Shown: in pieces, positions 1-64,000 of the stretch
How positions within the stretch are numbered: position 1 is the stretch's first letter
How the letters are laid out: every line of letters starts with the position of its first letter
Assembly: GCF_008831285.2 (NCBI RefSeq)
Contig: NC_045148.1
Coordinates: 5,394,001 to 5,458,000, forward strand
Direction of reading: 5' to 3'
Length of the DNA stretch: 64,000 nt
Source of the DNA: Nymphaea colorata
Lineage: Eukaryota; Streptophyta; Magnoliopsida; Nymphaeales; Nymphaeaceae
Made by a program: the position numbers and the translations under genes
Notes under the pieces: generated by a model
Seen by the model: only the letters and a program-made list of their open reading frames with translations
The model's database searches: none
Told to the model about the DNA's origin: nothing

Positions 1-2448
1 AATGTATATTATGTCTTAGAATATCAAGCCCAAACCAACATTGAACTGAAAATGCAACTCTTAAGATGAAATCTCCATTAGTCTTCAAGCTGCTTCATAG
101 CAGCAGCAGCAGCCAACATAACACAGTCAAAAAAAGAACCGTAATCAATCTCAATGTGCTTAGTTCTTTCATGAAATTCTTGATTTTTGATAATATGAAT
201 TGCATTCATGTTGTCACAAATCAGTTTCGTCACAAATCTCATTTAGCAACCATCTTATCCATATTATTTCAGCTGTAGTTTGGGCCATAGCCCTATATTC
301 AGCCTCAGTCGTAGATAAAGCTACTCTTTGTTATTTCTTGCTCTCCCAAGAGATTATAGACATGTCAAAGAAGATGCAAAATCCTGTTGTATATAACCGA
401 TCACTTACTGATCCACCAAAATCAGCATCACAAAAGACTACAAGTTCTTCAAAATTTGAAGGAAAAAAAAACAATCCATAATTCGTTGTACCTCTGACAT
501 ACCTTATAATTCTTAGTACAACAACAAGATGATTGATGTCGGAGCACTCATGAATTGACTTACTACGTGGACTGCATATGTTATATTAGGTCTAGAAATG
601 GTTAGATAAGTCAAAGCTTCCACCAAGTTGTCTGAAAATTGTAGGATCTTCTAATTTTTTTCCTTCAAAAAGTCTTAGCTTGACATTTGCTTCCATAGGA
701 GTTTCCACTCTTTTATTATCATCATGTAGTACAAGATCTGCTGCATATTTGTGTTGCGATAGAAACAATCCTCTTCTTGAGTAAGCAACTTCTAAACCCA
801 TGAAATACTTTAAGAAACCAAGATCTTTCATTTCAAATGTTTGTGCAAGTCTTTTCTTTGTTTCATCAATAATTCCGTGATCATCTCCAGTGATAATCAT
901 ATCATCAACATACAAAAGCAATAAACATTTACCTTTTTCTGAAGAAGATACAAACAATGCAGGGTCATGAGGGCTTTGCTTAAATCCAATTTCTTTGACA
1001 GTTGTGCTAAACTTTTCAAACCATGCTTGTGAGCCTGTTTTAGCCCATAAAGGGCCCCCTTTAATTTGCATACTTTGCCTTTTGAATTTTCAATACCTAG
1101 TGGAAGCTGCATATAAACTTCTTCTATATCTCCATTCAAAAATGCATTCTTTACATCTAGTTGCCACAAATTCCAATGTTTTGCTAATGCAACTGCTAGA
1201 AGAGTTCTGATGGTAGTCATATGTGCCATTGGTGCAAAAGTCTCTAAGTAATCTATTCCAAACTGCTGATTCTAACTTTTGCGACTAATCTTGCCTTGTA
1301 ATGCTCAATTGATCCATCTGCTTTGGTCTTGATTTTAAACACCCACTTGCAACCCACGACATTCTTCCCTAGAGGAAGTTTCACCAGATCCCATGCCTTC
1401 ATTCGTTCTAAAGCATTCAACTCTTCTGCCATAGCTAGTTGCCATTCCTCCTTGGAGACTGCTTCCTCATAGGACTTAGGCTCATTATAAGAATGAATCA
1501 AAGCAAGAAAAGCACGTTGTTTAGGTGAAAAGGAATCATAAGACACAAAAAGAGGAGGGATGGAGATTCTAGAACTACGACTACCTGAGAGAGCGAAGGT
1601 GACAAGGAGGATGATGATGTAGTGAGATGTTCTCCCAAAATTGGAGGTTCAGGACCAGCAGATGGAGCCATACTAGAATTGGCCCCTTCAAATTCTTCTT
1701 CCAACGGCTCATACTGCTCAAGAAATGGCACATGTATAACTATTTTTCCCCTCCTTTGATATACTTGACTATTATTATTTTCTCTTTCTATGTCGTTATG
1801 ATTATTCTCACTTGAATCCTGCAGCTGGCCTTCCTTTTCATCACAATTCTTTCTTGAAGGGTATATCATTAAGAATGGTAGATCTACATTTCTACATTCT
1901 CCTTTCTCTTTTTCTTGTATATGTTTTTTTCTCATGAAATACTACGTCTTGAAACCATCATTTTCTTTCCAATTGGATTATAACATTTGTAGCCTTTCTT
2001 ATCTTTTGCTATACCCAAAAAACAACATTTTGCTGCTGTAGGTGACAATTTGTCTCCCAATTGTTTTGGTATAAGTACAAAGCGTGTGCAATGAAAGACT
2101 TTTAACATGTCATAGTTTGGCTTCCGCCCATACAACTTCTCATATGGAGATATTCCATTCAACACCCCTGATGACATTCAATTTATTTGATATACTGCCA
2201 TACACACAACATTTGCCCAATATACTTTTGGAACGTTAGTATCAAAGAGAAGAGATCTAGTGGTTTCAACTTCAAGTATATGTCTATTCTTTCTTTCAGC
2301 CACTCCATTTTGTTCAGGAGTGTAGGCACAAGATTTTTGATGTAATATCCCTTTCATTTGCAAATTACTTTCAAACAGTTGACTAACATACTTTTCCCCT
2401 GAATCTGAGCGCAAAGTTTTGATTTTAGTTGCAAACTGCATTTCCACC
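1..2448 (-). mobile_element. Copia retrotransposon remnant 1 (pol part, degenerate)
   Basis: This is a decayed pol region read on the minus strand. From 2468 down to 1932 there is integrase core sequence (RSDSGEKY, then TPEQNGVAERKNRH). From about 1546 to 592 there is reverse transcriptase, including [23 protein letters not shown] and the catalytic YVDDMI. From about 590 to 60 there is RNase H, including STTEAEYRAMA and ERTKHIEID. The frame changes several times, so no full polyprotein remains. Gag and the 5' LTR are missing, because the element is interrupted at 2448 by the LTR of a second Copia. The 3' end runs to or past the window edge. The order integrase, RT, RNase H is diagnostic of Ty1/Copia. 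It is not expected to be autonomous. Confidence 0.9.
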
Positions 2449-2689
2449 TGTAGCAATAATAGACGCACAAGAAACGAAGATCGAACATAGATGTAACGTG
2501 GAAAACCCTCAACTAGAGGGAAAAAACCACGGGTGAGGAGAACTGGTGCCCACTAGCTGCCAGACTCTCTCTCTCTTAGAAAACTTCATTAACTTGCAAG
2601 ATTAAGGTTTACAATGGTATAAGTATGCCCAAACCAAGACTCATTGGATCGGGTCCAGACCCGAACCCATACATCAAGATCCGTCAACA
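2449..2689 (-). repeat. 3' LTR of Copia element 2
   Basis: On the plus strand the 241-bp block begins TGTAGCAATA and ends CCGTCAACA, giving TG...CA ends. It is followed at 2690 by CTCCCCCTCAAG, whose complement is a typical polypurine tract just 5' of a 3' LTR. This fixes a minus-strand element whose coding part lies to the right. It has the same layout as the LTR of Copia element 3 (18912-19198). It sits inside the integrase region of Copia remnant 1. Confidence 0.8.
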
Positions 2690-5158
2690 CTCCCCCTCAA
2701 GTTGGGCATACATATCAAACATGGCCAACTTGGATACATTTCTCTCAAATGGAGTTATATGTAAAACTTTAGTCAGAATATCAGCAGTTTGATCTTCAGA
2801 CTTCATGTATGGTAATGTTAACTAACTCCCTGGCATCAATCCTTTCTTTGATGAAGTGATGATCAATCTCAACATGCTTTGTTCGATCATGAAGCACTGG
2901 ATTGTTAGCCAAGTTAATCGCAAACTTCTTATCACAATACATCTTCATAGGCCATTCAGTCTCTATCTCAATATCAGTCAGCAAGATCTGTAGCCATAAC
3001 AACTCTGATACTCCAGTAGCAACAACCCTATATTCAACCTCTGCACTTGAGCGGGAACAAACATCTTGTCTCTTGCTTCTCCAAACACCTAGATTTCTCC
3101 CCAAGTAGACGCAGTACCTTGAAGTAGATCTTCTGGTGTCAACACAACCTGCCCAGTTTGCATCAGAATACCCTTCAATTTCAATAGACCTTTGTTTCAC
3201 ATATAGAAGTCCTTTGTCAGGATTCTTCTTCAAGTAACACAGGATTCTATTTACAGTCTTCAAGTGCGCATCCGTAGGTGCATGCATAAACTGACTCATC
3301 ACATTTACAGCAAATGTGATATCCGGTCTAGTCAGAGTGAGATATATCAATCTACCAACTAGACGTTGATATCTTCCTTTAGCTTCTTCACACAAAGGTT
3401 CTCCATCCTTGCTACCGAGTTTGTGCCCAACATCCAAAGGAGTAGAGGCTGGTCTGCATCCCAGTTTTCGTGTCTCCTTCAGTAGATCCAAGGTATACTT
3501 CATTTGATTAAGCACAAGAGTCGTACCTGATCTGACAATTTCAATACCAAGGAAATACTTTAGCTTGCCAAGGTCTTTGAGATCAAATTCAGCAGATAGT
3601 AACCCTTTAATCTTGCTATCTCTTTTTCATCATCACCTGTAACAATCATATCATCAACATAGACCAACAATAGAGTAACTTTACCCTCCATCCTCTTTAT
3701 AAACAGAGTATGATCTCAATTTCCTTGTTTATAGCCATGCTTCTTCATAACAAGTCTGAGACGTTCAAACCATGCTCGGGGAGACTGTTTGAGCCCATAC
3801 AAGGCCTTCTTCAGTTTACAGCATTTTCCAGGTCTCTCAAAACTTGGGGGCATACACATGTACACTTCCTCTTCGAGATCTCTGTTGAGAAAGACATTTT
3901 TAACATCGAGCTGGTACATCTCCCAACCATTCAGCACCGCTAAAGAAATAATAACTCTAATGGTCTTCATCTTCGCGACATGAACAAACGTCTCTAAGTA
4001 GTCGATCCCATATTTTTGACTGAACCCCTTGGCCACCAGACGAGCTTTGTACCCCTCAACATTCCCATTTGGTTTGTACTTAATGGTGTAGATCCACTTT
4101 GACCCAACCAAATGAGCTGCTTCAGGAATCTCTACCACTTTCCATGTCTGATTTCTGTCTAAGGCTTCCATCTCTTCTTGCATAGCATGAGTTCACTTGG
4201 GGTCACTCTGAGCCTCTGTAACATTCCTGGGAATCACAGTCACAGACAAGGAGGATACAAAACATTTGTAGTCAGTGCTCAATCTAGAGTAAGACACAAA
4301 GTTACCAATAAGGTGTTGAGTACATGACCTGACACCCTTTCTCAAGGCAATGAGAAGATCCTCCTTTTCATTTTCTGTCTGACTTTCTCTCTCAACAGGT
4401 TGCTTCTGAGCATGACTTGGGTCATCCAAGGAAGAAGTAGGATTGGGATTCGAAGTAGACTTCTCCCCATCAATCACCTTGTCAGTACAAAATCTTCTCC
4501 TAGAATACACCTGCTCAAACAGACGATTGCATTCTCTTTCTGTCTCCATAGAACAATCTCCCTCCTTTTCCTGTTAATGTACCTCAATAGACGTTCCCAT
4601 CTTCTTCTTTTCCAAGCACCTCAACAGATGGATTTTCTTCGCGCTTGTAATCTAAAAAATCTGTAAACTGAATTGCCTGACTTGGAGAATACTCTTTCTT
4701 AGACATTGACTTCTCCTCCTGAAGAGAATTCTCACCAAAATAAGACACATGTTCCAAGAATGTGACATCCTTGTAATGTGAACTCGACCAGTGGTGGGAT
4801 CTAGACATTTATACCCTTTTTGAGTAGGAGAATAGCCAATAAATATTCCCTTAATTGATTTGGGGTCATGTTTTTTCACATTCCGGCTGTGGTCATGAAT
4901 GAAACACACACATCCAGAGACACGAGGAGGAAGGTGAAAAGGTTGGCTACTCCCTGGAAGCATGGAGTAGGGTGTACGACCATTTAGCACTCGACTAGGC
5001 ATGCGATTAATCAAATAGGCACTAGTAATAACCGCATCTCCCCAATAATATTTTGGAAGATTCCTTTGGAACAATAAAACTCTGGTGACATTAAGGAACT
5101 GACGGTTTTTCCTTTCAGCAACTCCATTTTGAGGGGGTGTATAACTACATGATGTCTC

Positions 5159-6011
5159 TGTTAAGAAATATGATTTCTTATTGTTGTTATCTCTTAATTA
5201 GGTATTATCTTAGTTAAGAGTTAGTTTAGGATTAGTTAGGAATTAGTTTAGGATTTAGTTTATTTCTTTTTTTTCTCTTTATTTTTTATTTTTTTATTAT
5301 TTCTGCCAAACTAGCCGTTGGCAGTTCCAACAGCTCTATTAAGAGCTGTTGGAACTAGCCCAACTGCTAGTTTAGCTCATCTCTTCTTATTCTCTCTTAT
5401 AAATATCCTTGTAACAGTCTTTGTAAAGGATGAGTTGTGTTTTACAGCCTTTATATTGTTTATTGAATGAGTATTACTCTTCTTCACTTGGCCTTAGTGC
5501 CTTTTTGGTATTATATATAACAACCCGACCCACTCCCGGGCTCGGGCCTCTGGTTCGACGGATCCCAACCCGCCCCTTAACAGTTTCGGTTCCAATCCTA
5601 AAAAGGCTAGGAACCAGGACAATCATCTCATTAAAGCCTCCATTTATAAACCCTTGAAGATTCCTCACAATCTTCAATACGAGACTAAACTTTTGGGGTG
5701 TTACAATCCACCCCCCTTAAGGTACACGCGTCCACGCGTGTGGGACCCCAGGTCCGAGTGTTGAACCGGCTCTGATACCACTATAACAACCCGACCCACT
5801 CCCGGGCTCGGGCCCCTGGTTCGACGGATCCCAACCCGCCCCCTAACAGTTTCGGTTCCAATCCTAAAAAGGCTAGGAACCAGGACAATCATCTCATTAA
5901 AGCCTCCATTTATAAACCCTTGAAGATCCCTCACAATCTTCAATACGGGACTAAACTTTTGGGGTGTTACATTATATGTATTCTTTGTGACTGTTATAGT
6001 CACTTTTCACA
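5159..6011 (+). repeat. Solo LTR inserted in Copia element 2, carrying a TRIM
   Basis: The block starts TGTTAAGAAATATG and ends CACTTTTCACA. It is flanked by the 5-bp direct repeat GTCTC (5154-5158 and 6012-6016). Removing it restores the integrase reading of element 2 around a His-Glu-Thr-Ser-Cys-Ser-Tyr motif. Without the nested TRIM and its duplication, the LTR is about 392 bp. A TATA-like TATAAATA follows CTCTCTTA near 5398, which suggests plus orientation. No internal region is present, so it is a solo LTR left by LTR-LTR recombination. Confidence 0.87.
5516..5971 (-). mobile_element. TRIM: 456-bp miniature LTR retrotransposon
   Basis: Two nearly identical 190-bp direct repeats (5516-5705 and 5782-5971) flank only 76 bp. 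The element is flanked by the direct repeat TTATA (5511-5515 and 5972-5976). Read on the minus strand, the LTR starts TGTAACACCCC and ends GTTGTTATA. Directly after the 5' LTR comes G then TGGTATCAGAGC, the primer-binding site for initiator tRNA-Met. Directly before the 3' LTR is TTAAGGGGGGTGGAT, a polypurine tract. The LTR contains TTTATAAATGG, a likely TATA box. The repeats differ at only a few positions (for example 5543, 5576, 5664), so insertion is fairly recent. Apparent open frames across it are chance. It is non-autonomous and lies within the solo LTR. Confidence 0.92.
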
Positions 6012-6310
6012 GTCTCATGAACAGTCCTCTTTCGAAGGAATTCATCGATAGTGAGACACATATACTCACAAGCATTATCGGACCGGAATGTCTTGACAAA
6101 CCCACCATACTGGTTTTCTACTAGGAATATGAAGGTTTCTATAATATGAGGCCTTTCGCTACGGTTTTTCAACAGATAAACAAAAGTACACCTTGAATAG
6201 TCATCTATGAAAGTCATAAAATACTGAAACCACCACGAGAATGAATGCCTGAGGGCCCCCACACATCAGAATGTCCCCAATAAAAGTTTGGGCATTGGAC
6301 TTAGATAATT

Positions 6311-8629
6311 TTGAGTTTATAGATGTTATGTTTGTACATTAGATATTATATTGTTAATAGAATAAAGACACTCCTGTTTTCATTCATAATGTTAGTTGGA
6401 GCTGATTTAGTTATTGCATTTGTTTCCTTCATTGAATCAGCTTGGTGCTTTTTCATCTCAGCTTTTGCAATCAACTCCACATTACTATATGAGGCGAGCC
6501 AAAGATTGTATGGTTTCTGGACTTTGATTTGTTCATTTCTTGTGCTTTCGTGATCCTCTATGATGTATTCTTTTCGGATTTTTAATTTCAGCCGTTGTTG
6601 ATGATATCTCAAAGCATTGTAATTTGCAAATTGCTGCACAAATATCACGAATCTCAACCAGCCAGAATGGTAACTGGTCCTAGCTATGCTTTGTGTTATT
6701 TTTCTTCCTTCGTTTTATCATAATAATGAGAATCTTGCAACTTTTCTATCAACTACCCAAGATGGTTAATGATCCTAGATATGCTTTATCTTATTATTCT
6801 TCCTTTTGTTTATCATAATAATGAGACTTGCTTCTTTCTATTTCTCCTGCTAATGTTTTATTTTTTGTTGTTACACATCAAGCTAGATGCAGTTTGTCCT
6901 AGCACTTCACATGTGTCTATACAGGTACATGGAAACAAAAAAATAAATCAAAAGCAAGAGCAAGGTTGTACACTTTGGAAGATGCAAAATGTCCCCAATA
7001 AAAATGTCGTGAATCCTTTATTAGATACATGAGGTTTTACAGGTTTCCTGGTTTAGTAAATTGGATTAACCTTGCTGCCGCTTCCTTTGACTCCATCGTA
7101 TAAAAGTGAGATTTTGAGGTTAATAATCTCCAAGCCTCCATAGTTGTTATGGAAAAGGATTTTAAAGTGCACTTGCCTTTAGAGAGAAAATTTTTTTTTA
7201 TCAAGGTTGGTATAAGCTTGTAAAAATCATGTCGAAAATTTAAAAGAGTTCACCACATGACCAGGCTAGATCTTGTTAAAATTCTTTTTTTCAATAAAAT
7301 GGAGAAGTGCACTGCAATCTTTTGACTGACTTGTTGGAAATTTGCTATAATATGATTGTAGATGTTACTTTGTTGAGGATGATGATAACATAATTAAGTT
7401 TTTAGTGGTTGTATGTGTTGCCAGAGGAGATTTTGCTAAACCTGTGTTGGTCTTTGTGAATTTTTAACTATTGAGGATGTTGTGTTGATGGATCATGTGT
7501 ATGTATTGATGGTACAAAATGAGTACTTTATGTGCAAAGAGGACAAGGTTAATATGGTTCTGCTGGTTTTCGGCCTGCATATTGAGGATTTTTTACTCTC
7601 TTTTCCTCAAACTATGTAAGAAGAGAGTGAGATTCCTTTAATAATCTCATCCTATTAGAATTCAATCCCTGCTTGTTGTCCTTCTATCATCTAGGCATAT
7701 TAGCCCAGTGGGCAGAAAAGTACTGAGAAAAATTGAAGACATCATTTTTGATAACTTGAAGGCTATAATCCAGACTCTCATCAAGATAAAGAATGCACCT
7801 GATACAAGCCCAATTTTCATTGGTGGGGTGTTGCTTAAGTTGGCAGGCTTTATTAACAGAACATTCAATTGAACAAGCAGTTTTCCCACTATGCTCCAAT
7901 ATAATGAGGCATCATGAAGTATATCACCTGCATACATCCACAAGAAGATGTTAGGTGCAAGTGGAGTAAGAGTAGGTTAGTAATTTTCGTGTGATCATGC
8001 ATCGAAATATCCTTTCTGTATTTTTCTTTGTGATAAAACATCCTGTGTGTCATTTTCTTTTACTTTTTACAACCTAGAGAAGGCTTAGTTTCCCATGATA
8101 TTTCTGGGAATCTCATGGCCAAAGGCAATGGTTGTGTCTTGAGCTTCTTGAACATTGCCTCCGATTGTTATATTGTCGTCAATGCATTTAAGAAAAGCAG
8201 TCCTTTCTTCAGACCAATATATGGTGAAGAATGTGCACTAAACTCCACATAGTCATCTTCATAAAATATTGAAGTCCTTGATTCCAGGCTCAAGGAGCCT
8301 CTCTTAAACTGGGGTTTTTCAATTGAAAAACTTGTTGAGGACGAGATTAATCCTCAAAACCTGGAGGTTGACACATATATTCTTCTCATGAAACTCCAAG
8401 GAAGAATGCATGATTGACATCTAACTAATGTTTGCCTCATCCTTTACTCTTGGCAATAGAAAGCACTTGTCCGACACCACTCCGATTGTTGTGGGTTTAA
8501 CCACAAAGCTGTTGCTATAAGATAATGAATTCCTTCCATTTCACTATAGCCTTTGACGACAAAGTGAGCTTTGAAATGGGCTAAGAATCCATGCACTTGT
8601 AATATGTGCTTGTGCCTGAGGCGATTAAG
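6311..8629. other. Intergenic stretch without a recognised gene
   Basis: This is AT-rich sequence between two retrotransposon blocks. A minus-strand open frame at 6657-6346 is rich in Lys and Glu (KAEMKKHQADSMKETNAITK) but matches nothing I recognise. A minus-strand frame at 7943-7662 is hydrophobic and also unassigned. A short phrase at 7682-7708 (TCTATCATCTAGGCATATTAGCCC) recurs near 8731-8755, so part of the block shares material with the region upstream of Copia element 4. Confidence 0.5.
6667..6830. repeat. 95-bp tandem duplication
   Basis: Two diverged copies of a block that includes GGTCCTAGCTATGCTTT and CATAATAATGAG start at 6667 and 6762. The period is 95 bp and they differ at roughly one position in six. 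No function is evident. Confidence 0.7.
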
Positions 8630-8864
8630 TGATTTTTCTCTCTCTCTATGACGACCGGATTATATGCATATGTGGATTCTAGTCACCGGATTATATGCAT
8701 ATGTGCTTGTTCCTTCCATTTCACTATAGCCTTCTATCATCTAGGCATATTAGCCCATGTAGAAAAGTGGCTGCAAGTTGGGTATACTCTTATCAGATTG
8801 ATTGTCTTTCTTATATGCATATGTGGATTCTAGTAAGCAACGGTATGAAGCCTACTACGTGGGA

Positions 8865-9080
8865 GTTTGGTGGACTGATTTATGAACAACAAGTTGATAG
8901 ATATTTTTTCTAAGTACTCTTATTGATGCTGAAAAAATTCTGCTGCCTAGATCCTCTCAAGTTGATTGCTGTGTTTGGTGGACTGATTTACTGAACAACT
9001 AGTTGATTGATATACTTTTAGTACTTTTATTGATGCTAAAAAAATTCTGCTGCCTAAATTCTCTCAAGTTGATTGTTGTG
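8865..9080. repeat. 108-bp tandem duplication in the 5' LTR region of element 4
   Basis: Two copies start with GTTTGGTGGACTGATTTA at 8865 and 8973 and share AAAAAATTCTGCTGCCTA and CTCTCAAGTTGATTG. Just upstream, GGATTATATGCATATGTG is also repeated (about 8656 and 8689). Confidence 0.8.
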
Positions 9081-9143
9081 TGCTATACTCTTAATTTTCT
9101 CAAAGTGCGACCGGATTAAGGTCGTATTGTCTAGTCTCTCGTT

Positions 9144-12100
9144 ATGGCTGATGAAGGCAAAACAAAGATGTAGTATGAGCATAAGAACACGAGCAATTCC
9201 TTTTATTATGGCTCTATTGTAAAGTTAGATGGATCTAATTATGAGATTTGGTTTCGTGTGTTTATAATTTCTATGATTGGACATCGGAAGGAGCATGTTA
9301 TAGAAGAAAATGAGACTGTGGTGAAGAGTGAAAAATATATTACATAGAAGGAAGTTAATAATATTGTCTTGTCATGGATCATGAATAGTGTGCAACCACA
9401 GATTACCTCTACTATTGCGTACTATACTTCTGCCAAACAGATGTGCGATTTTATGAAACAAACATACTCTAATGACAAGATGAAGATTTTGCGGGTGGAG
9501 GATGAATTACTTAATTTGCAATTGGGTGACCAAAGTCTTGCTTAGTATTTCTCTTCCATCAAGTCAGCGTCCTCTATGTCCCACATGCCACGAGACTCAT
9601 AGTGAACAGTCTATGGTGACAAAGTTTGTACGAGGGCTCTCTCCTGAATGCATAGTAGCAAAGACATAGATGTTGATTGGAGCAAAAATCCCTGACCAAG
9701 TTGACACTTACAATGGACTCAGTCGTCTTGCTTTGGTGGCTTTAGGAGGTCGTGGGGGTAGTTTCTGAAGGTGGAGGGGCACAAACCGAGAGTCAAGAGG
9801 AGGTCGTGGGAGATTCCAGGGCACTTGCTGTGAGAAAATAACACATTTGGAAGATAAATGTTGGGATAAGCATGGTCGTCCTTTCGTTACATCCCTAGGC
9901 AGAAGTGTTGCATCTAAGCAGACAAGAATTCATTACAGTCTCCTATTTGATCTGTCCAGGCAGCTTTATACAGTAGTAGAGCGATCTTTGTCTTCTTCCT
10001 ATCTTGAGACTGTGATAGTGAATATCAGCAAGCCAGAATATGAGCATTTCTTAGCACACAAATCTATTCATTCCTTGGCCTCTACAATTATGATAGACAA
10101 TGCTATATCTGCCAATACTACTCCACATGATACAAGTACTATTGCATTATTGATTCAGGGGCATCGAGACACTTTTGTAGCAGACCTTCATTGTTTACCT
10201 TGCTCCACACATTACTTCAGACTCGTCATGTGAAACTTGCAGATGGCAGACAATTTCCTATTATGGGTTATGGAGATGTAAAGATTTCCCAATCTGTGAC
10301 AATTTCTAACATGTTAGATGCTCATGAGTTTCCCACTAATCTTTTATCAGTCAGACAAATGACTTGCATTGTCGTGTTACATTTGACTTTGGTTTATGTT
10401 CATTTCAAGACTTGCAAACTGAAAAGACAATTGGTGGAGGTTATGAGCAAGAGACATCTACATCTTGTCTGATTCTATAGGTATTGCAACTTTTTCGACT
10501 TCTTCATTGTCCTCCTCCTTTTAGTGGTATCTCAGACTGGGTCATCCATTCGTATACAAGCTCCGTCACCTACTTCCTCATCTATCAGTACCAGAGTCGT
10601 TTTAGTGTGAATCCTGTCAATTTGGCAAGCACACCCATAGAAGTTATTCATCAAGTCTTAGTCCATCTAGTTGTGCACTATTTGATCTTCTTCATGTGTG
10701 TGGGGTCCTAGCAGAGTTGCTAGTAGGTCTAGATTTCGTTATTTCCTTGTCATTGTTGATGATTATTCTCGAGTCACTTGGGTTTTTCTTTTGAAAGAAA
10801 TGTCTGAAGTCATATGTACTCTCAAGAACCTTATTATTGAAATAAAGACCCAGTTTGGTATTCTTGTTAAAAACCTTCACACTGATAATGCTCTTGAGTT
10901 CAAGACATCTACTTTAATGAAAATTTACTTTGATAACGACATTTCTCCTCAATTTACTTGTCTCCATACCTCCTAACAAAATGGAGTAGCTGAGTGAAAA
11001 CATCGTCAACTTTTAAATGTGGCACATTCTCTAATGCTTGACAGTTCATCCTCTTTTACCTGCATATTTTTGGGGAGATGCAATCCTGTTACTTGACCAA
11101 CCGTTGACCCTCCTCTTCTATTGACAACCAGATTCCCATTAAACTTGTGTACCCACAACGACCCTTGTTTCTGATCGCTCTCAAAAAATTTGGTTGCACA
11201 TGCTTTGTTCACATCCTTGGGCCTACACGTGATAAATTGGCTGTTTAAGCAATTAAGGTATCTTTATTAGCTACTCCAGTCATAAAGGTTGCAAATGCTT
11301 TGACCTCTTGACTCAAAAGGAGTATATTAGTGCGGATGTTATGTTTTTTGAGCCTTAACCTTATTATAGTCCCTCTCCTACCTCTATTGAGATGCCATGA
11401 TCATCTGACCCACTACCTATCCCTCCCATTCCATTGGAGTCATTCTCATGTGATTAACCTTCTAGTGAGTCTGTTTTTGGTGTCTCCAAGTTTCGTGATC
11501 CTCCGCTAGTCTAGACACGTCGACAAGACCCTTTTCACGATCATTCGTCAACTTCCTTTCAGGAAGTAAGTATATCTGAGGTGAATATACCTAGTCCATC
11601 TGAGCCCACTATAGATATATCTGATTTACATATTGCTCTTCGTAAAGGCTAGCGACAATGTACTTCTAATCCCATATCTCATTCTGTTTCTATCGACAGT
11701 GTTGGTAAAAATATGCAACAGTTTATTCAAGCTTAGACTTTATTAGATACCTAGTGCGGACAAGCTATGCAAGATGAGATGGATGCGTTGGTTTAGCGGG
11801 CACCTGACAACTTGTTGATCCTTCTCCTGATTGTGACATTGTTGGCTCCAAGAGGGTATTCATTGTAAAGTATTATTTTGATGGTTTTGTGGAAAGATAG
11901 AAAGTTGGGTTGGTTGCTAAGGGCTATATGTAGATCTATGGTGTTGATTTCTTTGTAACTTTTTCTCTTGTGGCCCGGTTGGAAACCATTCGTCTTATCA
12001 TCTTCATGGCTGTACACCATGACTGGCGCACGTGTCAGCTTGATGTCAAAAATGTCTTTTTGTATGGTGATCGCAATGAGATTGTCTATATGCAATAGCC

Positions 12101-13170
12101 ACCAGGGTCTGAACCACAGACAAAGTGTGGAAAAGTGTGCAAACTGAAGAAGGCTATGTATGGACTCAAGTAGAGTCCTCATGTGTGGTTCCACAAGTTT
12201 TTTGAGATGGTCTCAAAGTGTGGCTTTGCAAGACCCTGTCTTGATCATTCTCTGTTTATCAAGAAGAATTCCGTGGGTATGCTCATTCTAGTAGTTTATG
12301 TTGATGATATTATCCTGATAGGTGATTCCGATCAAAAAATTTCTGCTACAAAGTCGTTTCTCTAAAAACACTTTGTGACGAAAAATCTTAGTCAACTACG
12401 ATTTTTCCTAAGAATAGAGGTTGCTCGCAATAGGGAAGATGTAGTTCTATCCCAATGGAAGTATGTTCTTAATTTATTTTAGGACATTTAAGAGCTAAAC
12501 TGGCCACTCTACCTATGAATCCATGCATACATCTTCATGATGACTAATCAGAATTAGTGGATTCTTGATCATACAGACCCCTTATTGGGAAGCTCTTCTA
12601 TGTTACTATGACCAGACCATATATTATCTTTGTAGTGGGGAAGCTAAGTCAATGTGTGAAAAGACCCAGGAAAGTTTATTGGGATGCAACATTAATAGTA
12701 GTCAAATATTTGAAATTGTCTCCAGGTAAAGAATTTTTGTTCACAAAAGGCAAGGCCTTGGAAGTGGAAGCCTATAGTGGTACTGACTATGCTGGCTCAA
12801 TCGAAGACATGAAGTCTACTACAAGATTCTATGTATTTGTGGGAGGCAACCTTATATCCTTGAAATGACTTAGGCTAAATCCATGCTATTTAGCCTAAGT
12901 GTGTCGATTCCTCTTCCCATGAAGATGTATTGTGACAATAGGGCATCCGCATACATTGCAAACAATCCAGTTTTCCATAAGAGAACTAAACATATTGAAA
13001 TGAGTTGCCATTACATTCGGGACCTTGTTCAAGGAGGAACCATAGCCACTACCATTCATGTATCATCTGAAGATCGAATTGCAGATGTCTTCACCAAATC
13101 TCTTCCTATTGGTGATTTCTTTAGATGTTATGATAAGTTGAGCATGATTAATATGTATGCTCCAGCTTGA
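9144..13170 (+). pseudogene. gag-pol of Copia element 4 (pseudogene)
   Basis: Gag begins at ATG 9144 (MADEGKTKM then a stop) and contains LDGSNYEIWF. A zinc-knuckle remnant (CCEKITHLEDKCWDKHG) lies at about 9828-9880. Protease has the DSGAS signature near 10155, followed by LADGRQFPIMGYGDVKIS and LLSVRQMT. Integrase (about 10680-11080) shows YFLVIVDDYSRVTWVFLLKE, HTDNALEF and a QNGVAE that ends in a stop. RT (about 11780-12480) includes [13 protein letters not shown] and VYVDDIILIGDSD. RNase H (about 12600-13170) shows DYAGSIEDMKSTT, CDNRASAYIANNP, KRTKHIEM and VFTKSLP. Stops occur in gag, integrase and RT, and frames shift repeatedly. No product is expected. Confidence 0.88.
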
Positions 13171-13363
13171 CAAAGAGTGTTGAATTATATGACCTTAAGT
13201 TTCAAGGTGGTCCTTTGCAATATTTAATAGTTATGAGTTCTTTTTAAACTTTTTTCTATTTTTGTTTTGATGTTATTTGTAAGTCTCTATTGCTGCCCTA
13301 TCTCTTTATTATTGAGATTAGGGGTAGTTAATCAAGTGATTTTTCTCTCTCTATGACGGCCGG

Positions 13364-14903
13364 CTGTAACAATCACCTTAGGGTTCTTGAAGAGTGTTTG
13401 GTGCAACATCTTGAATGAGAGGCTGCTATGGTTGGAAAGGTTTGGATAATCTAGTGCAATCTTGGGATTAGGCGGTCATGGGATGAGTCTCTTAACATGT
13501 ATCATTTGTTAAGATCACCAAAATATAAGAATGTGAATCATGAATATTACTATTTGGTTTGGGTCGTCAATAGGTGTAGATGAATGGTAATCCTCCAGTG
13601 GTATATTTTGAGGCATAATGTCACTAGAATTAGGATCCATTATCATGGGTAGGTTAAGTAAACAGTATGTTAGGACTTAGGAGTATTGCCAGTACTTGAC
13701 ATAACTGGTTGGACTGAGTTTGAGGTCATGAACACTCATATTTTTATTTTTTGGAATATTTTGATATTTTTTGTTTATTAATTTATATTTGATGAAAATA
13801 AATAATGAAATTATGTGTTTCTTTGCTTAAAAGACTTCTTATATATATATATATGTATGTATTCAAAAATCCTGGGTGATAATAAGAGTGCCATCAACAT
13901 TGAAATAATTGAAATCCTTGGCCATTATGGAGTAAAAGCCTTAATGGCACAAAAGGATACGGTGGTTGATGCTAACAAGTAAATTGAAATAATAAAATGA
14001 TTGGCCATATATGGCTGGTTCCCAATGATACTGCTTGTCGAAATATTCATAGAAAGAATGTCACACTAACATGGCTAAGACAATTTCCTTTGGGGCCAAG
14101 ACCCTTTTTCCTCTTTTGATTGGTGAACTGGGTTAAGCAAACTCCTACCAAGATGCAAGGAGATGCTCCCTAGTGTTTAGCTCCTAACCTCTTTTAGCTT
14201 GAAGGTTTCCAGTTCAACCCTCTGGGCAGGTGGATGGAGCTCTTGTTATCTTGTAAATTAACTTCTTGAACCATATTTAAAAGCATTGTCACAAATATCA
14301 ATGTTTTTCTCAAAAAAAAAAAAAAAGAAGGGAAGGGAAACAAAGAAGAGCAAAAGAGGGTGAAAAGTCATGTTCTTTTGGACAGGATAGCAAAATAAAA
14401 ATATCATGTTTCTTTTTTGAATTTTACATCTTTGCTTCAGTAAGTGATGCCAACTATTAAATCCTGTCACCTGAGATAATAAATTCATTGTTTTGTTGCA
14501 ACTTGCAACTAAAAAGGTATACAAATATGGGTAACAAGAAGGCTGCTTGTTTTATCTCAATCTGTACCCAAATGTTTTACCTTGACTGTTGTCCTATAGA
14601 TGGCCTTCTTTCTGTGTGATTCTGGTTTTGTATCTCCTTAGCATGCCACAATTTTAAATCATTCATGCTATATAGAATTTCCTTGTTAAATTTCCTCGTT
14701 ATTTGTGGTTTATTTATTTTCATATCAAAAGTTCACTCAACCTTTCGGCTTTCCTTTGGTTTTTTCTTTCTTGGTATGATTGTAGTACAAAAGCAAAGTC
14801 ACCTGGATCATTCTTCTACTCATGATTCAACCATTGACATTTCTTATTTTATTTTACCTTGTTTAATTTTATTTGTTGCTAACCACATCATTCTTGCCAT
14901 TAG
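13364..14903. other. No gene seen; probable intron or 5' flank of the E3 ligase gene
   Basis: AT-rich sequence with no exon I can recognise. GCATTGTCACAAATATCA at 14283-14300 matches the terminus of the MITE at 26543-27033, so a truncated relative may lie here, next to an A-rich run at 14310-14326. Upstream exons of the ligase gene were looked for here and not found. Confidence 0.5.
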
Positions 14904-16975
14904 ATGGAGTTCATGTGGACTACCATATGGAAGGCTTGGTAGATAGTCCTTCGGTGGATGATGATGGAGAATGTCTTTCACCAATTATACTAAATGCTAC
15001 CTCAATCAACACAGATGTCTATTACAATAAAGCTGTTAACTATACATTGATGGTCACCTTTGTATCCTTATTTAAGCATCTCATTTTTTTTTCTTAGGAA
15101 TGTTTTCATATTAGACTACTAGTTTTTGTTCCTTGTGAGCCTTAATATTCCAATAAATAAGGTATCTTTTCTTCAAGTTCTTTTGTTGATTCGTCAAATG
15201 GAGCACAGTAGTACTCAATCTGTAAGTATTATGATTTCTTTTCCCTGTGGCTTGCCAGATCATTTTTATGGTACTGTAGGTTACTCTTGAATCTTGATCT
15301 ATGATGTGCTTGCACACCTTCTCTGTCTAATTCCAGAATTCACTATAGTATTGATTTTTCTGAAAATATACAGGGTGCAGCCAAAGTCTCACTTTTAATG
15401 ATAGGGCAACAAGCTATTATGGATGCATACCTATGTCTGCTACATTTAACTGCAGGCATCCTTGTTGGTGAGTTTCAAACTTAAAAATCTCGGCAACTTT
15501 GATGACACTTATGACTTTGATAAGATTTGGTGCACTACGTCATTTGTTTTTCTTTTTCCTAATAACTTTCGTTTAAAGAACTGTAAGAAAAATCAATTAT
15601 TTGTAGGGTAGAGTCAGGGATGAGCCAATGACTTTCTACAAGGATCATTGCCTGAATGGGCAGTTCTTTGTAATATTTTAACTGATTATTCTAAAATTCT
15701 ATTCTGAGTTTTCAGTGGATAACTGTGCCATCATGATCGATAGTTCACTTTAGTCTAAGTTTGAGGAGTACCATATTTCAATTAACTTGTAATAGTTCAT
15801 TTTTTACTCTTACGTTTGAGAATTTGAGGACTGCTATATCTTTAAAAGACTTGTTTTTTATGCAAAACCAAGCTTTAGGTAAAAACTTGGTTTTTTTGGA
15901 AACCAAGCTTTGTCACTAGGTTTCATCTCAGAAGTAGAATGTTTCTGCACCCAACCTAGTTTCTTGTGTAGGGGAAGTCTCAGATGTAATTTTTGCATGG
16001 ACATACTGGTTTTCTAGACGTGCTTGAGTGAATGAGGGTTAGGCCAGAGTCCATAGTCTAGCCATTGGTCTAAAGTGGCTGGAAAAGGATATATTCAAAA
16101 TTCCTTTTAATCATGAGTCCATTTTTTCTAGATATCCACTTCCCAAAAAATTGGCTTCCTTAGGTGGCTTACATGGTGATACTGCTATATATATATATAT
16201 GTATATATATATGTATATATATATGAAAATTGTTAAAAACAAGACCACTTGGGTAAGAGACAAAAACCAGATCCATTAAATTAATTATTAAATTATTCTT
16301 TTTTCAATCTAACCTGATAGATATGATCTTAATTTCTGAAGAGTATTTTGATGAGAAATTTATATTAAGTTAGTCGTTTTCTTACTTAAATAATGTTTTT
16401 AAATAATAAAAAATGAATGCGCTTATAACATCAAAATTTTCATAGTAGAAAGATCTTTTTTTTTTTTAAAAAATGACTTAAAACTAAAACATGATTTATA
16501 TTAAGTTAATATTGTAAACACATTAGAAGGTTCACATTTTGTTTAAAACACTTTTTAACATGAATTTAAGAGGTTTGGTTTTTATCCCTTACCCAAGTGG
16601 TTTGGTATAAAGTTGGTAAAAACTTGACCGCATGGATAAGGGACAAAAACTAGACCCATTAAAATTAATTATTATAGTATTTTCTGCAATCTAACCTTAT
16701 AGATATGATCTTAAGTGTGATTTGATGAGAAACATATATTAAATTAGTTATTTATTTATTTTAATAATGTTTTTTTAATAATAAAAAATTGAACGGCTCT
16801 TATAACATCAAAATTTTGATAGTAAAAAAAATCAAAATTTTTAGAAAAAAACTAAAACATGGTTTATATAAAATTAGTGTGCTTATGAACACATTAGGAG
16901 TTTCATATTTTGTTTGAAACACAAATTTTAGAGGTGTGGTTTTTATCCCTTGCCCAAGTGGTCTGGTATTTACCG

Positions 16976-17012
<37 letters not shown>

Positions 17013-20000
17013 TAGAAAGTACATTTTTTGCAAAAACCCATTTTATGCCTCAAAAATGGGTCCACTGAAAAAATTGCAAAAAGATTTGTCTTTTTGAAAA
17101 AGACTCCAAGGAAAAAAAATTCCAAAAAACACAAAAAGAATACATCTTTTTGCATTTTTTTCACAATTTTTGTTATTGAATTTTTCACATTCTATTTATA
17201 GGTTTTTTAGAATTTTTTTTCTCAAGTTGTTGGGATTTTCCTGAGAAAAACAACTTATTATACCTGGGAAGACCACATTGTTTAAAACCGTAAACCAAAA
17301 GAACAGTTTCAAGCCAATAGGTGAGGGTATGGAAGGGGTGGTTGATGTTTAGAGTCTTTAGACGAAAGGTGTGTGGGTAGGGGGGTGGTTGGTGAGGAGG
17401 GGTGGGGGTTGGAAAGAAGGACGACAGCGGCGAAGAATGATGCTCCTTTTGAGAAGAAATAGTGTTGGTGATGTTATGTAAGTGTCAAAGAGGCGAAGGC
17501 GGAGCAATGCAACAACAACCGCATGATTAGACAATAGGGAGCCAGCCAGTGAGGAAAGAGAGGAAGGTGAAGGAGCGGTAGAATGTTCTAGTGGTGGGAG
17601 TGTGGTGATCGAGGAGGAATAGGTTGGAAGGAGGATTATGAGGCTGGCAGGAAGGGAGGCAATTGTTAAGGGAACGGGGAACAAAGAGACAGGTGAGCTG
17701 ACATGGGAGAAAACTAATTGTAAGAACGGGAGGCAAAGAGGGGTCTTAGGAAGATTGGAGAAAGTTTTGGAAAATGGTGAAAGTCGCATAGTTAATATGA
17801 ATGATAATGGAGATTAAGGGAGGGAGAGGAATTGCTACAGTAAATTGGAGGCGAGAGCAGCGTGAGCATTGGGAAAGTGCACCCAATCATCAAAGGAGTT
17901 AATGCAGTTCGAACTGGGGGATGGACAAGCAACCCTTTCACTTCCGTGGGATCCCAGTGCATAAGTTACTAGTAGCAACACACATTGGATACGATCCAAT
18001 GGGAACATAACTTTGACATATGGGGTTTCATGAGGCAAAACTAGAGCATGGCTGAGGTAATGCAACCCAGAACAAATCGACATGTATAGCAGTGGTAGGT
18101 GGAGTTGCCTGTTGAATGTGGCATATTTGTACCACTTAATTAAACTGAATAGAGTGGGAGGACCTTCCCTGAGAAACTGGTAGGTGCTTGTTGGGGCCAT
18201 GAAAAGCTGAACACCTAAGTATACGTCCTTTCAAGATGCCCCTTCTGCAATGTGAACACAAGGTAGCTCAGGGAGAATTGGGCATGACACACGATGGGCA
18301 CCACCACTCACCACTTCGAGGCTGACCAATGCATCTATGACTTACCAATGGCTGGAACGATGAGACCCTTCTAGACCTGAAAATGAACGGTGAGTCACAA
18401 GCATCACGACAAATGTGATCAACCATGGGTATTGTAAAGCCAGCAATGTAAGATTTTCATACAGGGTTTCCCTTCAAATCAAACTGATGAAGAAATGGAG
18501 ATCAGTCACACTAATAATGCATCTTGCAAGGGCAAACCTGAGGAACTCGGACAGGGAAGCAAAGAAACTAAATTGTAGCCTGAATGGATACTTCATCGCA
18601 AACCCGCCACAACAAAGGGACTAGGTGGGTCCCTAGGCATTGAGATTGCCTGTCATCTGCCATTGAGCTTGGCTGTTACGAGCTAGGTATTGTGGAGATA
18701 AAATTGCCAAAGCTGATCAAATAAATCTGCCTTGAGAAGATCAACGACAATGTGAAGCAACCATGGAGAAGGTTTTAGGGAGCCATTGAGCGAGAGAGCT
18801 TGAGAGAGAGAGAGAGAGAGAGACTCACCGCCAGCTGCGTGCCTCGCCGGTCACCAAAGATGTAGAATAGTGATTAAACTTACAAATTAACTGTTGGTGA
18901 TCATTGGTGGCTGTAGAAACACGCAGCGGAAGAAGAGAAAGAAAAACAAACACAGGATTTACGTGGAAAACCTCGGAACGAGGTGAAAAACCACGGGGAA
19001 GCTCTAACCTAGGGGCAAAACCGCAACTCTAGGAGAGAGAAAACTTAATTCACTTAATCAACAATTACAATAAGTGATTAGAATAAAAGAGGGAGATAGA
19101 GAGACCCGCCTAGGGAACCGAGCCCATCCTTGGTTCCCGTGCCCATGGGTACCAGGTCCATATCCGGACCCGGTTCCCTATTACACGGTATTCTAACACT
19201 CCCCCTCAAGCTTGGCATACATGTCAAACATGCCAAGCTTGCTAACATTCTTTTCAAATTGAGATGTACATAAGGCTTTAGTTAGAACATCTGCAATTTG
19301 ATCTTCAGACTTCATATAAGGAAGGATCAACTCTTTTGAATCTATACGCTCCCGTATGAAGTGGCGATCTATCTCCACATGTTTGGTTCTGTCATGCAGG
19401 ATGGGATTATTTGCCAGGTTAATCGCAGATTTATTGTCACAATACATTTTCATCTTCTCTTCAATTTCAATTCCAATATATGCTAGAAGAATCTTTAGCC
19501 ATAACATCTCTGTAACCCCCATAACAACAGCCCTGTATTCAGCCTCAGCACTGGATCTAGAATAGACCTCCTGCCTTTTACTCCTCCATACCACCAGGTT
19601 TCCCCCTAGAAAGATGCAGTACCCTGTGGAAGATCTTCTGGTATCCGTGCAACCAGTCCAATCGGCGTCAGAGTATCATTCAATATTAAGTTTGTCCTGC
19701 CGTGTATACAGTAACCCTTTACCTGGGTTATTCTTCAGGTACCCCAACACTCTTTCTGCACTCTTCCAGTGACAATCAGTAGGAGCATGCATAAACTGAC
19801 TCAACACATTTACAGCATAAGTAATATCAGGGCGAGTAAGAGTAAGATAAATAAGCTTACCAACCAGCCTCTGATACCGTCCTTTTCCTTCCTCATCCAG
19901 GATGTTACCAGTTTTGATACTTATCTTTGTACCTGACTCCATTGAAGTTAGAAAGGGCCTGCATCCCAGTTTACCCGTCTCTTTCAGGAGGTCCAGAGTG

Positions 20001-23000
20001 TACTTCCTTTGGCTCATGACAAGCCCTGTCTCTGATCGAACAATCTCTATTCCCAGAAAGTACCTTAATTTTCTCAGATCTTTAAGGTCAAATTCAGCAG
20101 CTAACCTCTCCTTCATCTTCTTTTTCTCTTCTTCATCATCACCTGTGACAATCATATCATCAACATAGACAAGAAGAATGCTCACCAGGCCACTTCTCTG
20201 CTTAATGAACAGGGTATGATCACCATTTCCTTGTTTGTACCTATTTGTCTTCATTACCACCCTTAGCCTTTCAAACCATGCTCTAGGGGACTGCTTCAGG
20301 CTGTACAGGGCCTTCTTGAGATGACAGCATTTTCCACTTTGAGCATATCCGGGAGGCATGCTCATATAGACCTCCTCCTCTAGATGGCCGTTCAAGAAGG
20401 CGTTCTTGACATCAAGCTGGTCCATGCCCCATTTCTTTTGCACTGCAAGTGCCAAAATGACCCTCACAGTCTTCAGTTTTGCAACAGGAGCAAAGGTTTC
20501 AAGATAGTCAATTCCGTATTTTTGGCTGAACCCCTTTGCAACCAAACGAGCTTTATACCGTTCCACAGTCCCATCAGGTTTATACTTCACACTAAACACC
20601 CACTTGGAACCAACTAAGTGAGTCCCCTTGGGAATATCGACCACTTCCCAAGTGTTGTTCTTTGCCAAGGCATCAATCTCCTCTGTCATAGCCTGTAGCC
20701 ATTTAGGATCCTCTCTAGCATCTTCCACACACCTGGGAATCACAGACATAGACAAAGTGGTAATAAAGCATTTGTATTCTTTACTGAGTTTTGAATATGA
20801 GACGAATCTCTGAAGTACATGATTGGTCTGGTCCCCTTGCGCAGGGCTATGGGAAGCTCTTCATTCATTGGACTTGGTTCATTCGGGGAACTCACAGGAT
20901 TGGGATTGGTTACATCAACAGTCTCAACCACATCTTTCTCCTTTCTAGTGTAAACTTGCCCAAACAAATGATCACGGGATGTGGGCTGATCATCCACAGG
21001 GCCTCCTTCCACATGACTATCTTTATCATCTCTGACTGTATCTTCCACACTGTGACTAAGTTTGTAGTCCAAGAAGTCAGTAAACTGAATAAGCTGATTT
21101 GGAGAATACTCTTCCACACTGTCCCCCTCTACACTCCCCATGAAGAGGATTCACAGGAAAATACGCCTCATGTTCATGAAAGGTAACATCCTGGGAGACA
21201 TAGATTTTGGAGGTAGTAGGATCAATACATTTATATCCCTTCTGAGTGGAGGAATACCCCAAGAAGACAGCTTTGACAGACCGAGGGTCAAGTTTCTTGA
21301 TGGTGAGACTATGGTTATGAACAAAGCAAACACACCCGAACACCCGAGGGGTAAGAGGCCAGGGGTTATGAGTGGGACTGAGCACAGAGTAAGGAGTACG
21401 GCCATTCAACACACGAGTGGGCATACGGTTGATGAGGTGGGCACTAGTGAGGAGAGCATCGCCCCAGTAGCGCTTAGGAACGTGCTTGTGGAACATAATA
21501 GCTCGGGTGACATCTAATAAATGGCGATTTTTACGTTCGGTCATGCCATTTTGAGGAGGAGTATAACTACAGGACGTCTTATGAACAATACCCTTGCCCC
21601 GCAGGAAGTCATCCAGGGATTGGGAGACATACTCCCTGGCATTATCAGTACGGAAAATCTGAACAGAGGTCTGAAATTGATTTTCGACAAAGACAACAAA
21701 ATTTTTGACAACGACAGGAACTTCACTGCGTTCTTTCAACAAGTACACGAACGTACAACGGGAGTAGTCATCAATCAGAGTCATAAAGTAATGGAAACCA
21801 TGACAAGTGGGTACTCCCGAAGGACCCCAAACATCAGAGTGAACCAAAGCAAAAGGACGAGTGGTTTTATTGATAGAAATAGGGTACGAAGCCCTAACAT
21901 GCTTAGCAAACTGACACACTTCACATGTGAAGGAGTCCATGGAAACAAAAGTAAACAACCGAGGAAACAACTTCTTAATCAACTGGAATGAGAGATGTCC
22001 AAGGCACTCGTGCCATCTCATAATGCTAGACCTGTCCTCCACGCCCGTCAACAGTGTGCTAGTGGCTGAGATGACAACAGAGGCAACCTGTACGGGCAGT
22101 CTGTAGAGGCCATCAATAACCGAACCAATCCCAATCTTCTTCCCCGTCACCAAGTCCTGCAGGGTACAATGATCAGCAGAGAAAATTAGATTACAATTGA
22201 GTTCTTTGGTGATACTACTGACAGATAACAAATTCACAGGAATATTGAGAACATGAAGAGCATTATGCAGAAGATATTTATTTAATAAGGAGAAACTCCC
22301 TTTTCCAGCCACAGAGATCGAGGACCCATCAGCCATAGATACGCGTTGCTGCCCTGAAGACAATTTGTACTCTTGAAACATCTTAGGGTTCCGTGTCATA
22401 TGATGAGTAGCTCCACTGTCAACTACCCAATCACCAAGTAAGGGATTACCTTGATCACTTGTGGCAACAAGAGCTTGGGCTAACTGAGCTCCCTCACGTG
22501 GAGGCTTCCTCCTTAGTAGTAGATAACCGGCTGATGTATGCTTGTAATTCCTTGATTTGGTCGGAGGAAAGCTTCGGTTTTTCAACACTTGGAGAGCTAG
22601 TATCAGGCACAGGAGGACCCCGCCTACCAGAGGGAGGACGACCATGGGTGAGCCTCTTCTCAGGATGAAGATCCCAACAAAAATCAACTGAGTGTCCCAA
22701 CTTGTTACAGTGACTGCAACGCCGAATAGGACGCTGCCCAGTCCCTGGAGCACGGCTAACAAAAGCAGAGGGTGAACTACCATGACTAGAGTCAATATGC
22801 ATCACTTGACGGCGTTGTTCCTCAGATTCCACCCGGGCATACACCTCCTCAATTCCAGGGGTCTCGTCACAGTTGAGAATTTGACTCCTAATGGATTCAA
22901 ACTCATCACGCAGACCTCCCAGAAAAACAAAAGTGCGGTCCATCCGTTCTTTCTGCCAGTACAGTGCATGATCAGAACCACAATTCCAGTCATCATTCAC

Positions 23001-26000
23001 ATGATAATCCAGTTCCTCCCATTTAGTCTTCAGGGCTGCATAGAAGGATGCCACAGACAAGTCACCCTGTTTAAGAGAATAGATGCTGCGTTTAATCTGG
23101 TATGTACGCAGGACTCTCTTTTTACGGCCATACATCCTCGCAAGCACAGTCCACATGTCATATGAGGTCAACTTTTGCAAAATAAAGGGCTGAATATCAG
23201 CAGAGACAGAACTAATAATCCAAACCTTAACTTGACTATCTTCCAACGCCCAAGTCGCCCATCCAGGATCAGTTTTACTAGGCGTAGGTTTCTCCCCAGT
23301 GATACCGCGACTAGTGATCCCAATTTCAAGCGCAGCAGACGAAGAGAGATAATTGTCTTTGTTCAGCCGAATAGAGGTGACTTGAACAGGCAAATTTTTG
23401 CTCTTGGGATTGCTGCCCGTGTCAAAGGTAACATCGGTCTTGGAGGTTATCTCTTCAGCCATATCGACCACAAAAAAAAATCCAACAGTCAGAGAATACC
23501 AGAAAAACGCAAGACCCGGGCGCTGCGTCACTTTGCCTACAATCGAGGACGGGCAGCGGCAGAGCAGCGGGATTTCCGGCAAGCAGGCACTGGGCGGGGA
23601 ACAGGCCAGGCGACGGCGAGCGGCGTCGAACAGTGAGCGGCGTCGGCGCACCCAGGCGATGTCGGGCGGTGTCAGACCGGCGGACGGCGGCGGTGCACGC
23701 TAGGCGACGGCGGGCGGCGGTGGGACGGCAGGCTGCGTCAGCGGCAGGACTTAGGGCGACGTCGGAGATAGAACTCCAGCAAGGTCAGACTTAGGGTTCC
23801 AAAAAAAAAACCCTAAATCACACACGAACGAAGAAGCCAAACAACACAATTTTGGCTCTGATACCATGTAGAAACACGCAGCGGAAGAAGAGAAAGAAAA
23901 ACAAACACAGGATTTACGTGGAAAACCTCGGAACGAGGTGAAAAACAGGATTTACGTGGAAAACCTCGAAACGAGGTGAAAAACCACAGTTTTGCCCTTA
24001 GGTTAGAGCTTCCCCGTGGTTTTTCACCTCGTTCCGAGGTTTTCCACGTAAATCCTGTTTTTCACCTCGTTCCGAGGTTTTCCACGTAAATCCTGTGTTT
24101 GTTTAAGAGAAAGAAAAACAAACACAGGATTTACGTGGAAAACCTCAGAACGAGGTGAAAAACAAGATTTATGTGGAAAACCTCGGAACGAGGTGAAAAA
24201 CCACGGGGAAGCTCTAACTTAGGGACAAAACCGCAACCCTAGGAGAGAAAACTTAATTCACTTAATCAACAATTACAATAAGTGATTAGAATAAAAGAGG
24301 GAGGTAGAGAGACCCGCCTAGGGAACCGAGCCCATCCTCGGTTCCCGCACCCATGGGTACCGGGTCCATATCCGGACCCGGTTCCCTATTACACGGTATT
24401 CTAATAGTGGCCAATCACTGCGTCACCCATTTCTAATCACTAACCATTGCTTGTTCTCGCTAGTCAGATAACTACTGACAATGATTGGTGAAGCTGATTC
24501 GCATTTTTTTTTACTCCATAGAAAGATGATTTTAGCTCTCTATGGAGTTTAGTTGTACGTAAGTCATTTTAAGTTGAGTAAGGTGTGTCCTCATCTTGGA
24601 GGAAAAAGTGTAGGTGCAAACAACCGCACCTGACTTGTGTTAAGAGTCAATTTCCACACCAATGCCATACTTGCACCCGCACCTGACTTGTGTTGAATCT
24701 GGTGCAGCACCTGTTTTGGGTGTCCGTCTTGCATAAGTGACAACTTACCTTTTTTCCCTTTTTCTTTTGCCATTTGTAGTTTCTAAATGGTTGATAATTT
24801 CCTGAGCACTACTGGTTGGAAATTGGGAGTATGATTGCTGGACATGGGTGACATCAGCTAGCATGTTTTCCAACTTGGAGTGGACAATTTTGTCTCGTGA
24901 CTTTTGGAGTTACTTGTTTTTTGGTCTTTTGTTTTTTTCTTTATGAGGTCCACTTCCCAGCCACCACTAGTTTGGAAATAGGTTGGTTATGGTTGCTGAT
25001 GTTAGGGTAATACAGTGGGCCTATATCCCAGCCAATGGTGGCTAAATTTTCTTTTAAACATATTTTTCTTCATCTTTTTGGGTCTTTCAAACATTTGGAA
25101 AGCCAGAATTTTTGTAAAAGCAAGATGTGGTTAGGCCTGTTATCATCCATATAGGCCTTAACAGTTTATGGATGATTTTGTATAAACTGTAGAATAGGAA
25201 AACATTTTTAGCATAGGGATCTATAGTCGTCTTTCCTAGGATTCTGCCAAATGGTTGTACCCTTTCAGTCTTGTTTTGGACAGATTCTTTTTTAAGCTTC
25301 TCAACCTAATTTCAGCATTGATAGTTGATAAAATGGTTGTTTAGAATTTCATTTACGCTCCTCGATACCAGATTCTATAATGTGCGAAAACCATTTACTG
25401 TCAATTTGCAAAATCAAGTTGGATGAAGAAATTTGCTATAGACTAATGTTGAGGACCATTGCAATCATGCTGCAACACAAGCTAATGATACAGTGATAGC
25501 ATGTAAGCTTCAAAGGATTGTTCTCTACTTGTTTTTCAAATGAAGAAAATAAGAAACTTTTATAATTCTTGCTGCATGTCGCATACTGCATAAAAATTTA
25601 AAATGCTAGTGGGTTTGCTGATTGCTGTCATGGTCTCTATCTTTTTGTTGCTAATACAGTTGTCTTTTCTTTTGTGGTTCATATTCTGCCCTTACATGTG
25701 CTTATTCTTTATTGATATTTGATAAGTGACACATGCAATTTTTATGTGCAGAATCACTTTTCAATGCATTTGCCACAGCAGCCTTTTTCAAATTTGTGGT
25801 TTTTGCAATATTTGAAATGAGGTATCTTCTTGCAATTTGGAAGGCAAGTAGATCCATGAACTCAAATGAGGGATGGGAAACAATGAGACGTGATCTGTCC
25901 ACCCTATATAGCCGTTTCTGTAAGTCCTAATTAAACATTCTCATCAAATTAATTCTTTCATATGGATGCCCTAATGGAACAAAGTTGAAGTTTTTTCCTT

Positions 26001-26074
26001 TTCATTTTGTAGTTTATCTTCAGTTGCTGCATGTGAAACATTTGTGAGTATGTGCATGTGTGGCATATTTGGAG

Positions 26075-26114
<40 letters not shown>

Positions 26115-29100
26115 TTTGATAATATAGACAGGGCTTTGTTAATATGGAGCTATTGAGATGAACCAGGTTCCTTTGTGAGACAAGCTGTCAATAGTGATCC
26201 ACAGTTTATTTCTCTACATTTCCATCCATTTACCAAGGTTGTGGTTTTACTTTATCAGTTATTATGAAAAATATCATATAAAAGTTCATCATTTCCTTTT
26301 TGTGGTATATATTTGCTTGAAATGGTTGCGTGTGGAACTTGGTTGGGACTTCACAATCTGAGTTAGTTTGACACATTCTAATGGCATGCACATGGCCAAC
26401 ATGGCAAAAAGCCTAGAAATCAGACCTTTCATTTGCCTTTAGACACAAAAAAGTGCATGTCTTTTTGAGCTTTTAAAATTTGATGCGTTTTCAGCCAATG
26501 AGCTTTGAATGAAACCATGACATGCATTAGATTAATTTAGAGCATTGTCACAAATATCGTTCTCGGGTTTTTAGCAACAAGGTTTTTCTTGGGTATTTTT
26601 CGGCAAAATTGTTTCCTTTGGGGAAAAATCTCAGGAAAATTGTGGCAAACTTTAAAAAATTAAAAATTTCTAAATAGATAAAAATAAAATAAATGAGAAC
26701 TAATAAGAAGATATAAATAAAAATAGATGAAAGTGGTACAAAGAATGTTTTAATGGTGCTAAAAATAATGAAAAATAATTTAGTTTAAGTTTAAAATTGA
26801 ATCATTGATGATCTTAATGTTAAAAAAGATAAAAATGAAAAAGTCGGAAAAAAATTCACGACAAAAAACGCAAAAAAAATCGTGAAACACGATAAATTTA
26901 TTTTGCATGTTTTTTTTTCAAAATATTGCGATATATACACACACACACACACATACACGGTTTCTTTCCGTTTTCTCATTTTTTCCATGAATATCACTAC
27001 ATTTTTGAAAATATCATGATATCTGTGACACTGATTTATAGGCTATTGTCACCGACTCTATAGATCAAATCTGTGGGCTTGTATTTACATAAGAGAAGAC
27101 AAAATGGAAGTTCCTAATTGCATAGCACATACTATTGCTTGTAGCAAGCTTGTGCCTTTCGTTTTGGTGTCTTCCTGCATTCTCATTTTATTTGGCAAGT
27201 GACAATGAGTTATTTTCTTGCAGATGGCATTCTCTTGGGAGGCATCGTAGTAATGTATGAGATGCATAATTTCTTGCGCCCGCTTTTGTTAGTTTTATAT
27301 TCATTTTGGATTCCTCAAATAGTGACTAATGTCATAAAGGATACTCGGAAACCTCTCCATCCTTACTACATATTGGGGATCACTGTGACACGTTTGGCCA
27401 TTCCATTATATATTTTTGGTTGCCCAAACAACTTCATGCGAATTGATACTGACTGGAATTGGTGTTTGTGTCTCATGATATTTGTGGGAGTTCAAGCTAT
27501 CATTCTTCTCCTTCAACACTATTTGGGATCTCGATGGTTCATTCCTCGTCAGGTTGGAATTTCTACAGTTATTTCCTTTGTTGTGGGACAGGTTCTTTCA
27601 GATTAAGTTCTATATGGAATGTAACTTTACATTTATGCTCATGAGCTGTACTGATTTATATCTAAATAGCCTTTTCATGGAAGGTGGTTCACTTTGAATC
27701 TTTATTGACTCTCCTGAAGCAAAAGCTTCATCAATAACCAGTGCTTCTCTTTTATTATCCTCTGTAGTATTTTCATTCTTATTCGTACTTATTTTTTGTG
27801 CTTCATATTTATGTTTTCAATTTTTAGTATGTGGAGATACAAGTAAATTTTAATTTCAAAATATTTCCCTCAAATAACTTTATGCAAAATGTTTTGAATA
27901 TAAACTCTGAATTTATGTTTTTTATCACTGGGCTTGCACTTGATACCTAACGTGCATTTATTCAGGTCTGCTGTTGCTCAAGTTATTGAATGCTTCACAT
28001 GAATTTGAAAGTCTAATTTCTGTTGGTTATGCTCTTCTCACTTGCTGATTTAGTTGGTGCATTGCTTAATTTTTTGATTCGTTTCATCCATTTGCATATT
28101 AAGAATTGAATTTTTTCATAATTTTTAAGAATTCAGTTGACAACTGGTTGTGTGGCCCTTGGGTGGTTTTTGTCTTGCTGATTTCTTTTGCTTTTTCGTT
28201 TTCACATGTTTAAATGAGGTGATAATTTAGTGGTGCTTAAATAGATTGTCATTGAATGCATCTTGTCTCATGCTCCTCCAAACAACAAGATCTCCTCCCA
28301 AGTAGATGCAGTACCCTGAAGTAGATATTCTAGTATCAACACAGCCTGCCCAGGATTCCTCTTCATGTAACACAAGATTCTGTCGACAGCCTTCAAGTGA
28401 GTATCGGTTGGCGCGTGCATGAACTGTCTCATCACATTCACAACAAAGGTGATATCAGGTCTAGTCAGAGTAAGGTAGATCAATTTTCCAACCAGACATT
28501 GATACCTCCACTTAGCTTCTTCTCAAAGAAGTTCTCCATCCTTAATACTGAGTTTGTGTCCAGCATCCAGAGGAGTAGAAGCCGGTTTACACCTTAGTTT
28601 TCCTATCTCATTCAGTAAATCCAAGGTATACTTCCTTTGATTTAGCACAATGGTCGTACCTAATCTAGAAATTTCAGTACTAAGAAAATATCTTAGTTTG
28701 CCAAGGTCCTTGAGATCAAATTCAGCAGCCAGTAAACCCTTTAATCTTGTTATTTCATCTTCATCATCACATGTAACAACAAGAGAGTAACCTTACCCTT
28801 TTTCCTTTTTACTAATAGAGTATGATCTCTGTTTCCTTGATTATAGCCATGTTGTCTCATTACACGTCTAAGACGTTCAAACTATGCTCGGGGAGACTAC
28901 TTGAGCCCATACAAAGCCTTCTTCAGTTTACAACATTTTTCCGGTTTCTCATATCCTAGGGGCATATACATATACACTTCTTCTTCAAGATCTTCATTGA
29001 GAAAAACATTCTTAACGTCAAGTTGACACATCTTCCACTCCTTCAAGACTGCTAGAGAAATAATAACTCTAACAGTCTTCATCTTCGCAACAGGAGCAAA

Positions 29101-30424
29101 CATCTCCAAGTAGTCAATCCCATATTTCTGACTAAACCCCTTGACAACCAGGCGAGCTTTGTACCTCTCAACATTCCCATCTGGTTTGTACTTAATAGTG
29201 TAGACCCACTTGGATCCAATCAGATGAGCCGCTTCAGGGATCTCTACCACTTTTCCATGTTTGGTTTCTGCTCAAGGCTTCGATCTCTTCTTGTATAGCA
29301 TGAGTCCACTTGAGATCATTCTGAGCCTCTGTAACAGTCAGTTTACTCTGATCAATGTTATAGAGGAGTTGAGATGAGGAGAAGCACAAATATACTCATT
29401 AGGTGACCGTAGCTCTTGAAGCTTTGAGGTCTAAGCTTCGTGGGCAAAAAATGAATACATAAACACAGAAAAGGAGAATTTTTTTGGAAAAGCACCTAAA
29501 CTTTTCTTTGGTTAATCAAACAGATTCATAACTCTAATAAAAAGGATATTACATATACTAAAAAAACCAAGTTCTTTGGATATAATTAATCACGTAATAA
29601 TAATATTAGATATGCTTAAGAAGGAATACAAACTAATGAATTTACAATTTGTGTTTGTTAATGGTAGTTTCGTCATTCTCATCATATTAACTGGAGCTTA
29701 AGTTAGTAATAAATCAGGTTAACGGGCAAATAGTTGTTTTGATCAATGGTGTAAAACTTTAAGTGACTTTTGGACAATATGTAAGAGGTTGGGTGTGTCC
29801 TAGGTTATTATTACCAATTCTTTAGGTGCGCTTTGGAAAATTTCACTAAAACTATAAAAATCAACAAAAAATATCAAAGTGCATAGATCTAATAATAGCC
29901 ATATAATTTAATTGAATAATAATGTTTATGTACTTAAATATTAATATATTTCAGTCGTGAATGGCTCGCACAATTTTTGGGGGGATGATGGGGCAACAGG
30001 GCAAAGGTTATCCACCAATAGATTTCATTTTCTTTTGTAATGATTGATAATTTTGATTTTGCTTTTCTTCCCGAGTTCTGCTGTGGTGATATGTTCTTTC
30101 ATTGATGTTGATCAGATTCTACCTGAGAAATATAACTATCACAGGAAGATTGAGCAAAGCACAAATCATGCTAGTGATTGCGTCATCTGCATGACTGCAA
30201 TTGATCTGTCGCAGCATTCTGATGACTTCATGGTAACTAGTTAAAGTATTTCTATACGATTAGTGTTGCTGACTGGCTACCCTAAAACGTAACTTGGATT
30301 TTGACCTCCATTACTGCTGCAGGTGACACCATGTGAACATCTTTTCCACTCTGGTTGCTTGCAAAGATGGATGGACATAAAGATGGAATGCCCGACTTGC
30401 CGGCGTCCCCTGCCTCCTGTTTAG
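14904..30424 (+). CDS. FLY2-like: FLY1/FLY2-type transmembrane RING-H2 E3 ubiquitin ligase, 3' seven exons
   Basis: Seven exons join in one frame: 14904-15061, 15162-15221, 15374-15467, 25752-25919, 27224-27552, 30116-30232 and 30323-30424 (stop TAG). They give about 341 residues of a protein that is about 560 long in Arabidopsis. All introns are GT-AG. The visible part has a luminal stretch ([18 protein letters not shown]), then about seven hydrophobic helices (for example [46 protein letters not shown]). A C-terminal RING-H2 follows: CVIC, then CEHLFHSGC, then CPTC, with all eight zinc ligands present. Family members (FLYING SAUCER in Arabidopsis, Tul1 in yeast) are Golgi/endosomal membrane E3 ligases; FLY1 affects pectin methylesterification in seed mucilage. 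The first visible exon needs one base from an upstream exon that is not found, so the 5' part lies outside the window or is lost. Intact frame and splice sites argue for function. Confidence 0.93.
16226..16610. mobile_element. MITE, first unit of a tandem dimer
   Basis: The left terminus reads AAGACCACTTGGGTAAG, and the right end (about 16573-16605) is its imperfect inverse (CTTACCCAAGTGGTTTGG). The interior is AT-rich and non-coding. A second unit of the same family follows with almost no gap. TA-rich sequence on both sides hides any target duplication. Confidence 0.78.
16611..16978. mobile_element. MITE, second unit of a tandem dimer
   Basis: It has the same internal landmarks as the first unit: AATCTAACCT then ATAGATATGATCTTAA, TATAACATCAAAATTTT, and ACACATTAG. 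The right end (CTTGCCCAAGTGGTCTGG, near 16950-16967) is the inverse of the left terminus of unit one. It has diverged from unit one by point changes and small indels. Confidence 0.78.
16978..17010. repeat. (AT)n microsatellite
   Basis: About 16 AT units directly abut the right end of the MITE dimer. A shorter TA tract at 16186-16224 abuts its left end. Confidence 0.95.
17340..18911. other. Unassigned block with a GA-rich sense strand, host of Copia element 3
   Basis: Base composition differs from the AT-rich surroundings: purine-rich on the plus strand, with (GA)n at 18796-18822. Two minus-strand open frames (17789-17358, Ser/Leu/Pro-rich; 18200-17835, starting [16 protein letters not shown]) have no family signature I recognise. 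They could be remnants of a transposon or gene fragment, or chance frames on a pyrimidine-rich strand. The sequence resumes after Copia element 3 at 24407. Confidence 0.4.
18912..19198 (-). repeat. 3' LTR of Copia element 3
   Basis: 287 bp with TG...CA ends. It contains a single copy of the motif GGATTTACGTGGAAAACCTC that is multiplied and inverted in the 5' LTR. It is adjacent to the polypurine tract. Confidence 0.93.
19193..19675 (-). pseudogene. RNase H domain of Copia element 3
   Basis: The domain continues the RT frame after an in-frame TGA at about 19675, where relatives have Gly in the phrase EGYSDADW. Landmarks are [40 protein letters not shown] and [10 protein letters not shown]. 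The C-terminal end reaches the polypurine tract and LTR. The stop separates RNase H from RT, so no complete polyprotein is made. Confidence 0.9.
19676..20755 (-). pseudogene. Reverse transcriptase of Copia element 3
   Basis: An open frame of about 359 codons holds the RVT_2 domain: [58 protein letters not shown], and the polymerase motif [17 protein letters not shown] and LRYFLGIEI follow. It ends in the connection region with [20 protein letters not shown] frameshift near 20750 separates it from the integrase tail. It is the best preserved domain in the window and a good query for dating the family. Confidence 0.93.
20756..22540 (-). pseudogene. Protease and integrase of Copia element 3
   Basis: Protease is marked by [10 protein letters not shown] near 22420. 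GAG-pre-integrase and the zinc-binding HHCC region follow ([25 protein letters not shown]). The integrase core carries [37 protein letters not shown] and GMTERKNRH, which contain the D, D and E residues of the DDE triad. A hydrophilic linker to RT lies in another frame (21141-20740). It begins in a frame different from gag, so at least two frameshifts are present. Confidence 0.92.
22494..23462 (-). pseudogene. gag of Copia element 3
   Basis: ATG at 23462 ([11 protein letters not shown]) is about 400 bp downstream of the primer-binding site. The frame is also open upstream, but that part is Arg-rich leader. About 322 codons include a UBN2/retrotran_gag region ([52 protein letters not shown]) and one CCHC zinc knuckle ([14 protein letters not shown]). 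It ends at a TGA, with pol continuing in another frame. Copia elements usually encode gag and pol in one frame, so this is probably a mutation and not programmed frameshifting. Confidence 0.88.
23854..23866 (-). promoter_or_regulatory. tRNA-Met primer-binding site of Copia element 3
   Basis: The complement reads TGGTATCAGAGCC directly next to the LTR edge at 23867. This is the plant Copia site for initiator tRNA-Met, and it matches the site of the TRIM at 5516-5971. Confidence 0.93.
23867..24406 (-). repeat. 5' LTR of Copia element 3 with internal foldback
   Basis: 540 bp compared with 287 bp in the partner LTR. The extra 253 bp consists of direct and inverted copies of GGATTTACGTGGAAAACCTC (near 23910 and 23948 forward, near 24035 and 24073 inverse, then forward again near 24128). 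The interior also holds an inverse copy of the GGTTAGAGCTTCC phrase at 24000-24014. Both outer ends match the partner LTR, so the insertion is internal. Confidence 0.92.
24412..25751 (+). other. Intron sequence, nothing further recognised
   Basis: AT-rich intronic sequence. A short direct repeat CGCACCTGACTTGTGTT occurs at about 24626 and 24679. A pyrimidine-rich tract precedes the acceptor at 25750. Confidence 0.5.
26075..26111. repeat. (GA)n microsatellite
   Basis: About 18 GA units in the intron between exons 25752-25919 and 27224-27552. Confidence 0.95.
26543..27033. mobile_element. MITE of about 490 bp in an intron of the E3 ligase gene
   Basis: The left end reads CATTGTCACAAATATC. The right end is its inverse with two differences (GATATCTGTGACACTG). 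The interior is AT-rich, non-coding and contains (AC)n at 26936-26955. The same terminus occurs at 14283-14300. Confidence 0.65.
28255..29360 (-). mobile_element. Copia fragment (RT to RNase H) in an intron
   Basis: A minus-strand piece of the same family as element 2. It contains [58 protein letters not shown] and YGLK near 29250-28897, and [20 protein letters not shown] near 28483-28400. Frames change repeatedly. Neither LTR nor flanking duplication was seen, so it is a truncated insertion in the intron 27553-30115. Confidence 0.88.
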
Positions 30425-31210
30425 GAACTCCTATTGGTCTTGTATACTACAACATATTGACATCACACTTCCATCATAATGCAAATTGGGTCTGGTGAAT
30501 CATGATTATATTCTTAGTGTTTTTTCCTTTTTTTATAGTTTGATTTCAGATGGTTCTCGTCCATATTTAAAATAAAATTGTTATACATAATTAATTTCAG
30601 GTTTTCAGTGTAGGATGCCAAACTGTAAATTCCCTGTAGATGAATTGTCTGGCCATTAAGTCCAGAGGCATGAGCCAGAAATGCTGCATAGTCATCAACA
30701 ATCTGGAGACTACATTGCATATTTTCCACATTGTTGTAATTTAATTAACATTTTGCTTGCTGTCAACTCTTTTCGGTGGCTTTTGCAGGCAATGTTTGCA
30801 TTCTTTTGGATCTGAATGTCAAAGACTGCTTTGTATAATTTCAATAATGTTGTAATCTGAAAATATTTCTCTTCCTCCAACAGCTTCGCAGTAGCTGTTC
30901 AACAATGCTCGTGTTGTTTGGGATCTGAGTATGACTGTGCGAAAATTCTGTATGCATGAGACTTTAATTATACGTAAAGACAATACATTCTTCCTTTTCC
31001 GCGTTGATGGATATGGTCTCTTTCCGGTTGTATATATATCTGCTGGTCTGAAAGCTCTTAACCATTTTGTAGAGCATGGTGAGGAAATCATTCAAGTTTT
31101 TTCTTTGGCGTGTTGCATGCTGATCGACACGGTGACCTGTGGTGACACACTTTCACACAACAGGTTCCCGCTGGGTATGGCTTGGGTCAAAAAGTTATAC
31201 TCTAAGTAAC
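30425..31210 (+). other. Probable 3' UTR and flank of the E3 ligase gene
   Basis: No coding signature. The sequence after the stop is T-rich as in plant 3' UTRs. A polyadenylation site cannot be fixed by eye. The frame 30931-31209 has no recognisable domain. Confidence 0.35.
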
Positions 31211-31429
31211 TGGCTGCGTCATGCATAGATAAATTATAAATCCAAGTCCAATTAGAACGGACAACATATACAAAAATAATGGACCCAACTAAGAAATCAA
31301 TGAGAAAAAACTGGTGTGTATTTTGTCATTTTAGTAGTAGTTCAAACATTTTTCTCATTGTATTTCTTTTAATTATTTTTTTATTTCAAATGGACAATCT
31401 TGTTTACATGGTTGGGTAACTTTACAGTA

Positions 31430-31440
<11 letters not shown>

Positions 31441-31513
<73 letters not shown>
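31441..31513. repeat. (TA)n microsatellite
   Basis: About 36 TA units preceded by a short (GT)n at 31431-31441. It lies between the E3 ligase gene and the CAF1-like cluster. Confidence 0.97.
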
Positions 31514-31516
<3 letters not shown>

Positions 31517-32237
31517 GTAAATTTTATGTGGGAAGCCTACATATTACTACAACCGCACTATCTGTCTATGGTTAATTTCTTTATATAAAGTTAATCTCAT
31601 TCCTCAGTTTTTCGAAAGATTCATTTGAATGGGAAGCATGATTTCTTGTTTTTTGTGGGAAATCAATTTGAACTGGATACTAAGCTTCCATGTTTCCCGA
31701 TGCAACACAGTTAACAACGTGGCCGGATTTCTCTAGTATCATGAGATCATCACTGGGCGAACCAGTGAGCTTGCAGGTGATCTATACATTTCATTCACTG
31801 TTTGAATTTAGCTTACTCGCCTACTAATAGCGGCACCCATCATCTTTTATGCTTGATGGTGTTGGCATATTTGGACATCCGGGGATTGTTTAGATTTTCC
31901 GAACCAACCTGGAAAATTATATACTTTTCCATAAACAGTCGCCTAGAAGTTTCACGAAATGGCAATCTAACTTTGAACGCGCAATAGAACATACTGAAAG
32001 AATTGTTTCATTGAACAGCCAGCGTGAATTACAAAATCGCCAAAATTCGTAATTCAGGTTGTCAATAGAAAACAGTGCAGACTTGATCTTATTTTGGTTA
32101 TATCAGTAAAGTTGTGTGCCTTTTAAGAAAAATTTGAATTATTGAACCATAACAGCCTGCAATCAATCAAGAATCATTTAGGATGGAGTCGATTCTTGAG
32201 CTCCAAAGAGCCAACCTGCTAAGAGAGGGGTAGACGT

Positions 32238-32240
<3 letters not shown>

Positions 32241-32278
<38 letters not shown>
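32241..32278. repeat. (CT)n(GT)n tract upstream of CAF1-like gene A
   Basis: Fifteen CT units followed by four GT units, about 180 bp before the ATG at 32455. Pyrimidine-rich sequence continues at 32383-32402. Such Y-patches are common near plant transcription starts, so this may lie in the core promoter or 5' UTR; no clear TATA box was found. Confidence 0.6.
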
Positions 32279-32454
32279 ACTGAAGATCCTGCAACTTCTG
32301 CAACCACCATTCTTTCTCACCACCCACGAAAGAACTACGAGAACCAACAATCTGTTCATCTCATACTCTCAGTTAGAGCACGCTCTCTCTCTCCCTGTCT
32401 CTCTCCATATCGTTTCTTGACTTTCTTGCTCTTTCTTGGCCGGACATTTCCGCC

Positions 32455-33309
32455 ATGAAATCCAACGTCCTCTTCAAACGTGTGTGGAAGGACAACTTGG
32501 AGGAGGAGATGAGTATCATCAAGGGCTTCCTCCCCAGTCACCAATTCGTCTCCTTGACCACTCGCCTTCTTCGATGCCGCGATAGAGTCCCTCCCGCCAA
32601 CGACTGGGGTGACATCGATGTCAACTACGCCACGCTCCGCCTGATTGGCGACAACTATAAGAGCATGGTGCAGGTCGGCCTTGCCTTCTCGGACAAGCAA
32701 GGGATGCTGCCGAGATGCCCAGTAACAAAGCGGCCCTGCGTGTGGGAGTTCAACCTCATGGCGGTGGACGACGCCGGCAACGGCCGTGAAGCGGCGGATC
32801 TATCGGAGGAGGAGGAGCGATTCTTGCAGGAATGCTGCAGTGGTACCACGGGCGAGAGGCTGCGGAGGGAGGGGATCCATCCGGGATTCTTTGCCGTTGA
32901 GTTGTGGCAGTGCGCGGTGCTCATGCAGGATCACATCTGCTGGGTGGTGTTCAAAGGCGGTCTCGACTTCGTGGCGCTGCTTCGGTGGGTGAGGCACAGC
33001 GTCCAGAGCCTACCGGCCGACCGGGCGGAATTCTTGAAGCTGCTGCTTCTGTACTTCCCGCTCTTCTACGACCTGGCTGCACTGATGGGTCTGCACGACC
33101 AGTGGAACGACGGGACGATCGGGGGTCTGGGGAGGTCGGTGAACATGGAGAGGGAGGGTGAGCCTCCGCACGGAGCGGCGGCCGACTGCCTGCTGGCCAT
33201 GCGCATCTTCACAGCGTTGATGAAGTTAAAGCTTAGCACTGCGCTGCTGGAATATGCCGTGACGGCGGTCTTTGGGGTCAGCGAGGAAGGACTTGACGAC
33301 GACTCTTGA
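32455..33309 (+). CDS. CAF1-like protein A (presumed inactive deadenylase)
   Basis: An intronless frame of 284 codons from ATG 32455 (CGCCATGA context). It matches the CAF1/POP2 family (270-280 residues in plants, the CCR4-NOT deadenylase subunit) along its whole length: VWKDNLEEEMSIIK at the N-terminus, MVQVGLAFSDKQGMLPRC, CVWEFNL, GIHPGFFAVEL, WVVFKGGLDF, YFPLFYDLAAL and GAAADCLLAMR. In active CAF1 the first motif is Asp-Thr-Glu; here the aligned residues are Thr35-Thr36-Arg37, so two of four Mg ligands are lost. Asp171, Asp244 and His239 remain. The His of the FHSGYDF motif is Lys167. It is GC-rich compared with its flanks and lacks the C-terminal tail of genes C-E. An active enzyme is unlikely; an intact frame suggests it still makes protein. 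Confidence 0.92.
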   Translation: MKSNVLFKRVWKDNLEEEMSIIKGFLPSHQFVSLTTRLLRCRDRVPPANDWGDIDVNYATLRLIGDNYKSMVQVGLAFSDKQGMLPRCPVTKRPCVWEFNLMAVDDAGNGREAADLSEEEERFLQECCSGTTGERLRREGIHPGFFAVELWQCAVLMQDHICWVVFKGGLDFVALLRWVRHSVQSLPADRAEFLKLLLLYFPLFYDLAALMGLHDQWNDGTIGGLGRSVNMEREGEPPHGAAADCLLAMRIFTALMKLKLSTALLEYAVTAVFGVSEEGLDDDS

Positions 33310-33881
33310 TCATGAATCTCCATTATTGTTCATCGCCCACCGTCTCGCTCATTGGCGGTCCGGCCCTTTCCTTGTATCTTTTTCCGTCTGCAGCTCCTCT
33401 GGTGTTGGTGTTTCTGTTTGTCTTTCGATATCTTCTGATACAAATTGAACCTTGCTAAGAACGATGGTGGTGGTGTATTAGTTAGATTTACACGTCGTGC
33501 AGATTGTATTTCTCTCTTTTGGTGGTTTTTGTGATGATCATTTGAACTCTTTGAATGTTCCTCTTGTCTGGCTTGTAAATGATTTTGGATTCTTGATGAA
33601 GAAGAAGTTGGTTTCCTGTGATCGGTTGCAATTTGTCTGCTATATCATAGGCTATTCCTGCATACTATCAGCTAACCATGAGTCTTTCTTGAAGAGTAGA
33701 GCGAGAGAGATCTAAAGGCTTTTGTATTTAGTTCGAAACGGATCTAGACCTGCTATGAATTAGAGGTGTACTACGTCTAAAAGAGATGATATCAAACTCC
33801 ACAAAAAGACATGCAATATAGCAATTCTATATCGAATATTAAAATGCTTTTTACATTCTTTCAAGTAGCCTGTTTACCAAG
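33310..33881. other. Spacer between CAF1-like genes A and B
   Basis: Contains the presumed 3' UTR of gene A. No further gene seen. Confidence 0.5.
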
Positions 33882-34103
33882 GTACGATAGTAAGGCAAAA
33901 CGGATCCGAACTGTAATGAGACTCTTATGCATTATATAAGGTTGTGGCTTATATGGTATTTGGATTTGAGCCTGAAATTCCACATTTTCCATATTTATCC
34001 TAATTGTACATAAAATCAACTTGGATCTTGCCTTTGTTGGTTCCTCATTAGATTTCAAAATTTCAAGCTTCAATTCAATTAAATATGAGTCTGACTCCGA
34101 TCA
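33882..34103 (+). promoter_or_regulatory. Conserved upstream block, copy at gene B
   Basis: About 220 bp. The block matches 42466-42660 in inverse orientation, and it lies upstream of gene B and of gene D in the same direction relative to each gene. Shared phrases in gene-D plus-strand sense include AGACTCATATTT, AATTTTGAAATCTAA, GTGGAATTTCAGG (gene B) against ATGGAATTTCAGG (gene D), and ACCATATAAGCCACA. It ends about 135 bp before the ATG at 34238 and contains TTATATAAGG (33931-33940) on the plus strand. It may be a duplicated promoter or a MITE, since both ends carry an imperfect inverted TCAGACTCA. Confidence 0.65.
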
Positions 34104-34237
34104 AGAAAGATCCCAAACTGAATTATATGATATGTAAGCAATGGTTCGGATCTTCTGAACACTTGTTTACATCCAAGTCGCCCTCTCTCTCGCTCTCTCT
34201 CTGACATTCTTGCTTTCTTGAGTTGGTGGGAGCGGCC

Positions 34238-35086
34238 ATGGACGCTCCCGTTCGCATCAGGAGCGTGTGGGCAGACAACGTTCACCATGAGATCATAGCC
34301 ATCATCAAGCAGGCTGCCCTCTCCCATCCCTTCATCTCCCTCTCCATCAACCTCCTGCACAGCAACCGCAACCACCAACGCCGCGGCAGGATCCCTCCCG
34401 GCGCTTCCCCGGGCGACCCCAACGCCAACTACGCCACGCTCCGCGCCACCGTTGGTGCCTCCGTCCTCCAGGTGGGGCTCGCTCTCTCGGATGAAGGCGG
34501 CAACCTGCCGACGTGCGAGGACACGGGGCAGCCCTGCGCCTGGGAATTTAATCTCCGGGTGGTCGACCGCCGGACCGGCGAATTCGCGCCGTGGCAGCAC
34601 GGCGTCCTGCGGGCTTGCGCAGTCGATGCCGAGGAGAGCAAGAGGCGAGCAATCGATCCCTCGCACTTCAGCTTCAGCCTATTCGGAGCCAGCATCCTGA
34701 TGAGAAGCCGCATCCGCTGGGTCGTCTTCAAAGGCGGCCTGGACTTCGGGGGCCTCCTGAAGTTGCTTAGAGGAGAGGATCTGCCTCGGAAGCGCGACGA
34801 GTGGTTCCAGTGGCTACGGGCATACTTCCCGAGCTTCTACGACGTCATGCACCTGACCGCGCACCTGCGTCTCTCCCCAGCCGGAGGAGGCGGAAGCCTC
34901 GACGGCGTGGCGGAAACGATGGGCGTAGGGAGGGACGGGCAACATACCCAGGGCGCGGGGTCGGACAGCCTGCTGGTGCTGCGGGTGTTCTTGAAGATGA
35001 AGCAGGAAAGCTTCGGAGGCGGCTTCCTGGAGCACCTTCATGGCAACGTCCTCTTTGGTTTCTGCAAGAGCGGAGAGCATGTCTGA
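34238..35086 (+). CDS. CAF1-like protein B (presumed inactive deadenylase)
   Basis: An intronless frame of 282 codons. The start is ATG 34238 (GCGGCCATGG, strong context); the frame is open a little further but without an ATG. Of the five paralogues it keeps most of the canonical C-terminal half: DFGGLLKLLRGEDLP, YFPSFYDVMHL, a Gly-rich loop, and AGSDSLLVLR. The Asp-x-Glu of the first DEDD motif is replaced by Ser36-Ile37-Asn38. Asp169 and Asp243 remain. The conserved His five residues before the last Asp is Gln238, although a His lies at 236. FHSGYDF is FKGGLDF as in the other members. It is very GC-rich. It probably represents an earlier step of divergence than C-E. Catalytic loss is inferred from alignment by eye. 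Confidence 0.92.
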   Translation: MDAPVRIRSVWADNVHHEIIAIIKQAALSHPFISLSINLLHSNRNHQRRGRIPPGASPGDPNANYATLRATVGASVLQVGLALSDEGGNLPTCEDTGQPCAWEFNLRVVDRRTGEFAPWQHGVLRACAVDAEESKRRAIDPSHFSFSLFGASILMRSRIRWVVFKGGLDFGGLLKLLRGEDLPRKRDEWFQWLRAYFPSFYDVMHLTAHLRLSPAGGGGSLDGVAETMGVGRDGQHTQGAGSDSLLVLRVFLKMKQESFGGGFLEHLHGNVLFGFCKSGEHV

Positions 35087-36194
35087 TCGATCGCAGTCCT
35101 GTGAGGGATCTTCCTCTCTCCTTCATTGCCAGCTGGTGCAACTCATGTAACCTTTCGTGTTTTATCTCTCAATCTTTTCACCATGACGTCTAAGAACACT
35201 GACCTTCTGCGCTTGAATCTTGGTTTTCTTTCTTTTTCCCTTCCCGTCAGTTTGGATGAAGAAGTGTTGTGTTGTTCTTTTTATTCTAAAACAGAAACAA
35301 GATTTGATGAGCATCGCTTACACAAACCCTTACGTACAGATGATCGAAATCTTAGAATGGCTAGTTCATGCCAAGAGGTCCAATCGCCCGGTGTTGGAAG
35401 TTTACTTCGGAGCTTTAAGATCACCAAACCGTAGACATGCAAGAACAGAGCTCACATTAAGCCTTTTTTTATTCAAGATGATGACAAGAACGATGTAGAT
35501 CAAGAGCGACATTCATCCACTACTACTCCAAAATGATAACGTAATGAGGAAATGACTGTGCCTTGCACCTGATTGGGAGGCAAAGCAAATGGAATAATTG
35601 AGTGAAAATCATGGTAGATCGAATAAATAGTGTTAATAATTCTACACAGCAGATTGTTAAAAGATATGCATGAACTTTCCTGCATAACATGAAGGACCTA
35701 ATGTCTAATTCGCAGTTATTTAAAAATACTATTTATAATTTAAAATAAAATTTGGATTCAAATAGGTATGATGGGTAATTGAGTACAGATCATCTACGAC
35801 TCGCGCTCCCTACCGTACTGTCCTCGTTCCAATATGTCCTAAAAACGAAAAAGGAAAAATGGAGATGCACTTGCAATAGAACATATCGAATCATGACATC
35901 ATAAAGAAAGAGCCCGACTCAGCATTGAACCGTAATTTAAACTTTTTTAAATTTTTAGCTATTCAACAATATGGTTGTTCATTTGAATTATATATATATT
36001 GAATGGTAACTTCAACATTTTAAAGTTAGTTTTATCATGATAAGTGGTTAAAAAAAAAGTGATGGACATTTTTTGTCATTTAATATTAATTCACACTTTT
36101 TTCTTTTTGTTTTTTTTTCAACTATTCATTTGCAAATAAAAGACCCTGGTTAAATGTGTGTGCATATATATGTGTAAATATATATATAAAATTG
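35087..36194. other. Intergenic, no gene seen
   Basis: Contains the 3' flank of gene B and AT-rich sequence. The segment 36040-36110 (GTGATGGACATTTTTTGTCA) resembles the interior of the MITE at 62283-62496. Confidence 0.4.
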
Positions 36195-36420
36195 AGTGAA
36201 GATTCTAGCTACCAAGAATCACCAAGCTGTCTAACTAAGATAATCTATATAAAGCTGATGAAGGGTTGGGAGAAGAACAATGATAATAGTGTAAAATAAT
36301 GAAAAATGCCATCACTTTTTTTTTTTGCTTGGTTTTCTCTGTTTTTGCTTGTCTTTCTTTTAACTTTTCTCATGTTGGATTAAATTATCTTGGTTAAATG
36401 GTTGGATGATTTTGAAATAT
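36195..36420. mobile_element. MITE
   Basis: The left end, GAATCACCAAGCTGTCTAAC then TAAGATAATCT, is matched in inverse by the right end near 36372-36415 (AAATTATCTTGGTTAAATGG, TTGGATGATTTTGAAAT). The left end also matches the inverse right end of the MITE at 62283-62496 (GAATCACCTAGCCATCTAA), so the two belong to one family. Confidence 0.62.
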
Positions 36421-36693
36421 ATATATATATATATATATATGTGCACATCTTTTTTTCTTTTTTTTTTCCAAAGGGAAAGAATGGCGTTTTGTTTAGAAAG
36501 AGTCCATGAGGATGCACGCCTACTTAGAAAGGATTAAATTTGTCAGATGTAAAGGTCGAGTTAATCATCAACAGAATTATCATGTTTCGAGTAATGGTCG
36601 ACCATTATCTGTCAATACTGAGGAGGAAGAGTCATTCTGCCAAGACCATTTAGCATATTCGTAGGAGAGTGAGTTGGATGCCCGATGCATGCA

Positions 36694-36701
<8 letters not shown>

Positions 36702-36760
<59 letters not shown>

Positions 36761-36762
36761 TA
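36702..36762. repeat. (TA)n microsatellite
   Basis: About 30 TA units with one TG interruption. A shorter tract lies at 36417-36440. Confidence 0.96.
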
Positions 36763-37693
36763 GTGTGGTGGGTATTTTGGAAATTATTTAAAAAAAGATG
36801 TCCTTTTTAGTAATTTAACTTTTTAGAATTTCTTTTATTAATTAGGACGTTCTTTGTCATTAACTATATTAATGCATGAAAATTTGGGTGTATACAACCT
36901 GCTTTTTATTCTTAGAGGTTTTTCGAGTGTGTCTCATTAAGAAGCTGGAGAATTTTGGTACGCAAACACTTGAGCAACTAATAACGTTGTCAATAATGAT
37001 GAAATGATGGATAGCAAATTTAATACAGGGGGCCGACTCAGTTATGATTGGTAATGGCTCTCGGATTTCAACTAAGCGTATTGGTGATCTATCTATTCGT
37101 TTTAATGGCAGTTCTGTGAGAGGATTTGCATCGGATAATGACTGTGTTTTGAGTTATTCTTCGCCGACCAAAGATGCGTGACAGACTTTGAAGGGTTTAT
37201 GGGAAGGCATTGTAGGAGGGTCAGAAAGCTTTTAGTTGTTGTTTTCAAGTGATGAAGATTCGACTGCTTCACATGATATGTGGCATTGTTTCTGGTCATG
37301 CAAACAAAAAGTTTGTCACCTCTTTGAATTCTCATACTTTTGTTTGAGAAGATTTATGATTCGTGTCCAATAGAACAACCTTTCCCAATTAGAAGGCTAA
37401 AAGGAGAGGCGAAGCATTTATTGGAGCTTCACTGCCAAGTTTATGAATTACACAAGAAAAATGAAAAAAACAACTAAACTGACAAGCATACGAACAATCT
37501 GCACAATATAAGCAAAAATATGTTTCTCAAGCAAAGTTGAACCTTGGGTTTCAAAAGGGGTTGTTTGGCAAATAAAACACTTTACTTTATGAGTGTTAAG
37601 GCATATTTACAGATCGTCTATGCCTTAATCTTTGTAATAGATTGATAAAGATTCACAAATGTTCCAAATTAAAAGATGGGTAGAGGCTAATGA
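36763..37693. other. Intergenic, no gene seen
   Basis: AT-rich. Includes the presumed 3' UTR of gene C near 37693. No coding signature. Confidence 0.45.
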
Positions 37694-38560
37694 TCAAAAA
37701 GGTGCCATGTTGAATGTAGGCACGGCGTTAGCTTCTTGCTCGGAGGTGATGCCAAAGAGCACCCTCGCCTTCTTTTCCAGCAGGACGCAGCCCCTTTTTA
37801 GCATCTTCATCCGCACGAACATTTGCAACGCCAGCAGGCTGTCCGATGCCGCTCCATGAGGAGGCACGTCTTCTCTCCACACGTTAATCGCCCTGGCCGA
37901 GACGTCGATCGTCCCGTCGTCGGCCACCGGGTGAAAACCCATCACCGCTGCCATGTCGTAGAACACCGGGAAGTAAATAGCCAGCAGCCTAAAGAATTCC
38001 TTGCGCTCAACCGGCAAGCCCTGAGCGCCGTGCTTCTCCCACCTCAGCAGCGCCGCGAAATCCAGTCCGCCTTTGAACACCACCCAATTGATCTTGTCTT
38101 TCATGAGCAAGCTGCAGCGCCAGATCTCGGCGGCCATGCGTGCCGGCTGGATTCCCTGTCTCCTCAACTGCTCGGCGTTAACGTTGCCGCAGAACTGCTC
38201 CAAGAAACGATCCTCCCTTTCCGGATTAATGGCTGCTTCTTCCAGCGGCATGAGATTGAACTCCCATACGCAGGGCCTCCCGCTCTCGCTGCAGCGTGGC
38301 AGCCTCCCTAGTTTGTCACACAGGGCAACTCCCACCTGCGCTATGTTCCTGAACCTGTTGGTCGCCTGCTGGAGGCCGGAATAGTTGGTGTCAGAGTCGC
38401 CCCACCCGTTTCCCGTTGGGATCCTTTCTCCGCATAGCATAAGTCGGGTGGTGAGGGAGACGAAGGGGTGAGCTATCATGGCCCTCTCCCTGATTATGCT
38501 CATCTCCACGTCGAAGTTATCTTTCCAGACGTGTTTGACGACAACATTGTTGTTAGACAT
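37694..38560 (-). CDS. CAF1-like protein C (presumed inactive deadenylase)
   Basis: An intronless frame of 288 codons, ATG at 38560 (complement GCCGCCATGTC); the open frame further upstream lacks an ATG. CAF1 family landmarks are VWKDNFDVEMSIIRE, AQVGVALCDKLGRLPRC, CVWEFNLMPL, INWVVFKGGLDFAALLRW, YFPVFYDMAAVMGF and HGAASDSLLALQMF. The first catalytic motif Asp-x-Glu is Thr37-Thr38-Arg39. Asp167, His235 and Asp240 are kept. It is close to D and E throughout and shares with them a C-terminal tail (TSEQEANAVPTFNMAPF) that canonical CAF1 lacks. A TATA box sits about 100 bp upstream. The gene is convergent with gene B and in tandem with gene D, which lies 2.7 kb upstream of it. Confidence 0.93.
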   Translation of the reverse strand: MSNNNVVVKHVWKDNFDVEMSIIRERAMIAHPFVSLTTRLMLCGERIPTGNGWGDSDTNYSGLQQATNRFRNIAQVGVALCDKLGRLPRCSESGRPCVWEFNLMPLEEAAINPEREDRFLEQFCGNVNAEQLRRQGIQPARMAAEIWRCSLLMKDKINWVVFKGGLDFAALLRWEKHGAQGLPVERKEFFRLLAIYFPVFYDMAAVMGFHPVADDGTIDVSARAINVWREDVPPHGAASDSLLALQMFVRMKMLKRGCVLLEKKARVLFGITSEQEANAVPTFNMAPF

Positions 38561-38660
38561 GGCGGCTTTAATGATCTCGAGCAAACAGAACTATTCCAAC
38601 CCCTGTCGATCCGTCGTCAATGGAAGCTATACAACTTGCAGTGTTTTCTTCTTGTTTCCT

Positions 38661-38667
38661 CTTTATA
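38661..38667 (-). promoter_or_regulatory. TATA box of CAF1-like gene C
   Basis: The complement reads TTCTATAAAGAGG, about 100 bp upstream of the ATG at 38560. A start near 38632 would give a 5' UTR of about 70 nt. The spacer shares CTCGAGCA and a T-rich stretch with the spacer of gene D. Confidence 0.55.
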
Positions 38668-38670
38668 GAA

Positions 38671-41280
<2,610 letters not shown>

Positions 41281-42147
41281 TCAAAATGGAGCCATGTGAA
41301 ACGTAGGCACAGCTTTGGCTTCTTGTTCGGAGGTAACTCCAAAGAGCACCTTCGCCTTCTTCTCCAGCAGCTCGCAGCCCTTCTTCATCATCTTCATCCG
41401 CATGAACATGCGCAACGCCAGCAGGCTATCGGAGGCTGCTCCCTCAACAGGCTCGCACTCCCTCCACACGTTAATCGACCGCGCGGTGACGTCGATCGTC
41501 CCGTTGTCGTACACAGGGTGGAAACCGAGCACCGCAGCCATGTCGTAGAACAAGGGGAAGTAAAAAGCAAGCAGCCTAAAGAATTCCGCGTACTCGAGGG
41601 TTAAGCCCTCGGCCCCCTGCGTTTCCCATGACCTCATCAGCGCCATGAAGTCCAGCCCGCCTTTGAACACCACCCAACTTATCTTGCGCCTCATGAGCAA
41701 GCCGCAGTCACGCAAATCGGCGGCGAAGCGTGCCGGATGGATTCCTTCGCTCCTCAACTGCTCGGCGCTGACGTTGCTGCAGAACTTCTTCAAGAACCGC
41801 TCCTCCTTTGTGACATCGGGTTCAGCTTCCAGCGGCTTTAGGTTGAACTCCCACACACAGGGCTTCCCCGTCTCTTTGCAGAGCGGTAGCCTCCCTAGCT
41901 TGTCACACAAGGCAAGCCCCACCTGAACTACGTCCTTGAACCCGTTGACAGTCACCCGGAGTCCTATATAGTTGATGTCGGGGTTGCCCCAGGCTTTTCC
42001 GGCGGGGATTCTCTCTCTGCATAACAGAAGACGGGTGGTCAGGGAGACGAAAGGGTGATCGCTCATGGCTCTCTGCTTTACGATGTTCATCTCTGCGCGG
42101 AAATTCGATTCCCATACGCTTCTGATGACAACGCTGTCGTTGGACAT
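41281..42147 (-). CDS. CAF1-like protein D (presumed inactive deadenylase)
   Basis: An intronless frame of 288 codons, ATG at 42147, TGA at 41281-41283. CAF1 landmarks are VWESNFRAEMNIVKQ, VVQVGLALCDKLGRLPLC, CVWEFNLKPLEAE, ISWVVFKGGLDFMALMR, YFPLFYDMAAVLGF and GAASDSLLALRMF. The Asp-x-Glu is Thr37-Thr38-Arg39. Asp166 and Asp240 are kept, but the His five residues before the last Asp is Glu235, so it has lost three expected active-site residues. It carries the tail shared with C and E (TSEQEAKAVPTFHMAPF). A (TA)n tract replaces the expected TATA region 84 bp upstream, and a conserved block lies at 42466-42660. Confidence 0.93.
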   Translation of the reverse strand: MSNDSVVIRSVWESNFRAEMNIVKQRAMSDHPFVSLTTRLLLCRERIPAGKAWGNPDINYIGLRVTVNGFKDVVQVGLALCDKLGRLPLCKETGKPCVWEFNLKPLEAEPDVTKEERFLKKFCSNVSAEQLRSEGIHPARFAADLRDCGLLMRRKISWVVFKGGLDFMALMRSWETQGAEGLTLEYAEFFRLLAFYFPLFYDMAAVLGFHPVYDNGTIDVTARSINVWRECEPVEGAASDSLLALRMFMRMKMMKKGCELLEKKAKVLFGVTSEQEAKAVPTFHMAPF

Positions 42148-42226
42148 CGTGGGCTCTCGAGCAGATGCAGTGAGTGAGATTGGATCGATGCCGCCGTTCT
42201 TTGATTGCTTTTCTTTTTTTTGTAAT

Positions 42227-42230
<4 letters not shown>

Positions 42231-42319
<89 letters not shown>
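42231..42319. repeat. (TA)n tract in the promoter of gene D
   Basis: About 44 TA units, starting 84 bp upstream of the gene D ATG. In the paralogue gene C the TATA box lies about 100 bp upstream of the ATG, so the tract covers the equivalent position. Confidence 0.9.
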
Positions 42320-42322
<3 letters not shown>

Positions 42323-42465
42323 TCCGATTAGAAGCTTCTAGAATTCTTGATGTAATATTAGCAACCTGAAAGCTGTTCTTGATTTCTTGATTTCGGCCGA
42401 CGGCGACGTCGGTGGTTGCTGTGGCTGTGCAGAACGCATAGTGTTCATGGGTTATTTCTTAATTG

Positions 42466-42660
42466 GATTCAGACTCATATTTGAAATTGAGACTTAAAAT
42501 TTTGAAATCTAAAGAGGACATGGCAAAGGTAAGATCCAGGTTAATTTATATATAATATGGAATTTCAGGATCAAATCCGGATACCATATAAGCCACATAA
42601 TGCATCATACATTTGAGTCTGAGTACAATTCGTGTTTATTTTGCCTTACAGTATCGCATC
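42466..42660 (-). promoter_or_regulatory. Conserved upstream block, copy at gene D
   Basis: Partner of 33882-34103 (inverse in the window, same direction relative to the genes). Shared phrases include AGACTCATATTT, AATTTTGAAATCTAA, ACCATATAAGCCACA and CTTAC.GTATCG. It starts about 320 bp before the gene D ATG. Imperfect terminal inversions (TCAGACTCA) leave open a MITE origin. Confidence 0.65.
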
Positions 42661-42971
42661 ATAAAATGGATGTGGTTTAACTACATTTTATCTAGAGTAA
42701 AGTAAAGCATTTTTTATTGGGAAGATCGAACTATAGTTTCAAAATTTTAAAGAAGATTAAAATAAGATTTTCAAAACTTTTATATATGTTAAACTAATTT
42801 TTTTTGAAAGTTACATATAAATTTTTGAAAAAATCTGAGAGGGGGCCAAGGCCCCTCTGATTACATCTCCTTGCAAGTAATCTAGAGGCAATAACTGTGA
42901 AAACAGGGTTGATTCTTAGCCGTTTATTAGTGCTGGTCAAAGCGAAGCCTATTTGACCTTGAATTGCTTTG

Positions 42972-42973
<2 letters not shown>

Positions 42974-43013
<40 letters not shown>

Positions 43014-43034
43014 ATATATATATATCTATATATC
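42974..43034. repeat. (TA)n microsatellite
   Basis: About 30 TA units with TCTA interruptions near the right end. Confidence 0.96.
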
Positions 43035-46000
43035 TGTTTGCTCAAAGTTCATTTGGATCAATCATATGTGAGCCGGTGAATATCGAAAAGCTAAAGTTCT
43101 TGCATGGAATGAGCTCATGTTCGACGTCTAATTTTGATTTTTTTTTTTAAAATACATTAATTGTCGATTCAACTCAATGATTTTTTTATATGTCATAATT
43201 TAAAAACGCCGACCGTCATTTTGTCTAAGGACCAGGACCATTTGATGCTTCGTGTTGATTATATTTTGCTTAAATTTTGTGTCATGGACGCGATATATAA
43301 AATACGGGGTATGCAGGATTGATTGCTTTTTTACAAGATCAATATGTGGATGTTACTTGATCCCTTCAAGCTATCTGAAAAGGAAGCTTACAAGAAAACC
43401 ATTTTACAAAAAATACAAGTGGCAACTAGCTGACGGATATATTTAATTTAGGATGTTTTAATTTATAAAACATGTTACTTTTCAAATCTATAAGTTGGGC
43501 ATTTATATGATTTTAAAATCAATCGTCGGATTCCTTTTGGCTTAATTTTAAAATCCATCTTACATGTTCCCAAAACATAATTTTTATAATGTCAATTTAT
43601 GTTCTTTAATATATGCAGCATTTGCAAAAATATGAATTGCAGTGCGTAAAACAAGAGAGATGTATAAAATGGGACTGGATTTCAAGTATCTTTAATTTCC
43701 TCATCATGTTCTTGATCAGTCAGTGGCGTTTGATTATGATATTTTTAAAGATGCAATATCCAGCCACGATAATGTGAGAGCAGCCAATTAAGTACCAAAT
43801 AATCTTGGCATCTCAACGTCTGAGATCATTTTCTTTGAGTTCAAATGAACGGTCCCATTGACGAGCTGAGCTAAGGTGAACCAGTTGCGAGTTTGGCTTG
43901 TTTCCTTGCTAGATGTATGTTACAAATATCATTCATTTTATGCTAACTTATGGTAATTAGACAACTCGAATGAATTAATCTAAGAAGCATAACAAGTTGG
44001 ATAATTTTACATGCTTATTTACCAAGCTTTGATGCAGTTGGTGTGCGCAAATACGGTCAATGACAAAATGCTCCTGTTTGGATAGAAAGAACTTTTTTTT
44101 GTATAGACAAAAATAAATCCAAAAAGTGAAAGGACTCAAAAGGACAATTCTATTTCTGTAACTTTAAAAACTGCCCCCTTTTTTCTTTTGACGTATGATT
44201 GTTGCATGCACCGATGGCCGCACAAAACTCAAACTCATGCACTAAGGCCGGCCGGTGCACAGCACATGCCCGTGCACGTTACCACGTCTCGTCTTAATCG
44301 ACAGTATATCACATAACGCAAACCGTCTACCAAGCCTGTTTTACCATGTGAAGGATAAGAATGCTGGATAAATATTAACGCAAACCAGAAGCATCTTCTT
44401 TTGTTTTCTTTACTGTTAATGAGGTTTAGAGTGATGAGAGAGAACCTCTACCTCTAAAAAGGGGTTGCTCGGCATCAACAACACATTTGTTACTGTCTTA
44501 TGAATCTGTCATAAAGAATGAGACATATTCATGAAATACTTTTTAAAATGTTCAATCAATTTAATTAATTTTTAGTTAGGTGATCCGGACAGTAACATGA
44601 TGCTACTATTCCCAAGATGCTCCTAAAGTATTTTGGTCTGCCCATTTTCAGCGTTAATATGCAGGTGACACACTGTTGATCAGTTATTGAACAAAACTTA
44701 ATAACAGATTTGCACCAGAGATCTGAATTTATTTCAAAGTTGCAGTTATCATCCATCTTGAAAAGGGTTCACCTCAGTTGCATTTGTTTCAAAGTTCTGA
44801 ATTTATTAAAAAGTCTTTCTCATTAACATGTATTCATTTTTATCTCTTCCTGTAAAAAACCTTGGTAATCTTTTCCTTTTATTTAGCAAAAATTATCCGA
44901 TGGCCTATCGTATCATAATTTTTCTGTTACTTGAAATTTTTTATTTTTCAAAACAAGATTATTTTGTACTGTACGTTTATTAAAAGCATTTTACGGCTTG
45001 TGTTTTGTCCTTGATTGTATTAGAATCTAAATACATCGTTGTTATTATTCAATGAAGTCATATGGCTATTATATCTATGCAGTTTGATATTTTTTTATTG
45101 TTTTTTATAGTTTTTATTGAATTTTCCAAAACGCACCTAAGAAATTGGTAATAATGATAAAAAAAAAATACACATAACCCTTTTGCTGATATTGTCAAAA
45201 AGTCGCCTATGTTTTACACCTTTAATCAAAACAACCATTTAAACATTAATCTTAGTTAATTTGTTACTAACTTTTGCTCTGGTGAATATGATGATAAAGA
45301 CCATAACTTAAGCTCATCTAATAGTACTATTACATGATTAATTATATCTGAAGAACTTGTTTTTTCAGTATACTTCAAATATAAAGTTCCACAACGAAAG
45401 CTTTAACTTAGTAATAAAGTCAGACATGGATATTTTTCATGTTATTTTTAGAAGGTGAAAAGACAAGTTTTACTGTTTTAACAATTAAATTTTTTTTCAA
45501 AGATAATCTTATGAATGTGATTGAAGAACCAAACAGATGATTAGGTACTTTCTAGAAAATTTCTCATTTTTTGGTATATATATGTTTTCTTTTTTGCTCA
45601 TGAAACATAGACTTCAAAGCTTCAAGAGCTATATATGCTCCCTCAACGAGTACATCTATGCATGCCTCTCGTCACCTTAACTCCTCTTATGACATTCACC
45701 AGAGTAGACTACGTTAAAACTGAGTGTGGGTAGTTGGTACTTCGTAGTGAACTGATCAGTTAAGTCTATTTTAGTATATTAACCTTGAAAGATAGGAATA
45801 TGCAAGTAAACTACCCCAACCAACTGAAACCAAAATCAATCCTCAATACTTGTGTAGGTGACAACCGTAGTGTATGTCGGTGAGAGAGAGAGAGAGAGAG
45901 TAAGAGAGATTTTAAATGCTTCCATTTGGAGAAACAACAACTAGTTCTCGAAAATGAAGGCTGAAGCTCCAGTGCTGCTTCAAGATCTGGGTGAGCTTAT

Positions 46001-46486
46001 GGTCATACTGGTACAAGAGAATACAAGAGAATATAGTAGTAGGAATAGTTCAAAATCCATTGCTACTATTAAAAAAACGGACAACTCCCAGATAATAACA
46101 AATCAAATAATGAATGGATTGGCTCATTCTTAATAAAAGAAAAAAAAAATGTTTCGATTCACCCGTGTGACCCCCTCTTGCTTCACACACACAAAAAGAA
46201 AGGGTTCCCTCCTCCACGCTGCGAGGAAAGCGGATGACAGGGGTTCGTCCTCCGATGCAAGGAAGCCGAGATGGCTGGATGCCTGTGTGACCCACAACGA
46301 GCAGGGAAGGAAGCAGTAGGAGTTCTATTCTTTAGGTTTTCATCCCCGATGTGTTCTTTTGATTTTGCTCGAAGTTTTGCTGCCTCCCAGCCTGAGCAGC
46401 CGATAAAAGAAAGGAACCTTGCTATTTTATCTTCTGACAGACAGCAAGAGATCGACCCTCCACCGGAGCTGGTCACCCAACAGAAA
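43035..46486. other. Intergenic, no gene recognised
   Basis: 3.4 kb of AT-rich sequence with (GA)n at 45881-45901. The stretch 46140-46486 is less AT-rich and contains short open frames on both strands without a known domain; it abuts a CACTA-like terminus at 46487. Confidence 0.45.
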
Positions 46487-46520
46487 ACACTACACCAAAT
46501 TAGCCCTTAGATGACACTAT
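46487..46520 (+). mobile_element. Possible CACTA (En/Spm-type) transposon terminus
   Basis: CACTACACCAAATTAGCCC, followed by AGATGACACT, resembles the terminal inverted repeat of plant CACTA elements. The inverse end (ending GTAGTG) was not found in the next kilobase, so this would be a truncated or solo end. Confidence 0.35.
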
Positions 46521-47395
46521 GTTGCTGCTGTAACAGATGGACCACCACGTGTTATATCTCGGTGGGGCCAGGGCCCATAAGACTTGGGTTGCTGCCCTCA
46601 AGGTCGATTGAAAATTTGTTAATTATACATTTAGTCCCTCATAAAAAACAATTTCTGACTTCGCTCACTCGCCTCGGCGAGCTGCCTCCACAAGTTGATT
46701 GGGGAACCTCACCTTAGAGTGTCGGTGGAGAGAAAGGGGGCCTCCTCCACTCAAGGCCTTGTTTGTATTCTTCTGGGATGAACATGTACAATTTGCATTG
46801 CAAGAATTATTTAACATCTTTTACAGCCTTTTACTTAGCAAGGTGAAAAAAAAGTCCTCATAAGGTATGGGGGCTGTACCACCAGCATCAATCTAATAGT
46901 GTTTGTAGCTTAGCCATTCATGCTGTTTATTTAGATTTAGTGTTTTTGCTTCATCATGATCTGCAGTCCAAAATGAATATAGAAACTATTGAACTCAAGT
47001 TGGTTCTCCAATCAAGGAAAGTATTTGAGGTGCTTGCTAATTTCTAAGGCATTTTTTTTTTCATTTTTAATTTTTTTCCAGAGTCATGATCATTCGCTTG
47101 AGAATTGAAATATGTAGTGTGCTGTCTCAGGAACTGGATTTAGACATTAAATGAGTCATAGATGGCTGTAATATCATGCTTAATTTCTTGGTCTATTTTC
47201 CACTTAAAAGGTTTTACTTAGTTTTGTTTAGATCTCTGATTTTCTTCCTTACCAAAAAGGTTCTTTAGATTTTCATTGTCATGAACATAGACAGGTGTGA
47301 AGCTTTTTCTAGAATCATCCAAAAAGTTCTAGTGTCAGCCATTTAAGGAGTCTAAGACCGTTCTTTCTACTACTTGTCTAGTGTAGGAAACTATT

Positions 47396-47850
47396 GGCCA
47401 GCCCGGCCCGATCGGACCCGGGCCGGGAAAAATCTGGCCCGGGCCCAGCCCGGCCCGACTCCCCGCCCTCGGGCCTCCGTCTCCCGCTCCCCTCCCTCTC
47501 CACAGTCCGCCCCCACTCCCTGTCCCTGTCCCTCTCCGCTCCCTCTCTCTCTGCTCCCCCTCCCCCTCTCCTTCTCCCCTCTCCCTCTCCCGCTTCCCCT
47601 CCCCCTCTCCCTCTCCCTCTCCCGCTCCCCCTCTCCCTCTACTCCCTCTCCCTCTCCCTCCTCCTCCTCCGTCCCCCTCTCCCTCCCCATCCTCCACCTC
47701 CTCCGTCTCCCTCCGTCTCCCTCCCCCTCCCTCCTCCGTCTCCCTCCCCCTCTCCCTCCCCCTCCCCCTCCTCCTCCATCGGAGGGCGACGGGAGGGCGG
47801 GGAAAGGGAGAGGGGAGGGCGGCCCGGGCCCGGGCCGGGACGCTGAGGCC
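47396..47850. repeat. GC-rich insertion with a long polypyrimidine tract
   Basis: About 455 bp absent from the paralogous site near 55345. The ends are GGCCAGCCCGGCCCG on the left and, in inverse, GGCCTCAGCGTCCCGGCCCG on the right, an imperfect terminal inverted repeat. Between them, 47470-47780 is almost pure C/T (CCCTCTCC-type repeats) on the plus strand. Open frames on both strands encode only Ser/Pro/Leu or Gly/Arg/Glu repeats and are artefacts of composition. Confidence 0.85.
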
Positions 47851-47953
47851 TTTTCTTTTTTTAACAATGAAAATTAAATTTGAAAAGACTTTTTCTCTAT
47901 AATTTTATCCAAAATTATATATATATTGTCACTCCCTACATGGTCATCCTAGG

Positions 47954-47956
<3 letters not shown>

Positions 47957-48037
<81 letters not shown>

Positions 48038-48048
48038 AGAGAGAGAGG
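47957..48048. repeat. (TA)n(GA)n compound microsatellite
   Basis: About 22 TA units then about 15-20 GA units with small interruptions. The paralogous site in copy 2 is the tract where about 4.8 kb is inserted (55486 and 60501). Confidence 0.96.
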
Positions 48049-48554
48049 GAGTTGTACATTACATTAAGTCATTCATGCTTCTTATAGTGACAGTAGCACT
48101 AGCTAGCTGTTAGAAGTAGCAGTAGAGCAACAACTAGCTGCTTATGCGGCAGGTTCTTTTGTTATGAATTTATAAGTGGACTTTTCATAAGTGGGTGTTT
48201 GGTAGACATGGAAAAAATTACAAACTTTTCCCATATTAGTAAGAATTCTTCCTTTCAAATGCAACTAAAATTTTCGTCAATCCAAACTTGATTACAGAAA
48301 ATGTTGCAGGAGTGATATGAAGAATGACATTCAATTTCACTTGAAGGTCCTTCTGAATAGAATTGTTGAAGCTTCTGAAGGTCAGATAAGTCATATAAGG
48401 CCAGAGCAAGATCAGTGCAACTCCAAAATCCACATATAGAGATGTTTGGGGTCAATGACTAGATAGCCAGGGGCAAAGCCAAGGGGGGCCACATGGGCCC
48501 TAGCGCCACTTCAATGACTACAATTTCACCTTGGTCTTCCTCTCCATGCTGAAG

Positions 48555-48950
48555 ACATACTCCTTGGGTAATCGCTCCAAGGGAAGAATTATTCATGGGA
48601 AATCTTCAGAAAAGAACTAGAGCATGATGATTATTTGCATAATGCCCTTGTTGATTTATGCACAAAATGCAGTGATTTGGGATCAACATTGCAAGTGTTT
48701 GATGAAATGCCTAAAAAAAATATAGCCACATAGAATGCCTTGTCGCATGGATATTTTGTCCATGGAGATCTGATGGCATTTGCAGCGGTTGTTTTGACAC
48801 AATTCTTTAATGAAACATAGTCTCATAGAATATAATGCTTAGGTTGAGGCTGTTCGAACTTGCTAGATATCTCTTTGAAGTGCCTAGATGGGATTTGCTT
48901 TCGTGGAGAATGAGCTTCCAGCTACATCCATAGCAGCAGGCATCAAGGGA
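48555..48950 (+). pseudogene. PPR protein pseudogene, copy 1
   Basis: The frame with LHNALVDLCTKCSDLGSTLQ followed by VFDEMPKKNIAT, then a stop, then NALSHGYFVHGDL is typical of PLS-type pentatricopeptide repeats (35-residue RNA-binding helical repeats, usually in organelles). The Trp expected in the ATWNAL motif is TAG at 48731-48733. Further frameshifts and stops (near 48820) follow. No start codon or full repeat array is left. Its twin is at 61290-61690. Confidence 0.88.
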
Positions 48951-49720
48951 GGAGGCAGGTGTGGGCTAAGTGGGGCCAATTTCTCATAGATACCCAAAAA
49001 AGTTCTTATTTTCTTATTGATGTTCTAGAGCAATTTTTCTCATTTACATATTTGGTGGCCTTGAAAATTTTAAAATTTTATACCTATTGCCCCTTAACCA
49101 GAATCTTTCTGTCTCAACCCTTGGTAAGCATCTTTGGCGTTGGATCTCCTTCACAAGATGCAACTTTCTGGCGCCCATCCGGCGAGACCATGGCTAGTGT
49201 GCTCTCAAGTTTCTTTGCCTTATCCCTCATTGCTATCGTATGACATACATGAACAAATGAAATTGATTATTGCAACAAAAATTGATTAGAAAGAGCCAGT
49301 AGAGGTGATTCCCAGCAGCATTGGGCTTGCGTGCATGTGTTGGCACAGCGATGCCAGCAGAAATATTAGGCAGAAATGAAGACTCCATTTTGCAGATCAG
49401 GAAAGAACAACAAGGAAAGCAAAACATCACATTTGAATAAAAAAAGCAGCTCACATTCCATTGCAATTTCATAAATTCAAACAACCAAAGAATTCAAAGG
49501 AGTAATACAATTGCCCAACTTTCATTAAACCAACAAGAGGCAATCTAAAAAATCATCAAGGATTCATTTCTTATGTCTGATTCCAAGACTAAGAGTCAGC
49601 AGACAATCTAATAAACTTCAAAAGGAAAATCACTACTAATAGCTGCATTGTGCAACATATGCACTTGTTTGATGAGAAATATAACATATATTGATCTAAA
49701 ACTCATGATAATTGTGAAAG

Positions 49721-50304
49721 CAAATAAGCATATTGAAAATCATAATCCATTCTTACAATCGAAACAGCCAAAACAATTGAATCTTCAAAAAGAAAAAAGA
49801 ACTTGAGATGATCAATGGTTTCTTACAAATAGCTGTTGAGCCCACGAATGCATCTTTCTTACCTACCAAGGCAATACGACAGATTACAAATTGATTGTGA
49901 ATTAGCGAAGGCAAAAACTAATTACTCTCAATAAAGGCAAGGCAATAAGCTCCTTAAAGATTGTAACCAAAATATATCAATAATGACCTTGAAATGTTTA
50001 TATATCATAACAAGATACTGGGCACACATCCACTATAAGGGAAATAAGAAGAACCGGCTTGAACTGTGATTCACATAGGAGGTAGTTGCATGCTGTTAAT
50101 TTCATGGCAAAAAAATGATGCAGATTGCCTTGTATTTCCCAAAGGAGAACACACTTGACAGGGATGCTATCATTCTAATGTTACCACATGAGCTACCACC
50201 CCAGAATCAAGAGTTGATGATCTTTGAAGCTGATAATTGATTATCGGCTAAGATCCATATGGTAGAGAGCTATTGACGCCATAGCTTTGACACCATAAAG
50301 AAGC

Positions 50305-50343
<39 letters not shown>

Positions 50344-50695
50344 AAAGTGGTTCAATGTTTGTCTACAACCACTATCCTATCCTATCTTTTTTTTATAATT
50401 TTCAGTACTTTCTTTTTGAGAGAGGTTTCCACTATTTATATGATGGTGTACAACAAGAATGGTTTCCAACAGTGTTACATGGAGGATATGTTTAGTGTTT
50501 ATAGGAGCGAAAAATGAACCGTTGTGGGTTCCCAAGATCTCTGTTTGCAAAAAAGATAGTCGTAGAGTTTTCTTTTCTCTTGCTCTCATTGCCATTGTCA
50601 TTTAGGTGCATGAGTTGTGCGCACATTTTTGTGATTTTCTTGATTTCTTTTTATAATTCTAAGTTTGGTATCTGTCTCTCCATTGTGTGTATGAA

Positions 50696-50727
<32 letters not shown>

Positions 50728-50996
50728 AATCCAGAGAATAATTGATTATTGATTCCGCAGGGGCTTAACATAGTTGAATTTAAAAAGCCAAAAAGAATTA
50801 GACAAATGATTTGAAAAACATATAAAAGTTTTATCTACACATTAAATAATATCATGTTTTATAAATTAAAAATGTTTTATATAAAGATCACATGCATCCG
50901 TATGAGGCATTTTTTTGTGAAAAACGAGTATGGCTGCAATAGAACTAATTCCATGTGGTCCTTTCGTGCGTGCATGATGCTTATGTATGTGTGTTC

Positions 50997-51028
<32 letters not shown>

Positions 51029-51353
51029 CATTTTTTTCTTGCTTCGCTATTTGAGCCGGAAAGTGCAGGTATGTGTGAAGGAAGAAATAAGCTAGAGAAC
51101 CGATAGCAAAGCAGTGCTTTAACTCAGAAAGTTGTGAATAAAACATACTACATATAAGAATCAAAACAAAGCTTCACCCCACGTCCATCTTGCGTCTGAG
51201 TAATAACTTTTATCTACTAAAGAAGGGAAAATGTGATACTACTTGAATTCCTTCCACATTCACCTTATATATGGAATCCAATCTTATGTGTATTTGCTAT
51301 GCAAATCTAGTGTAATACATCAAATGATATAACTGATATCTTTTCTTTTTCTT
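49721..51353. other. Intergenic, no gene seen
   Basis: AT-rich sequence with (GA)n at 50308-50338 and short (GT)n(TA)n tracts at 50699-50727 and 50995-51028. No coding signature. Confidence 0.45.
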
Positions 51354-51361
51354 TATAAATA
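51354..51361 (+). promoter_or_regulatory. Possible TATA box of CAF1-like gene E
   Basis: TATAAATA preceded by a C/T-rich run, about 250 bp before the ATG at 51608. It would give a 5' UTR of about 220 nt with a CTCTCCCTCTCCC pyrimidine patch at 51482-51500. Confidence 0.35.
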
Positions 51362-51607
51362 TAATTCTTGATCTGTCAAAGATATCTGACAAGGATGGCA
51401 AGAAACGATTCTATAGAGATGGTTTGGATGGCAGGTAAGGAAGTAAGGGATGTGACTACAGTTATAGGATCTGTCGTTCCATCTCTCTCCCTCTCCCTTT
51501 CTCTCATAAAAGAAAACTGAGACGTCTACAGTTTTGCTGCAACTAAGATATTGTCTCCCTCTTTGCCTCTCTGCAAGATCATTCTTGCTTGACTGCATCA
51601 AGCCGCC

Positions 51608-52474
51608 ATGTCCAACAATAGCGTCATCATCAAGCGTGTCTGGAAAGACAATTTCGACGCCGAGATGAGAATCATCAGGGAAAGGACCATGATTGATCAT
51701 CCCTTCATTTCCCTCACCAGCCGTCTTCTGCTATGCAGTGGGAGGATCCCTATGGGAAATGAGTGGGGCAACTCGGACGTCAACTACGCATCTCTACTGC
51801 GGATGGACAACGTGTTCAAGAACATAGTGCAAGTGGGGGTTGCCTTGTGCGACAAACTAGGGAGGCTGCCACGCTGCAACGAGACCGGGAGGCCCTGCAT
51901 ATGGGAGTTCAACCTCATGCCGCTGGATGAATCAGCCAATAAACCTAAAATGATACGGAGCTTCTTGGACAACTTCTGCAGTGGGGTCAAAGTTGAGCAG
52001 TTGAGGAGCCAGGGAATCCATCCGGAACGCATGGCCGCCGAGCTCTGGCACTGTAGCTCGCTCATGAAGGAGAAGATCAGTTGGGTGGTTTTCAAAGGCG
52101 GACAGGACTTTGCCGCTCTGCTGAGGTGGACGAAACAAGGGGCTCAGGGCTTGCCGGTTGAGCAGAAGGAATTCTTTAAGCTGCTGGATCATTACTTCCC
52201 GATGTTCTACGACATGGCTGCGGTTATTGGCTTCGACCCGACGGCCGACGATGGAACAATCGACATCTCAGCCAAGTCAATTAATGTGGGGAGGGAGGAC
52301 GTACCTCCTTACGGAGCAGCGTCCGACAGCTTGCTGGCGTTGCAGATGTTCATGCGGATAAAGATGTCAAAAAAAGGCTCTGCGCTACTTGAGAAGAAGG
52401 CATGGGTGCTCTATGGCATCACATCTGAACGGGAAGCTAACGCTGTGCCTACATTTAACAACGCAGCTCTTTGA
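51608..52474 (+). CDS. CAF1-like protein E (presumed inactive deadenylase)
   Basis: An intronless frame of 288 codons from ATG 51608 (GCCGCCATGTC, as in gene C). CAF1 landmarks are VWKDNFDAEMRIIRE, IVQVGVALCDKLGRLPRC, CIWEFNLMPLDE, ISWVVFKGGQDFAALLRW, YFPMFYDMAAVIGF and GAASDSLLALQMF. The first motif Asp-x-Glu is Thr37-Ser38-Arg39. Asp167 and Asp240 are kept. The His before the last Asp is Tyr235, and the residue before Asp167 is Gln. The tail (TSEREANAVPTFNNAAL) matches C and D. It lies 9.5 kb from gene D, in opposite orientation to C and D, and is closest to gene C by eye. A full-length frame despite active-site loss suggests a maintained non-catalytic role. Confidence 0.93.
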   Translation: MSNNSVIIKRVWKDNFDAEMRIIRERTMIDHPFISLTSRLLLCSGRIPMGNEWGNSDVNYASLLRMDNVFKNIVQVGVALCDKLGRLPRCNETGRPCIWEFNLMPLDESANKPKMIRSFLDNFCSGVKVEQLRSQGIHPERMAAELWHCSSLMKEKISWVVFKGGQDFAALLRWTKQGAQGLPVEQKEFFKLLDHYFPMFYDMAAVIGFDPTADDGTIDISAKSINVGREDVPPYGAASDSLLALQMFMRIKMSKKGSALLEKKAWVLYGITSEREANAVPTFNNAAL

Positions 52475-53337
52475 TCATTAGGCTCGCTAGTTCTCCCACA
52501 GCTGTCTGAGTACTTTGGCAACCATAATATTGTTATTGCTTAATGATTCTGCCTCAAAAATTAAGGTTACAAGGTTTCATGAATCTGTTCCAATTTTTGT
52601 GCAGTTTCATTGAACAATAGCAATTTATTGCCAAACGATTCTTAGTGTCTTTCCCTTTGATTGCTTCTGCCAGCGTTTTCTTTGAGAGGCATCATAAATG
52701 GTGGTGCATGCTGTCCTCTTTGGCATAGTTTTCTATGCATATAGAACTCTAGAAATTTTGTACCTTCTGCTTTTTATCTCTTTTTCGATATCGAGTGCTT
52801 ACACGCATAGAAACCTAATTCTTGAATGCCTTTCATCTCCTTTTTATAAGAAGCAGTTTCATTTTCTTTTTAATTTGCAATTTCCTTTGGTCGACTCTTT
52901 TCTTTTTCTTTTTTTTTTCCAGTATACAATTCTATCGGTTACTTTTCCTAATTAACTAGTCAATCTTAAAGAATAATAACTTGTTTTTGTTGGGGCAATT
53001 CATCAGTGTTGCTATCTTGGAGAAGAGAATGATATATAGAGCAAGTGTGAGAATTCATCCATCCATTGAACATGACTATCTTTTGTTTGTTCATCCCAGC
53101 TATTTGGCCGGCTTCATTTAACTCGGTTTTCCTTTGTTTTACCGTTTGCATTATTGCAAATTCCTACACGATAAGTCGCTGTCATAATTTTAACATTCTT
53201 TGGTACAAATTTAAAATAACCATCATCTTCTTTAACAATTTCTTTGCTAATTAACTGCATCTAAAAATTTATCGCAAGAGCAAAATTCCAAGGTTAGCAT
53301 ATATATATATATATATATAGAAAGAGAGAGGAGAGAG
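52475..53337. other. 3' flank of gene E, no gene seen
   Basis: T-rich sequence with the presumed 3' UTR. A short (TA)n(GA)n tract lies at 53299-53337. Confidence 0.45.
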
Positions 53338-53641
53338 AAGTACGAGACCATTACATGCGAGATTTGTGAAAAATCAACTTTGCTATTGATTTTTCAAAGA
53401 TGGATGATTGAGATAAAATTAAAGAGAAAAAGTTGTTAATAAATGCTAAATGACTAAAATATCCTATCTTCTTTTCCTCATTGGGAGAAAATCAAGGAGA
53501 GAAAATTGTTAATTAATGCAAAATGACTAAAATATTTTACCTCAATTTTCTCCTTGGTTTTATGTTAGTCATCCATCTTCGAAAAATCAACCACTAAGAC
53601 GATTCTTATAGGGTTAACCTAAGGGTTTCATGTGTACCTCG
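53338..53641. mobile_element. MITE with long terminal inverted repeats
   Basis: TTGATTTTTCAAAGATGGATGA (53379-53405 region, 20 of its bases shown by position) is matched in inverse at about 53565-53595 (ATCCATCTTCGAAAAATCAA). The match extends outward to GTACGAGACC and GGTTAACC. The interior holds a direct repeat GTTAATAAATGC / GTTAATTAATGC followed by AAATGACTAAAATAT. No coding capacity. Confidence 0.7.
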
Positions 53642-54002
53642 ATTTAGTTCAGATAAATGATTGGAAGAAACAAAAGGGAGGAAAAAACATAGGGTAGATA
53701 TTTAGTACAAGCTTCCATCTTTGTCTCCCTGTTTTTCTGCCAAGTACACTTGACTGGAAAAGCTCTAATGCATAATTTATTCCTACTAGGTCAATGTATA
53801 CACATATAAATATATATGATGAATTAAAATTGGCGAGCTACTTTTATACCCAGATGGATTCTTTTTTGTTTTTTTGTCACAAAAATTGCCGAAAAAGATG
53901 CATTGGTGACTGCCACTTACTTGGTCATGGCTTACCTACGGAATAAGCCTTTTGTGATGATTTTTAACTTGACAAAAATTTTAAAGAACCACCATGTCTG
54001 AT

Positions 54003-54062
<60 letters not shown>

Positions 54063-54719
54063 ATGTATGTATGTATTGCAGCTTGCTCGAATGGGGTGAA
54101 TGTCCACATGGGCAGCCCATGTCATTGTTTTATTAACAGAAGCACCGATCAATTGCGTCGAGTGTGAGGCTGGGTTTTTTCTTTTTTGCAAGATTCTAAC
54201 CATGTCCATAAAATATGTTGAAAGCAAACATACCCAGTTTCTTGAAAAAAATAGCTCATTTTGAAATGTAAGAGAATGATAAAAAATACAAGGATTTCAA
54301 CCGGAGAACTCGAAGAGAGAGACATAGTTCAATCTTGTGGTGATCATCGATCCATGCATACATGGTCATAAATTAGCAAGATGCATGAAACTAGGTCATA
54401 TATTTAACAAATATCCGATTTTTTGAGGTTTATTTGTGGTTTAGGACGTGACCCTAGATCCAATGTAGTTTAAATATGAACTGAGTTCAATCAGAAATTC
54501 AATATTGAAATTTTTGATCTAAAAACCTTATTTGAGTTCATATAATAATCCAAGGATTGATCCAAAAATCCAATCGAAGTTCAAATCAGGTAAAATTGTA
54601 GCTTTGTATATAACAATGTTCCAATTTCTGTGCGCTTCTCTTTCCATTGTTGCAATTTTTTTTTTTGAAGCTTAAAATATGAGGCTTGTGCATTCTCAGG
54701 TTAGGTATCCATAGTCTCG
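53642..54719. other. Intergenic, no gene seen
   Basis: AT-rich, with a (TA)n tract at 54008-54051 followed by (GT)n and (GTAT)n up to 54076. Confidence 0.5.
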
Positions 54720-55440
54720 TATGCATTCTTTTGGATGAACACATACAATTTGCATCACAGGAATTACTTAAACATCTTTTACAACCTTGTAATTAGCGAC
54801 GTGAGAAAAAACATTCCCAAAAGGTATGGGTGCTATATGACCAGCATTTAATAGTGCTTGTAGCTCAGCCGCTCATGTTGTTTATCTATACCTAATGTTT
54901 TTGTTTCATCATGATTCTGAAGTCCAAGATGAATACCAAACTATTGAACTCAAGTTGTTTCTACAATCAAGAGCACTATTTCAGATGCTTGCTAATTTCA
55001 AAGACATTTTTTTTTAAAATTTTTCCAAGAGTTGTGCATCTTCTCTTTACAAATTGAAATATGTAGTGTGATGTGTTAGGAACTGGATTTAGACATTAAA
55101 CAAGTGACTGCTGGTTGTAATATCATGCTTTCTTGGTCATTTTTCCACGTAGAGGTTTCACTTAATTTTGTTCAGATTGGCTGATTACCTTCCTTAGAGA
55201 AAAAAGGTTCTTTATTAAGGATTCTCTTGTGAAGTTTGTTTCATTCATAGAATCATCTTGAAAGATCTAACGTCAACAAACATTATGCCAGTTAAGGGCT
55301 GAGACAGTTCTTTCTACTATTTGTCTAGTGTGGGGAACTATTGATTTTCTTTTTTCAGTATATGAAAATTGAATTTGAAACTGACTTTTCCCTATAATTT
55401 TATCTAAAATTATGCATACGTTGTTACCTCCCCTCCCGGT
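54720..55440. repeat. Segmental duplication, copy 2, left part
   Basis: Matches 46760-47940 without the GC-rich insert. The match stops at the compound microsatellite 55445-55641 and resumes at about 60501. Confidence 0.85.
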
Positions 55441-55442
55441 TA

Positions 55443-55645
<203 letters not shown>

Positions 55646-57085
55646 AAGGAACGTTGCCGCATCCGATGTACCGGACAACAGCAACGATGGACGGTCGGCC
55701 ATCGCTGCATTCTTCATGCCATTAAAAAATTAAAAAAATTCGTAAGAGAGGAATAACAGCATGCTCATCCCATTTCCCTGGTTCCCCCTTTCATCTCTCT
55801 CTCCTACCTTTCTCATGCTCTATCCCCTTCTTCTTTTTCCTGTCTCCGGCTTGAAACCCTCCCCACTGTGGACTGCCATCCGACAAACGGCATCGTGTTT
55901 CCCATTCGAGAATGAAGAAGCACATTGAGGGAGAGAAGGTTGGATCGTGGACACCCACCTGCTATTTCTTTTGAATTTTTCTTTCTTTTCATCTTTACTT
56001 TGAATTGATTGAGTTTTATTGGAATCTCTTTGGTCATTCGGAAGCTCAGTGCTAGTGTGCAGTTCCCCGCATTTTTGGTGGCATTATTTCTCTCTCCATA
56101 CCTTGCGCACTCATGCCTATACCGTGTGCCTTTTCTTCCCCACATGAAGTCTCCTTTCTTCCTTCCATTTTCTTCTCCTCCCCGCTATTGCTTGTTTCTG
56201 AAATGCCATGATCTGTACGTGATATGCATGGTTGGAAGTTGGAACTTGGTTCTATATTTAATCTCAATTTGATTGTATTGCATGTTATATCCATCATTTG
56301 ATCCATTTACATATATATTTTCACTTTTGACATTATTTTGTAGATATTACATATTTGACATTTTTTGTCCGCATGCTTATGTATCATTTCACATCACTGC
56401 GTTATGTGTCGCTTCACAGGCTTAGTTTGTCACTTCACATCAACACACTTAACAACAATGGTTTCTGCAGTGTTTAGTCAAATTCCTAAACCAGGCCAAT
56501 GATTTTGAAATAAATTTACAATACAATTTTTAGCAATAATTGGTGAAAGCTATATACTTCTAAGAGGATTTATGAACTCAGATGCAGCTCTTTTTCTGTT
56601 CTCTTTTGAAGTCTCCACAAATAGCTTGTTGAGATTCATATCTATTATGTCGACAATCTATGCAAAAATGAATTATAAATTGCACATTTCAATCTATGAG
56701 AAACTAACAACGTTTCATCGTTTGAACTCCATTTGCAGGAATGATGTTGTAATGTTTTTTTATGCTTTTGTATAGCTCAAGAAGTGTGATGCTATCGATG
56801 TTTGGGTGGGTGTAACTTTGTTATGACATGCAGGGAAGGTTACGTTATGACATCAGCTTGTCCATTACCTTGTTTTAAGTTGTTTCATTGGTGAATGCTG
56901 TTGTACCAATCAAATTCAAAATAAGTATATTCTTATTGTGGAAGTTAATGTGCCCATTTTAAAGTTTTTAAAAATTATAGTTCACATATCTTGGATGCCA
57001 TATTATGTAATCTAAAGAGGTCTATACTGAACATATTCATTGGATAGCTATTTCATAAGGTTAATTTATATATACTAGTGACTAT

Positions 57086-57089
<4 letters not shown>

Positions 57090-57152
<63 letters not shown>
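57090..57152. repeat. (TA)n microsatellite
   Basis: About 31 TA units. Confidence 0.97.
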
Positions 57153-57154
<2 letters not shown>

Positions 57155-57284
57155 TGAGGAAAATCTTTTGGTAAAAAAACATGTAAAATGAATTTGCATA
57201 GAACCAGTCACGAAATTGATGACACTAACAAACAAAAGTAATAGTAATAACTCTTGTCAAATTCTGTTCTCATAGTCGTTGTCT

Positions 57285-57515
57285 TTAGGTTAAGATGTTC
57301 CTCTTAGAAGAAGAAAAAACAAGGAGACCCTTAGTATGAACCCAATGCCTGCTTAGATGAAAATGACTGAGGAACATTCGATATACGCCTAAGGACTTTG
57401 GAGCTTCTGCTCCGTATAGAAGAATGGTGTAGTTATGCTTGCTGACGGTTTTTTGCTCCTTGCCTCTTCCAGGATGACTAGAGACTAACTCAGCCACATT
57501 AAGCACTCCCTGAAA
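57285..57515 (-). other. Possible exon of unknown gene
   Basis: On the minus strand a T-rich stretch ends in TTTCAG at about 57511. The frame after it, starting GVLNVAELVSSHPGRGKEQK and ending near 57285, is less AT-rich than its surroundings. It looks like an exon with an acceptor site, but I do not recognise the family, and no neighbouring exon could be joined to it. It may be a fragment carried with the inserted block. Confidence 0.25.
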
Positions 57516-59296
57516 CGCATCAACCAAATACATGAACATATGGATATGATAATGTAAACGTGGATAAATGATAATAATTTCCAAAGTAAGCTTTGTTTGC
57601 TGCCATGAGATCTACAAACATGTTTCTGATGGAAGACATGATACATAACTATATGCTATTATCAGAAAAATAATTTAGTATCTAGTTTTAACTCCACTGC
57701 AGTTAACCAACTTAGCAGCCATATATGAGGCCAAAAGCAAAAGTGTACTTAACGAAAACTGTCAATGCATTTGGTGTATCTGCATTGCAGCCAAGAATAA
57801 AGCATCTCATATTTATTCTAAAGAATTTGATCATATGACCTTAAAATGCTTTTAGATTTTCAGATTCGAAGACCATTAAAGAACCTCCCAACAACAAATG
57901 ACAAAAAATGTAACATTAAGAATGTGTGGTAATAAATCGGTTGGCACCATAACAAACATATATGCAAAACAATCACAGGGGAAACAAATCGGTTGGCAAA
58001 AACATTGGAAAATATCGATAAAAAGGGCCACGTCTAGGGCCTTTTAACAGATTATAGTCTCTAAAGTAGTTGATATTGGAAGAGAATCACCTTTCAAGGC
58101 AAATCCCTACAATGATTTATAGGAAAAATGGTATTACCCTCTCACTTTGGATGAGTTTCCTATTCTTCATCACAATGTAGTAACAGGAAACTTGATCATG
58201 AGGCATGGGAATATGGGAGAAGTGAGGATAGAGAAAGCTTGCCCGCAACAAAGGTAATCACTAAATTTGAGAAAAAAAAATCACAAGCATTGACATGCAA
58301 GAGAAATCAGAAAAAAGACTACAGCCAGGGATTCGATGCCCACCATATCCATATGCCACTGCACTTCTCTGTTTAACCCCTCCACCAGGCAGTGTGATTT
58401 ATCCACCATAAAACTCAAACTAAATGGTAATATAACATTGTGCTGCAAGAAGGGTAAAAGCCAAATATATATCTATATATATCTATATATATATATATAT
58501 ATATATGAACGATAAAGGGGCAGTGTCAACTTTATCCACTCCATATGGCAAAGATTTTTTATCATCAAAGGCTTGGCAAAAGTAACTAAACCTCCAAAAT
58601 ATTTGTCAGAAAACCATCTACCATTCTCCCAAAACCTGCAGTTGCATTAAAGATGACACCAAGATCAGCTGCAAGAGAGAACCAGTTGGCTAACAAGAAT
58701 CTAAATGTATAACTCTTACGTACGAGTATAATGATGTAAGAATATGAAATTAGAATAGTCTCTAAGGATCATAAAATAGATGAATCTATAAGATGAAAAG
58801 GAAAACCCAATGCATCTGTAACATTGACTAAACCTGATTCTTCCGTGCCATCAACTCCCCCATTTGAACTTCCCCCACTGCAGTGCCTTACTCCAATGTG
58901 TGTTCTCAACTACTAGAACCCCTTTTACCATCTACCCAAAGCCAGACAGCCAAAGAGAGAAAAATGGATGAAACAGTGATAGAGAGAGACATGGGGAACA
59001 TTGAGGAAGAGACATTTTACTTGTCACTGTTGGAAAGAGAGAAAGAGCGAGAGGTGTCTGTCAGCTGGTCTCCAATGGTCTCCACCATCAACTGCTGGGG
59101 GTTAGTTTAAAGGAAGAAGGGCTAGAGATAGAAGCAAAGGGGAAGAAAGGGAGAGAATGGAGAGACCGAGCTCTATATGCCACTCCTATGTATGTAACGA
59201 GTGTATGTCAGATGTAGACCCTATTATCAGTATGAACATTTACTTTCATGTCCAAACATTGCATATACATGCACATGAAATAATAAATAGATATGA

Positions 59297-59632
59297 AATA
59301 ACAAATAAGAATGATATAATCTTTATGAGATAACAAAACATTTATAAGATAATGAGATAAAGGACAAATGATGAGATAATACTAAACATAAATATGAGAT
59401 AATGTTTATGAGATAATAAAAAATTTATGAGATAATGCAATACTGGATGGATGTAAGTGAAAACACTAAATATAAGTATGAGATAATGCTTATGAGATAA
59501 TAAAATGTTTATGAGATAATGACATAACATACATATGTACAAGATAACACTAAACATAAGCATCAGATAATGTTTATGATATAATAAAATATTTATGAAA
59601 AAATGAGATAAAGCTATGAGCAGGATAAAAAA
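59297..59632. repeat. 84-bp minisatellite, four copies
   Basis: Units start at about 59297, 59381, 59465 and 59549 (for example ACTAAACATAAATATGAG, ACTAAATATAAGTATGAG, ACTAAACATAAGCATCAG). Each contains several GAGATAAT or similar subunits. The first copy is the most diverged. Confidence 0.85.
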
Positions 59633-60496
59633 TGTTTTTTTACTACTTAAAGGGGTATATTGGTTATAAGGATATGCATATATAGATTGACATTTTTTAC
59701 TTATCGAGTTCACAAATCTTCTTTTTGCAGTTTTCTTTTTTGTCTACAATTTTTTTTTGTATTAATCATGGATTTTTTTTCATTAGTAAAATGGCACATG
59801 AAATTTTATACACGGGAATGGTGTATATGACCAGCTTCAGAGAATGGGACGGAGAAAAGAGTGAGTAATGAGGAGAAATTGATTCTCCAAGAGGGGATCC
59901 CATCGGGTGTCATTTCCCTTTTTGTCCTTTTTGGATCAGATGGGCACGATGAAATCTGCCAGATACGTTGCTGCAATGCTATGTCATTTCGACTATACTG
60001 AAAAAATCCACCACTCAATCTAACATCCACATAACCCAAGGCTGCTGAGGATAGATTAGCCATCAAAAACTCATTAGCAGGGCTTCCTTTCATCTCTCAA
60101 TGGTCTCCCCCTCCTCCAATGCTGTCAAGCTCTCAATCTACCACTTTAAATGCTCTACAGGCCGGTCGTAGATCGGATCCATCCATAGGCCTGACCAGAA
60201 ATCATTTGTCTACAACAGATCCGATTCATGCGAGTAGTCGAACAACAAGCATGCATCAATCAAATAAATCTTTCTGTTATTTCTTCCTGAACTATCTTCT
60301 TGAAGTAGATAGTCAATCTGGTTCTAGGGCTTCCTGATCCAACTCATCCCCGTCATCACAAGCTGTGATGATAGGAAAATGAATCGCATTACATGGATGC
60401 TTAATGTTTGGGAGTTTGACTATACCTATAGTGGCATTGACAGAACCCGACAACTTCAACACTGACTATTGTCAGGCTTCAATGATACGTCCATTT

Positions 60497-60535
<39 letters not shown>

Positions 60536-61289
60536 AGAGAGAGGGAGTTGTTTATTACATTTAACTAATTTGTGCTAATAGCAGTAGCAATTACTAGCTG
60601 TTAATAGTATCAATTGCAAAAATTAGCCATTTACTGTTCGTTTGTTATAAGTGGACTTTTACTAAGGGGGTATCTAATGGACTAAAATTTATAAGAATTT
60701 TTTAAATGTGACTAAAAATTTTCCAGAATCTAGACTTGATTTGCAAAAAATGTCGCTAGGATAAAGATTGGACCCTAGTGGTCCGACTTTTTTCCGCCAA
60801 GTTTTTTTTTGGCTTGTCATTTTCTTCATACATCTCATTTTCATTGGTGTGGAATGAGAGAACTTTTGTCTCTCTTGGCAGGGATGTGTTGATTGCACCA
60901 AAGTCTTGGAGTCTATGGTGGAGGATAGACCTTTGGACTTCACTAGATTTTCTACTACATTGAGTTCCCTAACACCTATTCAATGACGACCATGATTTGG
61001 AGCTTCATCCAAGCAAGGGTGGAGCCAGGATTTTTTTCAGGGGTGGGCCAAACGATCCGCGGGTCAGGCGAAGAGGAGTGACGGGTAGGGCCAAGAGGAG
61101 CGATGGGTTGAGCCAAACTAAAAAAATTGATTTTTTCAATATAATTTTTTTTTCCTACGCTTACCTGGGCCATGGCCCAGGCAGCCCCCCTCCCTCTGCC
61201 CCTGCATCCAGGTCAAATGCCATGAGAAATGCATCAAGTTCTATAGAATGAGGTCTGTTGGGGTTCAGCCAAACAATTTAGTATTTATA

Positions 61290-61690
61290 TTCCTTTTCAT
61301 GATGAAGACGTACTACTTCTTGGTTAATCGCCACAAGGAAAGAATTGTTCATGGGAAATGTTTGGAAATGAACTTGAGCGTGATGATTATTTGCATAATG
61401 CCTTGGTTAATTTATGCACAAAATGCAGTGATTTGGGGTCCACATTACAAGTGTTTGATGAAATATCTCAAACAAATTTAGCCACTTAGAGTGTGTTGTT
61501 GCATGGATATTTTGTCTATTTGCAGAAGTTGTTCAATGAAATGCTTGAACAAAACATAGTCTCATCGAATATGATGCTTGGTGGATTTGCAAGGTTGGGG
61601 CTGCTCGAACTTGATCTCTTTTTCAAGTGACTCCTAGAAGGGATTTCTTTTGTGGAGCATGATGGTCTCCAACTATATCCATAGCAGGTA
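61290..61690 (+). pseudogene. PPR protein pseudogene, copy 2
   Basis: Twin of 48555-48950. The frame reads LHNALVNLCTKCSDLGSTLQ then VFDEISQTNLAT, a TAG at 61487-61489 at the Trp position, then VLLHGYFV. NEMLEQNIVSSNMMLGGFAR and LGLLEL follow, a second PPR repeat that copy 1 has lost more completely. The stop at the same codon as copy 1 shows it was already dead before duplication. Confidence 0.88.
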
Positions 61691-62282
61691 GGCATCAAGC
61701 ATGGAGGAAGATGTGGGCTACGTGTGGGTGATTTCCCATAGGGACCTAAAAAAGGTTCTTACATTCAGATTATGTTTTAGAGCAATTTTTCTCATCTACA
61801 TATTGATGCCCTTGAAAATTTTATACCTATTCTCCCCTAGCCAGAAGTTTCTGTATCCAGTTCCCCTAGTAGGCATGTGATCCATTGGAGCTACTTTACA
61901 AGGTGCAAGTTTCTGGTGCCCATCCAGCAAGACCATGGCTAGCGAGCAGGCCCGTTAGATGAGGCTGAAGAGGAGAAAGAGCAGCTGGCCATTCCCGGCA
62001 CTTAGAAAGAACCACTAAAGGTGTTTCCCTACAGCATCAACTTCTGCTGTTGGCACAGTGATGCCTGACACTTGGAGGGTAGGGAAGAGCAACAACTTAT
62101 GCTGGCATTTTGCAAAGACTGGAACACGTCCCTTTCTAAATTCCAAAAGTGTGTGTGTGTGTGTGTGTATAAATATAAATAAATATATATATATATATAT
62201 ATATATACATAGTAAATTCCAAAAAGAGCTGCATTTTTTTATAGGTGTACGTGTGTGTGTGTGTCTTTTTATATATATGAGC

Positions 62283-62496
62283 AAATGGTTACTCTTGCTA
62301 TATAACCAAGGCTATCCATCTGATACAAATGGATGGCTGAGAGAAAAAAGTGGATAAAAATGTGGGAGCTAATAATAGATGACAAAAATGTCCATCACCT
62401 TTTTCTCCTTGTTTTTTTTTAAACATCCATCATGGTAGATCAAACAGTCCTTATTAGATGGCTAGGTGATTCTAAAAAGCTAGAGTCACCATTCAT
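62283..62496. mobile_element. MITE, about 210 bp
   Basis: The left end AATGGTTACTCTTGCTAT is matched in inverse by the right end (AAGCTAGAGTCACCATT). The interior is non-coding. Flanks are TA-rich. Same family as 36195-36420 by its GAATCACC-TAGC inner terminus. Confidence 0.62.
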
Positions 62497-62500
62497 TTTT

Positions 62501-62504
<4 letters not shown>

Positions 62505-62551
<47 letters not shown>
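62505..62551. repeat. (TA)n microsatellite
   Basis: About 23 TA units just right of the MITE. A further TA tract lies at 62183-62207. Confidence 0.96.
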
Positions 62552-62555
<4 letters not shown>

Positions 62556-64000
62556 GTATATATTATGAATTTTAGATAAAATTAGAGACAAAATGTTTTC
62601 CACACTTAAGTTTCATTCTTAATTTACATAAAATATTTATATTTCGACATGGAACATCCATATTTCATGCTTCTGAAGATCATATTTTTTCCATCTTGCA
62701 TCCACATTACATGGTAGATCATGTTTATAGCTTGCTTCCAAATTGCACAAACTAGCAACTGAAATAAGAAACCCTGCATGCACAAATGAAGAAATATTAG
62801 GTAGAAATGAAGACTCCATTTTTAAGATCTGGAAAGAAAAGAACAAACAATGCACTCAAACTTTAAAACAGAGGCAAAAAAGAACACTAATTCATGACTT
62901 CCATGAAACTTTCCTTACAAAAAACAAAAAAGCACTATAAGAAAAAGAAAATATTACTGCCACCGCCTATCTTCTAGGATGAAATAGAAATAATAAACAA
63001 CAATGAGAATACCTAAAAACGAGTCAATGCATAAAGTGAAGACATACATGAAATAATCCATTTGAACAAATTCAAGGATCTAATAATTGATGTTGTAGTA
63101 GTCTACATTCAAAATAGCTCAAAGTAAACCATCTTCGTTAGAAGGAGCTCACTTTTATTTGCAAGATCAAGGATGGCCTTTCTCAATCACCAAACCATTT
63201 TTATAAGTCACATCTAATGACTCAGGAAGGTAAACAATTAAAAGAAATATTGTATATGATGACAAAGTTTGACAAATTCTACAAGTAAGAGAATTTTGAT
63301 AGATACAGTTTTCTCTATCCTTTGAAAGAAAACTCAATGTTTTGACCTATTAGATACTTCAAGATATATACTATACTCGTACAAAAAAGAAAGGCAAACA
63401 GAAATACCGTATAACCATAGCTATGAAGAACACTAATGCTTCAGGATTCCCAATCCAAACGTGACCTGCACTTTAAGGTGGGCCAGCTTTACTGAACAGA
63501 GAAATTGTAGTGGGGAAAATTTTTGGAGAAGACAAAAGGAAAACATGTTAAAAAGAAAATGCATGTCATTAGCTGAAAAGAGTAAAATTGGTTATGAACC
63601 TGACTTATTGCAGTAGCATGTGCCTTTTCTGTATCTATATTTTAAAGTGCATAAACTTCAATAAGACTAAAGACTGCTAAGTGCTTTATTAGTTTCTCCA
63701 TTCTATACAAAAGCAATGATGTTATCTATTGTACACAACAAGGAAAGGAAAACAACACATTTTTGAAGAAAAAAGCAGCCCACATTCCATTGCAATTTAA
63801 TAAATTTCAAACAACCAAAAACTTCAAAGGGGTAACACAAGTGTCCAAAGTTCATGAAACCAACAAGAGAGGCAACCTAAAAAATCATCAAGGATTCATT
63901 TTTTATATCTGATTCCATGACTGAGAGTCAACCAACAATCTAATCAACTTCAAAATGAGAATCAGTACCAATATCTCAGCTGCATTGTACAACACATCCA

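What the first reader, a model, noticed from the sequence alone, without database searches (positions are those of the whole stretch)
32455..52474. Array of five CAF1-like genes, all missing the Asp-x-Glu catalytic motif
Seen: five intact intronless frames of 282-288 codons within 20 kb (32455+, 34238+, 38560-, 42147-, 51608+), all aligning end to end with CAF1/POP2 deadenylases. Established: CAF1 is a DEDD exonuclease; in human CNOT7 the ligands are Asp40, Glu42, Asp161 and Asp230. Here the first pair is Thr-x-Arg (A, C, D, E) or Ser-x-Asn (B), while the later two Asp are kept in all. Inference: this is a family of pseudo-deadenylases kept as proteins, perhaps decoys or adaptors of the CCR4-NOT complex or silencers of an active CAF1. 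Five uniform losses without frame loss is hard to explain as decay.
Basis: partly seen in the sequence, partly recalled or inferred. Interest (0 to 1): 0.9.

Follow-up and report, generated by a model that had tools for sequence, protein, structure and literature searches.

The report
Water-lily family of dead CAF1 nucleases
A stretch of a water-lily chromosome carries a cluster of genes that look like the enzyme that trims messenger-RNA tails, but the cutting site is lost and rebuilt in the same way in all of them, so they are probably kept as non-cutting proteins with a new job.

Summary
Confirmed. Five intact intronless frames (282-288 codons) lie at the stated places in a water-lily genome (Nymphaea colorata, inferred) and match CAF1 by sequence profile and predicted fold. 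They belong to a larger clade: 20 proteins found in N. colorata, N. thermarum and Victoria cruziana, and 13 open frames in the window's genome, 12 on one contig. None of the 20 has Asp40 or Glu42 (human numbering); 20 of 20 keep Asp161 and 19 of 19 testable keep Asp230. At least seven intact DEDDh CAF1 genes remain in the genome. Older duplicates show dN/dS 0.21-0.56 and orthologues span Nymphaea and Victoria, so wholesale decay is unlikely; the youngest duplicates are not distinguishable from 1. The CCR4-NOT decoy reading is weakened: NOT1-contact positions are no better kept than average, and Glu138 and Met141 are lost in 20 of 20. Most likely these are CAF1-derived pseudonucleases holding RNA 3' ends or another ligand in a metal-free pocket. 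Binding, expression and function are untested.

The parts
32455..33309 (+). pseudo-CAF1 gene A, 284 aa; T-T-R in place of D-T-E; His225 kept
   Evidence: Victoria orthologue P0011 (80% identical)
34238..35086 (+). pseudo-CAF1 gene B, 282 aa; S-I-N in place of D-T-E; Gln at 225
   Evidence: orthologues P0016 (N. thermarum, 96%) and P0018 (Victoria, 85%), both also S-x-N
37694..38560 (-). pseudo-CAF1 gene C, 288 aa; T-T-R; His225 kept
41281..42147 (-). pseudo-CAF1 gene D, 288 aa; T-T-R; Glu at 225; Arg at NOT1-contact position 141
   Evidence: N. thermarum orthologue P0008 (91%)
51608..52474 (+). pseudo-CAF1 gene E, 288 aa; T-S-R; Tyr at 225
   Evidence: close duplicates at C11 4.689 Mb (L018) and 5.513 Mb (L017 = P0007)

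Best explanation
The five genes are members of a Nymphaeaceae clade of CAF1-derived pseudonucleases. One ancestral duplicate of a plant CAF1 lost the metal-binding Asp40 and Glu42 and fixed new residues in the same pocket: Lys at 157, Glu at 96, and a basic or polar residue at 42 (Arg in most). Asp161 and Asp230 were kept. It then multiplied, mostly on one contig. Shown: residue losses, CAF1 fold of two predicted models, single clade, orthologues in three species, constraint between older copies, intact CAF1 elsewhere in the genome. Inferred: Arg42 and Lys157 take the place of the two Mg2+ ions by pairing with Asp161 and Asp230; nuclease activity is therefore gone; the pocket still holds an RNA 3' end or another ligand, so the proteins act as non-cleaving binders, probably without canonical docking on NOT1. 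I put loss of nuclease activity at about 0.9 and the RNA-end-binder role on its own at about 0.4.
Against: No RNA binding, expression or protein evidence was available. The salt-bridge idea was not tested on coordinates, since the tools return none. B and its two orthologues have Asn at 42, so charge replacement is incomplete there. Ser112, placed to recognise the terminal base in human CAF1 (passages of PMC8216464), is lost in 18 of 18 testable rows, which argues against unchanged poly(A) recognition. Two of the four family-wide replacements, Leu99 and Gly158, also occur in catalytically intact CAF1 of the same genome (L010-L012), so only Glu96 and Lys157 are particular to the dead clade here. 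Young duplicates have dN/dS 0.64-2.15 with intervals that include 1. The C model's alignment held 18 canonical CAF1 rows of 35, which favours the CAF1 fold.
Confidence: 0.5

Rival explanations
1. Dominant-negative or scaffold subunits: the dead proteins enter CCR4-NOT in place of CAF1 and dampen deadenylation, or recruit CCR4 without cutting, much as has been proposed for yeast Pop2.
For: A catalytically dead POP2 (D53A+E55A) slows reporter mRNA decay in fly cells, and a POP2 that cannot bind NOT1 is also dominant negative (passages of PMC3510486). S. cerevisiae Pop2 has SEDQ instead of DEDD and may be mainly structural (passages of PMC4032980). The global fold is kept in the C model. Alanine at 138 (with T142A and E149A) was tolerated in human CAF1, Trp at 141 is untested, and 3 of 7 intact CAF1 of the same genome also have Trp at 141.
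Against: NOT1-contact columns are not preferentially kept (0.31 against 0.30). E138 and M141 are lost in 20 of 20, with Arg at 141 in D and P0008. The GVV stretch that touches CCR4's LRR is lost, but plant CCR4 reportedly lacks the LRR (passages of PMC8216464), so that point is uninformative.
Confidence: 0.22
2. Decaying duplicates of an ancient dead copy, kept open by chance and recent duplication.
For: Young pairs have dN/dS not distinguishable from 1 (E/L018 2.15, CI 0.80-9.09; E/L017 0.71; L018/L017 0.64; N12/N14 0.72; 1.708/1.705 Mb 0.68). One further match, C3:5548492, is only a 51-residue piece. Nymphaea-Victoria branches (A/P0011 about 0.24) are longer than Nymphaea-Nelumbo in canonical CAF1 (about 0.06).
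Against: 13 of 13 family genes in the genome have open frames, and 0 of 23 matches holds a stop. Older pairs have dN/dS 0.21-0.56 with upper limits of at most 0.75. B is 96% identical to its N. thermarum orthologue and 85% to Victoria's. Lys157, Glu96 and Asp161 are fixed across three species.
Confidence: 0.1
3. Fast-evolving decoys in a plant-pathogen conflict: they imitate CAF1 for a pathogen factor that targets CAF1, or hold foreign RNA.
For: Repeated local duplication and high dN/dS in young copies. Between E and L018, 14 of 26 amino-acid differences (18 of 30 nonsynonymous changes) fall in residues 48-73 and 105-124. Citrus CAF1 is reported to interact with bacterial PthA effectors (passages of PMC6640180).
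Against: The region was chosen after seeing the data; synonymous change is raised there too, so gene conversion is possible; dN>dS is not significant (E/L018 one-sided p 0.099 overall, 0.18 in the region). The difference lists of two other young pairs show no such cluster by eye; they were not tested. The pocket, not a surface, is what is fixed.
Confidence: 0.1
4. Still an active nuclease with altered metal chemistry.
For: S. cerevisiae Pop2, with Ser for the first Asp and Gln for the last, is reported active in vitro (passages of PMC4032980).
Against: Pop2 keeps the Glu of motif I; here it is Arg, Lys, His or Asn in 20 of 20, and His225 is also gone in 8 of 19.
Confidence: 0.05

Closest known systems
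CAF1/POP2/CNOT7 deadenylases (DEDDh, RNase D type)
   Same: Full-length profile similarity and predicted fold; Asp161, Asp230 and many core residues kept
   Different: Asp40 and Glu42 lost, His157 to Lys, His225 lost in 8 of 19, NOT1-contact residues Glu138 and Met141 lost; 27-34% identical to P0084, an intact CAF1 of the same genome
S. cerevisiae Pop2 (SEDQ)
   Same: A natural CAF1 with a degraded catalytic motif
   Different: Pop2 keeps the motif I Glu, is a core subunit of CCR4-NOT and is reported active in vitro; here the Glu is gone and the genes are duplicates beside intact CAF1 genes
DEDD-derived pseudonucleases Exuperantia, EXD1 and Maelstrom (animals)
   Same: Nuclease-derived proteins without activity; Exuperantia's EXO-like domain derives from a DEDD exonuclease and binds RNA
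   Different: Animal proteins of other lineages; Exuperantia has an added SAM-like domain (names and Exuperantia details from passages of PMC8097288 and PMC5597691; that EXD1 and Maelstrom are DEDD-derived is recalled)
Ssd1/Sts5 pseudonucleases of fungi (Dis3L2-derived)
   Same: Nuclease paralogues that lost the active site and act as RNA-binding proteins
   Different: RNase II family with N-terminal cold-shock domains (PMC8097288 passages); here a single-domain protein

Membership tests
CAF1/POP2 family by descent | Full-length profile similarity to CAF1 | tested here: met
   Profile to S. pombe Caf1 1.6e-40 and CNOT7 1.4e-33
CAF1/POP2 family by descent | Pfam PF04857 above curated cut-off | tested here: not met
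   0 of 5 window proteins above 24.2 bits; of five further clade members scanned one, P0012, passes with 31.1
CAF1/POP2 family by descent | CAF1-type RNase D fold | tested here: met
Active CAF1 deadenylase | DEDDh catalytic set D40, E42, D161, D230, H225 | tested here: not met
   D40 0/20, E42 0/20, D161 20/20, D230 19/19, H225 11/19
Active CAF1 deadenylase | Mg2+-dependent poly(A) cleavage | not testable with these tools
   needs recombinant protein
CCR4-NOT subunit | NOT1 MIF4G-binding surface (R28, A137, E138, M141, T142, L147, E149, N171, I184, L187, F188) | tested here: inconclusive
   E138 and M141 lost in 20 of 20; retention of the Nymphaea canonical residue 0.31 against 0.30 for all columns, nine representatives; binding itself not tested
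RNA-binding pseudonuclease | Catalytic set lost while frame and fold are kept under selection | tested here: met
   the young pairs are not distinguishable from neutral
RNA-binding pseudonuclease | RNA binding | not testable with these tools
   needs a binding assay

The most novel reading that the evidence does not exclude
A DEDD exonuclease site has been converted, once, into a metal-free pocket in which Arg42 and Lys157 stand in for the two Mg2+ ions on Asp161 and Asp230, giving a lineage-specific and expanding family of plant RNA 3'-end (or nucleotide) readers that work outside CCR4-NOT.
Probability: 0.25. Interest if true: 0.75.

Novelty: new variant of a known kind. Interest (0 to 1): 0.55.

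Why it matters
CAF1 is a core enzyme of mRNA decay in eukaryotes. A clade of water-lily paralogues that lost the metal site, fixed a different pocket and then multiplied is a natural test of what the CAF1 fold can do without catalysis. It also gives a clear charge-swap hypothesis (two Mg2+ replaced by Arg and Lys) that one crystal structure and one binding assay can settle.

Tried and rejected
Pfam CAF1 as the family test: below cut-off for all five, so profile search and fold were used. Retrocopies: copia pieces lie in the window, but the seven fetched intact CAF1 genes are also single open frames, so lack of introns says nothing; the E/L018 duplication includes flanking DNA, which points to DNA-level duplication there. 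Non-coding RNA (Rfam gathering scores) or tRNA in the window: none found. Positive selection in young copies: not significant. Ancestral CAF1 class: unresolved. Grouping with L010-L012 is not rejected (p-AU 0.112), grouping with L014/L015 is disfavoured (0.0355); L010-L012 share Gly158 and Leu99 with all, and Trp141 with some, rows of the dead clade. CCR4-LRR contact set: no different from average.

Distribution outside Nymphaeaceae: one search listed 15 proteins, every named one from Nymphaea or Victoria, but only 8000 candidates were scored and only relatives sharing 5-residue words are reached, so absence elsewhere is not shown. Of the 7183 hits only the best 120 were seen. The Pfam search of the genome gave 26 matches; I fetched the seven loci that cover 12 of them. 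The other 14 (C3 near 17.47 and 4.87 Mb, C7 near 16.70 Mb, C8 4.97 Mb), several with stops or exon-sized, were not examined, nor was C1:25964455. A genome search with P0084 did not complete.

Literature: the search nymphaea + ccr4-associated factor returned 0 papers. The listings (6 of 6; 10 of 598; 5 of 5; 8 of 33; 6 of 6; 4 of 4; 4 of 4; 6 of 15; 3 of 1918) show no title on a water-lily pseudo-CAF1. The library holds open-licence PMC papers only. Papers were seen as passages only.

Script faults: YN00 failed for 7 of 10 pairs; its ML ratios are 0.26-0.27 for C, D, E pairs and 0.04-0.30 for pairs with A or B. A hand-written Nei-Gojobori count with bootstrap followed. In one search the alignment differs and C/D comes out at 0.37 instead of 0.35; the L010-L012 control pairs were not computed because frame extraction failed and the script stopped. 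L023 and L024 overlap in the genome, so their flank match says nothing.
Full report

WHERE IT IS. The window is C11:5394001-5458000 of its assembly. Frames elsewhere in that assembly equal proteins named Nymphaea colorata: P0084, P0007, P0019. Protein searches found 15 further family members, in N. colorata, N. thermarum and Victoria cruziana. A search of the genome with C lists 23 matches, 0 of 23 with a stop inside. Twelve are family frames on C11: A-E, three more at 5.513, 5.521 and 5.531 Mb, and four at 4.689, 4.952, 1.705 and 1.708 Mb. Two pieces make one gene on C4 at 22.45 Mb (P0019). One is a 51-residue piece on C3. Seven are the intact CAF1 genes below, and one (C1:25964455) was not examined. 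Eight family genes lie within about 105 kb.

THE ACTIVE SITE. In CNOT7 numbering, on an alignment of 20 family proteins (11 N. colorata, 4 N. thermarum, 5 Victoria; related, not independent), Asp40 is lost in 20 of 20 (Thr, Ser, Ala, Asn) and Glu42 in 20 of 20 (Arg 13, Lys 2, His 2, Asn 3). Asp161 is kept in 20 of 20, Asp230 in 19 of 19 (one protein is truncated) and His225 in 11 of 19. Four columns invariant in ten canonical CAF1 are fixed to another residue in the whole family: Q96E, F99L, H157K, S158G. Of these, Leu99 and Gly158 are also found in three intact CAF1 of the same genome (L010-L012), so Glu96 and Lys157 are the ones particular to the dead clade. FKGGLDF is exact in 17 of 20 and one step away in the other three. 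His157 is described as conserved only in CAF1 enzymes and as possibly contacting the RNA backbone, and S112 as placed to recognise the terminal base (passages of PMC8216464); S112 is lost in 18 of 18 testable rows. The catalytic states hold in 13 of 13 genomic frames.

CONTROLS. 120 of 120 listed canonical plant CAF1 match D-x-E and FHxxYDF patterns and 119 of 120 a third motif; they are the top hits of a canonical bait and so alike by construction. Seven CAF1 genes fetched from the same genome, picked from the Pfam search for long open frames (12 of its 26 matches; 14 not examined), are intact DEDDh in 7 of 7.

CHARGE IDEA (inference). Canonical CAF1 balances four acids with two Mg2+. Here two acids are gone, two remain, and two basic residues (42 and 157) have appeared. 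Arg and Lys could stand where the metals stood, which would explain why Asp161 and Asp230 are not lost. Glu96, fixed along with Lys157, might be its partner instead. B and its orthologues have Asn at 42 and fit only half of this. No coordinates were available to measure it.

ONE LOSS, KEPT SINCE. The family is one clade with 100/100 support in three trees, with 20, 17 and 19 family rows, on a stem of 1.27-1.36 changes per column. The trees warn that long branches meet, but shared Glu96 and Lys157 also speak for one origin. Orthologue pairs cross Nymphaea and Victoria: A/P0011 80%, B/P0018 85%, C/P0006 80%, P0019/P0020 80%. The parent CAF1 class is open.

SELECTION. Older pairs have dN/dS 0.28 (C/E), 0.33 (D/E) and 0.35 (C/D), upper limits 0.40-0.52; pairs with A or B are 0.40-0.56, upper limits up to 0.75. 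Other older pairs are 0.21 (C/L017), 0.41 (C/4.952 Mb) and 0.53 (A/5.531 Mb). Similarity among C, D and E stops within 12 bases of the frame ends, and A, C and E share CCGCC before the ATG. Against this, young duplicates are not distinguishable from 1: E/L018 2.15 (0.80-9.09), E/L017 0.71 (0.43-1.34), L018/L017 0.64 (0.37-1.15), N12/N14 0.72 (0.44-1.30), 1.708/1.705 Mb 0.68 (0.42-1.12). Two canonical pairs give 0.07 and 0.24. So the clade is constrained over longer times, while fresh copies are relaxed or diversifying.

PARTNER SURFACES. The eleven NOT1-contact positions taken from passages of PMC3510486 keep the residue of Nymphaea CAF1 P0084 at 0.31 on average against 0.30 for all columns (nine representatives), and are more variable than most random sets (0.964 of sets lie at or below). 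E138 and M141 are lost in 20 of 20, and D and its N. thermarum orthologue have Arg at 141, which in human CAF1 is enough to abolish NOT1 binding. Alanine at 138, with T142A and E149A, was tolerated there, and Trp at 141 is untested and also occurs in three of the seven intact CAF1 of this genome. Binding to NOT1 is thus doubtful, not excluded.

MECHANISM. The best reading is a pseudonuclease that keeps the CAF1 fold and a conserved, rebuilt pocket and binds without cutting. Precedents are Exuperantia (a DEDD-derived domain that lost catalysis and binds RNA) and Ssd1; EXD1 and Maelstrom are named as pseudonucleases too (passages of PMC5597691 and PMC8097288). The counter-example is yeast Pop2 with SEDQ, reported active in vitro (passages of PMC4032980), but it keeps the motif I Glu that this family lacks.

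LIMITS. No expression or protein evidence. Search reach outside Nymphaeaceae is limited to relatives sharing short words. All function beyond loss of the catalytic set is inference.

Noticed in passing
L018 (G000:C11:4689347-4690201), L017 and window 51608-52474: Between E and L018, 14 of 26 amino-acid differences fall in residues 48-73 and 105-124; synonymous changes are raised there too, so gene conversion or local diversification is possible. The region was picked after seeing the data.
   Followed up: partly
L010, L011, L012 (C4 and C7): A divergent class of catalytically intact CAF1 in the same genome already has Trp at NOT1-contact position 141, Gly158 and Leu99, states shared with much of the dead clade.
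   Followed up: partly
27145-27603 +: Exon-like open frame matching DUF2921/transmembrane E3 ligase (PF11145, E 4.3e-41).
   Followed up: no
592-5197, 10131-10469, 19196-23651, 28259-29339: Pieces of Ty1/copia elements, some by Pfam and some by similarity to each other.
   Followed up: no
47475-47777: CT-rich low-complexity stretch that yields several spurious long frames on both strands.
   Followed up: no
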